Part shown: piece by piece, positions 1 through 64,000 of the stretch
Layout of the letters: each line of letters starts with the position of its first letter
Numbering within the stretch: position 1 is the stretch's first letter
From: Levilactobacillus cerevisiae
GTDB taxonomy: Bacteria > Bacillota > Bacilli > Lactobacillales > Lactobacillaceae
Length of the DNA stretch: 64,000 nucleotides
Direction of reading: 5' to 3'
NCBI RefSeq assembly: GCF_003946245.1
Contig: NZ_RHNN01000008.1
Coordinates: forward strand, 62,001 to 126,000
Program-made: the position numbers and the translations under genes
The notes under the pieces: generated by a model
Databases searched by the model: none
What the model was told of the DNA's origin: nothing
What the model saw: only the letters and a program-made list of their open reading frames with translations

Positions 1-1546
1 CGATCCAGTAGTAGTCATCCAATTTTAAATTGGCGACACTCGCTTGATTGTTTTTAATCGTAACGGTATCAACCAGCTCATCATTGGAAGTTCGATGTAA
101 TTCATAAACGGCACCATCAAGTGAAGCAGCGCCTTGTGGGGCTTTACCAGTTTTAGCATCTTCCTTGATCAAAGTGGCAGTGCCGAATTGTTCATCATCG
201 GTCGCTTTAACCGAGGTAGCAGTGACAGCAACGTTTTGACCAGCATATTTCAATTCAAAAGGTATTTTCTCGTTGTTAAGGATATAACCGGCTGGTGCCT
301 TTTCTTCAACGGCGTAGTAGTTGCCGAGCTTCAGATTTTGTAGTGTACCTTTGCCGGTGCTATCGGTAGTGATCGTCCCAACTTTTTTACCATCAGTTGA
401 ATAAACACCGTACATGGCACCATTTAATGAATAGTACCTGTTAAACATATTGGTGCCGAACTGACGGCCAATCTTCGTTAGATTTACATTGCCAAGTTGT
501 TCTTTATTGCCAAGAACGACTTCGATTGTTTGGTTAGGTGTGATCGTGGCCGTTTTGATTTCACCTTTATTAACGTAGCCATTAGGTGCGGTTACTTCTG
601 AAACTTTGACTTGCGTACCCGCCTTGATGTCGTTTAAAGCGGCGTAACCATCAGTGCCGGTGGTGACCTCTTTGGTTTGACCATTGTACTCAAATTTGAG
701 TTTCGCACCTGGCAGAGCCTTGTTGGTATCAGCGTCAACTTTTTTAGCTTTCAAATTACCATTCAGATTTACCTTAATGTTTAGATCAAAGTTATTTCCG
801 TTTGGCAGTTTGAAATAGGCAATTTTTTGTTGATTACCTTTACCATAAAGGAGGGAAGTACCAATATTAGCAGCCTTAGCTTTAGCAAAGGAAATCTTAC
901 CAGATTCCTTGGAATTAGCTGTGGCAGTCAAAGTCAATTTATTGCCAGCTTTTGTGATGTTCAAATTAGCGGTATTAGCAGTTTGTTCAATATATGAAGC
1001 CAAAGTGCCATTAGTGTCGGTTAAAGTGATTGAATCACCAACGTTTAAGGTAATATTTTGATCATTGAACGATGGCTTGGTGTTGAACGCTGCAACTTTT
1101 GCCAGCACAGCCGCTTTTTTATTTTGATAATCTGGATAGTCGGTGGTCAATAGTTCATTACCTAAGGCTTCCCAGATCATAATTTGTGCTAGACCATAAT
1201 TGGCGTCAGTTGGATTTTGTTGATAAGCAAAATACGCAATTTCGGCTAGCTTGTCTTTCTCAGCCGCCGAATAATCAGTTGGTGTCCAACCTGAACCAGA
1301 ATTTTCAATATCGATCCCGTGTTCAACACAGAAAGTGATTTGGCCATCAACAACTTTTTTGTAAATACCGGTGTCAGTCCAATGAAGACCATTCAATAGA
1401 CTGAGATGCCAAGTTGATACCCAGTCGCCAGCTTTAATGTTGGTCATGTCAGCGGCAAAAGCACTTGTGATTGGGGTCATAAAAATTGAAGTGAACAAGG
1501 TCAGCAGGGCTAACCAGACAGAAACTTTACGGGTTGCTGTTTGCAA
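1..1546 (-). CDS. Thioester-domain (TQXA) / SpaA-repeat cell-surface adhesin, 5' part
   Basis: Open frame running off the left edge, so only the N-terminal ~515 residues are visible. A strong Shine-Dalgarno (ggaggtaat) lies 8 nt before a TTG at 1546, so TTG is the chosen start; the first ATG lies inside the signal peptide. A signal peptide ends near AFAA. Next comes a domain with FCVEHG and, further on, AQIMIWEALG. That spacing of Cys and Gln matches the TQXA/thioester domain family, in which Cys and Gln form an internal thioester that reacts covalently with host surfaces. Several SpaA/Cna-B-like prealbumin repeats follow, ending in LKLGNYYAVE and LKLDDYYWI. A sortase motif, if any, lies outside the window. 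Surface adhesion is inferred from the family. An IS30 element begins about 70 bp upstream. Confidence 0.85.
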   Translation of the reverse strand, partial: MQTATRKVSVWLALLTLFTSIFMTPITSAFAADMTNIKAGDWVSTWHLSLLNGLHWTDTGIYKKVVDGQITFCVEHGIDIENSGSGWTPTDYSAAEKDKLAEIAYFAYQQNPTDANYGLAQIMIWEALGNELLTTDYPDYQNKKAAVLAKVAAFNTKPSFNDQNITLNVGDSITLTDTNGTLASYIEQTANTANLNITKAGNKLTLTATANSKESGKISFAKAKAANIGTSLLYGKGNQQKIAYFKLPNGNNFDLNIKVNLNGNLKAKKVDADTNKALPGAKLKFEYNGQTKEVTTGTDGYAALNDIKAGTQVKVSEVTAPNGYVNKGEIKTATITPNQTIEVVLGNKEQLGNVNLTKIGRQFGTNMFNRYYSLNGAMYGVYSTDGKKVGTITTDSTGKGTLQNLKLGNYYAVEEKAPAGYILNNEKIPFELKYAGQNVAVTATSVKATDDEQFGTATLIKEDAKTGKAPQGAASLDGAVYELHRTSNDELVDTVTIKNNQASVANLKLDDYYWI

Positions 1547-1618
1547 GTAGATTACCTCCATTTTGATCAAATAGATTTAGCCAGCAGTGAAAAATATTGA
1601 ACCCCGAATTGTCAAATC

Positions 1619-2777
1619 AAGTGCAACACTTGCTAAACTTCACTTATAAGTGGTCTAGGTGGTGGTCATGCGAGTAGCTGCTCAGCCATGAATTCATTGG
1701 CTGATTTATAACCAAATAGTTTACGTGGCCGTTGGTTAAGTGCCGCGGTCGCTTGCTTAATATGATCATCACTGAAACTGGTAATTGATTGACCTTTAGG
1801 GATAAATTCTCTTAGTAGCCCATTAAGCTGTTCGTTACTGCCCCGTTCTGACGGCGTATAAGGATGAGCAAAATATAGGTTGGTCCCAGTGACCTCACTC
1901 AGCGCAGAAAATTCTGCACCATTATCAAAAGTGAGTGACTTAACCACCTCAGCATCAAGTTTATTCACAAACTGTTGAACTGCAGCCTTACAGGTTTCAG
2001 CCTGATAGTTGGGGATTCTGATCACGACTTCGTAGCGCGTCATTCGTTCAGTTAGGGTGAGCAGTGCCGGTTGATCGCTGGTTCGCTTGCCTTTGACTAA
2101 ATCACCTTCCCAATGACCAAATTCAGAACGATCATTAGCCGCTACTGGTCGCTGTTCAATTGAAGTCCCCAAGATCTTTTTATTTTGGCGTACACGACCC
2201 GTACGGTGCTTTTGGTGACGTTTGACCTGTTGTGGTAAATCGATATTGGCGACAGCTAGTAACCCGCGATCAATGTAACGATAAACAGTGGGTGTTGCGG
2301 GGCAATATTCAGCTGGATGGTGACGTTTATAAGCACCGACAAAGCTATCTACACTGTGCACCCGGAACTTAGCTTTAAGCGCAGTGGTCAATTGGTTAAA
2401 GAATTCCGGATTATGTTCGAGTAGACTTTTGCGATGGCAATTTAAACGGCGTTGTTCGTATTGAATTTGACCGCTATCGGCAAAATAACGCTGGGTATAA
2501 ACGCCATAACTGGACATTTGCGTCACGGTGCCGCGCTTGATTTCACGGCTGATCGTGCTGGGATCGCGGGCTAATCTTTTAGCAATCGCCCTGATCGAAT
2601 AATGATCTTCATAAAGACTCTGGATTTGGCCACGCTCCTCACTTGATAGTTGCTTATAAGATTTTTTGATGGTATCTTTAGATTGGGTCATGAAGTCCGT
2701 CCTAACTTATTGGTTTTGTCACTTATAAGTTTAAGGCTTCATGGCCTTTTTGGTCTAGTTATTTTGGTGTTGCACTT
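1619..2777 (-). mobile_element. IS30-family insertion sequence
   Basis: Terminal inverted repeats AAGTGCAACAC (1619-1629) and GTGTTGCACTT (2767-2777) bracket a single transposase gene, giving an element of about 1.16 kb. No convincing 2-3 bp target duplication can be read (flanks atc and aca), so the exact ends are uncertain by a few bases. It lies between the adhesin promoter region and the left end of the mobile-element region. Confidence 0.8.
1666..2691 (-). CDS. IS30-family transposase
   Basis: 341 residues, a normal length for IS30 transposases. The N-terminal helix-turn-helix begins with KQLSSEERGQI and continues to a second helix pair (ARDPSTISREIKRGT). The C-terminal RNase H-fold catalytic domain carries the DDE residues in FGHWEGDLVKG, LTFDNGAEF and NEQLNGLLREFIPKG. 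The reading frame is intact, so the element may still be active. It catalyses excision and insertion of its own IS through the terminal repeats at 1619 and 2777. It is transcribed towards the neighbouring adhesin gene, on the same strand, with only ~120 bp between its stop and the adhesin start; read-through into the adhesin is therefore possible. Confidence 0.93.
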   Translation of the reverse strand: MTQSKDTIKKSYKQLSSEERGQIQSLYEDHYSIRAIAKRLARDPSTISREIKRGTVTQMSSYGVYTQRYFADSGQIQYEQRRLNCHRKSLLEHNPEFFNQLTTALKAKFRVHSVDSFVGAYKRHHPAEYCPATPTVYRYIDRGLLAVANIDLPQQVKRHQKHRTGRVRQNKKILGTSIEQRPVAANDRSEFGHWEGDLVKGKRTSDQPALLTLTERMTRYEVVIRIPNYQAETCKAAVQQFVNKLDAEVVKSLTFDNGAEFSALSEVTGTNLYFAHPYTPSERGSNEQLNGLLREFIPKGQSITSFSDDHIKQATAALNQRPRKLFGYKSANEFMAEQLLA

Positions 2778-3147
2778 ACATTGTAAATCCGGCAAAAATA
2801 TTGAACTAAAAAATGGGTACAAAAAAGGTAGACCAATATATAAATCGGACTACCCGTAACTGTGGTTTTGAAGTTTAGATTTCTCAATACTACTGGCACT
2901 AAAATGGCACATCGCATTTGATTTTTTAGTTTTTTATTGCTATTAGTTGTTTCGATAAACGCCTTAAACACGCTGATTCATCCTGATACTGTTAAGGTGA
3001 AGTATAGAGTGGGAATAATTCCCATAGACAAATTGAGTTGTGAACACCGATAAGACGGCGTTTTAAGGGGCTATACCTAGTCAAAATTGATTTATAATCA
3101 AGTAGTTCCCTACCAATTTCCCTACCAGAATTTTTGGGAGTGGTAAT
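2778..3147. other. Intergenic stretch between the IS and the XRE gene
   Basis: About 370 bp with no convincing gene; the short open frames here lack ribosome binding sites and overlap the IS end. It contains TTCCCTACCAA at 3106-3116, repeated inside the 3' end of the integrase at 11829-11839, and a second CCTACCAGA block. These are weak candidates for an attachment-site core or an old integrase remnant. Confidence 0.4.
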
Positions 3148-3196
3148 AAAAAAGACAGATGATATCGACTGATGGTCGGTATTACCTGTCTTTTTT
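3148..3196. terminator. Bidirectional terminator downstream of the XRE gene
   Basis: AAAAAAGACAG pairs with CTGTCTTTTTT around a long imperfectly paired inner stem. It serves the minus-strand XRE gene that stops at 3227. Confidence 0.8.
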
Positions 3197-3226
3197 CAAT
3201 GATTGATAAACTTGATAGCGATGATT

Positions 3227-3556
3227 TTACTCCTTGAGTGTATGCTTCAGTTTGTCGGTGGTGGTCTCCAAATCATGAACTAGACTCAATAATTTTTTTA
3301 TTTCAAAAGTAGGGTCATCATCTTTAACATTTATTTCAGATCCAAAATCAAAAAATTGCTGATAATTAACGCCCAGCGCCTGAATAATTTTGTCAAGAGT
3401 GGCGATTGTAAATCCGGTCTTGAAATTTTCAATTCTGTTAATGTACTTGATTGGAAGGTCGGATAACTCAGAAAGCTGGTCTTGTGACATCTTCCTCTGA
3501 TGTCGTAAGTATTGAATCCGTGCTACAACCATTTTATTTAAGTCCTTATTGTCCAT
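3227..3556 (-). CDS. XRE-family transcriptional regulator
   Basis: 109 residues. Residues ~10-65 form a Cro/CI-type helix-turn-helix (RHQRKMSQDQLSELSDLPI, YINRIENFKTG, TLDKIIQALGV). The C-terminal tail is acidic and likely coiled, and may serve dimerisation. It is divergent from the CAP-like gene at 3719. Its own promoter region carries a tandem motif, CGAAAAATAAGG, that recurs exactly in the control region of the mobile-element genes at 6338-6349. I infer it is the element's repressor, binding both regions. Binding is not demonstrated; the second HTH gene at 5361 is an alternative. Confidence 0.85.
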   Translation of the reverse strand: MDNKDLNKMVVARIQYLRHQRKMSQDQLSELSDLPIKYINRIENFKTGFTIATLDKIIQALGVNYQQFFDFGSEINVKDDDPTFEIKKLLSLVHDLETTTDKLKHTLKE

Positions 3557-3581
3557 GTCGTCACTCCCTAGAGTAAGTTTA

Positions 3582-3604
3582 CGAAAAATAAGGCGAAAAA
3601 ATAA
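3582..3604. promoter_or_regulatory. Candidate repressor operator, tandem copies
   Basis: CGAAAAATAAGG (3582-3593) is followed directly by CGAAAAAATAA (3594-3604), upstream of the XRE start. The first 12 bases occur identically at 6338-6349, next to the ribosome binding site of the first mobilisation gene. Confidence 0.45.
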
Positions 3605-3718
3605 TGACTAAAAGTGAACGTATACATTTTTGAACTATAATGGTAAAATAAATATTGTCTTTATTTATGTATAAGGTTAATGGTAAAATTAACGTTAGTC
3701 TCAGAGGAGGAAATTATC

Positions 3719-4660
3719 ATGTCAAAAATCACAAAATTAATCGCAATCGTTGCGGCCACTGCTGGTGTCGCCGGCGTCATGGTCACCACAAGTAACCCCG
3801 TTAGTGCCTCAGCGGCTACCAAGTTCCGCTACTACAAGAACATCAAAGACCGGACGTATAAGGTCACGAACAAGAAAGCCGTTATCTATTCCAACGGTAA
3901 GATCAAGCACAAGACTGGCGCCAAGTTAGGCGCCTACGGCAAGTATGTCACTGGTTACTATTCTTCTCATGTTACTGTCAACGGCCATAAGCGCGTCTAC
4001 TACAAGTTCCGTACCGGCTCGAACCATACCGGCTGGGTCTGGAGCGGCTATTTAAAGAAGACGTCAAAGAACGCCTTATCAACAACCTCGACATACAATC
4101 CTTATGGTAACGACAACAGTAACTGGGGCCAATCCGACTTTGACCGGTTATCTAAGGGCAAGCGCTTTACGATGAACCTCAGTCAATACCGGCAAGGCTT
4201 CTTAGACACCGTTAATGCTGAACGGGCTAAGCGTGGGATCGCCACATTAAAAGAAGATGCTGGATTGAACAGCGTTGCCATGAAACGAGACCTTGAGTCA
4301 AATATTGACGGATCACATTACACGTCTGATGGTCAATTAGCCGCTAAAGTTGAAGCCAAAGCTATCGGTATCAATTACGTTAAAACCGAAGCAATCGGCA
4401 TGGACGGAGTTAACATGATTTCTCATGGACTTAATGAAGACGACAGCATTGACAACAGCACTAAACTTAACACCGTTATCGATTCTGCATATAATGCCGG
4501 CAAAGCTCGGGTATTAGCTTACATCTATGATGACGCAGACAGTGACTATGGCCATCGAGACTCCATGCTCAATCCATCATACAATGTTGTTGGTATTGGC
4601 GCACACAGCATTAGTGACAACACAGTTGCTTCCAACGCAACCATTTTAGGCACCAAGTAA
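3719..4660 (+). CDS. Secreted CAP/SCP-like protein
   Basis: 313 residues from the ATG at 3719, preceded by a strong gaggagg site; an upstream in-frame start at 3680 is less likely because it precedes the ribosome binding site. There is an N-terminal signal peptide with predicted cleavage after VSASA. Residues ~35-110 form a basic, Tyr-rich SH3-like or cell-wall-binding region (YYKFRTGSNHTGWVWSGYL). Residues ~150-310 resemble a CAP/SCP domain: FLDTVNAERAKRGI at the start, DGSHYTSDG and YDDADSDYGHRDSMLNPSY later. CAP proteins are secreted and of varied, mostly unknown function. It lies between the XRE repressor and the Tad2-like gene, so it may be cargo of the element or the old chromosomal flank. 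Confidence 0.75.
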   Translation: MSKITKLIAIVAATAGVAGVMVTTSNPVSASAATKFRYYKNIKDRTYKVTNKKAVIYSNGKIKHKTGAKLGAYGKYVTGYYSSHVTVNGHKRVYYKFRTGSNHTGWVWSGYLKKTSKNALSTTSTYNPYGNDNSNWGQSDFDRLSKGKRFTMNLSQYRQGFLDTVNAERAKRGIATLKEDAGLNSVAMKRDLESNIDGSHYTSDGQLAAKVEAKAIGINYVKTEAIGMDGVNMISHGLNEDDSIDNSTKLNTVIDSAYNAGKARVLAYIYDDADSDYGHRDSMLNPSYNVVGIGAHSISDNTVASNATILGTK

Positions 4661-4732
4661 CTCACTTGATCCCTATCAGACTCATAATCTGATCTAACAA
4701 AAGTCCAATCTTTCAGAAAGAAGTCTTTACCT

Positions 4733-4996
4733 ATGACCTTTGAAGCCGCTTTGACCCAAATCAAACAAGATCACCAAGTCGCCCGGCACAATTGGCAAAA
4801 TCTACGCGTCTTACGCAGTGCGGGTAACATCTTATTGCTTACCGATGATGAGTATGCAGCGGGCGACTATGAATTTGACCCCGACGATTATGATGAAGAG
4901 TCCGTTACTGACGAATTCGACACGTACTTAGACGACGTCGGCTATCTGGCCAGTTCAGCTGACCTGCAAGCCACTGACTGGTACGTTATTGCCTAA
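4733..4996 (+). CDS. DUF2829 / Tad2-like small protein
   Basis: 87 residues. Both ends match the DUF2829 pattern: an N-terminal MTFEAALTQIKQDHQVARHNW and a C-terminal YLASSADLQATDWYVI, where the family typically has MxFxxALxxLKxGKxVARxGW and WxxSxxDLxAxDWxxV. The middle is a very acidic insert (DPDDYDEESVTDEFD). DUF2829 proteins are common in phages. One branch, Tad2, sponges the nucleotide signal of Thoeris anti-phage systems. Here the gene follows a secreted protein 72 bp upstream and ends at a strong terminator. An anti-defence role is an inference from family and element context; other DUF2829 proteins have no known function. Confidence 0.6.
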   Translation: MTFEAALTQIKQDHQVARHNWQNLRVLRSAGNILLLTDDEYAAGDYEFDPDDYDEESVTDEFDTYLDDVGYLASSADLQATDWYVIA

Positions 4997-5010
4997 CTTC
5001 GCCCTGATAC

Positions 5011-5045
5011 AAAAAGCCCCTCAACAGAAATGTTGAGGGGCTTTT
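5011..5045. terminator. Bidirectional rho-independent terminator
   Basis: Perfect stem AAAAAGCCCCTCAACA / TGTTGAGGGGCTTTT with a 4-nt loop, between the convergent frames ending at 4996 and 5070. Confidence 0.9.
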
Positions 5046-5069
5046 ATTTACAACTTAGTCAAGTCAAGC

Positions 5070-5354
5070 TTAATGGAACCACTTGTACAACCAGTTGTAA
5101 ACGGGGTTAGTCGAAACTTTATCGTTCCCACCAGTCGTTGCAAACGTTGGCCGTGAAGCTGCGCGCTTAGCTGCTGGGGTACTCGTTCCAGTTGAACCCG
5201 ACTGAGTCGGTGTCGTGTCACTACCTGTATCAGGCGTTTGCCCGACGCTACCATCCGTGCCGTTACTATTATCAGCTGGTGTTGTTTGCGCCGCACTTGG
5301 CGTCTCAGGCGTCGAAGCACTATTCGCATTCACACTAGATTCCGCTAACTTCAA
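5070..5354 (-). pseudogene. Ser/Thr/Pro-rich open frame, probably a truncated secreted-protein tail
   Basis: An open frame of ~94 codons beginning near a TTG at 5354 with no Shine-Dalgarno. Its composition is a Ser/Thr/Pro/Gly linker (TPETPSAAQTTPADNSNG, SGSTGTSTPAAK) ending in VYNWLYKWFH, like a linker plus short terminal anchor of lactobacillar secreted proteins. There is no signal peptide in frame. It starts 6 bp after the stop of the HTH gene at 5361, as if its 5' half had been replaced, so a truncated remnant is more likely than a working gene. An overlapping frame at 5048-5329 is a shadow. Confidence 0.35.
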
Positions 5355-5360
5355 AGCAAG

Positions 5361-6161
5361 CTATATCTTTTTCTCAAAATAATTCCGGAAGTCTTTCAAT
5401 CGGTCGATCGCATTTTGTTCATCTACATCCATCTCAGGATAGATAACGCCAAAAGTTTCGTTTGCAATTTTGGATTTCAAATCATTTCTCAGCGCATATT
5501 GCTTGAACTTTATTGGCGACTGGTTAAGAGTCTCCAAAACCTCGAATAGTAAAAATTCAACGGTTTTTTGATGTAGTTCAACCTCAATTTCGTTGTTGAT
5601 GGTTGCATCTAACCCAGTGCTTTCTGCGAGAGTTCTTGCTTGAATATACTTGTTTCTTCTAAACGTTTCGAACTTGGATAATAAATTTTCCTTCATAGTC
5701 ATGGAAAGCTTACCAGCAACTTTGCTAATGTTTTTTTCATTAAAGTTACTCTCAAGTTTACGAATTTCAGCGTCAGTCAAGTCCTTTCCCAGGCATTCTA
5801 ATTCGTGCTCTGAAAATTGGATTTTGAACGAGAATGGTTCATGTGGTTGCAAAGACTCTTCATAGTCCTCTTGCTCCGAATGATATTCATCAATTGCTTT
5901 TTTTTGAACTCTTGATTGTCGGATTAGCTCCTCTTTATCCAGCGCAAGTTTATTCATGTGTTTTTTCAGAACGGTTGCTACGTCAGATCGTTTGTAGTTC
6001 TTTTGGCGCTTGTCCTCATAAATAGGAGGGATCTTATCGTTGCGAAACCAATTTTGCAAGGTTCTCGTAGTGACTGAAGCTGTTTCGGGATTCTTTTCAA
6101 GATGCCTAAAGATATCCTTAATCGTTGGTGTATCAGGTAGGTCAGTCAGTTTCAAATCCAT
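5361..6161 (-). CDS. HTH regulator of the mobile element (MerR-like N-terminus)
   Basis: 266 residues with ggagacg before the ATG. Residues ~10-70 look like a winged helix-turn-helix of the MerR/excisionase type (SVTTRTLQNWFRNDKIPP then YKRSDVATVLKKHM). Residues ~75-265 are highly charged and helical, with a likely coiled coil, and resemble no enzyme I recognise. The gene is divergent from the mobilisation genes at 6361. The 200-bp space between them holds three copies of a TTTTTCGCC/CGAAAAATAAGG motif also present in front of the XRE gene. A role in control or replication of the element is inferred from position. Confidence 0.65.
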   Translation of the reverse strand: MDLKLTDLPDTPTIKDIFRHLEKNPETASVTTRTLQNWFRNDKIPPIYEDKRQKNYKRSDVATVLKKHMNKLALDKEELIRQSRVQKKAIDEYHSEQEDYEESLQPHEPFSFKIQFSEHELECLGKDLTDAEIRKLESNFNEKNISKVAGKLSMTMKENLLSKFETFRRNKYIQARTLAESTGLDATINNEIEVELHQKTVEFLLFEVLETLNQSPIKFKQYALRNDLKSKIANETFGVIYPEMDVDEQNAIDRLKDFRNYFEKKI

Positions 6162-6180
6162 TATTTCGTCTCCATTAAAT

Positions 6181-6349
6181 TTATTTCGCCTAATAAAGTA
6201 CTAAACTTCCTCAGTGATGACTAATATATCACGATTAATTCATATTTACAAATTACTTAGCTTTTTTGATTTTTCGCCTAAATGTTAGGACAAATTCCCT
6301 TATTAATAAGATAATAAGACTAAGGAATTACGTTTTCCGAAAAATAAGG
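6181..6349. promoter_or_regulatory. Divergent control region with repeated operator-like motif
   Basis: Motif copies: TTATTTCGCC (6181-6190), TTTTTCGCC (6270-6278) and CGAAAAATAAGG (6338-6349, opposite orientation). The last is identical to the copy at 3582-3593 and overlaps the ribosome binding site of the gene at 6361, where bound repressor would block expression. Confidence 0.45.
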
Positions 6350-6360
6350 AGGAATCACAC

Positions 6361-6744
6361 ATGTTACTACGTAATAATCAGGCAACACCGTCGCTTAAAA
6401 CTGGGTTCCAGGGCTACATGCGGCAGGACGTAATCTTTTCAGCGGGTATGCATCCGCAACTTGAATTCAAGTATTCTGGCGTAGCACCAGAACCAATCCA
6501 GACTTGGGACGACGCCAATCGTAAATACACTGACCCCGTCATTGGCTACAAATATTCGGTTGTGCAAGACGTCGTGGGTGACGACTCAACGAGTTACCAG
6601 CAGAACCCCGTCATGGTTCGTGTTGACGGTGCACCAGTTAACCTCAGCTTCGGCGACACAATCAAATTTGAGAATTTGCTCGGCTACCGAAACAAGTCGT
6701 ATAAGTACAGTTTCCAGGCTTCAGCGATTAAAAAGGTGAAGTAA
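6361..6744 (+). CDS. Small conserved mobile-element protein (possibly YdcP/DUF961 group)
   Basis: 127 residues with aaggagg 8 nt before the ATG. No signal peptide or membrane segment. The C-terminal half is beta-rich (VIGYKYSVVQDVVG, NPVMVRVDGAPVNLSFGD, FENLLGY, SFQASAIKKVK). In size, position and general pattern it resembles the first genes of Tn916/ICESt-type modules (YdcP, DUF961), which precede the coupling ATPase. I cannot confirm the family by eye. It overlaps nothing and is followed after 1 nt by the FtsK-like gene, so the two are surely co-transcribed. Confidence 0.6.
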   Translation: MLLRNNQATPSLKTGFQGYMRQDVIFSAGMHPQLEFKYSGVAPEPIQTWDDANRKYTDPVIGYKYSVVQDVVGDDSTSYQQNPVMVRVDGAPVNLSFGDTIKFENLLGYRNKSYKYSFQASAIKKVK

Positions 6745-6745
6745 T

Positions 6746-7816
6746 ATGACTCAACTAGATCTAGAAGGGACGCGCACGTTGCTGATACAAGCGCTGAACA
6801 TGGCACTAGATATCGGGAACGAGACCACCTATAGTAACAGTTTCGATGTTACGGTCGCTGAAGGTGGTTTTCAGTTTATCCCGCGGGTTCCCGCAGGGTA
6901 CGTCCTAAATGGAACTCTCTATCAACGAATATTTGAGATTGCAAATGGCTCATTATACCCGTACTACACATTACTCAAGCAGAATGGCACTTATTTTGTT
7001 CCTTTATCGGGAAATAGCATACACAATGCTCGTGCACTGTTTTTTCCTTGGTTGAAGGGAATTCCTACGCGAATAGAGATTTCGGATTTTGAAAAATTTA
7101 AGGCCAACCTTGAACCAGGCGATATTCCGTTCATGCAGAATCTGACGATTAATATTACTGACGTGACGCATTTGGTCATTGCGGGCAACAGCGGTTCTGG
7201 TAAGTCATATGCCCTGACATATTTACTCGAAGTGCTGAAGAAACAGGCCGCATTACACATAGTCGATCCTAAGATGGATGCTCCGACAAGGTGGGGAAAT
7301 AAGAATGGTGTTAGCGTGCTCACGCCTGATGGTGACCGGTCACAGAATGACTTTGTCAACTCGGTCTGTGATTTATTGAGTAGCGCGTTACACGTCGTAC
7401 AAGCACGTCAGGCGGAGTTGAAGGGCGATGCAAGTCTGCAATTTAAGTCATATGTCATAGTTATCGATGAATTACTTGCGCTGACCAGTTCCGTTTCTAA
7501 GTCTCTGAAGGACACCTTCTTTAGTCTGCTGAGCCAAGTTGCGTTGCTGGGAAGGTCAACGCAAGTGAAGTTAATTCTGTTGTCGCAGCGGTTCGACGCT
7601 AATGCACTTCCTGTTGTTGTTCGAGAACAGGCAAACGTAATGATTCAGCTGGGAAATGTCAACCGAAAGACGACGCAGTTCCTCCTTCCAGATTTGGACA
7701 ATCTTGACGGAATTGTTATTCCTTCAGGGAAGGGTACAGGTCTAATTCAGATAATTGATGGTAATCATCCCGCTAATGTAATGCCATTACTCATGCCAAC
7801 TTACAGGGAGGCTTAA
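6746..7816 (+). CDS. FtsK/HerA-like coupling ATPase
   Basis: 356 residues. The Walker A is in LVIAGNSGSGKSYALTYLL (about residue 150) and the Walker B in YVIVIDELLALTS (about residue 240), followed by LLSQVALLGRSTQVKLILLSQR, the typical FtsK/SpoIIIE-type sensor region, and RKTTQFLLPD. No clear transmembrane segments. It is shorter than chromosomal FtsK and matches the coupling proteins (TcpA/Orf21 type) of Tn916-like and mobilizable elements, which bring the relaxase-DNA complex to a conjugation pore or pump DNA. It sits in an operon between the 127-residue protein (1 nt) and a membrane protein (2 nt) that could anchor it. Confidence 0.85.
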   Translation: MTQLDLEGTRTLLIQALNMALDIGNETTYSNSFDVTVAEGGFQFIPRVPAGYVLNGTLYQRIFEIANGSLYPYYTLLKQNGTYFVPLSGNSIHNARALFFPWLKGIPTRIEISDFEKFKANLEPGDIPFMQNLTINITDVTHLVIAGNSGSGKSYALTYLLEVLKKQAALHIVDPKMDAPTRWGNKNGVSVLTPDGDRSQNDFVNSVCDLLSSALHVVQARQAELKGDASLQFKSYVIVIDELLALTSSVSKSLKDTFFSLLSQVALLGRSTQVKLILLSQRFDANALPVVVREQANVMIQLGNVNRKTTQFLLPDLDNLDGIVIPSGKGTGLIQIIDGNHPANVMPLLMPTYREA

Positions 7817-7818
7817 TT

Positions 7819-8388
7819 ATGAAAAGTGATAGGAAAAAGAGAAAACGAAGAAAGTATCTTCTTAAGCTGTACCCCGTGTTAATCAAAATGGGTTTGATTC
7901 CATTTGTCGCAGGTATTGCCTGGGGTGGAAATATGCTTGTTGATGTTGGTATCGTAAATGCGGTTGTTGGTGCGGATAATTTAGTATTAATAGGTGGAAT
8001 TGCCTATCTTTTACTTGTGTATCTTTTAATCTATCCCGTCTACTATTGGCTTAAAGGACTTCAACTTTTTGGGTGGAATTGGGTTTACTGGATTCAATCA
8101 CTTAAGGGAACGTTTTACACTCGGTATTCTCTTTTTAAGCAACTTTCCAGAGTAGACACTGACCGAGTGATTAGAGATTTCAACCATGCCGTAAAGCGGC
8201 TTACGTTAAGCGTTCTAGACGACTCGATTGAGTTAATGATACCCTTGCCGAAAGTAGTAGATGCTCAACAAATGCTGAATGACCAAGAGGACGCAATTCG
8301 CGAGCGTATTGGGTTGATATTCCCAGAATATGCATTTTCCTCGTTTGAACGACAGGGAATGACACTAGTGCTGACTGGATCCCGATAG
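7819..8388 (+). CDS. Membrane protein of the mobilisation operon
   Basis: 189 residues starting two bases after the coupling-ATPase stop. A very basic N-terminus (KSDRKKRKRRKYLLKLY) is followed by two hydrophobic segments, about residues 20-45 and 52-75, then a soluble C-terminal domain of ~110 residues ending TLVLTGSR. No family recognised. The topology and tight linkage suggest a membrane partner or anchor for the soluble FtsK-like ATPase, as seen for small membrane proteins in Tn916-like operons. This is inference from context. Confidence 0.7.
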   Translation: MKSDRKKRKRRKYLLKLYPVLIKMGLIPFVAGIAWGGNMLVDVGIVNAVVGADNLVLIGGIAYLLLVYLLIYPVYYWLKGLQLFGWNWVYWIQSLKGTFYTRYSLFKQLSRVDTDRVIRDFNHAVKRLTLSVLDDSIELMIPLPKVVDAQQMLNDQEDAIRERIGLIFPEYAFSSFERQGMTLVLTGSR

Positions 8389-8702
8389 CAGGAAGGGAAA
8401 TAAAAACAGGTGCACTATTTTAAGATGTGAAGCATACAAGGCTTCGGCTTCACACTATTGCTAACATGCGACCGTTGTAGCACGATTACTGAACTTACAA
8501 TGAACTGAAACTAGCGGCGGCCTGCTTGCCGTTAGGCAGAAGCAAGGCCACCGCACGTACCAACTAAAGTAAATCAACAACCATTCTCTTCATTTGGTCC
8601 ATTTCTACTGGGTGGGAGAGGGCTCGTTATCTCCCACCCCCTAATACGGACAAAATTGATGATAAACACTGTTCAATCAGTGTTTCAAGGAGGCTTCTAT
8701 CA
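8389..8702 (+). other. Candidate replication/transfer origin with four hairpins
   Basis: A 314-bp non-coding stretch directly upstream of the Rep gene. Four inverted repeats: TGTGAAGC/GCTTCACA (8426-8433/8447-8454); an imperfect GC-rich hairpin (about 8515-8553); a perfect 10-bp stem GGGTGGGAGA/TCTCCCACCC with a 10-nt loop (8610-8639); and AAACACTG/CAGTGTTT (8664-8671/8678-8685) just before the ribosome binding site aaggagg. Rolling-circle Rep proteins nick in hairpins of this kind, so a double-strand origin or oriT is inferred. The last hairpin could also control rep translation. Confidence 0.5.
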
Positions 8703-9851
8703 ATGAGTGATTTCAAGACAACCGCACCGATGTACGTACAACAACTTAAGAAGTTGCCGTTTAATGACATCGATGCTTTGCTTCGACGTGTGAAGACACT
8801 CAACGCTGTACGTTACGCTCTCATTATCCACGACAAGGATGTCGACGAAGATGGGAAGCCATTGGAGACACATGTTCATGTCATGATGCAATTTGACACG
8901 GCACAGCGAGTTAGCGCATTAGCCAATAAGCTCAACGACTTAGAACAGAATTTTGAAAGCATGACCAAAAATGACCGGAAGAATGGCGTTAACAATGGTT
9001 TCGCCTATCTTACCCACAGAACTACTAATGCAGCCGACCGATATCAATACGATTTTTCGGAAGTTACTGCCAACTTTGACTATCCCAAGTTCATGGCGGA
9101 GTTGGCAGAAAAAGTGAAAAATACAGCCACCGGACCAGACCGTATTTTGGAAGATTTCAAAAATGGAGAAATCACATTTCTTGAAGCTAGGCAGGAGTTA
9201 TTAGATCTCAGTCCACGTGTCTACTCAAGCAAGGCCCGGGCATTACGGGAAATTAATTCCGCCGTTCAAGATATTAGTGCGGAACAGTGGCGTGCTAAGA
9301 TGCGTAAGAATGGTCAGAGCATCAGAGTAATTTGGCTTTATGGTGCCGCCGGTACGGGCAAAACCCGTTTCGCTGAAACAATTGGCGGCAAGCTTGATGA
9401 CCCCGGAGCATGCTTTACAACTGGTGGGTCAAATGATATGTTTCAAGACTATGCCGGTCAACACAGCGTGGTACTTGACGAGCTGCGTCCCAATGTATTG
9501 CAATATGCCGACCTGCTAAAGATACTTGACCCCTTTAATTATGACATGCGGACGGTATCCCGCTACCATAATTTACAACTTCAGGCAGAGACAATTATTG
9601 TCACATCGCCATACAGCCCAGCCGCATTCTTTTCTAAACAAAGCTCAGTCTCAATAACTGATGGTTTCGGCCAACTCAGCCGGCGTATTTCGTTAACGAT
9701 AGAAGTAACACCTGGTAGCTTGAATGAAGTTGATTTCACAAATGGTGGGTATGTAGCAACTAGCACTGAACCCAACCCATATTACTCACCTGACACTACC
9801 GCAACTCGACTTGGACTTGACCAACTACTCACTGATATGGAGGATGATTAA
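8703..9851 (+). CDS. Rolling-circle Rep/relaxase: HUH endonuclease fused to superfamily-3 helicase
   Basis: 382 residues. The N-terminal HUH nuclease has motif I ALIIHDKDVD, the HUH motif THVHVMMQF (about residue 57) and a catalytic-Tyr motif FAYLTHR (about residue 102). From ~190 onward is an ATPase with Walker A WLYGAAGTGKTRFAE, SVVLDELRP as Walker B, and a C-terminal ...IIVTSPYSPAAFF segment, as in PF00910-type helicases. This PF01719 plus PF00910 arrangement occurs in rolling-circle plasmids and some Gram-positive mobilizable elements, and is the bacterial relative of CRESS-DNA virus Reps. It would nick the origin upstream and unwind for replication or transfer. The host-encoded-gene alternative is unlikely given the integrase module downstream. 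Confidence 0.88.
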   Translation: MSDFKTTAPMYVQQLKKLPFNDIDALLRRVKTLNAVRYALIIHDKDVDEDGKPLETHVHVMMQFDTAQRVSALANKLNDLEQNFESMTKNDRKNGVNNGFAYLTHRTTNAADRYQYDFSEVTANFDYPKFMAELAEKVKNTATGPDRILEDFKNGEITFLEARQELLDLSPRVYSSKARALREINSAVQDISAEQWRAKMRKNGQSIRVIWLYGAAGTGKTRFAETIGGKLDDPGACFTTGGSNDMFQDYAGQHSVVLDELRPNVLQYADLLKILDPFNYDMRTVSRYHNLQLQAETIIVTSPYSPAAFFSKQSSVSITDGFGQLSRRISLTIEVTPGSLNEVDFTNGGYVATSTEPNPYYSPDTTATRLGLDQLLTDMEDD

Positions 9852-9852
9852 T

Positions 9853-10254
9853 ATGGATGAACAGAAAGATGAACGTTCTGAATATCGTAAAGACTTAGAT
9901 GGCTGGGGGAAATTCCAATCAGAAATTAACGTCGAACTCACTGATGCACAGGTCCGTGATATTGAAAACTCGGTTGAACGTACGGTTGCTCGCATTACCA
10001 CGGAACGACTGCGGCGAATTACTAACGAAATGGAATATATGGACCGGAAACAGGCGTGCAAGTACTTAAGCGTTACTGACGAAGTTTTAAAGCTCTGGAT
10101 TGAGAAAGGATTACCATATTATGAGCTTGATGACATCGTTCGATTCTATCGTGAAGATATGGATGCATGGTTGTCTAACTTTGTCGTACTGCCCGAGATT
10201 GACAAGTGGAACCACCAAGACTCAGGTTGGGACCAATATGGATTTCGGTATTAG
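9853..10254 (+). CDS. DNA-binding protein with excisionase-like HTH
   Basis: 133 residues counted from the ATG at 9853, two bases after the Rep stop; the ribosome binding site atggagg lies in the end of rep. The N-terminus is charged. The C-terminal ~65 residues form a MerR/excisionase-like winged helix (MDRKQACKYLSVTDEVLKLW, then LDDIVRFYREDMDAWL). A DNA-binding accessory role (excision directionality or relaxosome) is inferred. Position between rep and integrase supports membership of the element's core operon. Confidence 0.7.
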   Translation: MDEQKDERSEYRKDLDGWGKFQSEINVELTDAQVRDIENSVERTVARITTERLRRITNEMEYMDRKQACKYLSVTDEVLKLWIEKGLPYYELDDIVRFYREDMDAWLSNFVVLPEIDKWNHQDSGWDQYGFRY

Positions 10255-10310
10255 CAAGTCTAATACTTGGTAATGGTGAGGAAAATGGCACGAAAAAGTG
10301 GATACAAAAA

Positions 10311-10340
10311 GCGTTGCTAATGCTTAGCCGCAAGCAACGC
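10311..10340 (+). promoter_or_regulatory. Hairpin between HTH gene and DUF3173 gene
   Basis: Perfect 8-bp stem GCGTTGCT/AGCAACGC with a 14-nt loop, followed by a smaller GATAG/CTATC hairpin. No T-run follows, so this is more likely a processing or regulatory structure than a terminator. Confidence 0.45.
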
Positions 10341-10408
10341 CTCTGATAGCTCGAACTATCCCTCATAGTATCGCATTTTCGTACCCAGTTTGGAAGGGGC
10401 GAAGGAAA

Positions 10409-10627
10409 TTGAAGTCAATGGTAAGTGCTAAAGACCTTGAAACAATAGGATTTAGGAAGTACCAAGCGCAAACAATTATACGTCAGGCCAAGTTATTGAT
10501 GGTTAAAAAGGGATTTGGCCTGTATAATGGGAAGCGACTAGGTGTAGTGCCTTTGGAACCAGTCGAAGAAATTATTGGTGTCAAACTCGAGTTTAATGAG
10601 GGCGATGATAATAATGGCAACAACTAA
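10409..10627 (+). CDS. DUF3173 protein (integrase-associated)
   Basis: 72 residues from a TTG at 10409; an ATG at 10418 is an alternative start, and ribosome-binding spacing does not decide between them. The sequence (VSAKDLETIGFRKYQAQTII, then KKGFGLYNGKRLGVVPLEPV) matches the DUF3173 family, found almost always directly upstream of Tn916-type integrases in Gram-positive integrative elements, where it probably acts like an excisionase. The 3' end overlaps the integrase start by 14 bases, implying translational coupling. Confidence 0.8.
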   Translation: MKSMVSAKDLETIGFRKYQAQTIIRQAKLLMVKKGFGLYNGKRLGVVPLEPVEEIIGVKLEFNEGDDNNGNN

Positions 10628-11870
10628 GTATCCAGGGGTCTATACCGGTAAAGATGGTAAAATCTTCTATCGAGTGGAACTAGGAACAGATAAGGTAACA
10701 GGTAAACGAATCCAAAAGACCAAGCGGCGCTCTGAGCAAGGACAGCCATTTCGATCGGCGCATGAAGCGTATAAAGAGCTGACAAGGGTTAAAAACCAGT
10801 ACCTTGAACAGCAAGGGTATGCGAATTATAGAATTAGTTACCGCACATTTATGCGTGAGAACTACATTCCTTCATACAAGGCTGACGTGGAAAAGAGCAC
10901 GTACTCTTCTCGTAAGAGCGTTTTTGAACACTTGGTTGATAGATTTGGAGATATCGTACTGAGGGATATAACAGTCCTTCAATGTGAGCAGTTTAGGAGT
11001 TACCTTTTAAATGACAGTGGGTATTCGCAAGGGTTCAGTCATTTGGTATATGGGAGCTTCCGGAAGAGTCTTGATTATGCCGTACAAGTAGGCTTTCTGA
11101 ACGAGAATGTGTCCAAGAAGACTAAGTCGGTTGCTAAAGGGAAAGCGCAGGTTCCAATTTGGACGAAGTCTGAATTTGAACAGGTAATTTCGAAGATTTA
11201 CCTACCCAGTTACTATGAACATTTTTGCTTTGTCATGCTATGGGTGTACTTTATGACGGGGTGTCGTGTAGGTGAAGGTCTTGCACTCCAATGGAGTGAT
11301 GTTGACCTGAAACGGCGGAAATTGAAAATCCATCGGACTCTGGATATCAGAAACAAAATGGACTACGATTTAAAGCCATACACCAAGACCGAAAGTGGTA
11401 TGCGGACCATTTCTATCGATGGAGACACGTGCAGAATCTTGTCTGAGTGGCAGAAGGCTCAGCGTAGGCGTGGTGTTAAGCATTTCGTCATGTCGTATGA
11501 TGATACGCCGACTATTCGATCTAGCGTGCAAAACATCATACGCAGGTATGCTGACTTGGCCGGAGTACCACGCATTCAAGCGAAGGCGCTTAGGCATTCG
11601 CACGTTAGTTACTTGATTAATGAGTTTAACATTGATGTGCTGAGTATTTCACAGCGGTTAGGACACTCAAGCCCAGATATCACATTGAAGTATTATGCGC
11701 ATCTTTGGCGAGGAAGTAACGAGAAGGTAGCCGAACAGCTAACCGGCAGTATTAATTTGACGCCAGCTAAGAGTAGTAGTGTTAACTTTACTGGTAACCA
11801 AGTGGTAAAGAATCCTATGCAAGGCTTATTCCCTACCAAGTCACTACCAGACAACGATACGGCGGTTTGA
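10614..11870 (+). CDS. int: Tyrosine site-specific integrase (Tn916 type)
   Basis: 418 residues from the ATG at 10614; the frame extends 13 codons further 5' but without a better start. The N-terminal AP2-like arm-binding domain is at ~5-35 (YTGKDGKIFYRVEL), then a SAM-like core-binding domain (~65-165). The catalytic domain has the first Arg in MTGCRVGEGLALQW, the HxxR box in ALRHSHVSYL, the second His in RLGHSSPDIT, and the nucleophile Tyr in LKYYAHLW. All catalytic residues are present. It integrates and excises the element; the gene lies at the element edge, as usual, with attR expected just downstream. Confidence 0.95.
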   Translation: MATTKYPGVYTGKDGKIFYRVELGTDKVTGKRIQKTKRRSEQGQPFRSAHEAYKELTRVKNQYLEQQGYANYRISYRTFMRENYIPSYKADVEKSTYSSRKSVFEHLVDRFGDIVLRDITVLQCEQFRSYLLNDSGYSQGFSHLVYGSFRKSLDYAVQVGFLNENVSKKTKSVAKGKAQVPIWTKSEFEQVISKIYLPSYYEHFCFVMLWVYFMTGCRVGEGLALQWSDVDLKRRKLKIHRTLDIRNKMDYDLKPYTKTESGMRTISIDGDTCRILSEWQKAQRRRGVKHFVMSYDDTPTIRSSVQNIIRRYADLAGVPRIQAKALRHSHVSYLINEFNIDVLSISQRLGHSSPDITLKYYAHLWRGSNEKVAEQLTGSINLTPAKSSSVNFTGNQVVKNPMQGLFPTKSLPDNDTAV

Positions 11871-11980
11871 ATCGTTGATTTGGCAGGGATAGTAGGGGGC
11901 GTCATAGATTGAGTGGGAGTAGGATTTACTTCCATTCGGTTGTGGTGTTGCGGTGTAAATAGGTGAATTTAAACAAGCGT

Positions 11981-12014
11981 AAACGGCCAATCTTTTTTAG
12001 GATTGGCCGTTTTT
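11981..12014. terminator. Bidirectional terminator
   Basis: AAACGGCCAATC / GATTGGCCGTTTTT stem between the convergent integrase and the gene at 12022. Confidence 0.9.
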
Positions 12015-12021
12015 TATTTAC

Positions 12022-12981
12022 TTATTCAGTTTTAATCTGGATTTCGGCAGTGAAAATTGCGTGATCTGGGTGAGACGGAGTGGAACAGATAAAGTATCCT
12101 TCAGGTACTGTGTAGCCAAAAGCATAGTATTGAGTATTAAAACGGCCAAAGCTCCAATCTAGGCAATTGTACTCTGATGTTTTATTTACGGAAATTCCCT
12201 TGGTGGTAATGAGCCAATCTAGCCTTTCTGATTTCCAGCTGGTACCAGTGGGAGCGTATGGGGAGGCAAGCCCAGAATCTTGTTTCACATAATCGTACTT
12301 CCACATTAATTTAATAATATCTTGCCAGTTTATGAAATAATCCTTGCGACGACTATTTTTCTGGTTATTTCTTTTTATATATTCAGGATAGAGATATTCA
12401 GTTACGTGGGGGCCGTAGTTTAGGTCGCCAATAATCAACTGATGTTGATTAGTTTTTTTAGAAGAGTTTTTAGGAGAGTTTTGTGACAACAACCATTGAA
12501 TTTGTGACTTTCTGTTTTCTAGATCTTCAGCGGTATCGCCACCCACAACAACTTTTACACCAATAATTTCCAAACTATATTTACTGTTCAACAGAGTAGT
12601 GTGAACATTGAGCCAATCTGGCCGTGTTTCGTCATATTTTTGAGGATGTCTCTCAGATAATGGTTCTTCAAATTTATCTTTACGTAACGCTATTAGGATT
12701 CCGTTTCGTTTTTTAAGTGTGCCTTTATTTGCGCCATTATCTTCAATATCTGATGTAGGATCACCTTCATAATCTGAGGTAGGATCACCTTCATAGTGTT
12801 CAAGATAAAAATCAGAAGAAAATGTATTCTGAAGAGTGGAAAGATTTTCTTGACCTTTAAACTCAACCAAAACAATAATGTCAGGATCTTTTCGCTGAAT
12901 TTCTTTGGTAATGTAGCTGGGCATTCTTGTACCGGATGAGCGTTGGTTAATATTCCATTCTAGTATTCTTAGTGTCTTCAT
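12022..12981 (-). CDS. Endonuclease/exonuclease/phosphatase-family protein
   Basis: 319 residues. EEP-fold motifs in order: LEWNINQ (N-terminal Asn), VLVEFKG (metal-binding Glu), IIGDLNYG (Asp/Asn pair), RLDWLI, and SHPDHAIF (C-terminal Asp-His). The enzyme class covers Mg-dependent nucleases and phosphodiesterases; the substrate cannot be told. A perfect tandem duplication of YEGDPTSD (DNA 12749-12796, two 24-bp units) lies in a loop after the second strand. The gene is clearly AT-richer than its right-hand neighbours, which with its position beside the integrase suggests horizontal acquisition. No signal peptide, so it acts in the cytoplasm. Confidence 0.8.
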   Translation of the reverse strand: MKTLRILEWNINQRSSGTRMPSYITKEIQRKDPDIIVLVEFKGQENLSTLQNTFSSDFYLEHYEGDPTSDYEGDPTSDIEDNGANKGTLKKRNGILIALRKDKFEEPLSERHPQKYDETRPDWLNVHTTLLNSKYSLEIIGVKVVVGGDTAEDLENRKSQIQWLLSQNSPKNSSKKTNQHQLIIGDLNYGPHVTEYLYPEYIKRNNQKNSRRKDYFINWQDIIKLMWKYDYVKQDSGLASPYAPTGTSWKSERLDWLITTKGISVNKTSEYNCLDWSFGRFNTQYYAFGYTVPEGYFICSTPSHPDHAIFTAEIQIKTE

Positions 12982-13213
12982 TTTTATTCCTCCTCGTATT
13001 TTCTTAATACTAGTTGTTTTTTTCGCTGGTGTCGAGAGTCATGAGATAAATGCGCTATTTTACTTGCCATAATCGTGATCTAATTACCAGCTTATGTCCA
13101 AACGGAATACCCATCCGCTTAAATTTGGAATCTTTCCCGGAAGACCCCCACAGATTGGCCAAAAGGGAGTATAACTAGGTTATAAGACTATTTATAAAAC
13201 GGGGGAATGACTT

Positions 13214-13690
13214 ATGGGACAATCAGTTGTCTTATACTTTTCAAATACCGGGCACACACAGGCTATTGCGGAAAGAATTGCGGTTGCGACCAGATCTGAA
13301 CTTGTTGGAATTCACTCTAAAGTTGATTACACGGCGGCTGAGCTTGACTGGGAGGACCCAGCTAATCAGGCTGAACATGGGCTACACGCTGGCGAGGTAC
13401 GGCCAGCCATCGAAGCCATTGATCCAGCACCGATTGTGGCAGCTCAGACCGTTTACCTGGGTTTTCCACTCTGGTGGGCGACCGTTCCTGGCGAAATTAA
13501 CACGTTTTTAGACAGTGTTGACCTGGTTGGCAAGGATGTTTACCCCTTCTGTACATCAGGCATCACAGCGATTGCTGAGGCGGTTAAACAGCTTCGTGAG
13601 CACTACCCAGACGTCCGGTGGCATGCCGGGCGGCGTTTCTCGAGTAGCCTTACATCGGAAGAGATTCGGGATTGGGTTTCGGAAGACTAG
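13214..13690 (+). CDS. Flavodoxin-family protein
   Basis: 158 residues. The N-terminal FMN phosphate-binding loop is VVLYFSNTGHTQAIAE, followed by TVYLGFPLWWATVPGEINTFL, the standard flavodoxin_4 aromatic loop, and FCTSGITAIAEAV. It is a cytoplasmic FMN electron carrier or quinone-reductase-like protein by family. A second, clearly paralogous copy is at 14940. A TATA-rich promoter stretch (ttataagactatttataaaac) and a GGGGG site precede the ATG. Codon use is like the bulk of the window, unlike the AT-rich gene to its left. Confidence 0.85.
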   Translation: MGQSVVLYFSNTGHTQAIAERIAVATRSELVGIHSKVDYTAAELDWEDPANQAEHGLHAGEVRPAIEAIDPAPIVAAQTVYLGFPLWWATVPGEINTFLDSVDLVGKDVYPFCTSGITAIAEAVKQLREHYPDVRWHAGRRFSSSLTSEEIRDWVSED

Positions 13691-13908
13691 GTCGGCCTGA
13701 GTAGGGTACCTAATTTGAGGAAACAAGATTGTCTGGTTTGGTTATACATTCAGTCTCGTTCATGTAAAATGAGATAGAACCGGGTGAAGGCACAGAGGGC
13801 AAGGACTTGAAAAATTTACAAGCCGCTCTTTTGTGGTATCATCAGGTATGTTTGAAGAGTCAGAACTTCCTAAACTAAATCTAAGACTGATTAAAATGAG
13901 GTCGTCCT

Positions 13909-14133
13909 ATGATGGAAAGTACACGTAATCTTGATGTTGAACTGAAAAATCAAATTGAAGCTCGGCTGAAGACGTATGGTTACAGTGATTCAACTATTTC
14001 AGAGCTAATGCATACCTATCGTGCGCACATTCTTGAATGGCAGCACGCCTATCTAGTCACGGGAACCCACGTCTCGCCAGATAATATGGCTGACGACATT
14101 GTCTTTGCTGAAAAGTTAGAACGTATGATCTAA
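13909..14133 (+). CDS. Small hypothetical protein
   Basis: 74 residues; two adjacent ATG codons (13909, 13912) are possible starts, with gaggtcg upstream. All-helical and charged (ELKNQIEARLKTYGYSD, then HILEWQHAYLVTG and ADDIVFAEKLERMI), without signal peptide or membrane segment. I recognise no family. It is a single-gene unit with its own terminator directly after the stop. Confidence 0.65.
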   Translation: MMESTRNLDVELKNQIEARLKTYGYSDSTISELMHTYRAHILEWQHAYLVTGTHVSPDNMADDIVFAEKLERMI

Positions 14134-14162
14134 CCACAATCCCCAATCGGATTGTGGTTTTT
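14134..14162 (+). terminator. Rho-independent terminator
   Basis: CCACAATCC/GGATTGTGG stem starting immediately after the stop at 14133, followed by a T-run. Confidence 0.9.
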
Positions 14163-14405
14163 TAGCCTTCAAAACCAAACGTCAGTGAGTGCAAAATGCG
14201 GTCGGGGAGCAGTAGCCAACCAAACGAAGATTGTTCGTCAACTAATCTGGTGTATGGAAGCCAGTAAACGTTGTCCCGTCAATAGTTGTCGCATTTTCAT
14301 TTTAAAAATAAATAGCCGCAAATTGTGCGCCACAACACTGGTAACCGTAAGCCACGACTGCTATTCTGTGCTTGTACCGAATACATAGTCGAGGAGCGAT
14401 TCCAA

Positions 14406-14819
14406 ATGAAATTCAAGCAATGTGGGGTATTTTTATTAACGTTAGTAGTCCTGGCGCCAGCGATGACCGTGCCAGCCAGTGCTAAGGTGAAGCTGATTCC
14501 AAAATCCATGCGGGGGACCTGGGTAACGAAGCCCCAGTACAATTCAAAACCGCATATCAATAAGAATATGTGGCTGCCTAGCATGAAGTTAGTCGTTTAC
14601 AAGAAAACTGCTAAGTGGCAGATGAAGGGATATTTACCAGCGGATGCGGGTTATGATCATAAGGTACATACGATTAGAGCATTTCAATACCGTAAAGATC
14701 TGGTCACACTGCATGGTGACAGCCTGTTTACGAAGTGGAATTTCTTAAGCCGTCAGGGCAAGAAACTAGATTTTGGCCAGCAGAGGGGTAGCGACATCTT
14801 TATGACGCGGGCTAAATAA
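14406..14819 (+). CDS. Small secreted basic protein
   Basis: 137 residues from the ATG at 14406, which has gaggagcg upstream; a longer frame from 14325 is unlikely because the signal peptide begins at 14406. The signal peptide (FLLTLVVLAPAMTVPASA) is cleaved after ASA. The mature part is ~113 residues, basic, with Trp/Tyr-rich strands (MRGTWVTKPQYNS, KTAKWQMKGYLPA, FTKWNFLSRQGKKLDFG), a lipocalin-like or calycin-like beta pattern common in lactobacillar secreted proteins. No function recognised. It lies between two flavodoxin paralogues but has its own terminator. Confidence 0.7.
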   Translation: MKFKQCGVFLLTLVVLAPAMTVPASAKVKLIPKSMRGTWVTKPQYNSKPHINKNMWLPSMKLVVYKKTAKWQMKGYLPADAGYDHKVHTIRAFQYRKDLVTLHGDSLFTKWNFLSRQGKKLDFGQQRGSDIFMTRAK

Positions 14820-14837
14820 ATAGCTGTCGTTTACACA

Positions 14838-14870
14838 ACACAATCCCAACCAATCGGATTGTGTTTTTTT
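14838..14870 (+). terminator. Rho-independent terminator
   Basis: ACACAATCC/GGATTGTGT followed by seven T; nearly the same stem sequence as the terminator at 14134. Confidence 0.9.
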
Positions 14871-14939
14871 GCCGAGAAATGGCTGTCGCGGGTGTAAAAT
14901 AAGCCTAGAGAGAAAAATCCAACAACAGGAGGATTCTAC

Positions 14940-15422
14940 ATGTCAAAACAAGTGATTCTATACTTTTCCAACACGGGGCATACCAAGGCGGTTGCCGAGA
15001 AGATTGCGGCCGTGACTGGGGCGCAGCTAGTGCCAATTCAAGCGGAACAACCGTACACAGCGGCTGATCTCGATTACAACAATCCGACTAGTCGTACCTC
15101 GCTTGAAACCCACGATGACACGTCGCGGCCAGGCATCGTGGCTCCCGACAAGCGGCTGATTGCGCAGGCCGATACCGTTTACCTGGGCTCACCCATCTGG
15201 TGGGGGCAGGTGCCCCATGTCATCAATACGCTATTGGAGACGGGGTATTTCCGTTGTAAGGACGTCCGTCAGTTCTGTACCTCTGGCGAAACGCCCATTG
15301 ACAAGTCGACGGCGAAATTAACTACGGACTATCCCGCTATCAACTGGGGACCGAGTCATCGTTTCACTAGCGCCATCACCGGCCAAGAAGTGGAAGCCTG
15401 GCTTAAACAAGGGAATCAGTAA
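14940..15422 (+). CDS. Flavodoxin-family protein (paralogue)
   Basis: 160 residues with acaggagg before the ATG. FMN loop VILYFSNTGHTKAVAEKIA, then ADTVYLGSPIWWGQVPHVI and FCTSGETPIDKST. It is collinear with the protein at 13214 over its whole length, so a duplication is likely. Cytoplasmic redox carrier or oxidoreductase by family; the partner is unknown. It is a separate transcription unit, 78 bp upstream of pepN, and could be read into pepN because no clear terminator lies between. Confidence 0.85.
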   Translation: MSKQVILYFSNTGHTKAVAEKIAAVTGAQLVPIQAEQPYTAADLDYNNPTSRTSLETHDDTSRPGIVAPDKRLIAQADTVYLGSPIWWGQVPHVINTLLETGYFRCKDVRQFCTSGETPIDKSTAKLTTDYPAINWGPSHRFTSAITGQEVEAWLKQGNQ

Positions 15423-15499
15423 GTTCGCCGCATCATTCGTGGCGTCCCCCAATCATTTGTCGTATAATGGGTTTATTCTAAGAATTTAAGGAGAAAACT

Positions 15500-18031
15500 A
15501 TGGCAGAATCCACACATTTTTACGAATTGTTCCAACCAACGCATTACAACGTTTACCTCGACATTAACCGGGCAACCAAGCTGATTTCCGGGACGTCCAC
15601 CATCACTGGTGACGCCAAACAGACCAGCATTGCCATTCACCAAAAGTACATGACCATCAGCGCCGTTAAAGCCGATGGCCAGGACGTACCGTTTACCTTT
15701 GATGACGCTTCAGAAGGCATTCACATTGACCTGGGCAAGACCGGCGAAACCACGGTCGCCATTGACTTTACCGCACCATTGACCGACAGCATGATGGGTA
15801 TCTACCCGTCTTACTACGAGTTAAACGGCGAGAAGAAGCAGTTAATCGGGACCCAATTTGAAACGACTGCTGCGCGCCAAGCCTTCCCATGTGTCGACGA
15901 ACCCGAAGCCAAGGCCACTTTTGACCTGGCAATCAAGTTCGACGAGCATGAGGGCGAAACCATCATCAGCAACATGCCAGAAGTGAAGACCGAAAATGGC
16001 GTTCACACCTTTGATACCACGGTTCGCATGTCCTCTTACCTGATTGCGTTTGCCTTCGGGGACATGCAGAGCAAGCTGACCACCACCAAGAGTGGCGTGA
16101 AGGTCGGCGTTTTCGCTACCAAGGCGCACCAAGCCAAGGAACTCGACTTCGCCTTAGACATTGCCAAGCGCTCAATTGAATTTTATGAAGATTTCTATCA
16201 AACGCCTTATCCACTGCCACATTCCTGGCAATTGGCTTTACCCGACTTCTCAGCCGGCGCCATGGAAAACTGGGGCTTGGTCACTTACCGGGAAGCCTAC
16301 TTACTGCTAGATCCCGACAACACGGCGTTTGAAACCAAGCAACGTGTGGCAACCGTCATTGCACATGAACTGGCTCACCAATGGTTCGGTGACCTGGTTA
16401 CCATGAAATGGTGGGATGACCTCTGGTTGAACGAAAGTTTTGCCAACATGATGGAGTACGTCGCCATTGATGCCATCGAACCCGACTGGCACATCTGGGA
16501 ATCCTTCCAAACGGGTGAAGCCCCAATGGCCCTGCAACGAGATGCCACTGATGGCGTGCAATCCGTTCACGTCCAAGTAGAAGACCCAGCTGAAATTGAT
16601 GCGCTCTTTGACAGTGCTATCGTTTACGCCAAAGGGGCGCGGATGTTGGTCATGGTCCGGGCTTTGATCGGTGATGATGCCTTACGAGCTGGTTTGAAGA
16701 ACTACTTTGCCACGCACCATTACGGTAACGCTACTGGTGGTGACCTCTGGGCCGCTCTGGGAGCTGCGTCCGGCATGAACGTTGGGGCCATCATGAATTC
16801 TTGGCTCGAACAACCCGGCTATCCGGTCGTTTCCGCCGCAGTGGTTGATGGCAAATTAACCATTCACCAACAACAATTCTTCATTGGTGAAGGTAAAGAA
16901 GCCGGTCGCCAATGGCAAGTGCCGTTGAACAGTAATTACGATGCTGCGCCGGCTATTTTCGCTGATACTGACGCTGTTCTGGGCGATTACACCCAGCTAC
17001 GTCAGGCCAGTGGGGAACCCTTCCGATTGAACGTGGGCAACAATTCTCACTTCATCGTGAAGTACGACGCCACGTTGTTGCAAGACATTCTGGATAATTT
17101 GGATTCTCTAGACCACATTACCCAGTTACAACTGTTGCAAGACTTACGGTTACTGGCTGAAGGCCGGCAGATTTCTTATGCAGACATCGTGCCGTTACTG
17201 CCACGGTTCGCTGAGAGCCATTCCGCAGTGGTTAACGACGTGCTGTACGGCGTCGCCAACAACTTGCGGAAATTTGTGACCCCTGGCTCACCGGAAGAGG
17301 CCCAGTTGCGCGCACTGTTTGGCAAATTGAGTGCGCCGCAGGCCGACCGGTTAGGCTGGTTACCACAAGCTGGTGAATCCAACGACGACCAGTTGACCCG
17401 GCCAACGATTTTAAACGCCGCGCTGTACGCCAAGGACGCCGCTTCCCTGAAGGCGGCCCATGACATTTTCACGGCTAACCAGGACAACTTAGTCGGCTTA
17501 CCGGCTGCCGTGCGTGTCTACATTTTGGCCAACGAAGTCGAAAACTTTGGGAGTGCGGACCTGGTCGATCAGTTGTTGAACGACTACCGCAAGTCCAGTG
17601 ACGCCAGCTACAAGGCGGACATTGCGTCAGCTTTGCCAACCACGCCAGACGCCAAGTTGATTGGCAAATTGATCAACGCGTTTGAAGATGCCGATACCAT
17701 CAAGCCACAAGACTTGCGTGCATGGTACCGGGGCGTCTTAGCCCACAAGGGACAACAGGCGGCTTGGGATTGGTTACGGAGCGACTGGCAATGGTTGGAA
17801 GATACGGTCGGTGGCGACATGGAATTCACCACGTACATCACCGTGACAACTGGCGTCTTCCATACGCCAGAACGGCTGGCTGAATTCAAGGCCTTCTTCG
17901 AACCGAAAATCAACACCCCAGGCTTAACCCGGGAAATTAAAATGGATACCAAGGTCATCGAGAGTCGCGTTGACCTGGTTGAAGCTGAGAAGAGTGCCGT
18001 GAACGCTGCGGTTGCTGAGACGGTTAAATAG
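15500..18031 (+). CDS. pepN: Aminopeptidase N (M1 family)
   Basis: 843 residues, the usual length for lactobacillar PepN. Gluzincin motifs: exopeptidase GAMEN signature in SAGAMENWGLVTYRE, zinc motif HELAHQWFGDL at residue ~289, and the third ligand Glu in LWLNESFANMMEY. Cytoplasmic broad-specificity enzyme that removes N-terminal residues from peptides imported by Opp systems, supplying amino acids. AAGGAG precedes the ATG. A TATAAT at 15463-15468 is a plausible -10 box, with a poor -35. Monocistronic, ending at a strong terminator. Confidence 0.97.
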   Translation: MAESTHFYELFQPTHYNVYLDINRATKLISGTSTITGDAKQTSIAIHQKYMTISAVKADGQDVPFTFDDASEGIHIDLGKTGETTVAIDFTAPLTDSMMGIYPSYYELNGEKKQLIGTQFETTAARQAFPCVDEPEAKATFDLAIKFDEHEGETIISNMPEVKTENGVHTFDTTVRMSSYLIAFAFGDMQSKLTTTKSGVKVGVFATKAHQAKELDFALDIAKRSIEFYEDFYQTPYPLPHSWQLALPDFSAGAMENWGLVTYREAYLLLDPDNTAFETKQRVATVIAHELAHQWFGDLVTMKWWDDLWLNESFANMMEYVAIDAIEPDWHIWESFQTGEAPMALQRDATDGVQSVHVQVEDPAEIDALFDSAIVYAKGARMLVMVRALIGDDALRAGLKNYFATHHYGNATGGDLWAALGAASGMNVGAIMNSWLEQPGYPVVSAAVVDGKLTIHQQQFFIGEGKEAGRQWQVPLNSNYDAAPAIFADTDAVLGDYTQLRQASGEPFRLNVGNNSHFIVKYDATLLQDILDNLDSLDHITQLQLLQDLRLLAEGRQISYADIVPLLPRFAESHSAVVNDVLYGVANNLRKFVTPGSPEEAQLRALFGKLSAPQADRLGWLPQAGESNDDQLTRPTILNAALYAKDAASLKAAHDIFTANQDNLVGLPAAVRVYILANEVENFGSADLVDQLLNDYRKSSDASYKADIASALPTTPDAKLIGKLINAFEDADTIKPQDLRAWYRGVLAHKGQQAAWDWLRSDWQWLEDTVGGDMEFTTYITVTTGVFHTPERLAEFKAFFEPKINTPGLTREIKMDTKVIESRVDLVEAEKSAVNAAVAETVK

Positions 18032-18040
18032 ATAGACTAG

Positions 18041-18075
18041 GGGGCGCTCATAGATTTGATGAGCGTCCTTTTTTT
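18041..18075 (+). terminator. pepN terminator
   Basis: GGGCGCTCA/TGAGCGTCC stem followed by a T-run. Confidence 0.9.
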
Positions 18076-18137
18076 GCGGGTAACAAGGACGCTTGGTTGA
18101 TGAAGGTGACGCCTGCGACGTTTCAATAAGCATAAGT

Positions 18138-18199
18138 AAAGGCCTTAAAATTGTTTTGATCCACGATGTATCGTGAGCTAAAACGATTCTGAGGCCTTT
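18138..18199. other. Long near-perfect hairpin between pepN and pepD
   Basis: A 62-nt stretch folds into one extended stem. The apex is CACGAT-GT-ATCGTG; then come GTTTT/AAAAC and the outer AAAGGCCT/AGGCCTTT, about 27 of 30 positions pairing or wobbling. It ends in a T-run, so it could terminate transcription either way. Both neighbouring genes already have their own terminators, so a small RNA or a short palindromic repeat is also possible. Confidence 0.6.
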
Positions 18200-18290
18200 T
18201 TTCTGTGTTCGCTATACAGCCAGGAAGTAGACGGGTATACTGGCTAGAACGGTTGGCAATCTGAATTTACCGTATGCAATCAGTTCTGGC

Positions 18291-18322
18291 AAAAAACGAC
18301 CCACCAGATAGGCAGGTCGTCA
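18291..18322 (-). terminator. pepD terminator
   Basis: On the minus strand, GACGACC...GGTCGTTTTTT; it follows the stop of the dipeptidase gene at 18338. Confidence 0.85.
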
Positions 18323-18337
18323 CAAGTGAATATAAAA

Positions 18338-19741
18338 TTAGTCGTTCAAGTTGTACCGTAACTTCATGTGTTCAGAACCAAAGGTGACCATATCACCGAG
18401 TAATTTGGTTTGACGCGTGAAGGATTCGTTAGACAGCTTTTCGTTGGCAGCTTTCAAGGTTGCCACGTCAGCACCATTTTCAATGGCAGCGTCGGTGTCG
18501 TTTTGAATCTTCCGGTAGGCACCCATGGCGTCTAAGGCAAAGGTGTTGCGGAAGTCTTCGTACAGGTCGTAATCCGTATCACCCAGCAGGGCCGTGGTGC
18601 AGCTTAGCCAGTACATATGGTTCATGTTGAAGGTGCCGTCAGCGTCCTTGTAAGCGGCTGGCGTGTCGTCAACGTTAGCGTAGAAAGGTACGACCGTGTT
18701 AAACGTGTTGGCACCAAAGGCTAACCAGTGAATTCCGGCAATACTGTCGGGCACGTTGTTGCGGATTTGGAGAATGTGCACGTCGTGGTTCCGGTTGATA
18801 CCGATTGGCCGGAACTTGGTCTTGTCACTCTCAGAGCCGTCACCGTAAACGTCGTACTTGGTGTTTTGGAAATGAGAGCTCAATACGTACTTCACGTCTT
18901 CGATGGAAATCTTGCGGTTGGCATGGCAGATGAATGGCAAGTCTTGACCTTGTGGGTCCTGTTCAACGTCCGGTGTGAAGTACTTTTGACCGTACCAAGC
19001 ACGGGGGTTGTTGTAGACCGTATCCTTGTCGGAGGCACTGCCGAAAATATGGCGCAAGTTGACCCCTTCAAAGTCTGGGTTCAGGTTGTAGGTGGCGATC
19101 ATGTCTTCTAAGTCGTCTGAAGCCAACGTGTCATCAGCGTTGAAGTCAAAGTCGTCAATGTTCATGCGGTTAGGTGCGACCACGTAGGCATCGTCGGGGA
19201 TGCGCTTGGCAGCCCAGTGGTGACCACCGATGGTTTCTAACCACCAGATTTCGTTGTTATCAGAGAAACCAATGCCGTTGGGTTCGTAAGTCCCAAATTC
19301 CTTTAAGAGGGCGCCTAAACGTTCAACCCCTTCTTTGGCACTGTGGATGTATGGCAAAACTAAGGTTACCAGGTCCTCTTCACCAATACCATTGGCCACG
19401 TATGGGTCAATGCCCATGACACGAGAATTAGTCGTGATGGTTTCGGTGGCAGACATGGCAACGTTGTCACTGTTGATACCGGCTGCTGGCCAGATACCGT
19501 TGGTTAAGAGCGAGTTGGGAATGGATGTGTAACGAAGTGGGTTATCAGGCAGCTTGATTTGAACACCACTGATAACGGCTTGGTAATCCCGTGGTTGATC
19601 AGCGGGGTTCACCACAACAAATTTTTCAGGGTCGAGGGCCTCGTGACCATCATCGTTCCGTGAAATAATCGTCGAGCCATCAATTGAAGCCTTTTTTCCA
19701 ACTAAAATTGTGGTACATGAACCTTTAATTCGTTTTTCCAT
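18338..19741 (-). CDS. pepD: C69-family dipeptidase
   Basis: 467 residues. Near the N-terminus, GSCTTILVGKKASIDG contains the Cys (residue 9) that in family C69 becomes the N-terminal nucleophile after removal of the short propeptide. TIISRNDDGHEA follows, another family hallmark. Full-length for PepD. Intracellular hydrolysis of dipeptides, complementing PepN in peptide catabolism. AAAGGAG precedes the ATG by 11 nt. Convergent with pepN and separated from it by three stem-loops. No frame damage. Confidence 0.93.
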   Translation of the reverse strand: MEKRIKGSCTTILVGKKASIDGSTIISRNDDGHEALDPEKFVVVNPADQPRDYQAVISGVQIKLPDNPLRYTSIPNSLLTNGIWPAAGINSDNVAMSATETITTNSRVMGIDPYVANGIGEEDLVTLVLPYIHSAKEGVERLGALLKEFGTYEPNGIGFSDNNEIWWLETIGGHHWAAKRIPDDAYVVAPNRMNIDDFDFNADDTLASDDLEDMIATYNLNPDFEGVNLRHIFGSASDKDTVYNNPRAWYGQKYFTPDVEQDPQGQDLPFICHANRKISIEDVKYVLSSHFQNTKYDVYGDGSESDKTKFRPIGINRNHDVHILQIRNNVPDSIAGIHWLAFGANTFNTVVPFYANVDDTPAAYKDADGTFNMNHMYWLSCTTALLGDTDYDLYEDFRNTFALDAMGAYRKIQNDTDAAIENGADVATLKAANEKLSNESFTRQTKLLGDMVTFGSEHMKLRYNLND

Positions 19742-19934
19742 GAATGCAGCACTCCTTTTGACTCATATTATATCATTCTGAAGTGGGGGAAGAGAAGTGG
19801 TTCGGCAGTTTGTCAGAAGAAATGGGCGCATCTGGTAACCGGTCAGGACCCCATCTCAGGTAAAGAGGACCTGCCGACGCCTCAGATGGTATTGTCAGTG
19901 ACAGAAGGGGTGTTGACCGTAAATTTTCCAGGGA

Positions 19935-20687
19935 TCACGCATCAGTTTTCCTCGGCTTTTCTGGGGTCTTCTCCGTCTGCAGCAGGTCACGTAATTCCTG
20001 ATTCTGTTGTTCGATGGTGGTTAACCGTTTGGCCACTTGTTCATACTCTGAGGCACGGCCACGATTGGCAAAGTAGGTGGTAATTGTGCTGGTCAGTGCC
20101 CCGATAAAGCCAATACCGACCAGCATCAGTACGGTGGCGGCGCATTTGCCCACAATCGTGTGGGGCGCCACGTCCCCGTAGCCAACGGTGGTTGTCGTGG
20201 CAATGGCCCACCAGAGTGCCTCACCCCAGGAAACGTGCTCAGCGTAAGAGTAAAGGGTGGCCGCGAGAATTAGAATGGCCGTACAGGCCCAGAGTAAATA
20301 AATGAAACCGTTGGTCTTCAAGAACCGTTTTAAATTGTGTCGAAGTTTTCCAATAAAGCCAACAAGCCGAATGAATCGGAAGAGGCGGACTAAGCGAAAG
20401 ATCCGCGTGAGTCGGGCTAACCGGAAAAAACTGAAAATTGAATATAGTGGGATGATTGCCAACAAATCGAAAATATTATGCCGGAAAAAGGCCCACTTGT
20501 GCGGCGCTCGCCAGAACCGAACCACGTAGTCCACCGTGAAGAGCGCGAGGATGCCATTATCCAGGTAGACCCACGGCTGAGCGGTTAGCTTAATAATGCC
20601 AGAAAAGTCAAAGATGACCAGGACAATGGAAATTAACGCGAAGAGGACGACACCACCGTTGTAGAGTTTGCGAATCATGGACAACAT
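19935..20687 (-). CDS. Voltage-gated-type potassium channel
   Basis: 250 residues from the ATG near 20687, chosen because gggggtg lies just before it; the open frame extends 10 codons further. Six hydrophobic segments. S4-like helices are rich in Arg and Phe (FFRLARLTRIFRLVRLFRFI), and the pore-loop selectivity filter TTVGYGDV sits between the last two membrane segments. The C-terminal cytoplasmic helix (YEQVAKRLTTIEQQNQELRD) is probably a coiled coil for tetramerisation. Plasma-membrane K+ conductance by family. Single gene; no K+-binding RCK domain follows. Confidence 0.9.
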   Translation of the reverse strand: MLSMIRKLYNGGVVLFALISIVLVIFDFSGIIKLTAQPWVYLDNGILALFTVDYVVRFWRAPHKWAFFRHNIFDLLAIIPLYSIFSFFRLARLTRIFRLVRLFRFIRLVGFIGKLRHNLKRFLKTNGFIYLLWACTAILILAATLYSYAEHVSWGEALWWAIATTTTVGYGDVAPHTIVGKCAATVLMLVGIGFIGALTSTITTYFANRGRASEYEQVAKRLTTIEQQNQELRDLLQTEKTPEKPRKTDA

Positions 20688-20833
20688 AGACACCCCCAAA
20701 GTCATGTTACGAGTCATTTGATTCTAGTATGACAGGTTTGGGGGATTACAGGGTCGCTGGTTTACCGGTATTGGAAGTGGCTTTACTAGGGCCACTTCGC
20801 CAGGCAAAAGGCAACGAATGGACTGACAGCAGC

Positions 20834-21271
20834 TTAGTTTAACATCTTTTTGAGCTTGGCAATCAGCACTTGATTCATGTCGAGGGCAGCACGGTACTGA
20901 TCGGCATCAATGTGCTGGGCAGTGACGCAGGCTGCAATGGCCTCGGAAATGGCCGCTTTGGATGAACGGCCGTACTCTGTGAGCTGAATAATCAACTGGC
21001 GCCGGTCGGTTTCTTGTGGTTGACGGGTCAGCCAGCCGTTGTACTCCATCCGCCGCAACAAGGGCGTCAGGGTGTTGCTTCCAAAGTCGAGCTGGTCGCC
21101 TAGCACGTGGAGTGGCTGGCGGTCCACCTCCCAGAGACTTAATAAGACCAGGTATTGGGGATACGTCAGCGAAAATGGTTGCAGAGCTTGCTGGTACAGT
21201 TTAATCAACAAGCGGCTTGCATGATAAGTGGAGAAACAAAGTTGATTGGCCAAGGTTAAGTCATTTTCCAT
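20834..21271 (-). CDS. MarR-family, OhrR-like peroxide-sensing regulator
   Basis: 145 residues from the ATG after gaggagtatc; a frame six codons longer lacks a site. The N-terminus ANQLCFSTYHASRLL matches the OhrR signature in which the Cys (here residue 12) is oxidised by organic hydroperoxides. The winged HTH includes LGDQLDFGSNTLTPLLRRMEY and a wing at RQPQETDRRQLI. No ohrA peroxiredoxin gene lies next to it in this window, so its targets are elsewhere or it regulates itself. The AT-rich spacer to recQ carries its promoter. Confidence 0.88.
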   Translation of the reverse strand: MENDLTLANQLCFSTYHASRLLIKLYQQALQPFSLTYPQYLVLLSLWEVDRQPLHVLGDQLDFGSNTLTPLLRRMEYNGWLTRQPQETDRRQLIIQLTEYGRSSKAAISEAIAACVTAQHIDADQYRAALDMNQVLIAKLKKMLN

Positions 21272-21625
21272 GATACTCCTCGCCTCCAATTAAGTTGTGT
21301 ACGATTCAATATAATCTACTATAATCATATTTATCTCACCTGTCAACTATCGTCAGGTGGATTGTGAAAGAAATCAGTCGCTGGCGAAGTCGTCAAATCG
21401 CTTGAACACGGTATTTTTGCGGAACTTTAGCGGTACGATATTTTTATTGTTATTTTTTCTTCACTAAAATACCGGATTGCACTCTTTCTCAATTGTGGTT
21501 AAAAGCGGCAGTTGAGATGACGATTATTAAATCTGTCGATAACCAATGGTGCAAGTCCGCCATTTAGTCGCCAGCTAGCGTATAATGGAGCCTAGATAAT
21601 CAGACAAGCATAAGGAGTACACGAG
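21272..21625. other. Divergent intergenic region, OhrR-like gene / recQ
   Basis: About 350 bp. The left part is AT-rich (ATAATCTACTATAATCATA), probably the regulator's promoter. TATAAT at 21581-21586 is a likely recQ -10 box, 44 bp before its ATG, without a good -35. No gene or strong structure seen. Confidence 0.4.
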
Positions 21626-23416
21626 ATGGAGTTAGTGGCAGCACAAAAAGTTTTAAAAACAGTCTTCGGGTACGACGAGTTTCGACCGGGGCAAAAGGCA
21701 GTCATTGAACACGTCATGGCTGGCGAGAATAGTTTGGCAATCATGCCGACCGGTGGGGGAAAATCCCTGTGTTATCAGATTCCAGCGATGTTGTTTGATG
21801 GTATTACGGTTGTGGTGTCGCCGCTAATTTCGCTGATGAAGGACCAGGTGGACGCGTTAAATGACAGCGGCATCCCCGCCACGTTCATCAACAGTTCACT
21901 GGACTGGCCAGATATTCAGGAGCGGTTGGCTGCACTACACAATGGCGATTATAAATTGTTGTATATCGCCCCAGAACGGTTAGATTCCGCAGCGTTTATC
22001 CAGGCATTGGCCAGTCTCCCAATCGACCTGCTAGCGGTGGATGAAGCGCATTGTATTTCGCAGTGGGGACATGACTTCCGGCCGAGTTATTTGGCGTTGA
22101 GTACTGCGATTGAACAGTTACCTACCCATCCTCAGGTTCTGGCACTGACAGCGACGGCGACGGAACAGGTGGCCGTGGATATTCGGCAACAGCTACGCAT
22201 TGATGCGGCCAACGAGGTCAATACGGGTTTTGCACGGGACAATTTAAACTTAACCGTGGTCAAGGACCAGGATACGGACCGGTACATTTTAGACTACCTG
22301 AAGGTCAACAAGGGTGAAGCGGGAATCATCTACGCCAGCACACGGAAGGAAGTCGACCGGGTGACCAAACTCTTACAGCGCCAGCACATCGATGTTGCCC
22401 CGTACCACGCCGGGCTGGATGAGAATGTCCGACGACAGAATCAAGAGGATTTCCTCTATGATCGCGTTCAGGTTATGGTCGCAACCAATGCGTTTGGGAT
22501 GGGAATTGATAAGAGTAACGTGCGGTTCGTAATTCACGCACAAGTTCCAGGTACCTTAGAGGCCTACTACCAGGAAGCGGGGCGGGCCGGTCGAGATGGT
22601 CTTCCCAGCGAAGCAATTCTCCTGTACCGGGCGTCCGACTTACAGATTCAGCGGTTCTTTATTGACCAGTCCGAAATGGATGAAGAGCACCGACAACGCG
22701 AATACCGGAAGCTTCAAGTGATGAATCGGTATGCCAATACGCAGGGGTGCTTACAGCAATTCATTCTCCATTACTTTGGCGAGGAGTCGGCACCTTGTGG
22801 TCGCTGCAGTAATTGTCTGGATGATCGCGAAGCCCAAGATGTCACCACGGACGCGCAGAAGATTTTGTCGTGTGTCATTCGGTTGCGTTCCCGATATGGC
22901 AAGGCCGTGGTTGCACAAGTTTTGACCGGCGCGCACAATCAACGGGTGCGGGAAAACCATCTCGATGACGTTAGCACTTACGGTATCATGCAGGGCCAAC
23001 GGCAAAAGGCGGTCGCCGAACTCATCGACTTTCTCACGGCAGCCGGTTATCTGGCGAGTGTAGGCGGGCAGTACCCGACGCTGCAGGTCACAGCTGAGGG
23101 TGGCGCCGTGTTAAAGGGCAAGGAACAGGTCTTCCGTAAGATGGCGCGACAGGTTAAACGCTTGGCACCTGAAGACGATGAACTCTTTGGCCAACTCCGC
23201 GCTCTGCGTCGGGTACTAGCCGAGGCGATTGGCAAGCCACCCTTTGTCATTTTCTCCGACAAGACGTTGCACGCCATTTGCGAGGCACTGCCAGTCGACG
23301 ACCAGAGCTTTCTGGATGTTAAGGGGGTTGGGCAGAGTAAGCTGGATCAGTATGGCGAAGATTTCATGAAAATTATTCGCGAATATGTCGTGAACGAGCA
23401 GGCGAAGGAAGCTTAA
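21626..23416 (+). CDS. recQ: ATP-dependent DNA helicase RecQ
   Basis: 596 residues. Superfamily-2 motifs: FRPGQKAVIEHV (motif 0), MPTGGGKSLCYQ (Walker A), AVDEAHCISQWGHDFRPSY (DEAH and the aromatic loop), ALTATAT, and QEAGRAGRDG (motif VI). A RecQ zinc-binding Cys cluster follows (CGRCSNC after QGCLQQFILHYFG), then the winged helix. A C-terminal HRDC domain (~520-590) contains FVIFSDKTLHAI. Unwinds recombination and repair intermediates. Monocistronic with its own terminator; 180 bp upstream of a UvrA paralogue. Confidence 0.96.
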   Translation: MELVAAQKVLKTVFGYDEFRPGQKAVIEHVMAGENSLAIMPTGGGKSLCYQIPAMLFDGITVVVSPLISLMKDQVDALNDSGIPATFINSSLDWPDIQERLAALHNGDYKLLYIAPERLDSAAFIQALASLPIDLLAVDEAHCISQWGHDFRPSYLALSTAIEQLPTHPQVLALTATATEQVAVDIRQQLRIDAANEVNTGFARDNLNLTVVKDQDTDRYILDYLKVNKGEAGIIYASTRKEVDRVTKLLQRQHIDVAPYHAGLDENVRRQNQEDFLYDRVQVMVATNAFGMGIDKSNVRFVIHAQVPGTLEAYYQEAGRAGRDGLPSEAILLYRASDLQIQRFFIDQSEMDEEHRQREYRKLQVMNRYANTQGCLQQFILHYFGEESAPCGRCSNCLDDREAQDVTTDAQKILSCVIRLRSRYGKAVVAQVLTGAHNQRVRENHLDDVSTYGIMQGQRQKAVAELIDFLTAAGYLASVGGQYPTLQVTAEGGAVLKGKEQVFRKMARQVKRLAPEDDELFGQLRALRRVLAEAIGKPPFVIFSDKTLHAICEALPVDDQSFLDVKGVGQSKLDQYGEDFMKIIREYVVNEQAKEA

Positions 23417-23440
23417 GCTTGACCGTGTATTCGTTGTTGC

Positions 23441-23488
23441 GTCACCAATTGTAAGGGCTTGGAGTCCTCACGGCTGGTGACTTTTTTC
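23441..23488 (+). terminator. recQ terminator
   Basis: GTCACCA/TGGTGAC stem with a long loop, followed by TTTTTT. Confidence 0.75.
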
Positions 23489-23595
23489 GTGGGATTAGTC
23501 GTTCAAAAATTGCGAGTCGTCCGGCTTTGTTCAGGCTATCAACTATGGTAATCTAGAAGCCTGTCAGTCACTTTGCCAATCGACGGGAGGTCGCT

Positions 23596-25839
23596 ATGTC
23601 CAATTCAGATTTCATTGAAATTGTTAATGACCGTGAGAATAATTTAAAGAATGTGAGTCTTAAGATTCCCAAAAACAAATTAACCGTGTTTACCGGCGTA
23701 TCAGGCTCCGGTAAGTCATCCATCGTCTTTGACACCATCGCGCAAGAGGCGGGGCGGCAACTGAATAGTACATACGATAGTTTCACCCGGCTATACTTGC
23801 CACACTATCACCGACCAGACGTGGATGAAGTCCGGCATTTGTCGACGGCCATCGTGATTGATCAGAAGCCCCTTAGCGGCAATGCGCGGTCAACCTTGGG
23901 AACCGTCAGCGACATTAACGCGTTGTTTCGGATTCTCTTTTCCCGTTTCGGTCAACCGCAATATGGCCAGGCCAGCAATGCGTTTTCCTTTAACGATCCG
24001 GCGGGGATGTGCCCCGACTGTGAAGGGATTGGGAAGACTTACGTGCTCAAGCGGGATGCGGCCATGGACATGTCTAAGTCACTGAGCGAGGGTGCAATCC
24101 TGTTGCCAGGCTACGGGGCGACGAGTTTTTATTACCAAATGTTTGCCGATAGTGGCTTCTTTGATTTGGATAAGCCCTTAAAGGACTACACCCCTACCGA
24201 ATTTAACCAGTTGATGAATGGTGAAAAGGCATTGACAGTTGATTATCGGGGCTCTACCTTAAATGTTAAATTTGAAGGTGTTGAACGCTTATTCTACCGG
24301 CAAAATCTGAAAACGAGTTCTGGGACCAGTGATGGTGCGCGCAAAAAGATGGAAAAATTTGCTGAGATGAGTGAATGTCCGACCTGCCACGGGAAACGTT
24401 ACCGGCCGGAGGTTTTAGCCGCAAAAATCAATGGCTATAATATTTTTGATTTAACAGACTTGCAGCTGGACCAATTGGCGACAACTCTGACGACGTTTAC
24501 CGATGAACGCATGCAGGGCGTCATTGCCAGCATTCAGACGCGTGTCCAAAGTTTGATCGACGTGGGCTTGGATTATCTGAGCCTAACTCGTGAAACCACG
24601 ACGCTTTCTGGTGGGGAATCGCAACGGGTCAAGACGGTTAAATACCTGTCCAATAGCTTGACAAACCTGTTATACATCTTGGATGAACCTAGTACCGGCT
24701 TGCATCCTCGTGACGTTCATCGGTTGAATGACTTGCTGTGTCAGTTGCGGGATAATGGCAACACGGTGCTGGTGGTGGAACACGATCCGGACGTAATTAA
24801 GGTGGCTGATTACGTGGTCGATGTGGGTCCGCACGCGGGGATTCACGGCGGGGAGATTACCTTCACGGGGACCTATCCGGAGTTGCTCAAGGCAGATACG
24901 CTGACTAGTCGGTTCTTGAACCAACAGTTGCCGATCAAAGCTAATCCGCGGCAGCCCCAAACGTTTATCACCAGCCAGCCTAGTCACCGCCATAACCTGA
25001 AAGGCGCTGTCTTGCGGGTGCCGGTGGGGCTGTTTACCGTGGTGACGGGGGTTGCGGGTTCCGGCAAGAGCACGTTGGTGGATCAGGCATTTGCCCACGA
25101 CCATCCGGATACGATTCGAATTGACCAGACACCGCTCCACGCCAATAGTCGCTCCAATCCGGCCACCTATATTGGGGTGATGAACGACCTGCGGAAATTG
25201 CTAGCGACGACCAATGATGTGAGTGATAGCCTGTTCAGCTATAACTCTAAGGGTGCCTGCCCGCAGTGTGGGGGCAAGGGCGTGATCGAACTGAATCTGT
25301 CGTTTATGGAAAATGCAACGGTAGAGTGTTCCCTGTGCCACGGGGGACGTTTTGATCCAAAGGTCTTAACGTATACCTATCAGGGTAAAAATATTGTCGA
25401 AATTCTGGCCATGACTGTTGAGGAAGCCACCGACTTCTTGGCAGGAACTAAGGTTGTCAACAAGCTGAAGAACGTCCGCAATGTTGGGCTGGACTATTTG
25501 GCACTAGGACAGCCGCTGAACACCTTGTCGGGTGGTGAAGGGCAACGACTGAAGATTGCCAAGGAACTCAATAAGCGCGGCAACCTGTACATTTTAGACG
25601 AACCGACAACCGGCTTGCACCCGTCGGATATCAAAGTCATGATTCAAATCATTAACCGCTTGGTGGATAAGGGCAATACGGTGCTGGTCATCGAACACAA
25701 CCTGGATATCATGCGCAGTGCCGATTGGTTGATTGATATTGGCCCAGATGGCGGTGACAAGGGTGGCGAAGTGCTGTATGAAGGGCCGGTTAGCGGTATT
25801 CATGCGGTGGAGCGGTCGGTGACGGCGCGGTACTTGTAA
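23596..25839 (+). CDS. Short UvrA paralogue (ABC-type, UvrA2-like)
   Basis: 747 residues, about 200 shorter than housekeeping UvrA. Two ABC ATPase modules: Walker A TGVSGSGKSS near residue 33 and TGVAGSGKSTL near 480, with signatures TTLSGGESQRVK and NTLSGGEGQRLK, and Walker B ILDEPSTGLH and ILDEPTTGLH. Cys pairs CPDCEGIG, CPTCHGKR, CPQCGGKG and CSLCHGGR mark the zinc modules. The missing length corresponds to UvrB-binding/insertion regions, so it probably does not do standard excision repair. Such paralogues are linked to tolerance of DNA-binding drugs. Strong gggagg before the ATG. Confidence 0.9.
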   Translation: MSNSDFIEIVNDRENNLKNVSLKIPKNKLTVFTGVSGSGKSSIVFDTIAQEAGRQLNSTYDSFTRLYLPHYHRPDVDEVRHLSTAIVIDQKPLSGNARSTLGTVSDINALFRILFSRFGQPQYGQASNAFSFNDPAGMCPDCEGIGKTYVLKRDAAMDMSKSLSEGAILLPGYGATSFYYQMFADSGFFDLDKPLKDYTPTEFNQLMNGEKALTVDYRGSTLNVKFEGVERLFYRQNLKTSSGTSDGARKKMEKFAEMSECPTCHGKRYRPEVLAAKINGYNIFDLTDLQLDQLATTLTTFTDERMQGVIASIQTRVQSLIDVGLDYLSLTRETTTLSGGESQRVKTVKYLSNSLTNLLYILDEPSTGLHPRDVHRLNDLLCQLRDNGNTVLVVEHDPDVIKVADYVVDVGPHAGIHGGEITFTGTYPELLKADTLTSRFLNQQLPIKANPRQPQTFITSQPSHRHNLKGAVLRVPVGLFTVVTGVAGSGKSTLVDQAFAHDHPDTIRIDQTPLHANSRSNPATYIGVMNDLRKLLATTNDVSDSLFSYNSKGACPQCGGKGVIELNLSFMENATVECSLCHGGRFDPKVLTYTYQGKNIVEILAMTVEEATDFLAGTKVVNKLKNVRNVGLDYLALGQPLNTLSGGEGQRLKIAKELNKRGNLYILDEPTTGLHPSDIKVMIQIINRLVDKGNTVLVIEHNLDIMRSADWLIDIGPDGGDKGGEVLYEGPVSGIHAVERSVTARYL

Positions 25840-25942
25840 GTGCCTTTTGTCGCACGTTTCAACAATATAGTATTGGAGATGCAACGTGAGTCTAGGGTTT
25901 GTCCCAGACTGATTCGTGCAAGCGTCATAACAATTAGAAAAC

Positions 25943-25986
25943 AAAAAATTCGCTTCCCCGCAAAGTTGAGGAAGCGAATCTTTTTT
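25943..25986. terminator. Bidirectional terminator
   Basis: AAAAAATTCGCTTCC / GGAAGCGAATCTTTTTT, between the convergent uvrA paralogue and the GH51 gene. Confidence 0.9.
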
Positions 25987-26003
25987 GCTAGTCGCAAAGT
26001 TAT

Positions 26004-27572
<1,569 letters not shown>

Positions 27573-27594
27573 TTAGTGACCTAGCCGAGAATCA

Positions 27595-28878
27595 TCATTC
27601 CTGACTATTCGTGGCCGTTTCGGGTTTCACATCGGCATCAGTAGCTTCAACTTCACCAGCTTGGACAGGGTCTTCCTTCTTTAACATGAAGGCAGCGAAC
27701 AAGGTGATCAAGAAGACGACAACACCCATGATAACGTAGGTGTGTTGGTAACCAATCTTGTCGTACATAGTCCCAGCAACAGTTGAGAATATGAAGACGG
27801 AAATCTGCTTAGCAAAGTTCGACGCTAGCGCGTAAACCGTGGCGTACAAACGAATATCGAAGGCACCAGCGATGTACTTCATAATAGAAGTTAACAGCAA
27901 TGGCATTTCAAGACCAGCCAACAGACGGAAGCCAACGATCCAAATCCAGTTAGGGGATAAAGCAGACCCTAAGATCCGGATACAAGTTAAGAACCCATAG
28001 ATAATCAAACCGTTACGTGAACCAATCTTGTTGATGATCCAAGGCATAGGGAACATCAGGCAGAATTCAATAGCAGTTTGTGCAGAACTCATGTATGAGT
28101 AAACCAGAGTCCCTTGAGCGGCGGTATCAAAGAAAGTCTTGAAGAAGATGATAAATTGTTGGTCAAAGACATCGAATAAGGCAGAAGCACCCATGTAGAA
28201 GATAGCCAAAACCCAAAGGTTCTTGATTTTGAACACGGACAGCACAGTCTTCATGTCCAATGAGTCGGAAGTATCACCGGCAGCTGAGGCATTGTCCAAA
28301 TCAACTTTGTCAGAGAAAATTAATAAACCAGTTAAAATAATTGCAGCAATGGTACATGCCCAGAAGATTGAGTTTGGCTTCCAGAGGAATACTCGACCGG
28401 CAACTAATGAAGCAACAACCCCGGCAACGGAACCACCAACCCGTGAGTGGGCGTATTCGAAGCCGTTAGCTAAACTAGCACGTTGAACGTATTGTTCAAT
28501 AACGGAAACACCACCGTTTAAGATAAAACTGAGGAAAGTCCCAGTGACAATCGCAACTAATACGGTGTTAATGTGCAGCAGTGGCATGAAGGCCCATTGG
28601 AAGTAAGGTCCAATGAAAATCCCAACGATAGAAATGGTTAAGATCAAGGTCTTCTTGAAGAGTAACTTATCGGAAACAACCCCGAAGACTGGTTGGAAGA
28701 TTAAGGAAATCCCAGCCATCATGGAGAAAATCAGACCAGATTCAGTTCCGTTTAAGTGAGCAACTTGTTCCAACCAAAGGGTTAAATACCCGTTGACGAC
28801 GGCCCAGATAAAGAAGTAACTAAAGTGGGAGAATGGGAAGCCCCAGAAATGTTTTGATTCAGTTTTTGCGTTATCCAT
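27595..28878 (-). CDS. LacY-like MFS oligosaccharide:proton symporter
   Basis: 427 residues with 12 hydrophobic segments. The N-terminus (FWGFPFSHFSYFFIWAVVNG) and the loop between segments 2 and 3 (GVVSDKLLFKKTL) are typical of the oligosaccharide:H+ symporter branch that includes LacY. It probably imports arabino-oligosaccharides or another short glycoside, given its place 14 bp after the GH43 gene and upstream of GH51. The C-terminal ~25 residues are an acidic tail. Substrate is inferred from context only. Confidence 0.88.
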   Translation of the reverse strand: MDNAKTESKHFWGFPFSHFSYFFIWAVVNGYLTLWLEQVAHLNGTESGLIFSMMAGISLIFQPVFGVVSDKLLFKKTLILTISIVGIFIGPYFQWAFMPLLHINTVLVAIVTGTFLSFILNGGVSVIEQYVQRASLANGFEYAHSRVGGSVAGVVASLVAGRVFLWKPNSIFWACTIAAIILTGLLIFSDKVDLDNASAAGDTSDSLDMKTVLSVFKIKNLWVLAIFYMGASALFDVFDQQFIIFFKTFFDTAAQGTLVYSYMSSAQTAIEFCLMFPMPWIINKIGSRNGLIIYGFLTCIRILGSALSPNWIWIVGFRLLAGLEMPLLLTSIMKYIAGAFDIRLYATVYALASNFAKQISVFIFSTVAGTMYDKIGYQHTYVIMGVVVFLITLFAAFMLKKEDPVQAGEVEATDADVKPETATNSQE

Positions 28879-28892
28879 TATTTATTTCGCCC

Positions 28893-29873
28893 CTATTTGT
28901 AATTATATGGAACTGGCTTACCAAAGTTAGGCGTGCCATCATCATTCCAAGTGAATGGTTGAACCATTGTGTGACGGTTGGGATCGTACAGTGGATCACC
29001 CTTGATATCTGTGTAGTTCCGGCAATGGTAAACCAAGATATCAGTCTGATCATCCTCGGCAACCGTAAATGAGTTGTGACCTGGACCAAATTGTTGAATT
29101 GGCATGTTGCTTTGGAAGACGGGCTTCTTGGACTTGGTCCAGTTGGCTGGGTCTAACAAGTCAGCATCTTCAGGAACACTCAGCATCCCCATCGCGTAGT
29201 TTTCGTCAGTTGCACTGGCGGAATATGTTAGGAAGAAGCGGCCATTCCGGTGAATGACGGCTGGTCCTTCGTTCACCCAGAAAATCTTTGTCTCCCAGTC
29301 GAATTCAGGCTTCGTCAGCATAACTGGCTTCGTCTTTAACGTCCAAGGATTTTCCATTTCTGAAATGTAGATGTTGGAGTTCCCTTTGATTGCGGGATCC
29401 TTTTGAGCCCAAACGTAGTATAACTTGTCTTGAGCTTCAAAGACTGTGGCGTCCAAAGCGAAGGTATCCATTGGCGTTTCTACCCGGCCATGTTCGATCC
29501 AGTCGGATTCATCACGCATGGGATCTGGATTATCACATTCGATGCAGTACATCCGGTGTTGGAACATACCATTGTGGTCAAATTCCTTGGTGTGGGAAGC
29601 GGCGAAGTAGATGAACCACTTACCATCAATGTAGTGAAGTTCTGGTGCCCAAATGAGTTGGCTCATGGCACCGCTACCATCTGGATGCTTGCGCCAAATG
29701 GTGCGGGGTGCAGCATTTGCCAAGCCGTTTAAAGTTTTTGCCCGGCGAATTTCAATTAAGTTGTAGGCAGGAACCGAAGCAGTGAAGTAGTAGTAACCAT
29801 CAGTGTGCTTGTAAATGTAGGGATCTGCTCGTTGAACAATGAGTGGGTTGACGTAATCCTGTGCTTGTACCAT
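28893..29873 (-). CDS. GH43-family arabinofuranosidase
   Basis: 326 residues from the ATG at 29873, preceded by aaaggagag; 19 in-frame upstream codons are excluded. Five-bladed beta-propeller signatures: RADPYIYKHTDGYYYFT (catalytic base Asp), LIWAPELHYIDGKWF, DTFALDATVFEAQDKLYYVW (pKa-modulating Asp) and VNEGPAVI (acid Glu). No signal peptide, so intracellular. GH43 enzymes of this size act as exo-arabinofuranosidases or xylosidases; pairing with GH51 favours arabinan oligosaccharides. First gene of the operon; a perfect cre site lies ~100 bp upstream. Confidence 0.92.
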   Translation of the reverse strand: MVQAQDYVNPLIVQRADPYIYKHTDGYYYFTASVPAYNLIEIRRAKTLNGLANAAPRTIWRKHPDGSGAMSQLIWAPELHYIDGKWFIYFAASHTKEFDHNGMFQHRMYCIECDNPDPMRDESDWIEHGRVETPMDTFALDATVFEAQDKLYYVWAQKDPAIKGNSNIYISEMENPWTLKTKPVMLTKPEFDWETKIFWVNEGPAVIHRNGRFFLTYSASATDENYAMGMLSVPEDADLLDPANWTKSKKPVFQSNMPIQQFGPGHNSFTVAEDDQTDILVYHCRNYTDIKGDPLYDPNRHTMVQPFTWNDDGTPNFGKPVPYNYK

Positions 29874-29971
29874 TAAATCAATCTCTCCTTTGATGAATAA
29901 TTTGTAAGGACCTAAAATTGCTATTTCCAATAAATCCTAATAAATAAGTACATATGAAATATACAACCGGA

Positions 29972-29985
29972 TGAAAACGCTGTCA
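29972..29985. promoter_or_regulatory. cre site (CcpA), perfect match
   Basis: TGAAAACGCTGTCA fits the TGWNANCGNTNWCA consensus at every position. It sits in the divergent promoter region of the GH43 operon and the ArsR-type regulator gene. Confidence 0.8.
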
Positions 29986-30051
29986 ACCTCTTTTGTTAAT
30001 CTTTCTACAAAAAGGTTTGTTTTTTTTACTTGAATTAACTATAATACTAAT

Positions 30052-30119
30052 TGTTAGCGGATACATTGGCTGAACGTCTTGAATTAATTAACCTTTAAGT
30101 TAATGTAAAACGATTACAT
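30052..30119. promoter_or_regulatory. Further operator-like sites in the GH43/regulator divergent promoter
   Basis: TGTTAGCGGATACA (30052-30065) is a 13/14 match to cre. ATGTAA-AACGA-TTACAT (30103-30119) is a short palindrome 26 bp before the regulator start, a possible autoregulatory or AraR site. Confidence 0.4.
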
Positions 30120-30144
30120 AGTTTGTGAATTGAGGAGCGTTATC

Positions 30145-31035
30145 ATGCAATTAGATTTGACAGAAACATCGTTACCCGTCTATGAAGCACTGGCCAGTCC
30201 GGTTAGATTACAGATTATTCAATTGTTATCCGGTCAACCGATGAGTGTTCAGAATTTAGCGGAGCATTTAGGACTCAGCAGTGCAATCATCACGAAGCAC
30301 CTACGAAAATTAGAAACGGCCGGCTTGATCCAGAGCAAGCGGGTGGGGCATCAGAAAATTTCTTCCCTACATGTGGATACAATTGAGGTGAAGTTTCCTC
30401 AGGCAATCTATCCGGACTTCAAAGTTCACCAAACAACCATTCCGGTTGGCCATTACACGGAGTACTCGGTTCATCCTTCGTGTGGGCTAGCTGGCCCCGA
30501 TGGTTACATCGGCAAGGTCGACAATCCCAAATTCTTTATGTTTCCTGAACGGATGAATGCGGGGATGATTTGGTTTAACGATGGCTACGTCGAATACCGG
30601 ACGCCTAACTTTTTACAAACGGGGGAGCACTTGGAGATGCTCGACCTGTCAATGGAGTTGGGATCAGAATTTCCCTTCTCCAACAACACCTGGCCGTCTG
30701 ATATTACTTTTTCCATTAATGGCAAAGAGATAGGCACGTGGCGTAGCCCAGGTGACTTCTCTGATATTCGGGGAAAGTACACGCCGGACTGGGTTCCAGA
30801 CAACGTAAATCAGTACGGTATCTTAAAGATTCTGCGGGTAACCGATCATGGCACGTACCTCGATGGGCAGCCATTTACCGACGTTTGTTTAAAAGATTTA
30901 CCAGCCGACAAAGAGACTTGGACAATCCGTTTTGAGGTTAAACCGGATGCGAAAAAGTCCGGTGGCTGTACGATATTTGGACAAGGATTTGGGAATCACG
31001 ACCAGAATATTGAGCTGTCTGCTTTTTACAGTTAG
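30145..31035 (+). CDS. ArsR-type regulator with large C-terminal domain
   Basis: 296 residues from the ATG at 30145 (gaggagcg upstream). Residues ~5-80 are an ArsR winged HTH (ALASPVRLQIIQLLSGQPM, NLAEHLGLSSAIITKHLRKL, wing at GLIQSKRVGHQKIS). The metal-binding Cys/His set of classic ArsR is absent. Residues ~85-296 form a beta-rich domain unlike the usual ArsR partner, with YSVHPSCGLAGPDGYIG, NAGMIWFNDGYVEYRTPNF and CTIFGQGFGNHDQNIEL. I infer a ligand-binding, perhaps sugar-binding, module. Divergent from the GH43-symporter-GH51 operon, which it most likely controls. Confidence 0.8.
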   Translation: MQLDLTETSLPVYEALASPVRLQIIQLLSGQPMSVQNLAEHLGLSSAIITKHLRKLETAGLIQSKRVGHQKISSLHVDTIEVKFPQAIYPDFKVHQTTIPVGHYTEYSVHPSCGLAGPDGYIGKVDNPKFFMFPERMNAGMIWFNDGYVEYRTPNFLQTGEHLEMLDLSMELGSEFPFSNNTWPSDITFSINGKEIGTWRSPGDFSDIRGKYTPDWVPDNVNQYGILKILRVTDHGTYLDGQPFTDVCLKDLPADKETWTIRFEVKPDAKKSGGCTIFGQGFGNHDQNIELSAFYS

Positions 31036-31121
31036 TTGTCTAATGAATTTTACTTTCCGCAAAATTTATTTGTAACCGATGCCAAAAACCGGTAGAATAG
31101 GTGCATTGATGAGGTGCTAAC

Positions 31122-32207
31122 ATGGAAAATAAATATCAGAAAGTCAAAGATGGTTTAAAGGAAGATATCATCTCGGGTAAGTATCAGGTGGATGAAAAGC
31201 TACCGACCGAGTCTGAGTTAATGAAGCAATATTCAGTTAGCCGCTACACAGTGCGCCGGGCAGTGGGGGATTTAGAAAGTGATCACTTCATTTACCGGAT
31301 TCAAGGTGGCGGAATGTTCGTTCAAGACTGGCACAAGGACTGGTCGACACCGACGGATACGAAGCTGATTGGGGTAATTACCACGCACATTGCCGACTAC
31401 ATATTTCCGAATATTATTTCGGGAATCGATCAGGTCGTGTCCAAAGCGGGTTACTCGATTTTAATCAGTAATACCCACAACATGCACGACAAGGAACGTA
31501 AGAGCCTGATCAACATGTTGGACAGCAAGGTCGCTGGCCTGATCATTGAGCCAACGCAGAGTGCCTTACCCAATCCCAATGAGGACTTATACCAGGAAAT
31601 TAAGGACGATGAACTCCCAACGCTGTTCATTAACGCACATTATCCCCAGCTGGCATTTCCGTACGTGGACACGGACGATCTGACAGCTGAACAGAACATG
31701 ATGCGTTACCTCTTCGATCTCGGCCACAAGAGTATCCTGGGGATTTTCCAGGTCGATGACATTCAAGGTGTCTACCGGATGAATGGGTTTGTGCGCGCCT
31801 ACCAGGAGCACCCTGAATATTCCTACCTAAGCAACATTATCATGTACCAATCTGGAGAAACTTCTGACAAGATTTATGAACGCATCAATGGTTACCTCCA
31901 GCAAACAGAGGCGCCAACCGCCATCGTGTGCTACAACGATCAGCTGGCGATTCACGTGATTGACTACCTGAAGTCTAAGGGCGTACGGGTACCGGAAGAT
32001 ATCTCGGTGACTGGGTTCGACAACTACCAGATTGGCGAGTACTTCACGCCGTCCTTAACGACCATGAACCACGAAAAGGAACGGATGGGAGCCGACGCGG
32101 CAGAGACCATCATTAAATTATTAAATCATGACAAGGTTGATAACATCACGTATCAGCCAGAAATTGTTAAACGTAATTCTGCAGTGCGGCCTAGTAGCAC
32201 TGATTAA
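31122..32207 (+). CDS. araR: Arabinose-responsive repressor AraR (GntR/LacI type)
   Basis: 361 residues. N-terminal GntR winged HTH (EKLPTESELMKQYSVSRYTV, RIQGGGMFV), then a LacI/periplasmic-binding-type effector domain (TKLIGVITTHIADYIFPNII, VAGLIIEPTQSA, PTAIVCYNDQLAIHVI, ISVTGFDNYQIGEYF). This chimaera is characteristic of AraR, which represses ara genes until L-arabinose binds. Monocistronic, with gaggtgc before the ATG and a strong terminator. Likely targets are the AATTGTACAATT palindrome before araB and other genes of the island. Confidence 0.92.
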   Translation: MENKYQKVKDGLKEDIISGKYQVDEKLPTESELMKQYSVSRYTVRRAVGDLESDHFIYRIQGGGMFVQDWHKDWSTPTDTKLIGVITTHIADYIFPNIISGIDQVVSKAGYSILISNTHNMHDKERKSLINMLDSKVAGLIIEPTQSALPNPNEDLYQEIKDDELPTLFINAHYPQLAFPYVDTDDLTAEQNMMRYLFDLGHKSILGIFQVDDIQGVYRMNGFVRAYQEHPEYSYLSNIIMYQSGETSDKIYERINGYLQQTEAPTAIVCYNDQLAIHVIDYLKSKGVRVPEDISVTGFDNYQIGEYFTPSLTTMNHEKERMGADAAETIIKLLNHDKVDNITYQPEIVKRNSAVRPSSTD

Positions 32208-32233
32208 GGTAGTCTCTGACCACATACTTGCGT

Positions 32234-32286
32234 AGCAAAAAACGGTGACAACTAACCCTCTGAGGTCGGTTGCCACCGCTTTTGCT
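32234..32286. terminator. Bidirectional terminator between araR and GPH symporter
   Basis: AGCAAAA and GGTG/CAAC arms pair with GTTG/CACC and TTTTGCT around a long loop. Confidence 0.85.
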
Positions 32287-32305
32287 AGTGGAAGTTAATG
32301 GTTAC

Positions 32306-33715
32306 TTAAGCGTTCTCCTTAGCTTGTGCGTGGCGTTCAGCTAAGTCTTCGGTAACGATTGGTTCGTGACGTTCCCATTTCCGGTAAACGACCATCAGAA
32401 TTAAACTGATGGCGTAGATGATCACGGGAACCCAGATGAAGGTGAAACTGATGGCACTCATGGTGCTAGCGGATTGTGCGGCTTTGGCAGCTGTGAATCC
32501 GAAGGCGGCCATGATCTTAGCAGCGATAAAGGAACCGATCCCAGCACCCATTTGGATACAGAAGGAGGCTCCCATCGCGGTTAAGAGGCCATTGGCCCGA
32601 ATACCACTCTTCCATTCACCAAAGTCAACGGTATCACCCACCATGGCGAAGAACATGGTGCAGGCGGAACCAGAACCGATACATGCTAAGATCCAGCCGA
32701 TTAAAGTGGAGGTAACGTTAGCACCAGCCAGGCCAATCCAGACTTGGCCGACCATGGTCAAGGCCAACATGAAGACAGTAGTTCCCCATTTGTGGAGGAA
32801 TTTAACGAACAGTGGCACGGAAGCCATCCCAATAATTTGAATAATGGAGAAACCATTGAAGAAGGAGATTAAGGATTTGTCGCTCAAATTGTATTGGAAG
32901 TAGTAAGGTAACGCAGCGTTCCGTGCAGAGTAGGCGGTCCAATAAATCAGGTTGGCAGCGACGATAATCATCCACGGCCAGTTACCCTTGGTAGCCTTGA
33001 AACTCTCTTTGATCGTGATAATTTCGTCACTCTCGATGTTCTTTTCCCGCATGTCCAAGAAACCAATAATCAGGAAAATGAAGGCAATGACGGCGTAAAT
33101 ACCAACGGCGATCGACCAACCACGTTGATCATTGCCCTTACCTACGGCGCTGGCCAAAGGCATGATGAAGGTGACCGCAAAGAAGTTACCGACGTTCCCC
33201 AGGACTAACCGAATAGAGTTGGCGGACATCCGGTCGTCAGAGTTAGACGTTAAGTTAGGCAAGACGGACGTAATAGGGGTCGACATCGCCGTGTAAGAGA
33301 GTTCGGCTAAGATGTACATTGCCCCGGCGTAAATGATTTTTGCCGTGCTACTCAGGGCAGGCGTCGTGAACAGTAACCAAACGAAGATGGCAAATGGGAG
33401 GGACATCCACAGGAACCAAGGACGACTCTTACCGTATTTACTGTGGGTATGGTCAACTAAGACCCCCATGACTGGCGCACCGATGGCGTCGATTACCCGG
33501 CCCAGCAAGAGCAAAGAGCCGGCAGTCCCGACGCCCAAGCCGAAGACGTTGGTGAAGAAGTAAAGCATGTAAGAACCGATGATACAGTACAGCAGGTTCC
33601 CGGACATGTCCGTGAAACCATACGTGATTTTCCGGTGTAAGGGTAGCCGGTCGTTCTTAAGAAGTGCCTGTGCGGCGGCAACGTTATGATCTGTTTGTTC
33701 CGTATTTGAACTCAT
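32306..33715 (-). CDS. GPH-family glycoside:cation symporter
   Basis: 469 residues, 12 hydrophobic segments. Family hallmarks: KITYGFTDMSGNLLYCIIGSY at the start, GRVIDAIGAPVMGVLVDHT between segments 2 and 3, and FGEWKSGIRANGL in the second half. MelB/XylP-type symporters move glycosides with H+ or Na+. Last gene of the minus-strand operon GH127 - small membrane protein - GPH, so it probably imports beta-linked arabinofuranosides that GH127 then cleaves. The C-terminal tail is short and lacks a PTS IIA domain. It resembles the GPH proteins at 37607 and 46649. Confidence 0.92.
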   Translation of the reverse strand: MSSNTEQTDHNVAAAQALLKNDRLPLHRKITYGFTDMSGNLLYCIIGSYMLYFFTNVFGLGVGTAGSLLLLGRVIDAIGAPVMGVLVDHTHSKYGKSRPWFLWMSLPFAIFVWLLFTTPALSSTAKIIYAGAMYILAELSYTAMSTPITSVLPNLTSNSDDRMSANSIRLVLGNVGNFFAVTFIMPLASAVGKGNDQRGWSIAVGIYAVIAFIFLIIGFLDMREKNIESDEIITIKESFKATKGNWPWMIIVAANLIYWTAYSARNAALPYYFQYNLSDKSLISFFNGFSIIQIIGMASVPLFVKFLHKWGTTVFMLALTMVGQVWIGLAGANVTSTLIGWILACIGSGSACTMFFAMVGDTVDFGEWKSGIRANGLLTAMGASFCIQMGAGIGSFIAAKIMAAFGFTAAKAAQSASTMSAISFTFIWVPVIIYAISLILMVVYRKWERHEPIVTEDLAERHAQAKENA

Positions 33716-33793
33716 TAGTTAAATCCTCACTTTCAATTTACCTTGATGTGTGCCTACTGTCAGTCTTACCAGCAGTGCGTCGGGGTTATCCAC

Positions 33794-33991
33794 CTAGCGC
33801 TTTGTTCGTGCCTTGCTATCGTGAGACAGGCTCATATAGATCAGGAGCAAGAGGACAGCTGCGCCACCAATCGTCCACAGATTATTTGCAATCTTGTGGT
33901 CCGCAACCTGCCATGCCAAATAAATCATGATCAGTTGAAGTCCCCATGAGATGAAGGATTGACCTGCAAACATTTTGGTTAAATATTTCAT
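33794..33991 (-). CDS. Small two-helix membrane protein
   Basis: 65 residues with ggaggcg before the ATG. Two hydrophobic segments: SWGLQLIMIYLAWQVA (about residues 15-31) and AAVLLLLIYMSLS (about 44-56), with a positively charged tail (KARTKR). It lies between GH127 and the GPH symporter on the same strand with ~80-bp gaps, so it belongs to the operon. No family recognised. An accessory to the transporter is possible but is inference only. Confidence 0.65.
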   Translation of the reverse strand: MKYLTKMFAGQSFISWGLQLIMIYLAWQVADHKIANNLWTIGGAAVLLLLIYMSLSHDSKARTKR

Positions 33992-34083
33992 TCTTATCGC
34001 CTCCGTGAACAGAATTGGGTAGAGCCGTTGCTCCAGCTAAAGAGTCGGCAGACTAATGACTAGGCAACGCAACAGTTGTGATG

Positions 34084-36054
34084 TTAAGCATTTTCCTTTG
34101 ATAGCCAAACACGCATTTGACCATCTTCGCGATTGGCCCAAGCATAGTAGGGTACCAAGGTAAGCGAAGTGGGTTGCCAAGTGGTTGGCTGATAATTTGA
34201 GTAGAGTGCATCCGTTTGCGGTGTTTGGCGAACAGCAGCCTGCGCCGTGATTTCACCCACACCATTTAAAATATTTGCATTGAAGTGGTATTGCAGGTTA
34301 GCATCTGCGGCCAAACGGTAGTTCCAGAGGTTTTCTGGGTTATCGGCCTGTTCAACACAGTAGACCATGGGGCCGCGTTGAATGGCGACCTTGCCAGCAT
34401 CCTCAGCAACGGCAGTATTGGCCTGAAGCTCGCGAATGCTAAAGTCCAGTGTTAAGTCAACGGTTAAGTCACCGGTAACATCGAGGTAAATGAATCCTTG
34501 ATTTACGGGAAGCGTTTGGCTAGAGCCATTGACCTGTACCGTGAAATCGGACCGGGACCAACTAGGAATCCGAATACCCAACGTTGTTTGAACTTTGTTG
34601 GGGTTTGTCACAGCGTAGTGAATGTGGTTGTCCCAAGGAAAGTTGCTAGTCTGTTCAATCTCAAGTCCTTGGTCAAACGTCGCCTTATTGGCAATAAATT
34701 GATGCGTTAAGATGGCTTTATCAGTGACCGTGTAAACGTATTGGTCAATGGATGATACTAACCGCGCAATATTACTTGGGCAGCAGGCGCAGCCAAACCA
34801 GTCTTGACGTTGACTCATGATATGGGCCTTGGACGGGTTCTGCTGAAATTTAGGATCGGCTGTGAGGGGGTTAACGTAGAAGAAATGCTTGCCGTCTAAA
34901 GAAATCCCACTCAGGGCACCGTTGAACAATTCCTTTTCAATGATGTCACCATATTCACCCTTGGCTTCGTTTTGTAGCATCTGCTTGGCAAAGAACGTCA
35001 AGCCGACTGAGGCACAGGTTTCGGCATACATCGTTTCATTCGGCAGGTCGTAGTCGTACGTGAAGGCTTCCCCTACGTTCGTTGAGCCAATCCCACCAGT
35101 GACGTACATCCGGCGATGAACAATGCTGTCCCAAAGTCGTTCACAGGCGGCTAGAAGGTCTTTGTCACCGGTTAGCCGGGCGACGTGAGCCATTCCCGTG
35201 CAGAGGTAAACGACCCGGACGGCATGACCCTTGGCGTCCTTTTGTGTCAGTAAGGGTTGATCAACCTGATAGTAGGTGTGGGTCACACCGTGCATGTTGG
35301 GGATGATATCGTTATCGAAACCATCTGCTTCAAGCTGACGGTCATAAAATTCAGGATCAACGCCCCGGTTTACTAAGAAGTAATGGGCGAGGTCGAGGTA
35401 CCGTTGCTCATGGGTAACTTCAAACAATTTGGCTAAGGCCAATTCAATTTCGGGATGACCGTCGGCAGCATGAATCTTCCCGTCTGCCGGGCCGAAGTTA
35501 GCATCAATACAGTCAGCCATCTTAATCGCAATGGTCAGCGCTTTTTCGTTGCCAGTAGCCTGATGGTAGGCGACACCAGCTTCAATGTAGTGGCCCATGG
35601 TGTAGAGCTCGTGGCTCTGTTGCAGTCGTTTGAACCGACGTTTGGGGGCATCAATTTGGAAGAAAGTGGACAGGTACCCATCGTCTTCTTGAGCGTCCGC
35701 AATCAAATCAATCAGGTTATCGGTAATCTGTTTTAAATCGGGATTGGGCTGGTAGCTAAATGAGTATGAAGCCGCTTCCAACCACTTGTAAACGTCTGTG
35801 TCTTGGAACGGAAAACCAAAGTGGTGACCGGTCATTTGTCCCGCAGCAATTTTTAAATTAGCAACGGCGTGACTGTTCTTTGAATCAGGGTTTTCGCCAC
35901 CTTTTTCATCGGTGATGTTGATATCTGCTTCGTCGTTCATGACCGCCCACTGGTAGGGAAGAACTTCTTTCACAATCAGTTGGCGATAGGTGTTCCAAAA
36001 GTCAGACGTGATGGTCACTTTAGGCGTGGCCGTGGATAGAGTCGATGCAGTCAA
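34084..36054 (-). CDS. GH127 beta-L-arabinofuranosidase
   Basis: 656 residues. The chosen start is a TTG at 36054, 8 nt after aaaggag; the TTG at 36072 overlaps the ribosome binding site itself. Central (alpha/alpha)6 fold. Family GH127 uses a zinc-held Cys nucleophile with a Glu and three Cys ligands: here E345 and C347 in MYAETCASVGL, and C424/C425 in FGCACCPSNIARL, exactly the HypBA1 pattern. No signal peptide: intracellular removal of beta-L-arabinofuranose, as in hydroxyproline-linked arabinans of plant extensins. Operon with a small membrane protein and GPH symporter; divergent from an AraC regulator. Confidence 0.94.
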   Translation of the reverse strand: MTASTLSTATPKVTITSDFWNTYRQLIVKEVLPYQWAVMNDEADINITDEKGGENPDSKNSHAVANLKIAAGQMTGHHFGFPFQDTDVYKWLEAASYSFSYQPNPDLKQITDNLIDLIADAQEDDGYLSTFFQIDAPKRRFKRLQQSHELYTMGHYIEAGVAYHQATGNEKALTIAIKMADCIDANFGPADGKIHAADGHPEIELALAKLFEVTHEQRYLDLAHYFLVNRGVDPEFYDRQLEADGFDNDIIPNMHGVTHTYYQVDQPLLTQKDAKGHAVRVVYLCTGMAHVARLTGDKDLLAACERLWDSIVHRRMYVTGGIGSTNVGEAFTYDYDLPNETMYAETCASVGLTFFAKQMLQNEAKGEYGDIIEKELFNGALSGISLDGKHFFYVNPLTADPKFQQNPSKAHIMSQRQDWFGCACCPSNIARLVSSIDQYVYTVTDKAILTHQFIANKATFDQGLEIEQTSNFPWDNHIHYAVTNPNKVQTTLGIRIPSWSRSDFTVQVNGSSQTLPVNQGFIYLDVTGDLTVDLTLDFSIRELQANTAVAEDAGKVAIQRGPMVYCVEQADNPENLWNYRLAADANLQYHFNANILNGVGEITAQAAVRQTPQTDALYSNYQPTTWQPTSLTLVPYYAWANREDGQMRVWLSKENA

Positions 36055-36116
36055 AATAAAATCTCCTTTCAAATAACACTAGCTAATATGGACGTATTGG
36101 CTGGGATGTTCGGCCG

Positions 36117-36144
36117 CTCTCACCGCAGGGAAAAACGGTGAGAG
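36117..36144. promoter_or_regulatory. Hairpin in the GH127 leader
   Basis: Perfect 9-bp stem CTCTCACCG/CGGTGAGAG with a 10-nt loop, followed by a second smaller CCTG/CAGG hairpin; both lie in the 365-bp space between GH127 and AraC. Too far from the starts to block ribosomes directly; role unknown. Confidence 0.45.
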
Positions 36145-36344
36145 GAGAGCGCCTGGCAGACTGGTGTCAGGCGACGATAAACGGAAAATAATGGCAATTT
36201 ATGATATAATGACATGTAATATCCAGAGCCCAAAAAATCGTTAAGTAGCTCAAAGCCATTAAGGACGGGAGTGGCAGTCGACGGTTAGTTCACGTGCAGA
36301 ACCTCGCTTTCTAAAATATGATAATTTGTCTGAACAACTATTAT

Positions 36345-36358
36345 TGTAAACGGTACCA
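36345..36358. promoter_or_regulatory. cre-like site
   Basis: TGTAAACGGTACCA matches 13 of 14 consensus positions, in the GH127/AraC divergent promoter. Confidence 0.5.
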
Positions 36359-36419
36359 ATTGGAAAGGTAGCCACTAACCTGTGAAAAAGGTGGCAATTT
36401 CCGACACGGGGTGAAAACG

Positions 36420-37394
36420 ATGAAGTTAATGCAAATCACGTTGAAGCAGCCGGTCTGGTTCTACAAGGCCGGTGAGTTCAGTGCAGATCAACCGGGATGG
36501 CGCCACAAACGAATGTACCATGAACATGACTTTGAAATTATTTTTTGCTTGCGGGGTCATTTTGATGTGAGTTTAAACGGGAAACCGCACCGAATTCATG
36601 CGAATGAATGCTGGATAATTCCACCGCACACCACGGTTGCTGGGACCCAAGACACCACGACTGCGGTGGACTTCTTTTGGGTACACTTTTTCTGTGACTG
36701 GCGATGGGTGGACCTACCGGATGTGCATTTGCGCAAGCTGATTCAGCAACGGGCAGACCATGAGCCAACCCATGACCTCGAATGTCAGGTTAATTTACCC
36801 CTCTGCTTTAAGGTGGAGAATCGCCAAGAAGTCTTGCTACAGTTCAATCAATTACTGGATTACACGAATCGGTATCACTACACGGATTACGGCAATCACT
36901 TAATTGCTCAGCTGACCTTAATCACGTTGGGGGATGCTTACCTAAAGCATTTGGTTGAAGCAACCGGCAACGTCCGTCCCAAGACCACCCGGATGGTGGA
37001 ATGGATCCGGGCGAACTTCTCAGCCGACTTAACCGTTGCGACGATTGCCCAGCATTTTGAAATGAGTCCGGATTATCTGACGAAGCTATTCAAGCAAGAA
37101 CAAGGGAAGAATTTACGCAATTACTTAATGGATATGAAAATTGAGGTGGCCAAACTGCTTCTGATGCGGACCAATTTACCCATCTCAACCATTGCCACGA
37201 CGGCTTATTTTCACGACGATAAAAATTTTATGAAGCTTTTCAAAAAGAAAACGAAAATGACGGCGGGCCAGTATCGAAGCAGTTATGGCAATACGCATTT
37301 GAACAATCCAGAAATTGATCCCAGTATTCCAATCCCACAAGATATCAGTGCTTTACTGGATCGCGAGGAAAATGAAAGCTCTGTGAAAAATTAG
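36420..37394 (+). CDS. AraC-family regulator (tail-type 1)
   Basis: 324 residues from the ATG at 36420 (GGGGTG 7 nt upstream); a GTG at 36411 is possible. The N-terminal cupin sensor begins FYKAGEFSADQPGWRHKRMYH with EIIFCLRGHF. The C-terminal double HTH covers RANFSADLTVATIAQHFEMS and ISTIATTAYFHDDKNFMKLF. After the HTH comes a proline-rich tail, LNNPEIDPSIPIP, shared almost word for word with the AraC proteins at 42514 and 45595. Divergent from GH127 and 210 bp upstream of a GPH gene; a local activator is likely. Confidence 0.9.
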   Translation: MKLMQITLKQPVWFYKAGEFSADQPGWRHKRMYHEHDFEIIFCLRGHFDVSLNGKPHRIHANECWIIPPHTTVAGTQDTTTAVDFFWVHFFCDWRWVDLPDVHLRKLIQQRADHEPTHDLECQVNLPLCFKVENRQEVLLQFNQLLDYTNRYHYTDYGNHLIAQLTLITLGDAYLKHLVEATGNVRPKTTRMVEWIRANFSADLTVATIAQHFEMSPDYLTKLFKQEQGKNLRNYLMDMKIEVAKLLLMRTNLPISTIATTAYFHDDKNFMKLFKKKTKMTAGQYRSSYGNTHLNNPEIDPSIPIPQDISALLDREENESSVKN

Positions 37395-37412
37395 TAAAGT
37401 GTTAGATTTTAT

Positions 37413-37452
37413 AAACACGGTGTTGCCAATCAGATTGGCAATACCGTGTTTT
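37413..37452 (+). terminator. Strong terminator after AraC gene
   Basis: AAACACGGT-TTGCCAAT pairs with ATTGGCAA-ACCGTGTTTT, about 18 bp. Confidence 0.9.
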
Positions 37453-37526
37453 CGTTTTAAAGTAGGGATAAATAAAGGCGACGACCTGGGCGTTGTGCTT
37501 GTATTTGCTATTTTATTGAGCTATTT

Positions 37527-37540
37527 TGAAACCGATTACA
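37527..37540 (+). promoter_or_regulatory. cre site (CcpA), perfect match
   Basis: TGAAACCGATTACA fits the cre consensus fully, 67 bp before the GTG of the GPH gene. Confidence 0.8.
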
Positions 37541-37606
37541 CCACATGGATACGCCCGGAATGATTTACGACCGTTTTTATAAATTTGCTTCAAGGAGGAA
37601 TTTCTT

Positions 37607-38983
37607 GTGAAAAGCCAAGTTGCAACTGCCGTCAAATCAGACGCCAAAGTGCCGTTCCACAGAATGCTAGCTTTTGCTAGTACGGATGCGGCAGGGAACT
37701 TACTCTATACGACGGTTACCACGTTTATTCTCTATTACTACACGGACGTGTTCGGCCTGTCTGTTGCTGCTGCCGGGACCGTGTTACTGGCAGCCCGGAT
37801 TTTAGATGCCTTTGATGCGCCGGTCTGGGGCTTCATCATCGACCACACGCATACCCGTTGGGGGCAGAGTCGTCCGTACTTCTTGTGGATGGCCTTCCCG
37901 TTTGCCATCTTCTTCGTCCTCATGTTTATGAGTCCAAATCTGAGTGCCAACGGTAAATTCTGGTGGGCGATGATTACATACCTGGTCTTCGGGATTTCCT
38001 ACACCGGGGTCGGTACGCCAATCAGTTCCATTCTGCCTAACTTGAGTAATGATTCGGACGAACGAATCAAGTTGAACAGTGTCCGGATGATTGGGGGGAA
38101 CATTGGGTTCCTGATTACCGCGACCTTCACGTTGAGTTTTGTCGCGTTCTTTGGCGGTGGTAATGATGTCGCTGGTTGGCGGAACACGGCCATTGTCTTG
38201 GCTGTTGCTGGTTTTGCACTGTTGATGTTTGCCTTCTTTGATACACGAGAAGTGAACACCGCTTCCCAGAAGTCGATTCCAATCATGGACAGTATCCGCG
38301 CTGCTAAGAGTAACTGGCCTTGGTTCATCCTGGTCATTGCGTTTATCTTCTACTGGTTGGGCAACTCTTCACGGACATCCGTGTTGGTTTACTACACCCA
38401 ATACAACTTAGGTGTCAAAGGTTTTGCGTCAATCTTGAACGCTTTAGTCATGTTCCAAATGGTCGGGATGGTCTTAATTCCATTCTTAGTTAAGAAATTC
38501 ACAAAAACGCACGTCTTGATGTTTGGTCTCTGCTTAGCAGCGTTTGGTCAAATCTTGATCTTCTTCACCGGCAAGTCTCTGATTGGTTTAGGGGTTGCCT
38601 GGAGTATTGCTTCAGTTGGTACTGGGATTTCCGTTTCCATGCCATTTGCCATGTTATCCGATACGGTTGATTATGGGGAATGGAAGAACGGTATCCGGGC
38701 CAGTGGCTTCTTAACGGCCATTGGGAGTTCATTTGCCATCAAGATGGGTTCTGGCTTAGGTGGCTGGGCACCATCCATGATTTTAGCAAATGCCGGGTAT
38801 AAAGCTGGTGCGACGCAAACGGCCGCATCACTGAGTGCCATTAAATTCTGTATCAGTTTCCTACCAGCTATTTTCTTCGTAATCGGCGCAGCAATTATGA
38901 TTTTCTACGCCCGTTACGAAAAGAAGGAAACCGGAATCAGAGCCGACCTTGCTGAAAAGCGTGGCGACTTAGCTGAAGATTAA
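37607..38983 (+). CDS. GPH-family glycoside symporter
   Basis: 458 residues with a GTG start 8 nt after aaggagg. Twelve hydrophobic segments; DAAGNLLYTTVTTFILYYYTD, ARILDAFDAPVWGFIIDHT and YGEWKNGIRASGFLTAIG are GPH hallmarks. No IIA tail. Close relative of the transporters at 32306 and 46649. First gene of an operon with an AraC regulator and a large DUF5695-like protein. A cre site sits in the promoter, so glucose should repress it. Substrate probably a plant oligosaccharide; not determinable from sequence. Confidence 0.92.
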   Translation: MKSQVATAVKSDAKVPFHRMLAFASTDAAGNLLYTTVTTFILYYYTDVFGLSVAAAGTVLLAARILDAFDAPVWGFIIDHTHTRWGQSRPYFLWMAFPFAIFFVLMFMSPNLSANGKFWWAMITYLVFGISYTGVGTPISSILPNLSNDSDERIKLNSVRMIGGNIGFLITATFTLSFVAFFGGGNDVAGWRNTAIVLAVAGFALLMFAFFDTREVNTASQKSIPIMDSIRAAKSNWPWFILVIAFIFYWLGNSSRTSVLVYYTQYNLGVKGFASILNALVMFQMVGMVLIPFLVKKFTKTHVLMFGLCLAAFGQILIFFTGKSLIGLGVAWSIASVGTGISVSMPFAMLSDTVDYGEWKNGIRASGFLTAIGSSFAIKMGSGLGGWAPSMILANAGYKAGATQTAASLSAIKFCISFLPAIFFVIGAAIMIFYARYEKKETGIRADLAEKRGDLAED

Positions 38984-39134
38984 CTTATTAGACACAGTAC
39001 ATTTGGTTGCGTGTGGAGAATATGTGTTACTGCTTAGCAATCGGAAAAAATTGAGCTTTAGACAATGGAAGGGCTGGCAGATTTTGTCAGTCCTTCCGTG
39101 GTATTCTGGTGGTAAAGATATTGGAGGTGAGTGG

Positions 39135-40031
39135 ATGGCACAACCGGCTTATATTTCTATTTCATGTTTGCCATTGCCGACGTTCATTGAAGGGGGGTAC
39201 GCGACCTTTCATGCCGGCGACCATCATCCGAACCGTAATAATTTACAGTATTTTATTCTGATGTTTATGGTCAAGGGGAAACTCTACATTTCTGAGGATG
39301 ATACGGATTACACGATTTTGCCCGGAGAAATGTTTGTCTTGTTGCCCATGCACCACCACTATTCTTGGCGTGCTATCTCCGAGGATACCGGTTACTACTG
39401 GCTACACTTTTATGTGTCGGGTCGCTGGGAACAGCAGCCAACACTAGAGCCGATGCGCTCGGCGATTAAGGTGCCCACACTGCATCACTATACGCCAACG
39501 GAAACGCTATATTTAGCCAAGCACACCCAACTGCGGCACCTGCCACGGTTAGAACAGATGACCGAGCAAATTTTTAAGAATAGTTCAGCTACCGAAGAAT
39601 ACGGCTTCTGGCAAGCACAACAGTTATTTATTGATGTGTTGCAGGAGGTTCAGGTGCAATCACAGGCTGAGTCGGCCATGGTCCAATTGTCAGCTCGGAT
39701 CCAGCGTTATTTGCGGGATCACTTTGATGAAAAAATCACGAATACGACGCTCAGTCAGGTCTTTCACTTTCATCCGAACTATTTGATTCGAACCCTGAAG
39801 GCTACGACCGGACTGACGCCAACCGAATATCTGCGACAGTATCGCATGGAAGAGGCTAGTAAACGCCTATTGAACACGAACATGTTGGAGACGGAAATCG
39901 CTGAGGCCATTGGGTTTCAGAATATTTATTATTTTTCGACGGTCTTCAAGCAGTACACGGGTTTGTCACCCAGTCAGTATCGACGGGAAAATACGCGTCG
40001 AATTAAAACGGACAAGGAGGGGCTGAAATAA
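39135..40031 (+). CDS. AraC-family regulator
   Basis: 298 residues from the ATG at 39135 after ggaggtg; 44 upstream in-frame codons are excluded. An N-terminal cupin (NNLQYFILMFMVKGKLYISE, MFVLLPMHHHYSW) and a C-terminal AraC double HTH (HFDEKITNTTLSQVFHFHPN, ETEIAEAIGFQNIYYFS, SPSQYRR). It lacks the LNNPEIDP tail of the other three AraC proteins in this island, so it is a separate lineage. Its stop codon TAA overlaps the ATG of the next gene by one base, meaning translational coupling with the DUF5695-like enzyme. Confidence 0.9.
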   Translation: MAQPAYISISCLPLPTFIEGGYATFHAGDHHPNRNNLQYFILMFMVKGKLYISEDDTDYTILPGEMFVLLPMHHHYSWRAISEDTGYYWLHFYVSGRWEQQPTLEPMRSAIKVPTLHHYTPTETLYLAKHTQLRHLPRLEQMTEQIFKNSSATEEYGFWQAQQLFIDVLQEVQVQSQAESAMVQLSARIQRYLRDHFDEKITNTTLSQVFHFHPNYLIRTLKATTGLTPTEYLRQYRMEEASKRLLNTNMLETEIAEAIGFQNIYYFSTVFKQYTGLSPSQYRRENTRRIKTDKEGLK

Positions 40032-42400
40032 TGGAATCAGCACAGTTTAAACTAGATGTTAATGCACGGGGAGCCGTGATTAACCTGCAAAATACCCAAG
40101 ATTCCCATGGCATGAACTGGGTCGTGGATCCGGCCTATTTAGAACAGGTGGGTTATCAGGACGAGGATAAACTCTTTGGTGAATTCACGTTGACGGTTGG
40201 GAGACACACCTATCAGAGTATTACCGTGACACCAACGGTTAGCGTAGCAGCCAACCAAACCACGGTTACGTACCCGATAGCGGGACTCACGGTGGTTGAA
40301 ACCTATCGTCTTGAGGCAGAAAAGGTTCGCTGGCAGATTACCGTGCAAAACCCGACAAATGCTGCAGTGACGCTCAGCCATCTAGGTGTCTGGGCTTCCC
40401 TAGCTTACGTCATGTTCCGGGATAAAAATGTTCACCGCAACATGGCCGATTCTACCGCCGTTTTCCCAAGCATTTCGGCTAGTTTCACCAAGCTAGCTGG
40501 TGTACGACGGGATAACCAGGGGCCGAATCTTGGACTGTACCAGACCGCTGGAACTACGCAATCCGTGGGGACTTACAACGAGTGGACCAATCGTTTCTTT
40601 GAGAATGTCTCGCCGTCATTGGATGGACTCCTATTTCATCAATTGGAATTAGCGGGCGGGTATCGACCAGGTGAAGCACCGAAAAATGACTGGATCTATC
40701 CACATGACAACGTGACGCTGGCCGCTGGTGGGCAACAAGCGTGGGGCTTCGTGCTCCAACCGTTTACGACGCAAGCTGACTTTCAACAAGTGGCGGTTGC
40801 CAATGGCCATCCGTTAGTTCGTTACGACCCCCTGCTGACAGCGGGAGAAACGACGGCCATCCAGCTGACATTGCCATCGCCACTGGATCGGTTGGTCTTG
40901 GAATATCAGGTTGACGGTCAGTTGCATCAAGACGATGTCACAGTGGACTTTGCCGGCAACACGTTACGAACCGCTGTCCAGGGGGCAGGGGAACATTGTC
41001 TCCGAATCTACCTGAAAGATGGTCGCAGTGACCTCGTCGTCTTCAATGTGATGGCAGCGGTGCGAGAATTGATTGAAACTCGTGTCGATTGGCTGACGGA
41101 GAACGCATACAATGGCAAGCGGCAAGAACCTTACGACGCATTTACGCCAATCTCGAATCAGGGTGAATCGTTGGGAAAGCTCAGCTTGATTCTGCAAACC
41201 AATCTCCTACATCAAACGGATAAGACACGGCAACAGGTGCAGGCTGTAGAAGCCAGCGCAGTCAACTACGTTAAGCCGAAGTGGTTTGCTGACGGTGACT
41301 TTTTCAAGCCGGTTAACCTGTACGGCGATTTCTATCGCGACATGGACTTTGAGTATATCGGGCACGTGTACTACTTGCTGGCGCAATTCGATGCAGATGT
41401 GCTCCAGCTACATGCGCCGGCAACCTATTTAAAATGGGCCGCACAGGTCTTTAACATGCGCGTTAACGCTGATCTCCACACGTCACAACGGGGGAAGGAA
41501 GAGGCGCACACGTTGGGGGTTTACTTCCTGTACATCAATGATTTGTTGACTGCGCTAAAGGAAAATGGCTTAACAGCGGAATACAAGCAGATCAAGCAGT
41601 GTTGGGAAGATGCCACGGCCAGAGTCGCGGCGCACAGTAGTGAGTATCAGGCTGCCATTACGGAACACTTCTACGACAATGCAGGATTTGGTCCAGCAAC
41701 GGGCGCGCTGGCAAACGCTGGTTACGTCGCGCAAGCTCGGCTCTATGCGGAACTGTTGAAAGCTAACATTGGTTTTAGCAATGATTTCCGGAGCCAGGCA
41801 CCAGATCGGTGGTGGGAGGCCCAGTCCTACATGATTCATTCCTTGTGGGGCGGCATTACCGCTGCTTCCGCGTTGAACGCCTATGAGGTGCTGGATGATA
41901 CGGATTTGCTGCTGGCTTCATACCGGGCATTTGTCGGTGTCCTCTACATGTACGATAGTCACGCCACGACGCCTACGAATCAGTTGGCACCAGGTGAAGC
42001 AGCCTCGACTTACAGTATTGCGGGACCTAATTTGAACCGGCCAGATCTGTCGCGGAATCGTTTTGGTCAGTCAACCTTTGCCAAGGATGGCGGCATCTAC
42101 ACACGGCTCTTCCCGGATGGTGATACCGGTCAAGCCGACTGGGATATGGGTGAAGAGCTGGCCGCTTACCTGACGGGTTTTGGCCAGAATGCCTACCTGT
42201 ACGAGCAAGCGGATGGTGAATTAGCAGTCGTGAATGGCAAATTAGAACGATTGTCACCCACACAATATCGCGTGACCAACGCTGCACCGTACCCACATGC
42301 TGTGAAATTTATCCATCAGCACAAAGAGGTGGTTACCACGGCGACTCAGGTTATTTATGATCTTAACCAGGGCTTTTTGCCAGCTGAAGTCGAAGAATAG
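40031..42400 (+). CDS. Large DUF5695-like protein, putative glycoside hydrolase
   Basis: 789 residues, no signal peptide or membrane segment. The N-terminal ~330 residues are beta-rich (GEFTLTVGRHTYQSIT, VVETYRLEAEKVRWQITVQN), like the beta-sandwich that precedes (alpha/alpha)6 barrels. The C-terminal ~450 residues are helical, with conserved aromatic/acidic patches (YGDFYRDMDFEYIGHVYYLL, DRWWEAQSYMIHSLWGGITA, LAPGEAASTYSIAGPNLN, ADWDMGEELAAYLTG). I believe this is DUF5695, a family without a described activity. Location in a GPH-AraC operon suggests an intracellular glycosidase or lyase of the imported glycan. Function is not established. Confidence 0.7.
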   Translation: MESAQFKLDVNARGAVINLQNTQDSHGMNWVVDPAYLEQVGYQDEDKLFGEFTLTVGRHTYQSITVTPTVSVAANQTTVTYPIAGLTVVETYRLEAEKVRWQITVQNPTNAAVTLSHLGVWASLAYVMFRDKNVHRNMADSTAVFPSISASFTKLAGVRRDNQGPNLGLYQTAGTTQSVGTYNEWTNRFFENVSPSLDGLLFHQLELAGGYRPGEAPKNDWIYPHDNVTLAAGGQQAWGFVLQPFTTQADFQQVAVANGHPLVRYDPLLTAGETTAIQLTLPSPLDRLVLEYQVDGQLHQDDVTVDFAGNTLRTAVQGAGEHCLRIYLKDGRSDLVVFNVMAAVRELIETRVDWLTENAYNGKRQEPYDAFTPISNQGESLGKLSLILQTNLLHQTDKTRQQVQAVEASAVNYVKPKWFADGDFFKPVNLYGDFYRDMDFEYIGHVYYLLAQFDADVLQLHAPATYLKWAAQVFNMRVNADLHTSQRGKEEAHTLGVYFLYINDLLTALKENGLTAEYKQIKQCWEDATARVAAHSSEYQAAITEHFYDNAGFGPATGALANAGYVAQARLYAELLKANIGFSNDFRSQAPDRWWEAQSYMIHSLWGGITAASALNAYEVLDDTDLLLASYRAFVGVLYMYDSHATTPTNQLAPGEAASTYSIAGPNLNRPDLSRNRFGQSTFAKDGGIYTRLFPDGDTGQADWDMGEELAAYLTGFGQNAYLYEQADGELAVVNGKLERLSPTQYRVTNAAPYPHAVKFIHQHKEVVTTATQVIYDLNQGFLPAEVEE

Positions 42401-42447
42401 ACACTGGTAAGCTGGTCTTAGAGTCAGTTTGGATATGGATGTCACAC

Positions 42448-42484
42448 AAAAAACTCGTCTCCATAATTTGGGGACGAGTTTTTT
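42448..42484. terminator. Bidirectional terminator
   Basis: AAAAAACTCGTC-CC / GG-GACGAGTTTTTT between the convergent DUF5695-like and AraC genes. Confidence 0.9.
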
Positions 42485-42513
42485 GTATAGTTTGGAAAAT
42501 CTGCGGGCTATTT

Positions 42514-43416
42514 CTACCGGTTCAATGAAGCTGGTTTGGGGATAGTGGGATCGACCTGCGGATTGTTCAGGTAAGTTTTGTCATAAGAATTACGGAATTT
42601 TGAAGGCGTAATGCCGGTCTGCTGTTTGAAAACGCGTAGGAAATACTTCTCATCACGAAAACTTAGTTCGAGAGCAATCTGCTTGATGGTGGCATCGGTT
42701 GTTAAGAGGAGCTCCTGTGCTTGGGCAATCTTGACCCGGTTGATGAATTGAACGGGCGTTACCTGATGACGTTCACGAAAAATTTGGGCCAGATAGGTGG
42801 GCGTGATGTGAAAATTTTCGGATACCCGTTGGACGGTTAGTGGTTCGTGACTGTGAATGCGAATCCAGTTTTTAATCAACTCGAAGCGGGTTGAAGGGAC
42901 AGTCGATTGCTGTTTCTGGCTGAGTGATAGGTATTGATTGGCCAGTTCAATTAAGATAGCAGAAATCAGGTAGTTGCTAGTGATTTCCAAGGTGGCTGAG
43001 CGATTTGCGCTATCCAATAATTGGCGCATCAACAGGGCAAAGCGTTCAAAATTTTCTAGTTTGAATATTTGCGGGAGGTAGGCGACAGGCTCATGCATAT
43101 CTGGTACGGGGAAATTATCAAGTGGAACATTCGCTTGCGAATAGAAGTGCATCCAGTAATAGTCTGTTCCGGCGGGTGAACCTTGGTAGCCTACGTGTCT
43201 GACAGCGGGTGGAATCAAAAGGCATTCATGGGGCCCAACAACAAATTTATCGGCACCAATTTGAATGTAGGCAGCTCCTTTGAGGACGACGAATAATTCA
43301 TAGTCACCGTGATTGATGATATCTTTGTGCTGCCAACCCGTGTCTGCCAGATATTGGCCGGCTTTATAAAAGATCGCTGGCTGGGATAGATTGAATTTGT
43401 ACACTTTATTGGTCAT
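42514..43416 (-). CDS. AraC-family regulator (tail-type 2)
   Basis: 300 residues from the ATG at 43416, preceded by cgaggtggg; the frame runs 51 codons further but would overlap the divergent GH31 gene. The N-terminus KVYKFNLSQPAIFYKAGQYL and cupin IINHGDYELFVVLKGAAYI closely match the AraC at 45595. C-terminal HTHs: TVQRVSENFHITPTYLAQIF and IKQIALELSFRDEKYFLRVF. Tail YLNNPQVDPTIPKP. Divergent from GH31 with a perfect cre site between, so it probably activates the GH31 gene. Confidence 0.9.
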   Translation of the reverse strand: MTNKVYKFNLSQPAIFYKAGQYLADTGWQHKDIINHGDYELFVVLKGAAYIQIGADKFVVGPHECLLIPPAVRHVGYQGSPAGTDYYWMHFYSQANVPLDNFPVPDMHEPVAYLPQIFKLENFERFALLMRQLLDSANRSATLEITSNYLISAILIELANQYLSLSQKQQSTVPSTRFELIKNWIRIHSHEPLTVQRVSENFHITPTYLAQIFRERHQVTPVQFINRVKIAQAQELLLTTDATIKQIALELSFRDEKYFLRVFKQQTGITPSKFRNSYDKTYLNNPQVDPTIPKPASLNR

Positions 43417-43501
43417 TTTGCCCACCTCGAGTTTCGTTTTGTCCACGTTGTTCTTTATTTTATCAGTTTTAACTTCTGTTGAAAAGCCGTAAAATCGGTT
43501 T

Positions 43502-43515
43502 TGTAATCGGTTACA
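43502..43515. promoter_or_regulatory. cre site (CcpA), perfect match
   Basis: TGTAATCGGTTACA fits the consensus and is palindromic around CG; 25 bp before the GH31 start, so a bound CcpA would block transcription. Confidence 0.8.
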
Positions 43516-43539
43516 TAGGAATCGAAAGGAAGTCATCGA

Positions 43540-45591
43540 ATGATTTATGAAGAGGAAAATGCCCTCCATTTACGTCAAGGACATGAGACTTTGACCGTTG
43601 AAGCGTGGGGGAAGAACAGTTTTCGGGTTAGGAGCACACGGTATCCAGATTATACGGGCAATAGAAATGCGTTAACCATGGCGGTTAGAGCAACTCGGGC
43701 GACCGTTACTGTAGCTGCCGACGCCCAGACTGGGCAAATCACTAACGGAAAATTAACTGCTAAGATTGATGCTTACCATAATTTGAGCTTTTTCAATCAA
43801 AAGAATCAAGAGTTACTTCGCGGGTACCAACGGAACCGGGTTGACGAAATGACGACCGAGGTCGATCAGAGCAAGGTGAATCACTTTAATAGTGCGCTTA
43901 ATATTGATTCCCGGGAGTTCAAGTCTCACTTGGGTGGGGACTTTGAATTAAAGGTGAGATTTGAAGCCTATGCTGACGAAAAAATATTTGGAATGGGTCA
44001 GTATCAACAAGATTTTCTAGATTTGAAGAACGCTAAATTAGAATTGGCACACCGCAACTCGCAAGCAAGTGTCCCATTTATGATTTCTAATCGTGGATAT
44101 GGTTTTCTCTGGAATAACCCGGCTATTGGGGATGTTGATTTCGCCAAGAACTTAACAGAATGGCATGCGTTGTCGACTAAGGAAATGGATTTTTGGATTA
44201 CTTGCGGCGATGAACCCAGTGAGATTGAAAAGCAATATGCAGCTGTAACTGGAACGGTGCCGATGATGCCTGATTACGGTCTCGGTTACTGGCAATGCAA
44301 GTTACGTTATCGCACGCAAGAAGAATTATTGACGGCGGCCCGTGAATTTAAGCGGCGGCAATTACCTATTAGCGTGATTGTCATCGACTATTTTCACTGG
44401 CCTAAGTCGGGAGAATATACCTTTGATCCGGCATACTGGCCGAATCCGCAAGAAATGATTGATGAGCTGCATGCAATGGGCATCAAACTGATGGTTTCTG
44501 TCTGGCCAACGGTGGATGAAACTAGCAGTCATTATGCTGAAATGGCCGAGAAAGGTTATCTAGTTCAAGCAGAACGAGGGGTACCCATTGCCATGAATTT
44601 CTTGGGAAATAATGGCTTTGTAGACTTTACCAATCCCAAAGCCCAACGCTATTTGTGGCAATTGCTCAAGAAAAATTATGCGGACAAGGGGGTGGATCTC
44701 TTCTGGTTGGACGAGGCTGAGCCGGAATACACCGTATATGATTTTGATAATTATCGGTACTACGCGGGCAGCAATCTGCAAGTCGGCAATCAGTATCCTG
44801 TGGACTACTCGAAGGCAATTTTTGATGGAATGCAGGCGAGTGGTCAGCAAAAGATCGTTAATCTCGTGCGGTGTGCTTGGGCAGGGAGTCAACGGTATGG
44901 TGCCCTAGTTTGGTCCGGGGATATTGATTCAAGCTTCCAGTCCTTACGTAACCAACTTGCAATTGGTTTAAATATGGCCATTGCTGGAATTCCATGGTGG
45001 ACTACTGATATTGGGGGATTCCACGGTGGTGTGGATGATGATCCTAAATTCCGGGAGTTAGTGACCCGGTGGTTCCAGTTTGCAACGTTCTGTCCAGTAA
45101 TGCGGATGCACGGCGACCGCGAACCCCATACGGCACCGTTAAGTCAAGTTGGTGGCGGGAAGATGCCATCTGGGGGTGCGACTGAACCGTGGGCTTATGG
45201 TGAACAGACGTACGGCATTATGAAGAAGTATCTGCAACTCCGCGAGAACCTGAAGGATTACTTGCGTGTGCAAATGCAAGCCGCACATGAATCGGGGACA
45301 CCGGTCATTCGACCACTATTTTACGATTTTTCGACGGACTCTGTGGCATGGAAAGTTGAAAATCAGTTCATGTTAGGACCAGACATTTTGGTGGCACCTG
45401 TCCTGTATGAAGCGGCCAGTTCAAGAAAGGTGTACTTACCCGCGGGAGAAGAGTGGGTGAACGTTTATACAGCAGAAACGTTACCTGGTGGCCAAACGGT
45501 TCAGGCAGAAACGCCATTGGCACAATTACCGGTATTTGTCCGCCAGTCGGCTTATCAAGGCCTAGAGAAAGCCTTTCTTGTTATTCGATAG
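43540..45591 (+). CDS. GH31-family glycosidase, alpha-xylosidase type
   Basis: 683 residues. An N-terminal beta-sandwich, then a TIM barrel with LPISVIVIDYFHWPKSGEYTF, nucleophile motif LFWLDEAEPE (about residue 390), acid/base region WSGDIDSSFQSLRNQ and IPWWTTDIGGFHG. The WLDxxEPE form of the nucleophile motif is typical of alpha-xylosidases acting on xyloglucan oligosaccharides or isoprimeverose rather than of alpha-glucosidases. No signal peptide. GGAAGTC-type weak site before the ATG. Divergent from AraC(43416); convergent with AraC(46497), whose stop is only 3 bp away with no terminator between. Confidence 0.9.
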   Translation: MIYEEENALHLRQGHETLTVEAWGKNSFRVRSTRYPDYTGNRNALTMAVRATRATVTVAADAQTGQITNGKLTAKIDAYHNLSFFNQKNQELLRGYQRNRVDEMTTEVDQSKVNHFNSALNIDSREFKSHLGGDFELKVRFEAYADEKIFGMGQYQQDFLDLKNAKLELAHRNSQASVPFMISNRGYGFLWNNPAIGDVDFAKNLTEWHALSTKEMDFWITCGDEPSEIEKQYAAVTGTVPMMPDYGLGYWQCKLRYRTQEELLTAAREFKRRQLPISVIVIDYFHWPKSGEYTFDPAYWPNPQEMIDELHAMGIKLMVSVWPTVDETSSHYAEMAEKGYLVQAERGVPIAMNFLGNNGFVDFTNPKAQRYLWQLLKKNYADKGVDLFWLDEAEPEYTVYDFDNYRYYAGSNLQVGNQYPVDYSKAIFDGMQASGQQKIVNLVRCAWAGSQRYGALVWSGDIDSSFQSLRNQLAIGLNMAIAGIPWWTTDIGGFHGGVDDDPKFRELVTRWFQFATFCPVMRMHGDREPHTAPLSQVGGGKMPSGGATEPWAYGEQTYGIMKKYLQLRENLKDYLRVQMQAAHESGTPVIRPLFYDFSTDSVAWKVENQFMLGPDILVAPVLYEAASSRKVYLPAGEEWVNVYTAETLPGGQTVQAETPLAQLPVFVRQSAYQGLEKAFLVIR

Positions 45592-45594
45592 GGG

Positions 45595-46497
45595 TTAGGG
45601 ATGCTCGGGTTTAGGAATAGGTGGATCGACCTCTAGGTTATTTAAGTAGGTGTGACTGTTTGAATTCTTAAAATGTAAGGGGGAAACGCCGACAAATTGC
45701 TTGAACTGACGCATGAAGTACTTTTCACTCTGATAGCCCATTTCAAAGGCTACCTGTTTAATTGATTGATTCGTTGTCAGTAAAAGCTCCTGGGCCTCTT
45801 TAATCTTGACTTGATTGATGTAATGAATGGTCGAGGTTTGACGATATTTCTTAAATAGCTTGGTTAAGTAAAGCGGAGACAAGTGGAACTCATCGGCTAC
45901 CCGCTGAACAGATAGTTTTTCATGACTGTGAATACGAATCCAGTTGATAAGGGATTCCATCTGTGCAGGTAGTCGATTTTGTGTGCTCTCACGTAGTTGC
46001 TGGGCCCGAAATTGGTCGGCAAGTTCAATGACCACACTTGTCGTGAAGTAATCGGTTGCTAGATAAGAGGAATGGTGACTGTTGGCGCTGTCTAACATTT
46101 GACGGATGATCAAAACGGCCTTTTCAAAGTCATCGAGATGAAAAAGCTGTGGTAGAAGAATTTGATTGGCAATGGGTTCTGCGGATGGATTCGAGTCCGC
46201 ATTCACGGCGACAGGGCCATTCGGAAAGAAATGGAACCAGTAGTGAGTCGAACCGGCGATTGCGCCCTGATAACCACAGTGTTTGACGTGCGGCGGAATC
46301 AGGAGACAATCATGCGCTTTGACCGCAATTTGTTCACCATTAATGGCGATGAAGATTTCTCCACGAATCATGATAATCAATTCGTAATCACCATCGTTAA
46401 TCATGTGTTTGTGCCGCCATCCTTCAGGCGTCATGAATTGTCCTGCCTTGAAGAAGGAAAGCGCGCGAGTGATGTTAAATTTGTATACCTTTTGCAT
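45595..46497 (-). CDS. AraC-family regulator (tail-type 3)
   Basis: 300 residues from the ATG at 46497; a TTG five codons upstream is less likely. N-terminus KVYKFNITRALSFFKAGQFM, cupin INDGDYELIIMIRGEIF. HTHs: SVQRVADEFHLSPLYLTKLF and IKQVAFEMGYQSEKYFMRQF. Tail YLNNLEVDPPIPKP. Strongly similar to the AraC at 42514, pointing to duplication around the GH31 gene. Divergent from the GPH-GH36 operon, its likely target. Its 3' end nearly touches the GH31 stop, so convergent transcripts overlap. Confidence 0.9.
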   Translation of the reverse strand: MQKVYKFNITRALSFFKAGQFMTPEGWRHKHMINDGDYELIIMIRGEIFIAINGEQIAVKAHDCLLIPPHVKHCGYQGAIAGSTHYWFHFFPNGPVAVNADSNPSAEPIANQILLPQLFHLDDFEKAVLIIRQMLDSANSHHSSYLATDYFTTSVVIELADQFRAQQLRESTQNRLPAQMESLINWIRIHSHEKLSVQRVADEFHLSPLYLTKLFKKYRQTSTIHYINQVKIKEAQELLLTTNQSIKQVAFEMGYQSEKYFMRQFKQFVGVSPLHFKNSNSHTYLNNLEVDPPIPKPEHP

Positions 46498-46562
46498 AAT
46501 AATGTGCCCCAATCCGTTATTTTGTATACCTTTGTATTGATTTTAACAGTTTTTTTCACTTC

Positions 46563-46576
46563 GTAAAGCGCTTACA
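46563..46576. promoter_or_regulatory. cre-like site
   Basis: GTAAAGCGCTTACA has the palindromic AGCGCT core and 12 of 14 consensus bases, 73 bp before the GPH gene. Confidence 0.5.
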
Positions 46577-46648
46577 CTTATTTTTGTGATCAAGCTTGAG
46601 TAACGATGAACAAAATTGCATTTGCTATTATGAAAGGATACGAACACT

Positions 46649-47995
46649 ATGGACGAGACTAAGAAAGTAGCAACCAATCCAGGTAAGATATCAATTCTTG
46701 AAAAATTTAGTTATGCGCAGCTAGATACTGCTGGGCAGTTAGTTTTCACAATGATCAGTAGTTACTTGCTTTACTTTTATACGGATATTGCGAAGATTCC
46801 AGTCGCAACAGCGGGGGTCATTCTGCTGGTTGCGCGGCTCTTCGATGGTATCGACGCGCCCATTTGGGGTACCCTAATTGATTTGACAAATTCCAAATGG
46901 GGTCGTGCCCGGCCGTACTTCCTCTGGCTAGCGGTACCATTTTCACTGTTTGGGATTATGACGTTCTGGGCGCCACAAATCGGTCTTAACGGTCGAATCT
47001 GGTACTGTGCGATTACGTATATCATTACGGGAATTCTGTATACAGGGTTAAACACGCCATTGACTGCTGTCTTGCCGCTCCTGACACCAGATCCAGGCCA
47101 AAGATTGAAATTGAATTCTTGGCGGATGACTGGTTCACAATTAGGTGTTTTGATTGTCAATGCGTTAACACTACCACTGGTTGCCTTCTTTGGCGGTGGC
47201 AGTGATACCAAAGGTTTTCGGATCACGATTACCATCTTTGCCATCTTGAGTGCCGTTATGACACTGTTCTCCTTCGCTCACATTAAGGAACGGGTCCAAG
47301 TAACTGCCGAAAGAACCTCCTTGAAGAAAGGGGTTCACGCAATGAACAAGAACTGGCCATGGCTGATTATTGTGATCAGTAATTTCTTCTTCTGGATTGC
47401 TCTGACGGAACGGACCTCAACGCTGGTTTACTACTTCACTTATAATTTTGGCAACAAAGGCTTGGTAACGTTCTTTAATTCGATTGCCTCCGTTCAAATC
47501 ATTGCGATGATCTCTATTCCGTTCTTAAACAAATTCTTTACGAAGCGAAATATTTGGATTGGCGCTTTGATTGCGGCAATTTTGGGCCAAGTTATTATTC
47601 TCCTCGCCGGGATGAACTTACCAATCGTAATCACCGGGTGGATTATTGCAAACATGGGGTCTGGTGTCGCATGTTCGATGCCTTTTGCCATGCTAGGTTC
47701 TGCCGTCGATTATGGTAAGTGGAAGAACGGCGTGAACGCTGCTGGGTTACTGACGGCAATTGGGAGCTCCTTCTGTGTAAAGGTTGGAAGTGGGATTGCC
47801 GGGTTTATCCCATCGATGATTCTTGCTGGCTTTGGTTACGTTGCTGGTAAAACGCAGACTGCCCATGCCTTATCAGGAATCTCACTGAGTTTTAACTGGG
47901 TGACTATCGTGGCTTTTGCTATTGCTATTCTGCCTTTACTGTTCTACAAGAAGTATGAAAACATGGAAGATACGATTCGGGAGGCCGTCAAATGA
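46649..47995 (+). CDS. GPH-family glycoside symporter
   Basis: 448 residues; ATG preceded by gaaagga. Twelve hydrophobic segments with QLDTAGQLVFTMISSYLLYF, ARLFDGIDAPIWGTLIDLT and YGKWKNGVNAAGLLTAIG. No IIA tail. It overlaps the GH36 gene by four bases (ATGA), so the pair is translationally coupled and the transporter very likely delivers the galactoside that GH36 cleaves. Third GPH gene of the island; divergent from AraC(46497). Confidence 0.93.
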   Translation: MDETKKVATNPGKISILEKFSYAQLDTAGQLVFTMISSYLLYFYTDIAKIPVATAGVILLVARLFDGIDAPIWGTLIDLTNSKWGRARPYFLWLAVPFSLFGIMTFWAPQIGLNGRIWYCAITYIITGILYTGLNTPLTAVLPLLTPDPGQRLKLNSWRMTGSQLGVLIVNALTLPLVAFFGGGSDTKGFRITITIFAILSAVMTLFSFAHIKERVQVTAERTSLKKGVHAMNKNWPWLIIVISNFFFWIALTERTSTLVYYFTYNFGNKGLVTFFNSIASVQIIAMISIPFLNKFFTKRNIWIGALIAAILGQVIILLAGMNLPIVITGWIIANMGSGVACSMPFAMLGSAVDYGKWKNGVNAAGLLTAIGSSFCVKVGSGIAGFIPSMILAGFGYVAGKTQTAHALSGISLSFNWVTIVAFAIAILPLLFYKKYENMEDTIREAVK

Positions 47996-50127
47996 TGACT
48001 GAGAGGGTCAATGAGAAATCCAAGATTATGGTTAAAGATCAGCAATCCCAAGTTGATTTGGTTTTAGATCATGGTGCAGTTCGCTTGGTTTATTTAGGAG
48101 CACTAAGGGACAATGCTGAATGGCTAAGAGCAATAGATGATCAGTTGGCTGCGTTTAAATTAAGTGAGATCCAAGTGACTGGTGAGAATATTCATCATAA
48201 AGGGATCAAGCAACTTGGTACTGGGCTGGCAGACCGGTTACAATACGTTGCACATCAGGTAGATAAAATGGCAAATGGCCAACGATTGACAGTGACTGAG
48301 CAAGATTCCCAGACAGGATTGGTTGTTCAAACGTTCTTTCAGTTGTATCACGATACAGTCACAATTCGTACTTGGAAGACGGTGACTAATCAAGGGACTG
48401 CCAATCTAGGACTTGAGTACGTCGCGTCGCTTGCGTACACCGGGCTAATGCAGGCCGACGCTTATCAAGCAGACTTTACTGTTGACAACACACTCCATAT
48501 CGCCAATAACAGTTGGACCGCTGAACTGCAGTGGCAAACGGATCGACTAAAGGATCTGGGACTGACGTATCGCGCGGATGGTGATCACCAACAAGCTTCA
48601 TCTAAGCGAATTAGTATCACAAACAATTCATCCTGGTCTTGTTCTGAATACTCGCCAAACGCGATTTTAACTAATGATCGGACTGGTCAGGTTGCCATGT
48701 GGCAATTAGAAAACAATGGTGCTTGGCATTATGAGTTGAGCGATACGGGACGAGGAGACTTGTTGAATCTCCAGCTGGCGGGACCTGAAGAATATGACAC
48801 GCATTGGTGGAAAGAGCTAAAGCCAACAGAGTCCTTCACGACAATTGCGGTTGCGTTTGCCCAACTTGGCGGGAATGCTGAGGCTGCTATCCAAGAGCTG
48901 ACAACCTATCGCCGCCTGATTCGTCGCCCTAACGCTGATAATGTCCATTTACCTGTCATCTTTAATGATTACATGAACGGGTTAATGGGCGATCCAACCA
49001 CTAAGGCGGAAATCCCGTTGATTAACGCTGCTGCTAAGACCGGCTGTGATTATTTTGTAATTGATTGTGGCTGGTACGCCGATGGCTACTGGTGGGATAG
49101 TGTGGGTGAATGGTTGCCCTCAGCTAAACGTTTCCCTGAGGGGATTGAACAGTTAACTGGGTATATCCGTGAGAAGGGAATGGTACCGGGATTGTGGCTA
49201 GAGATTGAGGCAATGGGAATCAACTGTCCACTGGCCGATAAGCTACCCGATGATTGGTTCTTTATGCGTCATGGAAAGCGGGTGATTGACGTTGACCGTT
49301 ACCATTTAGACTTTCGGAACCCGGCAGTTATTCATTTCGCAGACCAAGTCGTTAATCGCTTAGTTAATGAGTACCATGTGGGCTACATTAAAATGGATTA
49401 CAATATCACTACTGGTATCGGTAGTGATGTAAAAAGCGATAGCGTTGGCGACGCGCTGTTAACCCATAATCGCGCCTATATCGACTGGTTAGATCAAATC
49501 TTTGCTAAGTATCCAGAACTTGTTATTGAAAATTGTGGAAGCGGTGGTATGCGTCATGACTATGTTATGTTACAGCGTCACAGCATTCAGTCATTGACGG
49601 ATCAGACCAATTATCTGCGCAATGGTGCAATTTCCGCAGCCGGTGTTAGCGCAGTGACGCCAGAACAATGTGCCGTATGGTCCTACCCGCTAGCTAATGG
49701 AGATGAAGAGGAAACAATCTACAACATGGTGAATGCGATGCTCGTACGTATTCATCAGAGTGGTTACTTGAATCGACTGTCGGCTTCACGCTTACGCTTG
49801 GTACAACAAGGAATCGCGGTCTACAAGACGTATCGGGAGCAAATTCCGTTGGCACGTCCCGTTTGGCCCTTAGGAATGGGGCACATTGACGATGATCAAC
49901 TCGCATTTGGGCTCCAAACAGACACGGGAATTTACTTAGCCGTCTGGCAAAACTCAGGTAGCCGCCAAATGAAAATTGATTTGACGAGGTACGGGGACTT
50001 TGAAGAGATGCAGTTAATCTATCCGCAGGAGCCGAGAGGGATTCAGGTAAAACAGCAAGATAATCAGTTACACGTTGCGTTTCCACAACAGCATATGGCC
50101 CGCCTTTTCTGGTGTCCATTTAAGTAA
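47992..50127 (+). CDS. GH36-family alpha-galactosidase
   Basis: 711 residues; start ATG overlaps the transporter stop, with gggagg 7 nt upstream (a second ATG follows directly). N-terminal beta-supersandwich, then TIM barrel: DYFVIDCGWYADGYWWDSVGEW, VPGLWLEIEAMGIN (many GH36 enzymes have W-EPEM here), nucleophile region VGYIKMDYNITTG, CGSGGMRHDYVM and acid/base region LTDQTNYLRNGA. Intracellular. Expected to release galactose from alpha-galactosides; the altered EIEAMG motif leaves the exact substrate open. A terminator follows 34 bp after the stop. Confidence 0.88.
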   Translation: MMTERVNEKSKIMVKDQQSQVDLVLDHGAVRLVYLGALRDNAEWLRAIDDQLAAFKLSEIQVTGENIHHKGIKQLGTGLADRLQYVAHQVDKMANGQRLTVTEQDSQTGLVVQTFFQLYHDTVTIRTWKTVTNQGTANLGLEYVASLAYTGLMQADAYQADFTVDNTLHIANNSWTAELQWQTDRLKDLGLTYRADGDHQQASSKRISITNNSSWSCSEYSPNAILTNDRTGQVAMWQLENNGAWHYELSDTGRGDLLNLQLAGPEEYDTHWWKELKPTESFTTIAVAFAQLGGNAEAAIQELTTYRRLIRRPNADNVHLPVIFNDYMNGLMGDPTTKAEIPLINAAAKTGCDYFVIDCGWYADGYWWDSVGEWLPSAKRFPEGIEQLTGYIREKGMVPGLWLEIEAMGINCPLADKLPDDWFFMRHGKRVIDVDRYHLDFRNPAVIHFADQVVNRLVNEYHVGYIKMDYNITTGIGSDVKSDSVGDALLTHNRAYIDWLDQIFAKYPELVIENCGSGGMRHDYVMLQRHSIQSLTDQTNYLRNGAISAAGVSAVTPEQCAVWSYPLANGDEEETIYNMVNAMLVRIHQSGYLNRLSASRLRLVQQGIAVYKTYREQIPLARPVWPLGMGHIDDDQLAFGLQTDTGIYLAVWQNSGSRQMKIDLTRYGDFEEMQLIYPQEPRGIQVKQQDNQLHVAFPQQHMARLFWCPFK

Positions 50128-50160
50128 GCTGCTGGTCGCAAAGTAGTCTTAGGTAAAATG

Positions 50161-50196
50161 AACCACTCTCCCAGATGGATGGGCGAGTGGTTTTTT
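50161..50196 (+). terminator. GH36 operon terminator
   Basis: AACCACTC-CCC / GGG-GAGTGGTTTTTT stem. Confidence 0.9.
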
Positions 50197-50503
50197 ACCT
50201 TAACGTGTTATTTATCCGGATAACTAGATAAACCCGTAAAATAGGACGTGAGTGATTAACCAATTGAAGCAAATTAGTTCTTATTGTGAGCGGTTCCTTT
50301 CCTCTTAAATCACAGCTCAAACGATCAATAAAAAAATAGTATGGAGATAGATGCCTCAAAAGACCGTAGAAACAGCCAAAAGAGAAATAATCCGTATAAA
50401 TATATTTTCTCGCTTGATTTATGCGAACAAAAATTGTACAATTCTTGTGTTGAGTCATAAGTGACAGAATTAACTAGCCGACAGAGCTATGGAGGTTAAT
50501 CGC
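50197..50503 (+). promoter_or_regulatory. araBDA control region
   Basis: About 305 bp without a gene. Near the araB end lies the palindrome AATTGTACAATT (50432-50443), extendable to CAAAAATTGT/ACAATTCTTG with one mismatch, 61 bp before the start codon. It is the best AraR-operator candidate in the window, since known AraR sites are TTGTAC-containing palindromes. A weak cre-like TGTGAGCGGTTCCT is at 50285-50298. The ribosome binding site atggagg precedes the ATG at 50504. Confidence 0.6.
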
Positions 50504-52108
50504 ATGAGTGCGGAGAATATTATTCAGGATGTTGAAAGCGGTAACATCTCGCTGGGAATCGAACTTGGTTCAACGCGGATTAAGGCCGTCTTAGTTACTC
50601 CCGACTTTCAAACGATTGCTTCTGGCAGTTACGTTTGGGAAAACGAGTTGAAGAAGGGCGTTTGGACGTATTCCTTGGAAAACGTTTGGGCCGGGATTCA
50701 AGCCAGTTACCAAGAAATGGCTGCAGAAGTACAAGATAAATACAAAGTACCATTGACTAAAATTAGGTCAATCGGTGTCAGTGCGATGATGCACGGATAC
50801 ATGGCGTTTAACGAAAACGATGAGTTGCTAGTGCCTTTCAGAACTTGGCGGAACAACATGACCGAACAGGCTGCCGATGAGTTGACAGAGTTGTTTGACT
50901 TCAATGTTCCACAACGTTGGAGTGTCGCTCATCTGTACCAAGCAATCCTTAACCAAGAGGACCATGTCAAGGATGTCACGTTCTTCACGACATTAGCTGG
51001 ATACGTGCACTGGCAGCTCTCAGGTGAACGGGTGATTGGTATTGGGGATGCTTCTGGCATGTTCCCAATTGACAGTTACACGAAGAATTACGATGAAAAG
51101 CTGTTAGATAAATTCAGAAACGTCAAATCCGTTCGGCAGTATCATTGGGATATCAAAGAAATTCTGCCCAAAGTACTCTTGGCTGGGCAACCAGCTGGTA
51201 GCTTGACCACTGATGGTGCCAAGTTGCTCGACCCAGAAGGCAACCTGACCGCTGGTAGCGTGATGGCACCGCCTGAAGGGGATGCTGGTACCGGGATGGT
51301 TGGGACCAACGCCGTCCGCGAACGGACCGGGAATATTTCGGCCGGAACGTCAGCCTTCTCGATGGTCGTTTTAGATCAACCCATGAAGGCCGTTCACCGC
51401 GACATCGACTTGGTAACGACCCCAACTGGGTTGCCAGTTGCGATGGTCCACACCAACAACTGTTCTTCAGACATCAACGCTTGGGTTAACTTATTTAAAG
51501 AATTTGCCCAAACGATTGGTGTTGATTTGAAGCCGGACGAATTGTACGGTGCGCTATTTAACAAGTCAACGGAAGGCGATGCCAATGCCGGGGGACTGTT
51601 GAACTATAGTTACCTCTCTGGTGAGAACATCACCAAGATGACGGCTGGCCGGCCATTGTTTGTCCGGACGCCCAACAGTCACTTTACGTTAGCGAACTTT
51701 GTTAAGACGCAGCTCTACGCAGCGTTTGCGCCGCTCAAAATTGGTATGGATATTTTAGCAAATGAAGAACACATCCATCTGGATTCCTTGATTGCTCAAG
51801 GTGGGCTGTTCCGAACACCTAAGGTTGGCCAACAAGTTCTGGCCGACTCGCTGAATACACCTATCACTGTCACCAGTAATGCTGGTGAGGGTGGTCCGTG
51901 GGGGATGGCTGTTCTAGGCTTCTACGTGACTGATAAAGATACCAATGAAACGTTGGAAGACTTCTTGGACAACAAGGTCTTCGCCAATCCAGACAGCACG
52001 ACGGTTGAACCTGACCCAGCTGGCGTCAAAGGATCCAACGAGTTCATCGCTGGTTACAAGGCTGCTTTGCCAGTTGAGGGCAAGGCCGTTGAGCTACTGG
52101 CCGACTAA
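50504..52108 (+). CDS. araB: L-ribulokinase
   Basis: 534 residues from the ATG at 50504 (ggagg 10 nt before); five earlier codons lack a site. FGGY kinase fold: phosphate-1 loop LGIELGSTRIKAVLV, IRSIGVSAMMHGYMAF, VPFRTWRNNMTEQAADEL, GDAGTGMVGTNAV, and C-terminal VTSNAGEGGPWGMAVLG for adenosine binding. Phosphorylates L-ribulose to L-ribulose-5-phosphate with ATP. First gene of the araBDA operon, 25 bp before araD. Expected to be controlled by AraR through the palindrome upstream. Confidence 0.96.
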   Translation: MSAENIIQDVESGNISLGIELGSTRIKAVLVTPDFQTIASGSYVWENELKKGVWTYSLENVWAGIQASYQEMAAEVQDKYKVPLTKIRSIGVSAMMHGYMAFNENDELLVPFRTWRNNMTEQAADELTELFDFNVPQRWSVAHLYQAILNQEDHVKDVTFFTTLAGYVHWQLSGERVIGIGDASGMFPIDSYTKNYDEKLLDKFRNVKSVRQYHWDIKEILPKVLLAGQPAGSLTTDGAKLLDPEGNLTAGSVMAPPEGDAGTGMVGTNAVRERTGNISAGTSAFSMVVLDQPMKAVHRDIDLVTTPTGLPVAMVHTNNCSSDINAWVNLFKEFAQTIGVDLKPDELYGALFNKSTEGDANAGGLLNYSYLSGENITKMTAGRPLFVRTPNSHFTLANFVKTQLYAAFAPLKIGMDILANEEHIHLDSLIAQGGLFRTPKVGQQVLADSLNTPITVTSNAGEGGPWGMAVLGFYVTDKDTNETLEDFLDNKVFANPDSTTVEPDPAGVKGSNEFIAGYKAALPVEGKAVELLAD

Positions 52109-52133
52109 TCACTGAATTATAAGGAGAGTTATT

Positions 52134-52865
52134 ATGCTTGAAGAGTTAAAACAAGAGGTCTACGAGGCTAACATGCGTTTGCCAAAATTAGACTTGGTCT
52201 CATTCACTTGGGGCAACGTATCCGGTGTCGATCGTGAAAAGGGTTTGTACGTAATCAAGCCTTCTGGCGTCCCTTACGATGAATTGAAGCCCGAAGACAT
52301 GGTTGTTGTGAGTTTGAAAGACGGTAAGGTTGTTGAAGGGGACATGAATCCTTCCAGCGATACACCAACCCACACGTACCTGTACAATCATTTTCCTAAT
52401 ATTGGTGGGATTGTCCACACCCACTCACCTTGGGCCGTTTCCTTCGCTGCCGCTAAGATGGATATTCCAGCCATGAACACGACGCACGCTGACACCTTCT
52501 ATGGTGACGTACCAGCTGCCGATGCCTTGACCCAGGAAGAAATCGAAGAAGACTATGAAGGTAACACGGGTAAGACCATCGTCAAGACCTTCAACGAACG
52601 CGGTATTGATTACGAAGCCGTTCCCGCTGCCTTGGTTAGCCAACATGGACCCTTCTCATGGGGCCCAACACCTGACAAGGCCGTTTACAACGCTAAGGTG
52701 CTGGAAGTGGTTGCCGAAGAAGACTACCACACCTTGCAATTAACGCGGGCTAATCGTGAGTTACCACAATACTTGTTGGACAAGCATTACCTGCGGAAGC
52801 ATGGCGCCAATGCCTACTACGGCCAAAACAACGCCAAGTCCAAGGAACATGCTGCACGCGAGTAG
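52134..52865 (+). CDS. araD: L-ribulose-5-phosphate 4-epimerase
   Basis: 243 residues with aaggagag before the ATG. Class II aldolase/epimerase motifs: SFTWGNVSGVDRE, VIKPSGVPYDEL, DTPTHTYLYNHFPNIGGIVHTHSPW (zinc His pair), MNTTHADTFYGD, SQHGPFSWG. Converts L-ribulose-5-phosphate to D-xylulose-5-phosphate, which in lactobacilli feeds phosphoketolase. Full length and intact. Separated from araA by 160 bp that hold an inverted repeat, so araA may have extra regulation or an internal promoter. Confidence 0.96.
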   Translation: MLEELKQEVYEANMRLPKLDLVSFTWGNVSGVDREKGLYVIKPSGVPYDELKPEDMVVVSLKDGKVVEGDMNPSSDTPTHTYLYNHFPNIGGIVHTHSPWAVSFAAAKMDIPAMNTTHADTFYGDVPAADALTQEEIEEDYEGNTGKTIVKTFNERGIDYEAVPAALVSQHGPFSWGPTPDKAVYNAKVLEVVAEEDYHTLQLTRANRELPQYLLDKHYLRKHGANAYYGQNNAKSKEHAARE

Positions 52866-52936
52866 GTTTTGGGTTGCCGCCTACGCAAGGACGTCCTTCG
52901 ACGTGGCGTTAGCTTTACAGGGTTCATGCCTATGAC

Positions 52937-52964
52937 ACTTATATGAACTGATATTTATATAAGT
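52937..52964. promoter_or_regulatory. Inverted repeat between araD and araA
   Basis: ACTTATAT (52937-52944) and ATATAAGT (52957-52964) form a perfect 8-bp inverted repeat, 65 bp before araA. It could be an operator or a -10-rich promoter region; a GC-rich stem (AAGGACGTCCTT) also lies in this spacer. Confidence 0.4.
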
Positions 52965-53028
52965 CGATGAGTTAGCCATCTAATCATTGCGAATAATTAA
53001 TTTAAAACTACTAAAGGAGTGTTATCTT

Positions 53029-54453
53029 ATGTTATCAGTACCAGATTATGAATTTTGGTTCGTTACCGGTTCACAACACCTTTATGGTGAAGAACAATTG
53101 AAGTCCGTTGCCAAGGACGCCCAAGACATCGCTGACAAGTTAAACGCCAGTGGCAAATTGCCTTACAAGGTTGTCTTCAAGGACGTTATGACGACCGCTG
53201 AAAGCATCACCGACTTCATGAAAGAAGTTAACTACAACGATAAAGTTGCCGGTGTGATCACTTGGATGCACACGTTCTCCCCAGCCAAGAACTGGATCCG
53301 TGGGACTGAATTGCTGCAAAAGCCATTACTTCACTTGGCTACCCAATACCTGAACAACATTCCTTACGCCGACATCGACTTTGATTACATGAACTTGAAC
53401 CAAAGTGCCCATGGTGACCGCGAATATGCCTACATCAACGCGCGTCTACAAAAGAACAACAAGATCGTTTACGGCTACTGGGGTGACGAAGACGTGCAAG
53501 AACAAATCGCACGTTGGGAAGACGTTGCCGTTGCCTACAACGAAAGCTTCAAGGTTAAGGTTGCCCGCTTTGGCGATACCATGCGGAACGTTGCCGTTAC
53601 TGAAGGTGACAAGGTTGAAGCACAAATCAAGATGGGCTGGACCGTTGACTACTACGGTATCGGTGACTTGGTTGAAGAAATCAGCAAGGTTGCTGACGCT
53701 GACATCGACAAAGAATACGCCGACCTCGAATCTCGTTACGAAATGGTTCAAGGCGACAACGATGCTGACAAGTACAAACATTCTGTCCGTGTACAATTGA
53801 AGCAATACATGGGTATCAAGAGCTTCCTGGAAAAGGGTGGCTACACCGCCTTTACCACGAACTTCGAAGACCTATGGGGGATGGAACAACTCCCTGGTTT
53901 AGCCGCACAATTATTGATTCGTGACGGTTACGGCTTTGGTGCTGAAGGTGACTGGAAGACCGCTGCCTTGGGCCGTGTGATGAAGATTATGTCCCACAAC
54001 GATCGGACTGCCTTCATGGAAGACTACACGTTGGATCTGCGGAAGGGCCACGAAGCCATCCTCGGTTCACATATGCTGGAAGTCGACCCTTCAATCGCTT
54101 CCGACAAGCCACGGGTTGAAGTTCACCCATTGGATATCGGTGGTAAGGCTGACCCTGCACGTCTGGTATTCACTGGTTCAGAAGGCGACGCCATTGACGT
54201 CACTGTTGCGGACTTCCGTGACGGCTTCAAGATGATCAGTTACGCTGTTGATGCTAACAAGCCAGAAGCTGAAACGCCTAAGTTGCCAGTTGCTAAGCAA
54301 CTCTGGACGCCAAAGGTTGGCTTGAAGACCGGTGCCTTGGAATGGATGAAGGCCGGTGGTGGTCACCACACCATGCTTTCCTTCTCTCTGACTGAAGAAC
54401 AAATGGAAGACTACGCTACCATGGTTGGTATGACGAAGGCTTTCATCAAGTAA
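53029..54453 (+). CDS. araA: L-arabinose isomerase
   Basis: 474 residues from the ATG at 53029 (aaaggagtg upstream), the standard length in lactobacilli; 14 in-frame codons before it are not used. N-terminal [18 protein letters not shown], substrate/metal region [18 protein letters not shown], central [18 protein letters not shown], and C-terminal [16 protein letters not shown]. The Mn-binding Glu/His residues are present. Converts L-arabinose to L-ribulose, the first step of the pathway. Unusually clean codon use suggests high expression. Confidence 0.97.
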
Positions 54454-54464
54454 GCTTTTAAATG

Positions 54465-54503
54465 GAGTGGCCGTTCGCCGAGCTGGCGGGCGGCCACTTT
54501 TTT
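54465..54503 (+). terminator. araBDA terminator
   Basis: GAGTGGCCG/CGGCCACTTTTTT with an inner GCC/GGC pairing. Confidence 0.9.
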
Positions 54504-54589
54504 CCCCAAACTAAAGGTTGAAAATCCAAAATTAGTGAAAGATTATCACCTGTGGCTGCTAGAGATTCCGTCTGCTGTGGGGACCTCCT

Positions 54590-54825
54590 CCGGTTTTGAT
54601 TGTTCTATACCAGAACGTTGATGTGACCATCGCCGGACTGGCAACGTTGGTACGCAATAATTGGTCACAGGTTACTCGCAATGTTCAGACCTAAATTTGG
54701 CGAACGGTAAGCCGGCAGATTTAGATTGCATTGCCTATTTTCAACGGGGATATGCTGACAGCTCAACTTTTCAATTTTTAGCTACAAGCTGTCTACATGA
54801 TCACGGTTTTAAATTGGGATAGCTA
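54590..54825 (+). pseudogene. Possible degenerate coding remnant
   Basis: In the ~420 bp between araA and the acetyltransferase, two out-of-phase open pieces read like coding sequence: one containing VLIVLYQNVDVTIAGLATLV ending at a stop near 54694, another ending YADSSTFQFLATSCLHDHG near 54822. No start or ribosome binding site. The parent family is not recognised. The rest of the gap shows nothing clear. Confidence 0.25.
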
Positions 54826-54881
54826 ATAGAACTGCATGGATGATCCAATAAAATAAGGACCCAGAAAGGAAAGTGACACCC

Positions 54882-55445
54882 TTGGAGAAAACCGAAAAGG
54901 AAAAAATGATTAGCGGCGACTTGTTTAACGTCTATGATCCTGAATTGGTCGCCGAACGCGGCGTTGCACGTGATCAGGTTGCCGCGCTGAATGCTCTGGG
55001 AGAAAGTGATCCAGTTGCTTCAAAGCGGCTTGTGCAGGCCTTATTTGGGGCGACAGGCGCGGGCGTTGAGGTTCACGCGACCTTTCGCTGTGACTACGGG
55101 TATAATATTTATGTCGATGATGATTTCTTTGCTAATTACGACTGTACTATTTTGGACGTCGCCCCCGTCCGGATTGGCAAGCACTGCTTGCTGGGGCCGA
55201 AAGTTCAAATTTATTCTGTCAATCATCCAGCCGATCCCAAGCTCCGGCGAAATGGCGCGCTGGGCATCGGCAAGCCTGTGACTTTAGGCGACGATGTATG
55301 GGTTGGTGGCGGCGCCATTATCTGTCCGGGCGTGACCCTGGGAGATAACGTGATTGTGGCCGCTGGTGCCGTTGTGACCAAGTCATTTGGCGACAACGTG
55401 GTTCTTGGTGGCAACCCCGCGCGAGTGATTAAGAAACTGAACTAG
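54882..55445 (+). CDS. Maltose/galactoside-type O-acetyltransferase
   Basis: 187 residues from a TTG at 54882, 11 nt after aaagga; a GTG at 54873 is too close to the site. Maa domain at the start (EKEKMISGDLFNVYDPELV), then left-handed beta-helix hexapeptides (CTILDVAPVRIGKHCLLGPK, VTLGDDVWVGGGAIICPGVT, NVIVAAGAVVTKSFGDNVVL). Catalytic His is in IYSVNHPADP. Trimeric cytoplasmic acetyl-CoA enzyme for sugars, perhaps detoxifying non-metabolised glycosides within the island. Own ribosome binding site; no obvious operon partner. Confidence 0.92.
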   Translation: MEKTEKEKMISGDLFNVYDPELVAERGVARDQVAALNALGESDPVASKRLVQALFGATGAGVEVHATFRCDYGYNIYVDDDFFANYDCTILDVAPVRIGKHCLLGPKVQIYSVNHPADPKLRRNGALGIGKPVTLGDDVWVGGGAIICPGVTLGDNVIVAAGAVVTKSFGDNVVLGGNPARVIKKLN

Positions 55446-55760
55446 AGATCGAAATACCCGTTGATGCCGAATTTGATGGGTATTTTATTACCCTTGAGTG
55501 AATGCGCTTACATTAATTGTCCCGTTTTAAGAAAACGTTTTAGAAAAGTAATACGAACGTAACGTAAAACGGTTGATTTATCCGTACAAGTGATATAAAA
55601 TGAATCTATTGCGTTTATGAAAACGTTTTACGTATTTTCATGTCATTCGTGATACTGTAGCGGTTAAGCGGATACATACTGATTTATCAGACCCATTTTT
55701 AGGCATAAGAATAGGTCAGTTGTTGAGAGAGCATTCAGAGACATTGGGAGGCAATAAATA
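55446..55760 (+). promoter_or_regulatory. AraE-like transporter control region
   Basis: About 315 bp. Contains a 13/14 cre match TGAATGCGCTTACA (55499-55512) and two identical palindromes GAAAACGTTTTA at 55531-55542 and 55619-55630, 88 bp apart. Paired CG-centred palindromes are typical of LacI/AraR-type operators that loop DNA. A gggaggc site precedes the GTG start. Confidence 0.55.
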
Positions 55761-57164
55761 GTGGCAAGCAAAAAGAAAATTTCAAGCGGTTTCATTTACT
55801 TCTTCGGTTCCTTCGGAGGAATCCTATTCGGCTATGACATTGGGGTCATGACGGGAGCCTTACCCTTCCTGGAACACGATTGGAGCCTGACAAATGCTGG
55901 TCTGATTGGCTGGATTACTTCGGCCGTGATGTTTGGGGCTATCTTTGGGGGCGCCATTTCTGGTCAGCTTTCGGATAAGCTTGGCCGGCGGAAAATGATT
56001 TTGATTTCTGCACTCATCTTCGCCTTAGGGTCACTGCTATCAAGCTTTGCGCCTAATCAGGGATCCATTTATTTGATTGGCGTGCGGATCTTCCTGGGGC
56101 TTGCTGTTGGGGCAGCCTCAGCGCTGGTCCCAGCATATATGTCAGAAATGTCGCCAGCACGGCTACGTGGGCGGCTGACGGGGATCAACCAGACCATGAT
56201 TGTGTCCGGGATGCTGATTTCCTACGTGGTGGACTTTCTTCTGAAAGGGCTACCAGAGACGTTTGCCTGGCGATTAATGTTGGGTTCAGCTGCCGTACCA
56301 GCCATCATTCTCTTTGCCGGCGTCTTGCGTTTACCAGAATCACCCCGTTTCTTGGTTAAAAGTGGCGATTTGGCAGGGGCTAAAGAAGTCTTGAGTTTCA
56401 TTCGCCCAGCCGATGAAATTGCTGGCGAACTCGAAGACATTCAGTCTGCAGCCGTCGATGAATCAGCCGCTGCCAAGAACACCTCGTGGGGCACGTTATT
56501 CTCCAGCAAGTATCGTTACCTGGTGATCGCCGGGGTTGGTGTTGCCGCTTTCCAACAGTTTCAGGGAGCTAACGCCATTTTCTACTACATTCCCCTGATT
56601 GTGCAACAGGCAACGGGGAGTGCAGCGAGTTCAGCACTCCTGTGGCCAATTATTCAAGGTATCATTCTGGTTATTGGGTCTTTGGTCTTCTTGGTGATTG
56701 CAGATAAATTTAATCGCCGAACACTACTGACACTGGGCGGTTTGGTTATGGGCGCTTCATTTATTTTGCCAGCCATCCTAAACTTACTCATCCCAAATAA
56801 CAATCCAATGTTGATTGTTGTGTTCCTATCCGTTTACGTGGCCTTCTATTCCTTTACATGGGCGCCGTTGACTTGGGTGCTGATTGGGGAAGTGTTCCCG
56901 TTAGCCGTTCGGGGACGCGCCTCAGGACTGGCTTCTTCATTTAACTGGATCGGCTCGTTTGCGGTCGGTTTGTTGTTCCCAATCATGACGCAATCCATGT
57001 CACAAGAAGCCGTCTTCGGAATCTTTGGCATCATCTGCCTACTGGGGGTCGCCTTTATTCGCCTGTTTGTCCCAGAAACCAAGGGTCGGACGCTAGAAGA
57101 AATTGAAGAGCAGGGCACGCAATCACGGAAGGCTTACACAACATCTGAATCACGTAATCGTTAA
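55761..57164 (+). CDS. araE: Sugar-porter MFS, arabinose/xylose:proton symporter
   Basis: 467 residues with a GTG start. Sugar-porter signatures: FGYDIGVMTGALPFL, DKLGRRKM, SPARLRGRLTG, LPESPRFLVKSGD, and C-terminal PETKGRTLEEIEEQG; 12 hydrophobic segments. AraE/XylE-type transporters bring in free pentoses with H+. Placement beside araBDA and under cre-like and paired operator sites supports L-arabinose as substrate, though xylose or galactose cannot be excluded. Monocistronic with a strong terminator. Confidence 0.88.
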   Translation: MASKKKISSGFIYFFGSFGGILFGYDIGVMTGALPFLEHDWSLTNAGLIGWITSAVMFGAIFGGAISGQLSDKLGRRKMILISALIFALGSLLSSFAPNQGSIYLIGVRIFLGLAVGAASALVPAYMSEMSPARLRGRLTGINQTMIVSGMLISYVVDFLLKGLPETFAWRLMLGSAAVPAIILFAGVLRLPESPRFLVKSGDLAGAKEVLSFIRPADEIAGELEDIQSAAVDESAAAKNTSWGTLFSSKYRYLVIAGVGVAAFQQFQGANAIFYYIPLIVQQATGSAASSALLWPIIQGIILVIGSLVFLVIADKFNRRTLLTLGGLVMGASFILPAILNLLIPNNNPMLIVVFLSVYVAFYSFTWAPLTWVLIGEVFPLAVRGRASGLASSFNWIGSFAVGLLFPIMTQSMSQEAVFGIFGIICLLGVAFIRLFVPETKGRTLEEIEEQGTQSRKAYTTSESRNR

Positions 57165-57239
57165 GCATTGTTATAAATACTGGCGATGGACTAGCCGGTA
57201 TTTACAGTAGTCATGACAGGAAAAATAGATAGCACGCCG

Positions 57240-57279
57240 AAAAGAGAGAACCCGATGTCATCACGGGTTCTCTCTTTTA
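57240..57279. terminator. Bidirectional terminator
   Basis: AAAAGAGAGAACCCG / CGGGTTCTCTCTTTT perfect 15-bp stem between convergent genes. Confidence 0.95.
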
Positions 57280-57331
57280 CGACTATCATTGATTTCGCTA
57301 TTGTTTAATTAAGCCACCAAAGTGCTGCAGA

Positions 57332-57547
57332 CTACCAGCAACTCATGGCGCTAACCCAGCTTCCCATGCCGATATAGCCACCCATACCGACCAGGCCGAT
57401 ACCTACTGCTAGAAAAATACCGAGTAGTACGACCATATCCTTGTCGTGGTTGGTTCGTGGAATTAACTTTGCTAAAATAAAGATGATTAGGGCAATCCCC
57501 GCAATCAAAATCAAGCCACCGTTTAACCAGCTTCCTGCCATCATCAT
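57332..57547 (-). CDS. Small two-helix membrane protein
   Basis: 71 residues; ATG preceded by agggggag, with two more ATG codons directly after. Two hydrophobic segments, GLILIAGIALIIFILAKLI (about 10-28) and DMVVLLGIFLAVGIGLVGMG (about 37-56), joined by a charged loop (PRTNHDKD). No family recognised. A single-gene unit, convergent with the AraE-like transporter. Confidence 0.65.
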   Translation of the reverse strand: MMMAGSWLNGGLILIAGIALIIFILAKLIPRTNHDKDMVVLLGIFLAVGIGLVGMGGYIGMGSWVSAMSCW

Positions 57548-57760
57548 GAATCTCCCCCTTTATACCGTTTATTATACAGAGTTTTCCGGAAAAAGGGGGA
57601 AATGGTTCCCGTGAAATTGTGGGCTATGGTAAAATGAAACTTAATTACAGGTGTTGGGTGGCCCGAAACCATTCGGTAGCCACGCAAACTAACACAACTT
57701 AAATTTTGAAAAATTTTTTGAAAAGCAGCGAACGGAAAGTCAAAGCGAGGGGTGACAGCA

Positions 57761-58078
57761 ATGATTGATCGAATTGAAGCAAGCGCGGACGCTCTGTGGT
57801 TAACGCCTAACGAGGAAGGGCTATTTCGACTTGGTTTTGCCGATGATGGCCGTGAAATGGTCGGCGAGGTGACGACCATTTCCTGGCTGGTCACAACGGG
57901 CAAGGTTAAGTTGGGGACGCCCTTTATGGTGGTTCACGGGGCCAAAGATGATTTGACCCTCCGGTTACCCTTTGCCGGGCGCATCCAGGCCATTAACACC
58001 GCGTTGGCAGAGCATCCCGAACGGTTGAACAATCGTAACGACAATCTGGACTGGATGCTTGATCTGGCAGATGAATAG
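57761..58078 (+). CDS. GcvH-like lipoyl-carrier protein
   Basis: 105 residues from the ATG at 57761 (gaggggtgac upstream). Aligns by pattern with the glycine-cleavage H protein: LFRLGFADDGREMVGEV, LVTTGKVKLGTPFMVV, a Lys (residue 62, in VHGAKDDL) at the lipoylation position, and PFAGRIQAINTALAEHPERLN. No gcvT/gcvP genes in this window, so it is likely one of the stand-alone GcvH-like proteins of lactobacilli, which may relay lipoate. It is 14 bp upstream of rluA-type gene, probably co-transcribed. Confidence 0.75.
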   Translation: MIDRIEASADALWLTPNEEGLFRLGFADDGREMVGEVTTISWLVTTGKVKLGTPFMVVHGAKDDLTLRLPFAGRIQAINTALAEHPERLNNRNDNLDWMLDLADE

Positions 58079-58092
58079 AAAGGGCGTTTCCC

Positions 58093-58980
58093 ATGGAGTT
58101 AAGTTGGCAGGTCACGATTCCCGTCACAAGTTTGAAACGATTTTTAAATGATCACGGTGTCAGCCATCGGGTCTTCAGCGATTTGAAACAGTCGGGCACC
58201 ATCCGCGTAAACGACCAAGTGGTGACGCCTGCAGTCGATTTAAACGTGGGCGATACGGTCACCATCACGTTACCAGCCGAATTAGCAGATGACGCCGTGG
58301 CGACTAGCATGGTGCCCATTACCGTTCTATTTGAGAACCGGGACTGGCTCGTTGTGGACAAGCCAGCCGGCCTTAACGTGGTTCCCGGGCCCGCCAATCG
58401 GACGGATACCCTGGTCAACCGGATTAAGGGCTACTGGGCGACTGAACAGGCGGAGAATCAGGTGCCACACATTTTAACGCGCCTGGATCGTTTTACAAAC
58501 GGAGTGGTCTGGGTGGCCCGGCACCGGTTAGCCAACAGTTTGGCTAGTCAAATGCAGGCCGCGCACCAAGTTGATAAGCGTTATTTGGCAGTGGTCAGTG
58601 GTCAGCTGATTGACGACCATGGGATGATTGACGCACCACTAGCTGGTGATCCAGCGGGGTACAACCAGATGGTTTCTCCGGATGGCAAACCCGCGCAGAC
58701 GGAGTACTGGGTTGAACAACGTTTTCCCAACGCCACTTTGGTACGGGTAAAGCTCCACACGGGGCGCACCCATCAAATACGGGCACACTTTGCGTCCCTT
58801 AATCATCCCCTGGTGGGCGATGGCCTCTATGATGGCCCAATGATTGCCGGAATGACGCGCCAGGCCTTACAGGCGCAGTCGCTGGCCTTTACCGACCCCT
58901 TTACCGGGGAAGACCGCGCGTTTACCAGCACAACGCCGGCTGACTGGCAAGCAATGCTGCAACAATTATCTGAGGAGTGA
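58093..58980 (+). CDS. RluA-family pseudouridine synthase
   Basis: 295 residues; ATG with gggcg upstream. An S4-like N-terminal RNA-binding region (SLKRFLNDHGVSHRVFSDLK, IRVNDQVVTPAVDLNVGD) and the catalytic domain with ILTRLDRFTNGVVWVAR (catalytic Asp), DKPAGLNVVPGP and LHTGRTHQIRAHFASLNHP. Isomerises uridine in rRNA or tRNA; the exact site (RluD-like or other) is not decidable. Same operon as the GcvH-like gene upstream; its stop is 5 bp before the DUF1003 gene. Confidence 0.92.
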   Translation: MELSWQVTIPVTSLKRFLNDHGVSHRVFSDLKQSGTIRVNDQVVTPAVDLNVGDTVTITLPAELADDAVATSMVPITVLFENRDWLVVDKPAGLNVVPGPANRTDTLVNRIKGYWATEQAENQVPHILTRLDRFTNGVVWVARHRLANSLASQMQAAHQVDKRYLAVVSGQLIDDHGMIDAPLAGDPAGYNQMVSPDGKPAQTEYWVEQRFPNATLVRVKLHTGRTHQIRAHFASLNHPLVGDGLYDGPMIAGMTRQALQAQSLAFTDPFTGEDRAFTSTTPADWQAMLQQLSEE

Positions 58981-58985
58981 CAAGC

Positions 58986-59762
58986 ATGGCAGAGGCGGAC
59001 AAATTAACCTGTTTGGTGGATGGGAAACCCATTTCGTTAGAGACGAGCCTCCAGTTGTCTGAATTGGAAGTGGGGTTACGCAACCGCATCAAACGGGATT
59101 ACCCGCAGTGCAAAACGACCGATTACATTTGCGGTCACCATTTATTAAAATATCGGTTGGATCACGTGGATGCGATGATCAATGCCGACCTGAAACAAAC
59201 GAAAAAGATCAATCAGAAGTTGACCAAGGCTCTTCAGAGCGACGATTACGACATTATTGATGTGAACGATAGCTTAAAGGAAAGTCTCACATTTGGGCAG
59301 AAAGTGTCCGATGATGTTGCCCGCTTCGGTGGCTCCTGGGGCTTCATTCTGGTGTTTATGTTCGTTCTGATTGGTTGGATGATTGTCAATGGCCTGCACC
59401 TCTTTGGCGCAAACTTTGACAACTACCCCTTCATTCTGTTAAATTTAGTGTTGAGCTGTGTGGCGGCGATTCAGGCCCCCATCATTATGATGAGCCAGAA
59501 CCGTTCCGCTGATCGCGACCGGATGATGGCCGAAAACGACTATCACGTGAACCTCAAGTCCGAACACGAACTGCGGTTACTTCACGCAAAGGTCGACCAT
59601 TTAGCACAGAACCAGGTCCCCCACACCATGGAGATCGAACGGTTTCAGTTAGAAATTTTAGGTGAAATTCGACAAGAACTAGCCGAATTGCGGGCGGCCA
59701 AAGCTTCCCCTGAATCGGCAGAACGAAGGGAGTCTCACCATGAGAAAGTGGATCACCGCTAG
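58986..59762 (+). CDS. DUF1003 membrane protein
   Basis: 258 residues from the ATG at 58986 (gaggag 8 nt upstream). A small N-terminal domain with Cys/His (TCLVDGKPI, YPQCKTTDYICGHHLL) precedes two membrane segments, SWGFILVFMFVLIGWMIV and FILLNLVLSCVAAIQAPIIM, the DUF1003 pattern with MMSQNRSADRDRMMAENDY. The C-terminal helix is a likely coiled coil (FQLEILGEIRQELAELRAAK). Function of the family is unknown. The 3' end overlaps a 27-codon ORF by 23 bases. Confidence 0.85.
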   Translation: MAEADKLTCLVDGKPISLETSLQLSELEVGLRNRIKRDYPQCKTTDYICGHHLLKYRLDHVDAMINADLKQTKKINQKLTKALQSDDYDIIDVNDSLKESLTFGQKVSDDVARFGGSWGFILVFMFVLIGWMIVNGLHLFGANFDNYPFILLNLVLSCVAAIQAPIIMMSQNRSADRDRMMAENDYHVNLKSEHELRLLHAKVDHLAQNQVPHTMEIERFQLEILGEIRQELAELRAAKASPESAERRESHHEKVDHR

Positions 59763-59823
59763 TCTCTTATTTATCGTTGGCCTAATCTTTGGCCAACGAG
59801 TCGCCGGGCACGTTGCCCATTAA
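59740..59823 (+). CDS. 27-residue putative membrane miniprotein
   Basis: ATG at 59740 with gaagggag 7 nt upstream, overlapping the end of the DUF1003 gene in another frame. A charged start (MRKWI), one hydrophobic segment (TASLLFIVGLIFG) and a His-rich end (VAGHVAH). A real Shine-Dalgarno and the coupled overlap favour translation. Function unknown; perhaps a partner of the DUF1003 protein. A terminator follows 12 bp after the stop. Confidence 0.5.
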   Translation: MRKWITASLLFIVGLIFGQRVAGHVAH

Positions 59824-59835
59824 GCAAAACTTTTT

Positions 59836-59886
59836 GAATCGGTTCAGTCAGCGGGTGCGTAACCCGTAATGACTGGATCGATTTTT
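59836..59886 (+). terminator. Terminator of the rluA-DUF1003 operon
   Basis: GAATCG-TTCAGTCA pairs with TGACTG-ATCGATTTTT around an inner CGGGT/ACCCG hairpin. Confidence 0.85.
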
Positions 59887-59930
59887 GGTGTTGGCTAAAG
59901 GGTGAAAGGTGAACTGTCGACATAACGTGC

Positions 59931-59976
59931 CGGCTTACTGTTCATAAGGTTAAGGCTGGAACGCTTTGGGCAGAAT
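59931..59976 (+). repeat. Intergenic repeat, copy A
   Basis: 46 bp, ungapped ~78% identical to 60806-60851, including AGGCTGGAACGCT followed by TGGG. It lies in the ~280-bp space upstream of the GNAT gene. Confidence 0.6.
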
Positions 59977-60105
59977 AAGCGTGTGTTAAGCGGTGTCAGC
60001 TGAGAGCACGGTTGCGCATTTCCAAGCTGGCCTCGCGGCAAATCCTTTGACAAAGGGGCTGGGCTCCGGTAGGCTAGTGATAGTGTTAGAAATGGAGGAT
60101 TTTTT

Positions 60106-60693
60106 GTGATAATTCGTGAAGCTCGACCAGCGGATGCAACCCAGGTTGCCCCACTGATGAACTTGATCTACGACGAAATGGCTTTGACCGACCTGGAAGA
60201 CGTTCCAGGCCCCGACTTACTGAAGGTCATCACGGCGGCGTACCGCACGCGGACATACTTGTCCGGGGCGGCAACCACGGTGGTGGCCGAGGCCAATGGC
60301 CAAGTAGTCGGGGTAGCATTTGGCTATCCGGGTGAAAAAGAAGACGTTGTGGATGACGTGATGACTCGCCTAGCAGCTAAGAGTGCCGCATTCGACGAAC
60401 CATTTGATTTAGATTCAGAGACTGAAGCGGGTGAATGGTACTTGGATTCACTCGCCGTCTCACCCGACCATCAGGGTAAGGGGATTGGCCGCCAACTATT
60501 GCGGGCCTTACCCATTTATGCTCAGCGGGACCGGCAGTCGGTAATCGGCTTAAACGTTGATTTCGAAAACCCCGGCGCCATGCGGCTTTACGAACGTATG
60601 GGCTATGAGGTCACCGGTACCCAGATGATTGGGGACCACGAGTATTACCACATGCAACTGGAGATTGGCCAACGGGTCCGTCTCGCCAATTGA
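60106..60693 (+). CDS. GNAT-family N-acetyltransferase
   Basis: 195 residues with a GTG start after aatggagg. GNAT fold: REARPADATQVAPLMNLIY, VVAEANGQVVGVAFG, LDSLAVSPDHQGKGIGRQLL (acetyl-CoA P-loop) and LNVDFENPGAMRLYERMGY. Cytoplasmic acetyl transfer; the acceptor (small molecule or protein) is unknown. Single gene flanked by the two copies of an intergenic repeat and ended by its own terminator. Confidence 0.92.
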   Translation: MIIREARPADATQVAPLMNLIYDEMALTDLEDVPGPDLLKVITAAYRTRTYLSGAATTVVAEANGQVVGVAFGYPGEKEDVVDDVMTRLAAKSAAFDEPFDLDSETEAGEWYLDSLAVSPDHQGKGIGRQLLRALPIYAQRDRQSVIGLNVDFENPGAMRLYERMGYEVTGTQMIGDHEYYHMQLEIGQRVRLAN

Positions 60694-60706
60694 TGAATTT
60701 TTATGG

Positions 60707-60738
60707 AAGCCGCCTGGTATGTTACTGGGCGGCTTTTT
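60707..60738 (+). terminator. Terminator after GNAT gene
   Basis: AAGCCGCC/GGCGGCTT followed by TTT. Confidence 0.9.
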
Positions 60739-60805
60739 AAAAGCCTTTTTACCTGAAATCCTTGGGATAACGGGAATAATGGTTCGACGACATCATGTAA
60801 AATAG

Positions 60806-60910
60806 CGGTTTACCGTTCGCAAAATTTAGGCTGGAACGCTGTGGGTAGGATGGCCAAAGCCAGGGGCGGCCTTGGAGCTCGTTTTGCACCGCTCAGCCGG
60901 GCCGTTCTAG
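60806..60910 (+). repeat. Intergenic repeat copy B, closed stem structure
   Basis: 60806-60851 matches copy A. From CTGGAACG (60831-60838) to CGTTCTAG (60903-60910) the ends pair (one wobble), closing an 80-nt GC-rich unit just before the MarR gene promoter. A structured small RNA or mobile repeat is possible. Confidence 0.5.
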
Positions 60911-61018
60911 GTGTTTTGACAGTTATTCTACGATGGTATATTTATTTTTTTAAAACTTTTTGTTGCAAATACAGCATAATTGATTTAGACTAGGTTTCAT
61001 TCAAAGGAGGGGACGACA

Positions 61019-61471
61019 ATGGCAGAAATTTTGCGACCTTTGGGCAACGTGGCCCGAGCATTAGATTCAATCGCCAATCACGAATTTCAGCGCGTCCACC
61101 TGACCAAGGGGCAGTACCTGTACCTGGCACGGGTGGCCGAACATCCCGGCATTATCTTGGAGCGACTGGCAGAATTATTGCGGGTCGACCGTACGACTGC
61201 CGCTCGAGCGGTTCAGAAATTAACGACAGTTGGTCTACTGGAAAAGCGAACGGACGAGGTAAACCGCAAAATTAAAAAATTGTTTGTCACAACGCAGGGA
61301 GCAGAAATTTATCCCTTAGTTCAGCGCGAAAATGCGTATTCAAACGGCATCGCCCTCCAAGGTTTTTCACCAGCCGAAGCGGCGCAACTAGCCAGCTTTT
61401 TGCAGCGGGTCGATCAGAATGTGGCGGAGAATTGGGAAGCCGTCAAGCAAGGTCAAATTAGAAATTATTAA
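61019..61471 (+). CDS. MarR-family regulator
   Basis: 150 residues with aaaggaggg before the ATG. Winged HTH: ILERLAELLRVDRTTAARAV as the recognition region, VGLLEKRTDEVNRKIKKLFV as the wing. No redox Cys pair. Begins a four-gene operon: GNAT (14 bp later), a 135-residue protein and an MFS transporter, which it probably represses. The AT-rich promoter (TTTATTTTTTTAAAAC) lies just after the repeat copy B. Confidence 0.92.
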   Translation: MAEILRPLGNVARALDSIANHEFQRVHLTKGQYLYLARVAEHPGIILERLAELLRVDRTTAARAVQKLTTVGLLEKRTDEVNRKIKKLFVTTQGAEIYPLVQRENAYSNGIALQGFSPAEAAQLASFLQRVDQNVAENWEAVKQGQIRNY

Positions 61472-61485
61472 AGGAGTTCACGCAA

Positions 61486-62004
61486 ATGACAGGAAAAATT
61501 ACAGCAGTTACCGCAGCAGACATGCCAACACTTCAACAGGTCAGTCGGGCCACTTTCACCGATACGTTTGGGGCGGCTAATACCCCTGAGGACCTGGCAA
61601 AATACTTGGACAAGACCTATAACCAGCCCCAATTATTGCAGGAGTTGCAACAGCCAACCACGACGTTTGATTTTATCTCTGTAAATGGCGTTGTCGCCGG
61701 CTACTTGAAGCTTAACTGGGGTGCCACTCAGTCTGAAGAACGGGGTAACCGGAGCTTAGAAATTGAACGGATTTACATTCTGCCAGAATTCAAACGTCAG
61801 GGCTTAGGCCAACACCTCTATCAGCACGCGGTGGCTAAGGCGACGGCGCTCGGGCTCGCTGCCATCTGGTTGGGCGTTTGGGAAAATAATTTTTCCGCGC
61901 AAAAGTTTTATCAGGCGATGGGCTTCAAGGAAGTTGGCGACCACGTTTTCCATTTAGGTACGGAGTCACAACGCGATTTAATTTTAGAGAAAACGCTGGT
62001 ATAA
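61486..62004 (+). CDS. GNAT-family N-acetyltransferase
   Basis: 172 residues; aaaggag 8 nt before the ATG. GNAT motifs: MPTLQQVSRATFTDTFG, FISVNGVVAGYLKLNWG, IERIYILPEFKRQGLGQHLY (acetyl-CoA loop) and LGVWENNFSAQKFYQAMGF. Resembles spermidine/PaiA-type acetyltransferases in the TFxDTFG start, which could mean polyamine or toxic amine acetylation. Second gene of the MarR-led operon. Confidence 0.92.
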   Translation: MTGKITAVTAADMPTLQQVSRATFTDTFGAANTPEDLAKYLDKTYNQPQLLQELQQPTTTFDFISVNGVVAGYLKLNWGATQSEERGNRSLEIERIYILPEFKRQGLGQHLYQHAVAKATALGLAAIWLGVWENNFSAQKFYQAMGFKEVGDHVFHLGTESQRDLILEKTLV

Positions 62005-62070
62005 TGGTTTTTACATTCACTTTTAAAAACGACGCAAATAATTGCGAAACTTCAAGGAGGACACGAAACG

Positions 62071-62478
62071 ATGAAAGATAATATCCAACTGGGCGATCCG
62101 GACTTTGCCAACATGATGTTGGTCCTAAAAGACCCCGTCACGCAAGCGAACCACAAGGAGTTTAAATTCTTGGACGGGACCGAGACCGGTGAAATGCAAG
62201 AAATTGCGCCAGATATCTGGGCGATGCCAGCCTACATGCAGGCCGATGACGACTTCACCATGTTTTTCCTCACGACCCAGATTGAATCTGGCGAGACCGT
62301 GATGGCCTTTGCGACTGGCGAAACGGATCAAGGGGATTTTCGGTTGAGCGAACCGTTGGTGACGGGGACCGGGCTGAATGTGTTGAACGAACAACAACCT
62401 AATCGCGCCAAACGCGTCTTAAAGTTTTTAAATGATATTTCTAAAGCAGATGAGGGTAACTGGCGGATGGTCGATTAG
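62071..62478 (+). CDS. Conserved hypothetical protein
   Basis: 135 residues; caaggagg before the ATG. Acidic, mixed alpha/beta, no membrane or signal segment (DPDFANMMLVLKDPV, EIAPDIWAMPAYMQADDDFT, NRAKRVLKFLNDISKADEG). No family recognised. Between a GNAT enzyme and an MFS transporter in the MarR-led operon, gap sizes 66 and 31 bp. Confidence 0.75.
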   Translation: MKDNIQLGDPDFANMMLVLKDPVTQANHKEFKFLDGTETGEMQEIAPDIWAMPAYMQADDDFTMFFLTTQIESGETVMAFATGETDQGDFRLSEPLVTGTGLNVLNEQQPNRAKRVLKFLNDISKADEGNWRMVD

Positions 62479-62509
62479 TCTTGACGTAAAGTGAAATGGA
62501 GGTGGTCGC

Positions 62510-63700
62510 ATGAATTCTGCGGCCAAGGCGTTTAACCTACCATTACTGCTGGCGCCCTTCATTTCACGGCTCGGAAGTACCTTGTATCTTTTCGGGCTGA
62601 ATTGGTTTGTTGTCGAAGCAACTGGTAACGCTGCGCTATTGGGCATTATCCAGGCCATTGGAGGCGTGGTCCTGTTCTTCGGGGACTTGCTATGTGGTGT
62701 GGTTGTCGATAATTTTAACCGCAAACGCATTGTCGTCAGCGCTGAATTTCTGAGCGTTGTGGGTTGCCTGGTGTGCGCCTGGTGGTTAAATCCCCAGCAC
62801 ATTACGGCGGGACCCTTGATTGCCCTCACCGTGATTCTGGACGTCGGGTTGGCCTTCAGTCTGCCCGCGGCCAAGGCAATGATTCCCGAGCTGATTACGT
62901 TAGCCGGCCGGCAGCGGTTCAATGCCGTCAGTAACACGTTGATTGACCTGGCAGATATTTGTGCACCACTGATTGGTGGTGGCTTGCTGGCACTCAAATG
63001 GTTAGATCTCCGCGGATTTCTGCTCCTGAACGGGACGTCATTTCTCTTGTCCTTTCTGTTTTACCTCAGCATTCACTACGTCCAACCCACGGGCAATGGT
63101 GGTCAATTAGGCGTCAAAGAGAGCCTATTGACCGGCTGGCGGTACGTGTGGCAACGGCCAGGATTGATTGAAGTCATCGTCCTAGGTGGCCTGATCAACG
63201 TGCTCTATGCCGCGGTAAGACTGGTTTTACCCTATAATGTCAATCACCTGTACGGCGGGGACTCAACACGTTATAGCTATTTGCTAGTCATGTTGGCAGT
63301 TGGCGGTATCTTAGGCGGCTTGCGTCTGACGTTGGACAAACGGCCGCCCCAACGGCAACAGAACTACAGCGACCTGGCGTTGGCAGCGGCGATGTTACTA
63401 ATCGCCGGTGTGTGGGCTAATTATTGGGTGCTTTTAGTGGTGAGTGGCGTCTTTGGTTTCTGCTATTCTTGTTTTGAAATTCGGGCCATCACCATCACCC
63501 AGAATCTGACCGCACCGGACTTTTTAGGCCGAATGTTTGGTATTTTATTTTTGGCAATCGATGCCTTTCAACCGGTCGGCAGCTTTGTCTTTGGGTTCGT
63601 CACGGATTGGCTGGCGAACTGGACGCTGGTCGTGATTGGTGTCCTGCTTTTAATAGGTTTGGGGCTCATTAATCAGTGGTATCAACGCTTAATCGGCTAG
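62510..63700 (+). CDS. MFS transporter
   Basis: 396 residues with ggaggtgg before the ATG; 12 hydrophobic segments. DLLCGVVVDNFNRKRIVVSAEF between segments 2 and 3 is the MFS loop; the protein resembles the MacL/Mef-like or DHA3 export branch (LLAPFISRLGSTLYLFGLNWFV at the start). Export of a drug or metabolite is plausible given the MarR/GNAT operon, but the substrate is unknown. Last gene of its operon. Confidence 0.88.
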   Translation: MNSAAKAFNLPLLLAPFISRLGSTLYLFGLNWFVVEATGNAALLGIIQAIGGVVLFFGDLLCGVVVDNFNRKRIVVSAEFLSVVGCLVCAWWLNPQHITAGPLIALTVILDVGLAFSLPAAKAMIPELITLAGRQRFNAVSNTLIDLADICAPLIGGGLLALKWLDLRGFLLLNGTSFLLSFLFYLSIHYVQPTGNGGQLGVKESLLTGWRYVWQRPGLIEVIVLGGLINVLYAAVRLVLPYNVNHLYGGDSTRYSYLLVMLAVGGILGGLRLTLDKRPPQRQQNYSDLALAAAMLLIAGVWANYWVLLVVSGVFGFCYSCFEIRAITITQNLTAPDFLGRMFGILFLAIDAFQPVGSFVFGFVTDWLANWTLVVIGVLLLIGLGLINQWYQRLIG

Positions 63701-63722
63701 AAACGAAAAATGTGAAAAGCGA

Positions 63723-63751
63723 TTGACGTGGCTTGACGGAATCTCTATACT
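63723..63751 (+). promoter_or_regulatory. Promoter of the uracil permease gene
   Basis: TTGACG (63723-63728), a 17-bp spacer, TATACT (63746-63751): a near-consensus sigma-A promoter giving a ~150-nt leader. Confidence 0.8.
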
Positions 63752-63777
63752 AGGTACAAATATGTTCCTTTAACGTT

Positions 63778-63881
63778 GTCCCGTGAGGCAATGAAGGGTG
63801 CACTCTCTGGCACATGCTGGGCTAAGTTTAGGCAAAATGAGTGGGCACGCAGTTTCCTTACGGGAATGGCGTGCCCTTTTT
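63778..63881 (+). promoter_or_regulatory. PyrR-dependent attenuator
   Basis: GTCCCGTGAGGC (63778-63789) matches the PyrR RNA-binding consensus UCCNGNGAGG. A terminator follows (GGGCACGC/GCGTGCCC then TTTTT, 63843-63881) before the permease start. PyrR bound to UMP would stabilise the upstream hairpin and let the terminator form, shutting off uracil uptake when pyrimidines are plentiful. Confidence 0.85.
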
Positions 63882-63910
63882 CTATACTTACTACCTGGAG
63901 GTCTTTGTGC

Positions 63911-64000
63911 ATGAAAGAACCAAAGCGTTACCGTAATCCGGACGCCCTAATCGATATTTGGGAGCGGCCTAGTTGGGGACAATGGTTGGGCCTGTCGCTT
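63911..64000 (+). CDS. pyrP: Uracil permease, 5' end (partial)
   Basis: The first 30 codons before the window ends; cctggagg lies 9-10 nt before the ATG. NPDALIDIWERPSWGQWLGL matches the N-terminus of NCS2 uracil:H+ symporters (typically PDxxxDVxDRPxxGxWLxLSLQH). The PyrR attenuator in the leader strongly supports uracil rather than xanthine as substrate. Regulated by UMP through PyrR; the rest of the gene is outside the window. Confidence 0.85.
   Translation, partial: MKEPKRYRNPDALIDIWERPSWGQWLGLSL

Follow-up and report, generated by a model that had tools for sequence, protein, structure and literature searches.

The 64,000-nt stretch analysed here (the window) carries a locus that raises a single question: what is the role of P0001, a protein encoded behind a sugar symporter and a regulator? 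The first-pass annotation proposed that it is a candidate new glycosidase. Its open frame is as described there (789 residues, ATG to TAA) and is coding, because it differs from its Levilactobacillus brevis CD0817 homologue (83% identical protein) at 125, 88 and 439 nucleotides in codon positions 1, 2 and 3, respectively, over 789 codons, and because full-length homologues are present in many genomes. Simple hydropathy shows neither a hydrophobic N-terminus nor a membrane stretch. The features that bear on the gene and its surroundings are:

26004-27548: GH51-like gene, by similarity to an annotated representative
28893-29930: GH43-like gene, by similarity to an annotated representative
34084-36072: GH127 gene near P0001
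37413..37451 (+): terminator-like hairpin of 18 pairs ahead of the operon, a consensus match from a pattern scan
37607..38983 (+): GPH-family (MFS_2) sugar:cation symporter, first gene of the likely operon (TIGR00792, 390 bits; PF13347, 1.3e-83)
39135..40031 (+): AraC-family regulator (PF12833, PF00165, PF02311), start placed from the sequence
40014..40020 (+): AAGGAGG, ribosome-binding-site-like, within the 3′ end of the AraC gene
40031..42400 (+): P0001, PL27/DUF5695-superfamily protein of 789 aa (open frame, homology, hydropathy)

The stop codon of the AraC gene (TAA, 40029-40031) shares one base with the ATG of P0001, and this overlap, together with the AAGGAGG upstream, makes the proposed translational coupling plausible. 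The AraC gene itself more likely starts at ATG 39135, behind a GGAGG, than at the listed TTG 39003. The suggested co-transcription with the symporter accords with a likely forward-strand operon, which we infer to be read as a single transcript; the hairpin at 37413-37451 marks its boundary with a preceding AraC gene. Terminator-like sites number 13 against 8.1 expected, with this stem the longest by far, and promoter-like sites (18 against 10.6 expected) were given no weight as evidence. A phage or plasmid origin was rejected: tblastn returned zero matches for P0001 in phages or plasmids, megablast of 32000-50200 returned zero matches in plasmids, and the window holds no tRNA. The claim that the other large proteins are CAZymes holds for the three nearest, to which our check was confined (GH127, GH31 and a melibiase/beta-L-arabinopyranosidase-like protein).

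P0001 is a member of a separate family inside the PL27/DUF5695 superfamily. By itself it has no Pfam match, even at E 10, and among 25 family members an NCBIfam search gave scattered weak matches only (best 0.0044), while DUF5695 (PF18951) was matched by 6 of the 25 at E ≤10 (best 3.6e-6) and scored 18.9 bits for P0001 in a translated genome search, against a Pfam gathering cut-off of 25.2. A sequence profile of the family recovers the PL27 protein BACCELL_00875 (PDB 5no8/5nok) with E 1.7e-8, and hhalign aligns the family with PL27 at E 6.9e-16 (GH127 control, 0.072) and with DUF5695 at E 2.2e-22 over 595 columns, which establishes homology. The label "DUF5695-like" is thus right as a statement of distant kinship, with P0001 itself below the Pfam cut-off. 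A tree of 3 PL27, 9 DUF5695 and 42 P0001-family rows (44 members minus the fragment L010 and L078, a 604-aa member with an in-frame stop reported by the genome search) resolves three separate groups, with the P0001 family standing apart from PL27 and from DUF5695; because of long branches, the relations among them at depth are unsure. DUF5695 proteins differ further in their open frames, many of those encountered being 1300-2500 residues long; at locus L064 a multidomain DUF5695 protein is encoded beside a P0001-family member. Of 40 Lactobacillaceae genera sampled, 9 have the P0001 family, which is present in other Bacilli as well. Kinship with the GH127/GH146 beta-L-arabinofuranosidases, which are also helical-barrel enzymes, was rejected (hhalign E 0.072 over 113 columns, as compared against GH127-like rows; no Pfam match for P0001).

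The beta-rich front and helical back foreseen by the first-pass annotation are present in both predicted models (DSSP), and the domains and conserved residues map as follows:

40031..41053 (+): N-terminal beta-sandwich, residues 1-341 (DSSP)
41057..42175 (+): helical (alpha/alpha)6-type barrel, residues 343-715 (DSSP, VIA)
42188..42379 (+): C-terminal beta strands, residues 720-783 (DSSP)
41165..41167 (+): E379, invariant in 42/42, paired by MAFFT alone with a Glu that PL27 keeps throughout
41336..41338 (+): R436, invariant in the family (42), PL27 (3) and DUF5695 (9), MAFFT and hhalign agreeing
41663..41665 (+): E545, invariant in the same three sets, MAFFT and hhalign agreeing
41816..41818 (+): E596 of the RWWEA motif (Asp of RHWDG in PL27), MAFFT and hhalign agreeing
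42011..42013 (+): Y661, invariant in 42/42 and in 3/3 PL27 (MAFFT)

Foldseek matches P0001 to the PL27 structure at 6.7e-27, against 5.1e-9 with rmsd >20 for the next unrelated fold, and VIA superposes the two models on BACCELL_00875 with Z 31.2 (rmsd 3.0 over 603 residues) and Z 29.9 (rmsd 2.9 over 618 residues), against Z 16-18 for the next best; both methods recover, from end to end, a beta-sandwich combined with an (alpha/alpha)6 barrel. Residues 1-247 taken separately resemble galactose mutarotases (VIA Z about 15). Fold comparison, the check proposed for a glycosidase, thus yields the expected architecture with a PL27 lyase as its best match, and does not by itself establish a glycosidase. 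Other likenesses are partial: the unsaturated glucuronyl hydrolases of GH88/GH105 and the AGE-type epimerases match the barrel alone (Z 15-18, about 300 residues), far more weakly than PL27, and identity as an N-acylglucosamine/cellobiose epimerase or GH76 enzyme was rejected on the same restriction of the fit to the barrel (Z 13-18). Full-length matches in a viral structure library were all poorly superposed. There is good support for P0001 as a carbohydrate-active enzyme of an arabinose locus, built from a beta-sandwich at the front and a barrel of (alpha/alpha)6 type; by analogy with PL27, its active site is expected in the barrel.

BACCELL_00875 is a bacterial L-rhamnose-alpha-1,4-D-glucuronate lyase that takes rhamnose off plant gums. 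PL27 activity releases rhamnose from gum arabic via beta-elimination at GlcA, with GH88/105 enzymes the step expected thereafter. P0001 is about 16% identical to it and 80-100 residues longer, with the C-terminal strands as extra elements. The two families have R593 and W595 in common in addition to R436 and E545, and DUF5695 has an invariant counterpart of D549 alongside those of R436 and E545. E545 and E596 would be the best candidate catalytic carboxylates. E379 is paired by hhalign with a different acidic PL27 position than by MAFFT. Y661 is the sole PL27-invariant barrel tyrosine that MAFFT pairs with an invariant tyrosine; the hhalign alignment stops before reaching it, and the model has low confidence in this stretch. 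More generally, the candidate residues are in or near low-pLDDT loops. Several PL27-invariant (3/3) positions are altered: all 42 members have S, A and W in place of R162, H164 and H594 (MAFFT), H612 and Y613 fall in gaps in 42/42 by MAFFT or on Ser and Leu of P0001 by hhalign, and Y540 aligns to Y in 29/42 and F in 13/42.

The P0001 family is associated with arabinose genes. Of the 29 Lactobacillaceae carriers 28 have AraA, compared with 16 of the 41 non-carriers (Fisher 2.9e-7), figures that are not independent draws because carriers share ancestry; the non-carriers were hand-picked from 272 genomes without a match (12 of the same genus and 29 at roughly every tenth). AraA lies ≤30 kb from the P0001-family gene in 13/29 carriers, where 0.7 would be expected for a 2.5 Mb genome. 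Among 33 Lactobacillaceae-type loci, with the cluster labels AraA, AraB, AraD, AraR, GH51, GH43 and GH127 each resting on one annotated representative, the flanks hold an arabinosidase-type gene in 22 and araA, araB or araD in 11; with AraR-type regulator genes also counted, 23 loci have at least one such gene. The GPH symporter cluster flanks 31/33 and the AraC regulator cluster 32/33. The remaining 10 loci have no nearby arabinose-cluster gene, although one (L048) has a GH127-like gene, and the examined neighbours at L073 and L075 are peptidase and glycerol-use genes, whose clusters also occur at L074 and L077. In other Bacilli, 4 of 11 loci have any arabinose-type gene, two of them araA-araD-araB.

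With a polysaccharide lyase as its sole solved homologue over the full length, P0001 could act by either lyase or hydrolase chemistry, and since this nearest solved relative cuts rhamnose from plant gums, P0001 probably cleaves an imported plant sugar. Gene content and the lost PL27-specific residues, rather than any activity, lead us to prefer hydrolysis. Accordingly, we posit, with somewhat less than even confidence, that P0001 works inside the cell on an imported oligosaccharide containing L-arabinose, which it would split, probably hydrolytically, with a scaffold resembling that of a lyase. The GPH symporter would import a short plant glycoside, which the coupled AraC regulator probably senses; the terminal sugar would be held in a pocket of the barrel beside the beta-sandwich, where the invariant carboxylates (E545 and E596 as the best candidates, with R436 nearby) may cleave the terminal bond. 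The product, most likely L-arabinose, would then be used by the AraA, AraB and AraD that the locus also encodes. The first-pass proposal is thereby borne out as to a carbohydrate-active enzyme in an arabinose locus, and the glycosidase activity itself stays conjectural beside a lyase homologue. Rather more speculatively, P0001 might found a new family of L-arabinosidases whose hydrolytic activity evolved on the scaffold of a polysaccharide lyase, or from which the lyase evolved, such that a PL and a GH family share descent.

A PL27-like uronate lyase, which would use beta-elimination to detach rhamnose or arabinose from the glucuronate that carries it in alpha-1,4 linkage, leaving an unsaturated uronate, is an unlikely though substantive alternative. 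It draws on the sole solved full-length homologue and on E545, R436, R593 and, by MAFFT, Y661, and a PL27 relative in another genome likewise adjoins an MFS_2 (GPH-type) symporter. Non-Lactobacillaceae carriers have RhaA in 10/10 and strong GH88/105 genes in 9/10, and the genome of the window has one KduI-family gene, on a separate contig. Two of the Lactobacillaceae carriers, G418 and G486, have a weak GH88/105 match ≤200 bases from a KduI-family gene, and this adjacency makes a uronate route plausible there. Against such a lyase stand the PL27-specific residues substituted throughout the family, with Y540 replaced in part, and the rarity of the accompanying pathway in Lactobacillaceae: GH88/105 has no match in the genome of the window and is above the cut-off in 4/29 Lactobacillaceae carriers (all <50 bits, one a short piece), and RhaA is found in 2/29. 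An association with KduI was rejected (4/29 carriers against 6/41 non-carriers, the 10 non-Lactobacillaceae carriers being left out of this count).

We consider it improbable that P0001 acts on some other imported glycoside, whether as a glycosidase, a phosphorylase or an epimerase-like enzyme, with arabinose co-located rather than its product. The loci devoid of nearby arabinose genes, the barrel likeness to GH76, AGE epimerases and GH88, and whole-length, badly superposed Foldseek matches to GH94 phosphorylases speak for it, whereas the near-universal AraA of carriers and the restriction of the full-length fit to PL27 speak against it. That P0001 binds sugar without catalysis, as a partner of the coupled AraC regulator or the symporter, could be suggested by the one-base overlap and the presence of both clusters at nearly all Lactobacillaceae-type loci, and is very improbable, given that AraC neighbours are all on the opposite strand in 11 loci, that LacI-type and ABC-permease clusters are represented at 9 of the 11 loci in other Bacilli, and that barrel-motif conservation far exceeds the needs of a scaffold.

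The P0001 family is barely catalogued. P0001 itself matches no Pfam or NCBIfam model, and few members of the family reach one. If P0001 does release arabinose, this would add such an activity to a superfamily for which we know of one lyase activity and no other, would aid in decoding DUF5695, which to our knowledge has no assigned function, and would account for part of plant-glycan use by lactobacilli. DUF5695 is mentioned in a paper on fungal velvet proteins. Judged by titles and the openings of abstracts, a literature search that took in few subscription papers found no function for DUF5695 or the P0001 family.

We found that the window protein P0001 (789 residues) represents a family which, on sequence comparison, is one of three clades of a single superfamily, the other two being DUF5695 (PF18951) and PL27, the latter with the L-rhamnose-alpha-1,4-D-glucuronate lyase BACCELL_00875 (PDB 5no8/5nok) as reference. 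A 25-member family profile recovered BACCELL_00875 as the single solved protein (E 1.7e-8), best over the front domain, with weaker stretches following it in the same order, and hhalign gave 6.9e-16 for the family against three PL27 sequences, 1.6e-31 for PL27 against DUF5695 and 0.072 for the family against a GH127 control. The label "DUF5695-like" of the first-pass annotation holds as a distant relationship at the profile level (hhalign 2.2e-22 for the family against nine DUF5695 sequences). P0001 alone has no Pfam match even at E 10, no NCBIfam match at 0.001 and no PDB sequence match at E 1. Fold comparison of the predicted structure, a check proposed there, matched the BACCELL_00875 chain over nearly full length. 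The first model (25 alignment rows, pLDDT 82.8, pTM 0.83) gave 6.7e-27 with Foldseek and Z 31.2 (rmsd 3.0, 603 residues) with VIA, the second (44 rows, pLDDT 87.3, pTM 0.90) gave Z 29.9 (rmsd 2.9, 618 residues) with VIA, and the best other VIA rows (Z 16-18) covered the barrel. A 54-row tree (42 family, nine DUF5695 and three PL27 members) separated the three groups with support 100/100, 100/99 and 100/100, its deeper branching order being unsure owing to long branches. Two newly found PL27 sequences scored 8.6 and 9.2 bits against the DUF5695 profile, under its cut-off. The family falls short in sequence tests for both PL27 and DUF5695 and should be filed as neither, though it shares their scaffold.

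Which residues face each other across the clades depends on alignments with identity near 16%; several of these residues sit in loops with low model confidence. In the MAFFT alignment, E545 and R436 (P0001 numbering) are invariant in all three clades, and R593, W595, E379 and Y661 are common to the family and PL27; the family has E596 and D549 opposite PL27 D596 and E541. The hhalign pairings agree for R436, E545, D549, R593, W595 and E596, differ for E379 and end before Y661. Of the residues invariant in PL27, R162, H164 and H594 are replaced by S, A and W in 42/42 family members, H612 and Y613 fall opposite gaps (MAFFT) or S604 and L605 of P0001 (hhalign), and Y540 is Y in 29/42 members and F in 13/42. 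The original PL27 paper reportedly located catalysis in the pocket of the barrel, proposed a tyrosine as base and had a GH105 enzyme act after PL27.

The P0001 reading frame is open for its 789 codons at 40031-42400 (forward strand), as first annotated. Compared with its homologue in L. brevis CD0817 it differs at 125 first, 88 second and 439 third codon positions, the pattern of a coding sequence. The translational coupling claimed for the AraC regulator is made plausible by the one base common to the AraC stop and the P0001 ATG, with AAGGAGG 11-17 bases 5' of the ATG, and the symporter said to share the operon is present as a GPH symporter gene upstream of the AraC-P0001 pair. In a pattern scan, a terminator-like hairpin of 18 pairs shuts off the AraC gene preceding this symporter. 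Since simple hydropathy gives neither a hydrophobic N-terminus nor a membrane segment, P0001 is taken as cytoplasmic.

Homologues occur at 10 named loci, every title Lactobacillaceae, and, counting the window's own genome each time, in 29/301 Lactobacillaceae genomes (9/40 genera), 12/398 genomes of the class and 3/398 of the phylum; in one of the 12 class genomes (G376) the match covers just some 118 positions within a longer open frame. Among the 42 full-length members, pairwise identity goes down to 38%. Two Lactobacillaceae genomes hold copies that are seemingly decayed or truncated (L078:7909-9720 and L076:8063-10270).

P0001 is very likely an enzyme acting upon an imported plant glycoside, and its best, if tentative, reading is hydrolysis releasing L-arabinose. 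We compared the flanks of 44 loci, 33 Lactobacillaceae-type and 11 from other Bacilli, with the window counted over 32000-51999 only. The Lactobacillaceae-type loci carry the AraC cluster in 32/33 and the GPH cluster in 31/33, an arabinosidase-type gene (GH51, GH43, GH127 or beta-L-arabinopyranosidase-like) in 22/33, and araA, araB or araD in 11/33. At least one of these arabinosidase-type or ara genes or an AraR-type regulator occurs in 23/33, and none in the remaining 10, one of which has another GH127-like gene. Among the other Bacilli, araA-araD-araB lies near the family gene in 2/11 loci and some arabinose-type gene in 4/11, with none in 7/11. AraA (L-arabinose isomerase) is present in 28/29 Lactobacillaceae carriers of the family versus 16/41 non-carriers (Fisher 2.9e-7).

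The main rival, that P0001 is a uronate lyase, we judge less likely. Rhamnose isomerase (RhaA) is present in 2/29 Lactobacillaceae carriers versus 8/41 non-carriers and KduI in 4/29 (window's genome included) versus 6/41. The GH88/105 enzymes expected to follow the PL27 reaction exceed the cut-off in 4/29 carriers (each match below 50 bits, one of them a short piece) versus 1/41 non-carriers, and no such match was found in the window's own genome. Two observations count against the arabinose-releasing hydrolase. In carriers G486 (contig C4:81804-83453) and G418 (contig C19:7469-8882), the weak GH88/105 match is probably real because a KduI-family gene lies within 200 bases; one of these pairs shares the family gene's contig, about 43 kb off. 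The non-Lactobacillaceae carriers, furthermore, have both RhaA and AraA in 10/10 and strong GH88/105 genes in 9/10. A PL27-like route may operate in these carriers and in G418 and G486.

At some loci the family gene accompanies a DUF5695 protein. In Schleiferilactobacillus harbinensis (L008), it lies downstream of the gene for a probably secreted DUF5695 protein that also carries LamG, Ig-like and F5/8-type domains, two genes intervening, and in two other Bacilli (L064, L065) it shares one stretch with a long DUF5695 protein and a binding-protein transporter. That an outer DUF5695 enzyme, an importer and an inner family relative may act in series is an attractive hypothesis. The S. harbinensis DUF5695 gene (L008:1179-5826) is divided between overlapping frames, 1179-2381 and 2359-5826, so either the gene is broken or the assembly is wrong there. 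In the other Bacilli, a long protein of several domains (PKD, Ig-like) stands beside an ABC importer and the family gene at L064:1-4485, where DUF5695 is matched, and at L062:13802-18400, with no DUF5695 match at E 0.01. In another genome of the phylum (L113, G160), a PL27 relative (3420-5549) directly precedes an MFS_2 (GPH-type) symporter (5672-7171), which suggests intracellular PL27-type action upon an imported substrate. A further PL27 relative, 36% identical to 5no8, is annotated as a hypothetical protein on a Croceibacterium plasmid (L112:9923-11989).

Further features of the window are:
30130-31035, protein 33% identical to a representative, from a cluster recurring in 9/44 flanks, whose first 75 residues include an HTH and whose other 240 match nothing in Pfam
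34084-36072, GH127 protein, top NCBIfam match "aceric acid hydrolase" (391.8 of 950 bits)
36411-37394, 42514-43569 and 45595-46512, AraC-type regulators that fall into a single sequence cluster, each close to a gene for a symporter or a glycosidase
47992-50127, melibiase-like protein, top NCBIfam match "beta-L-arabinopyranosidase" (503.4 of 1100)

Both NCBIfam scores are well under the cut-offs, so the specificities of the GH127 and melibiase-like proteins are only candidate assignments. The three AraC-type regulators perhaps arose by repeated duplication of regulator-transporter-enzyme sets.
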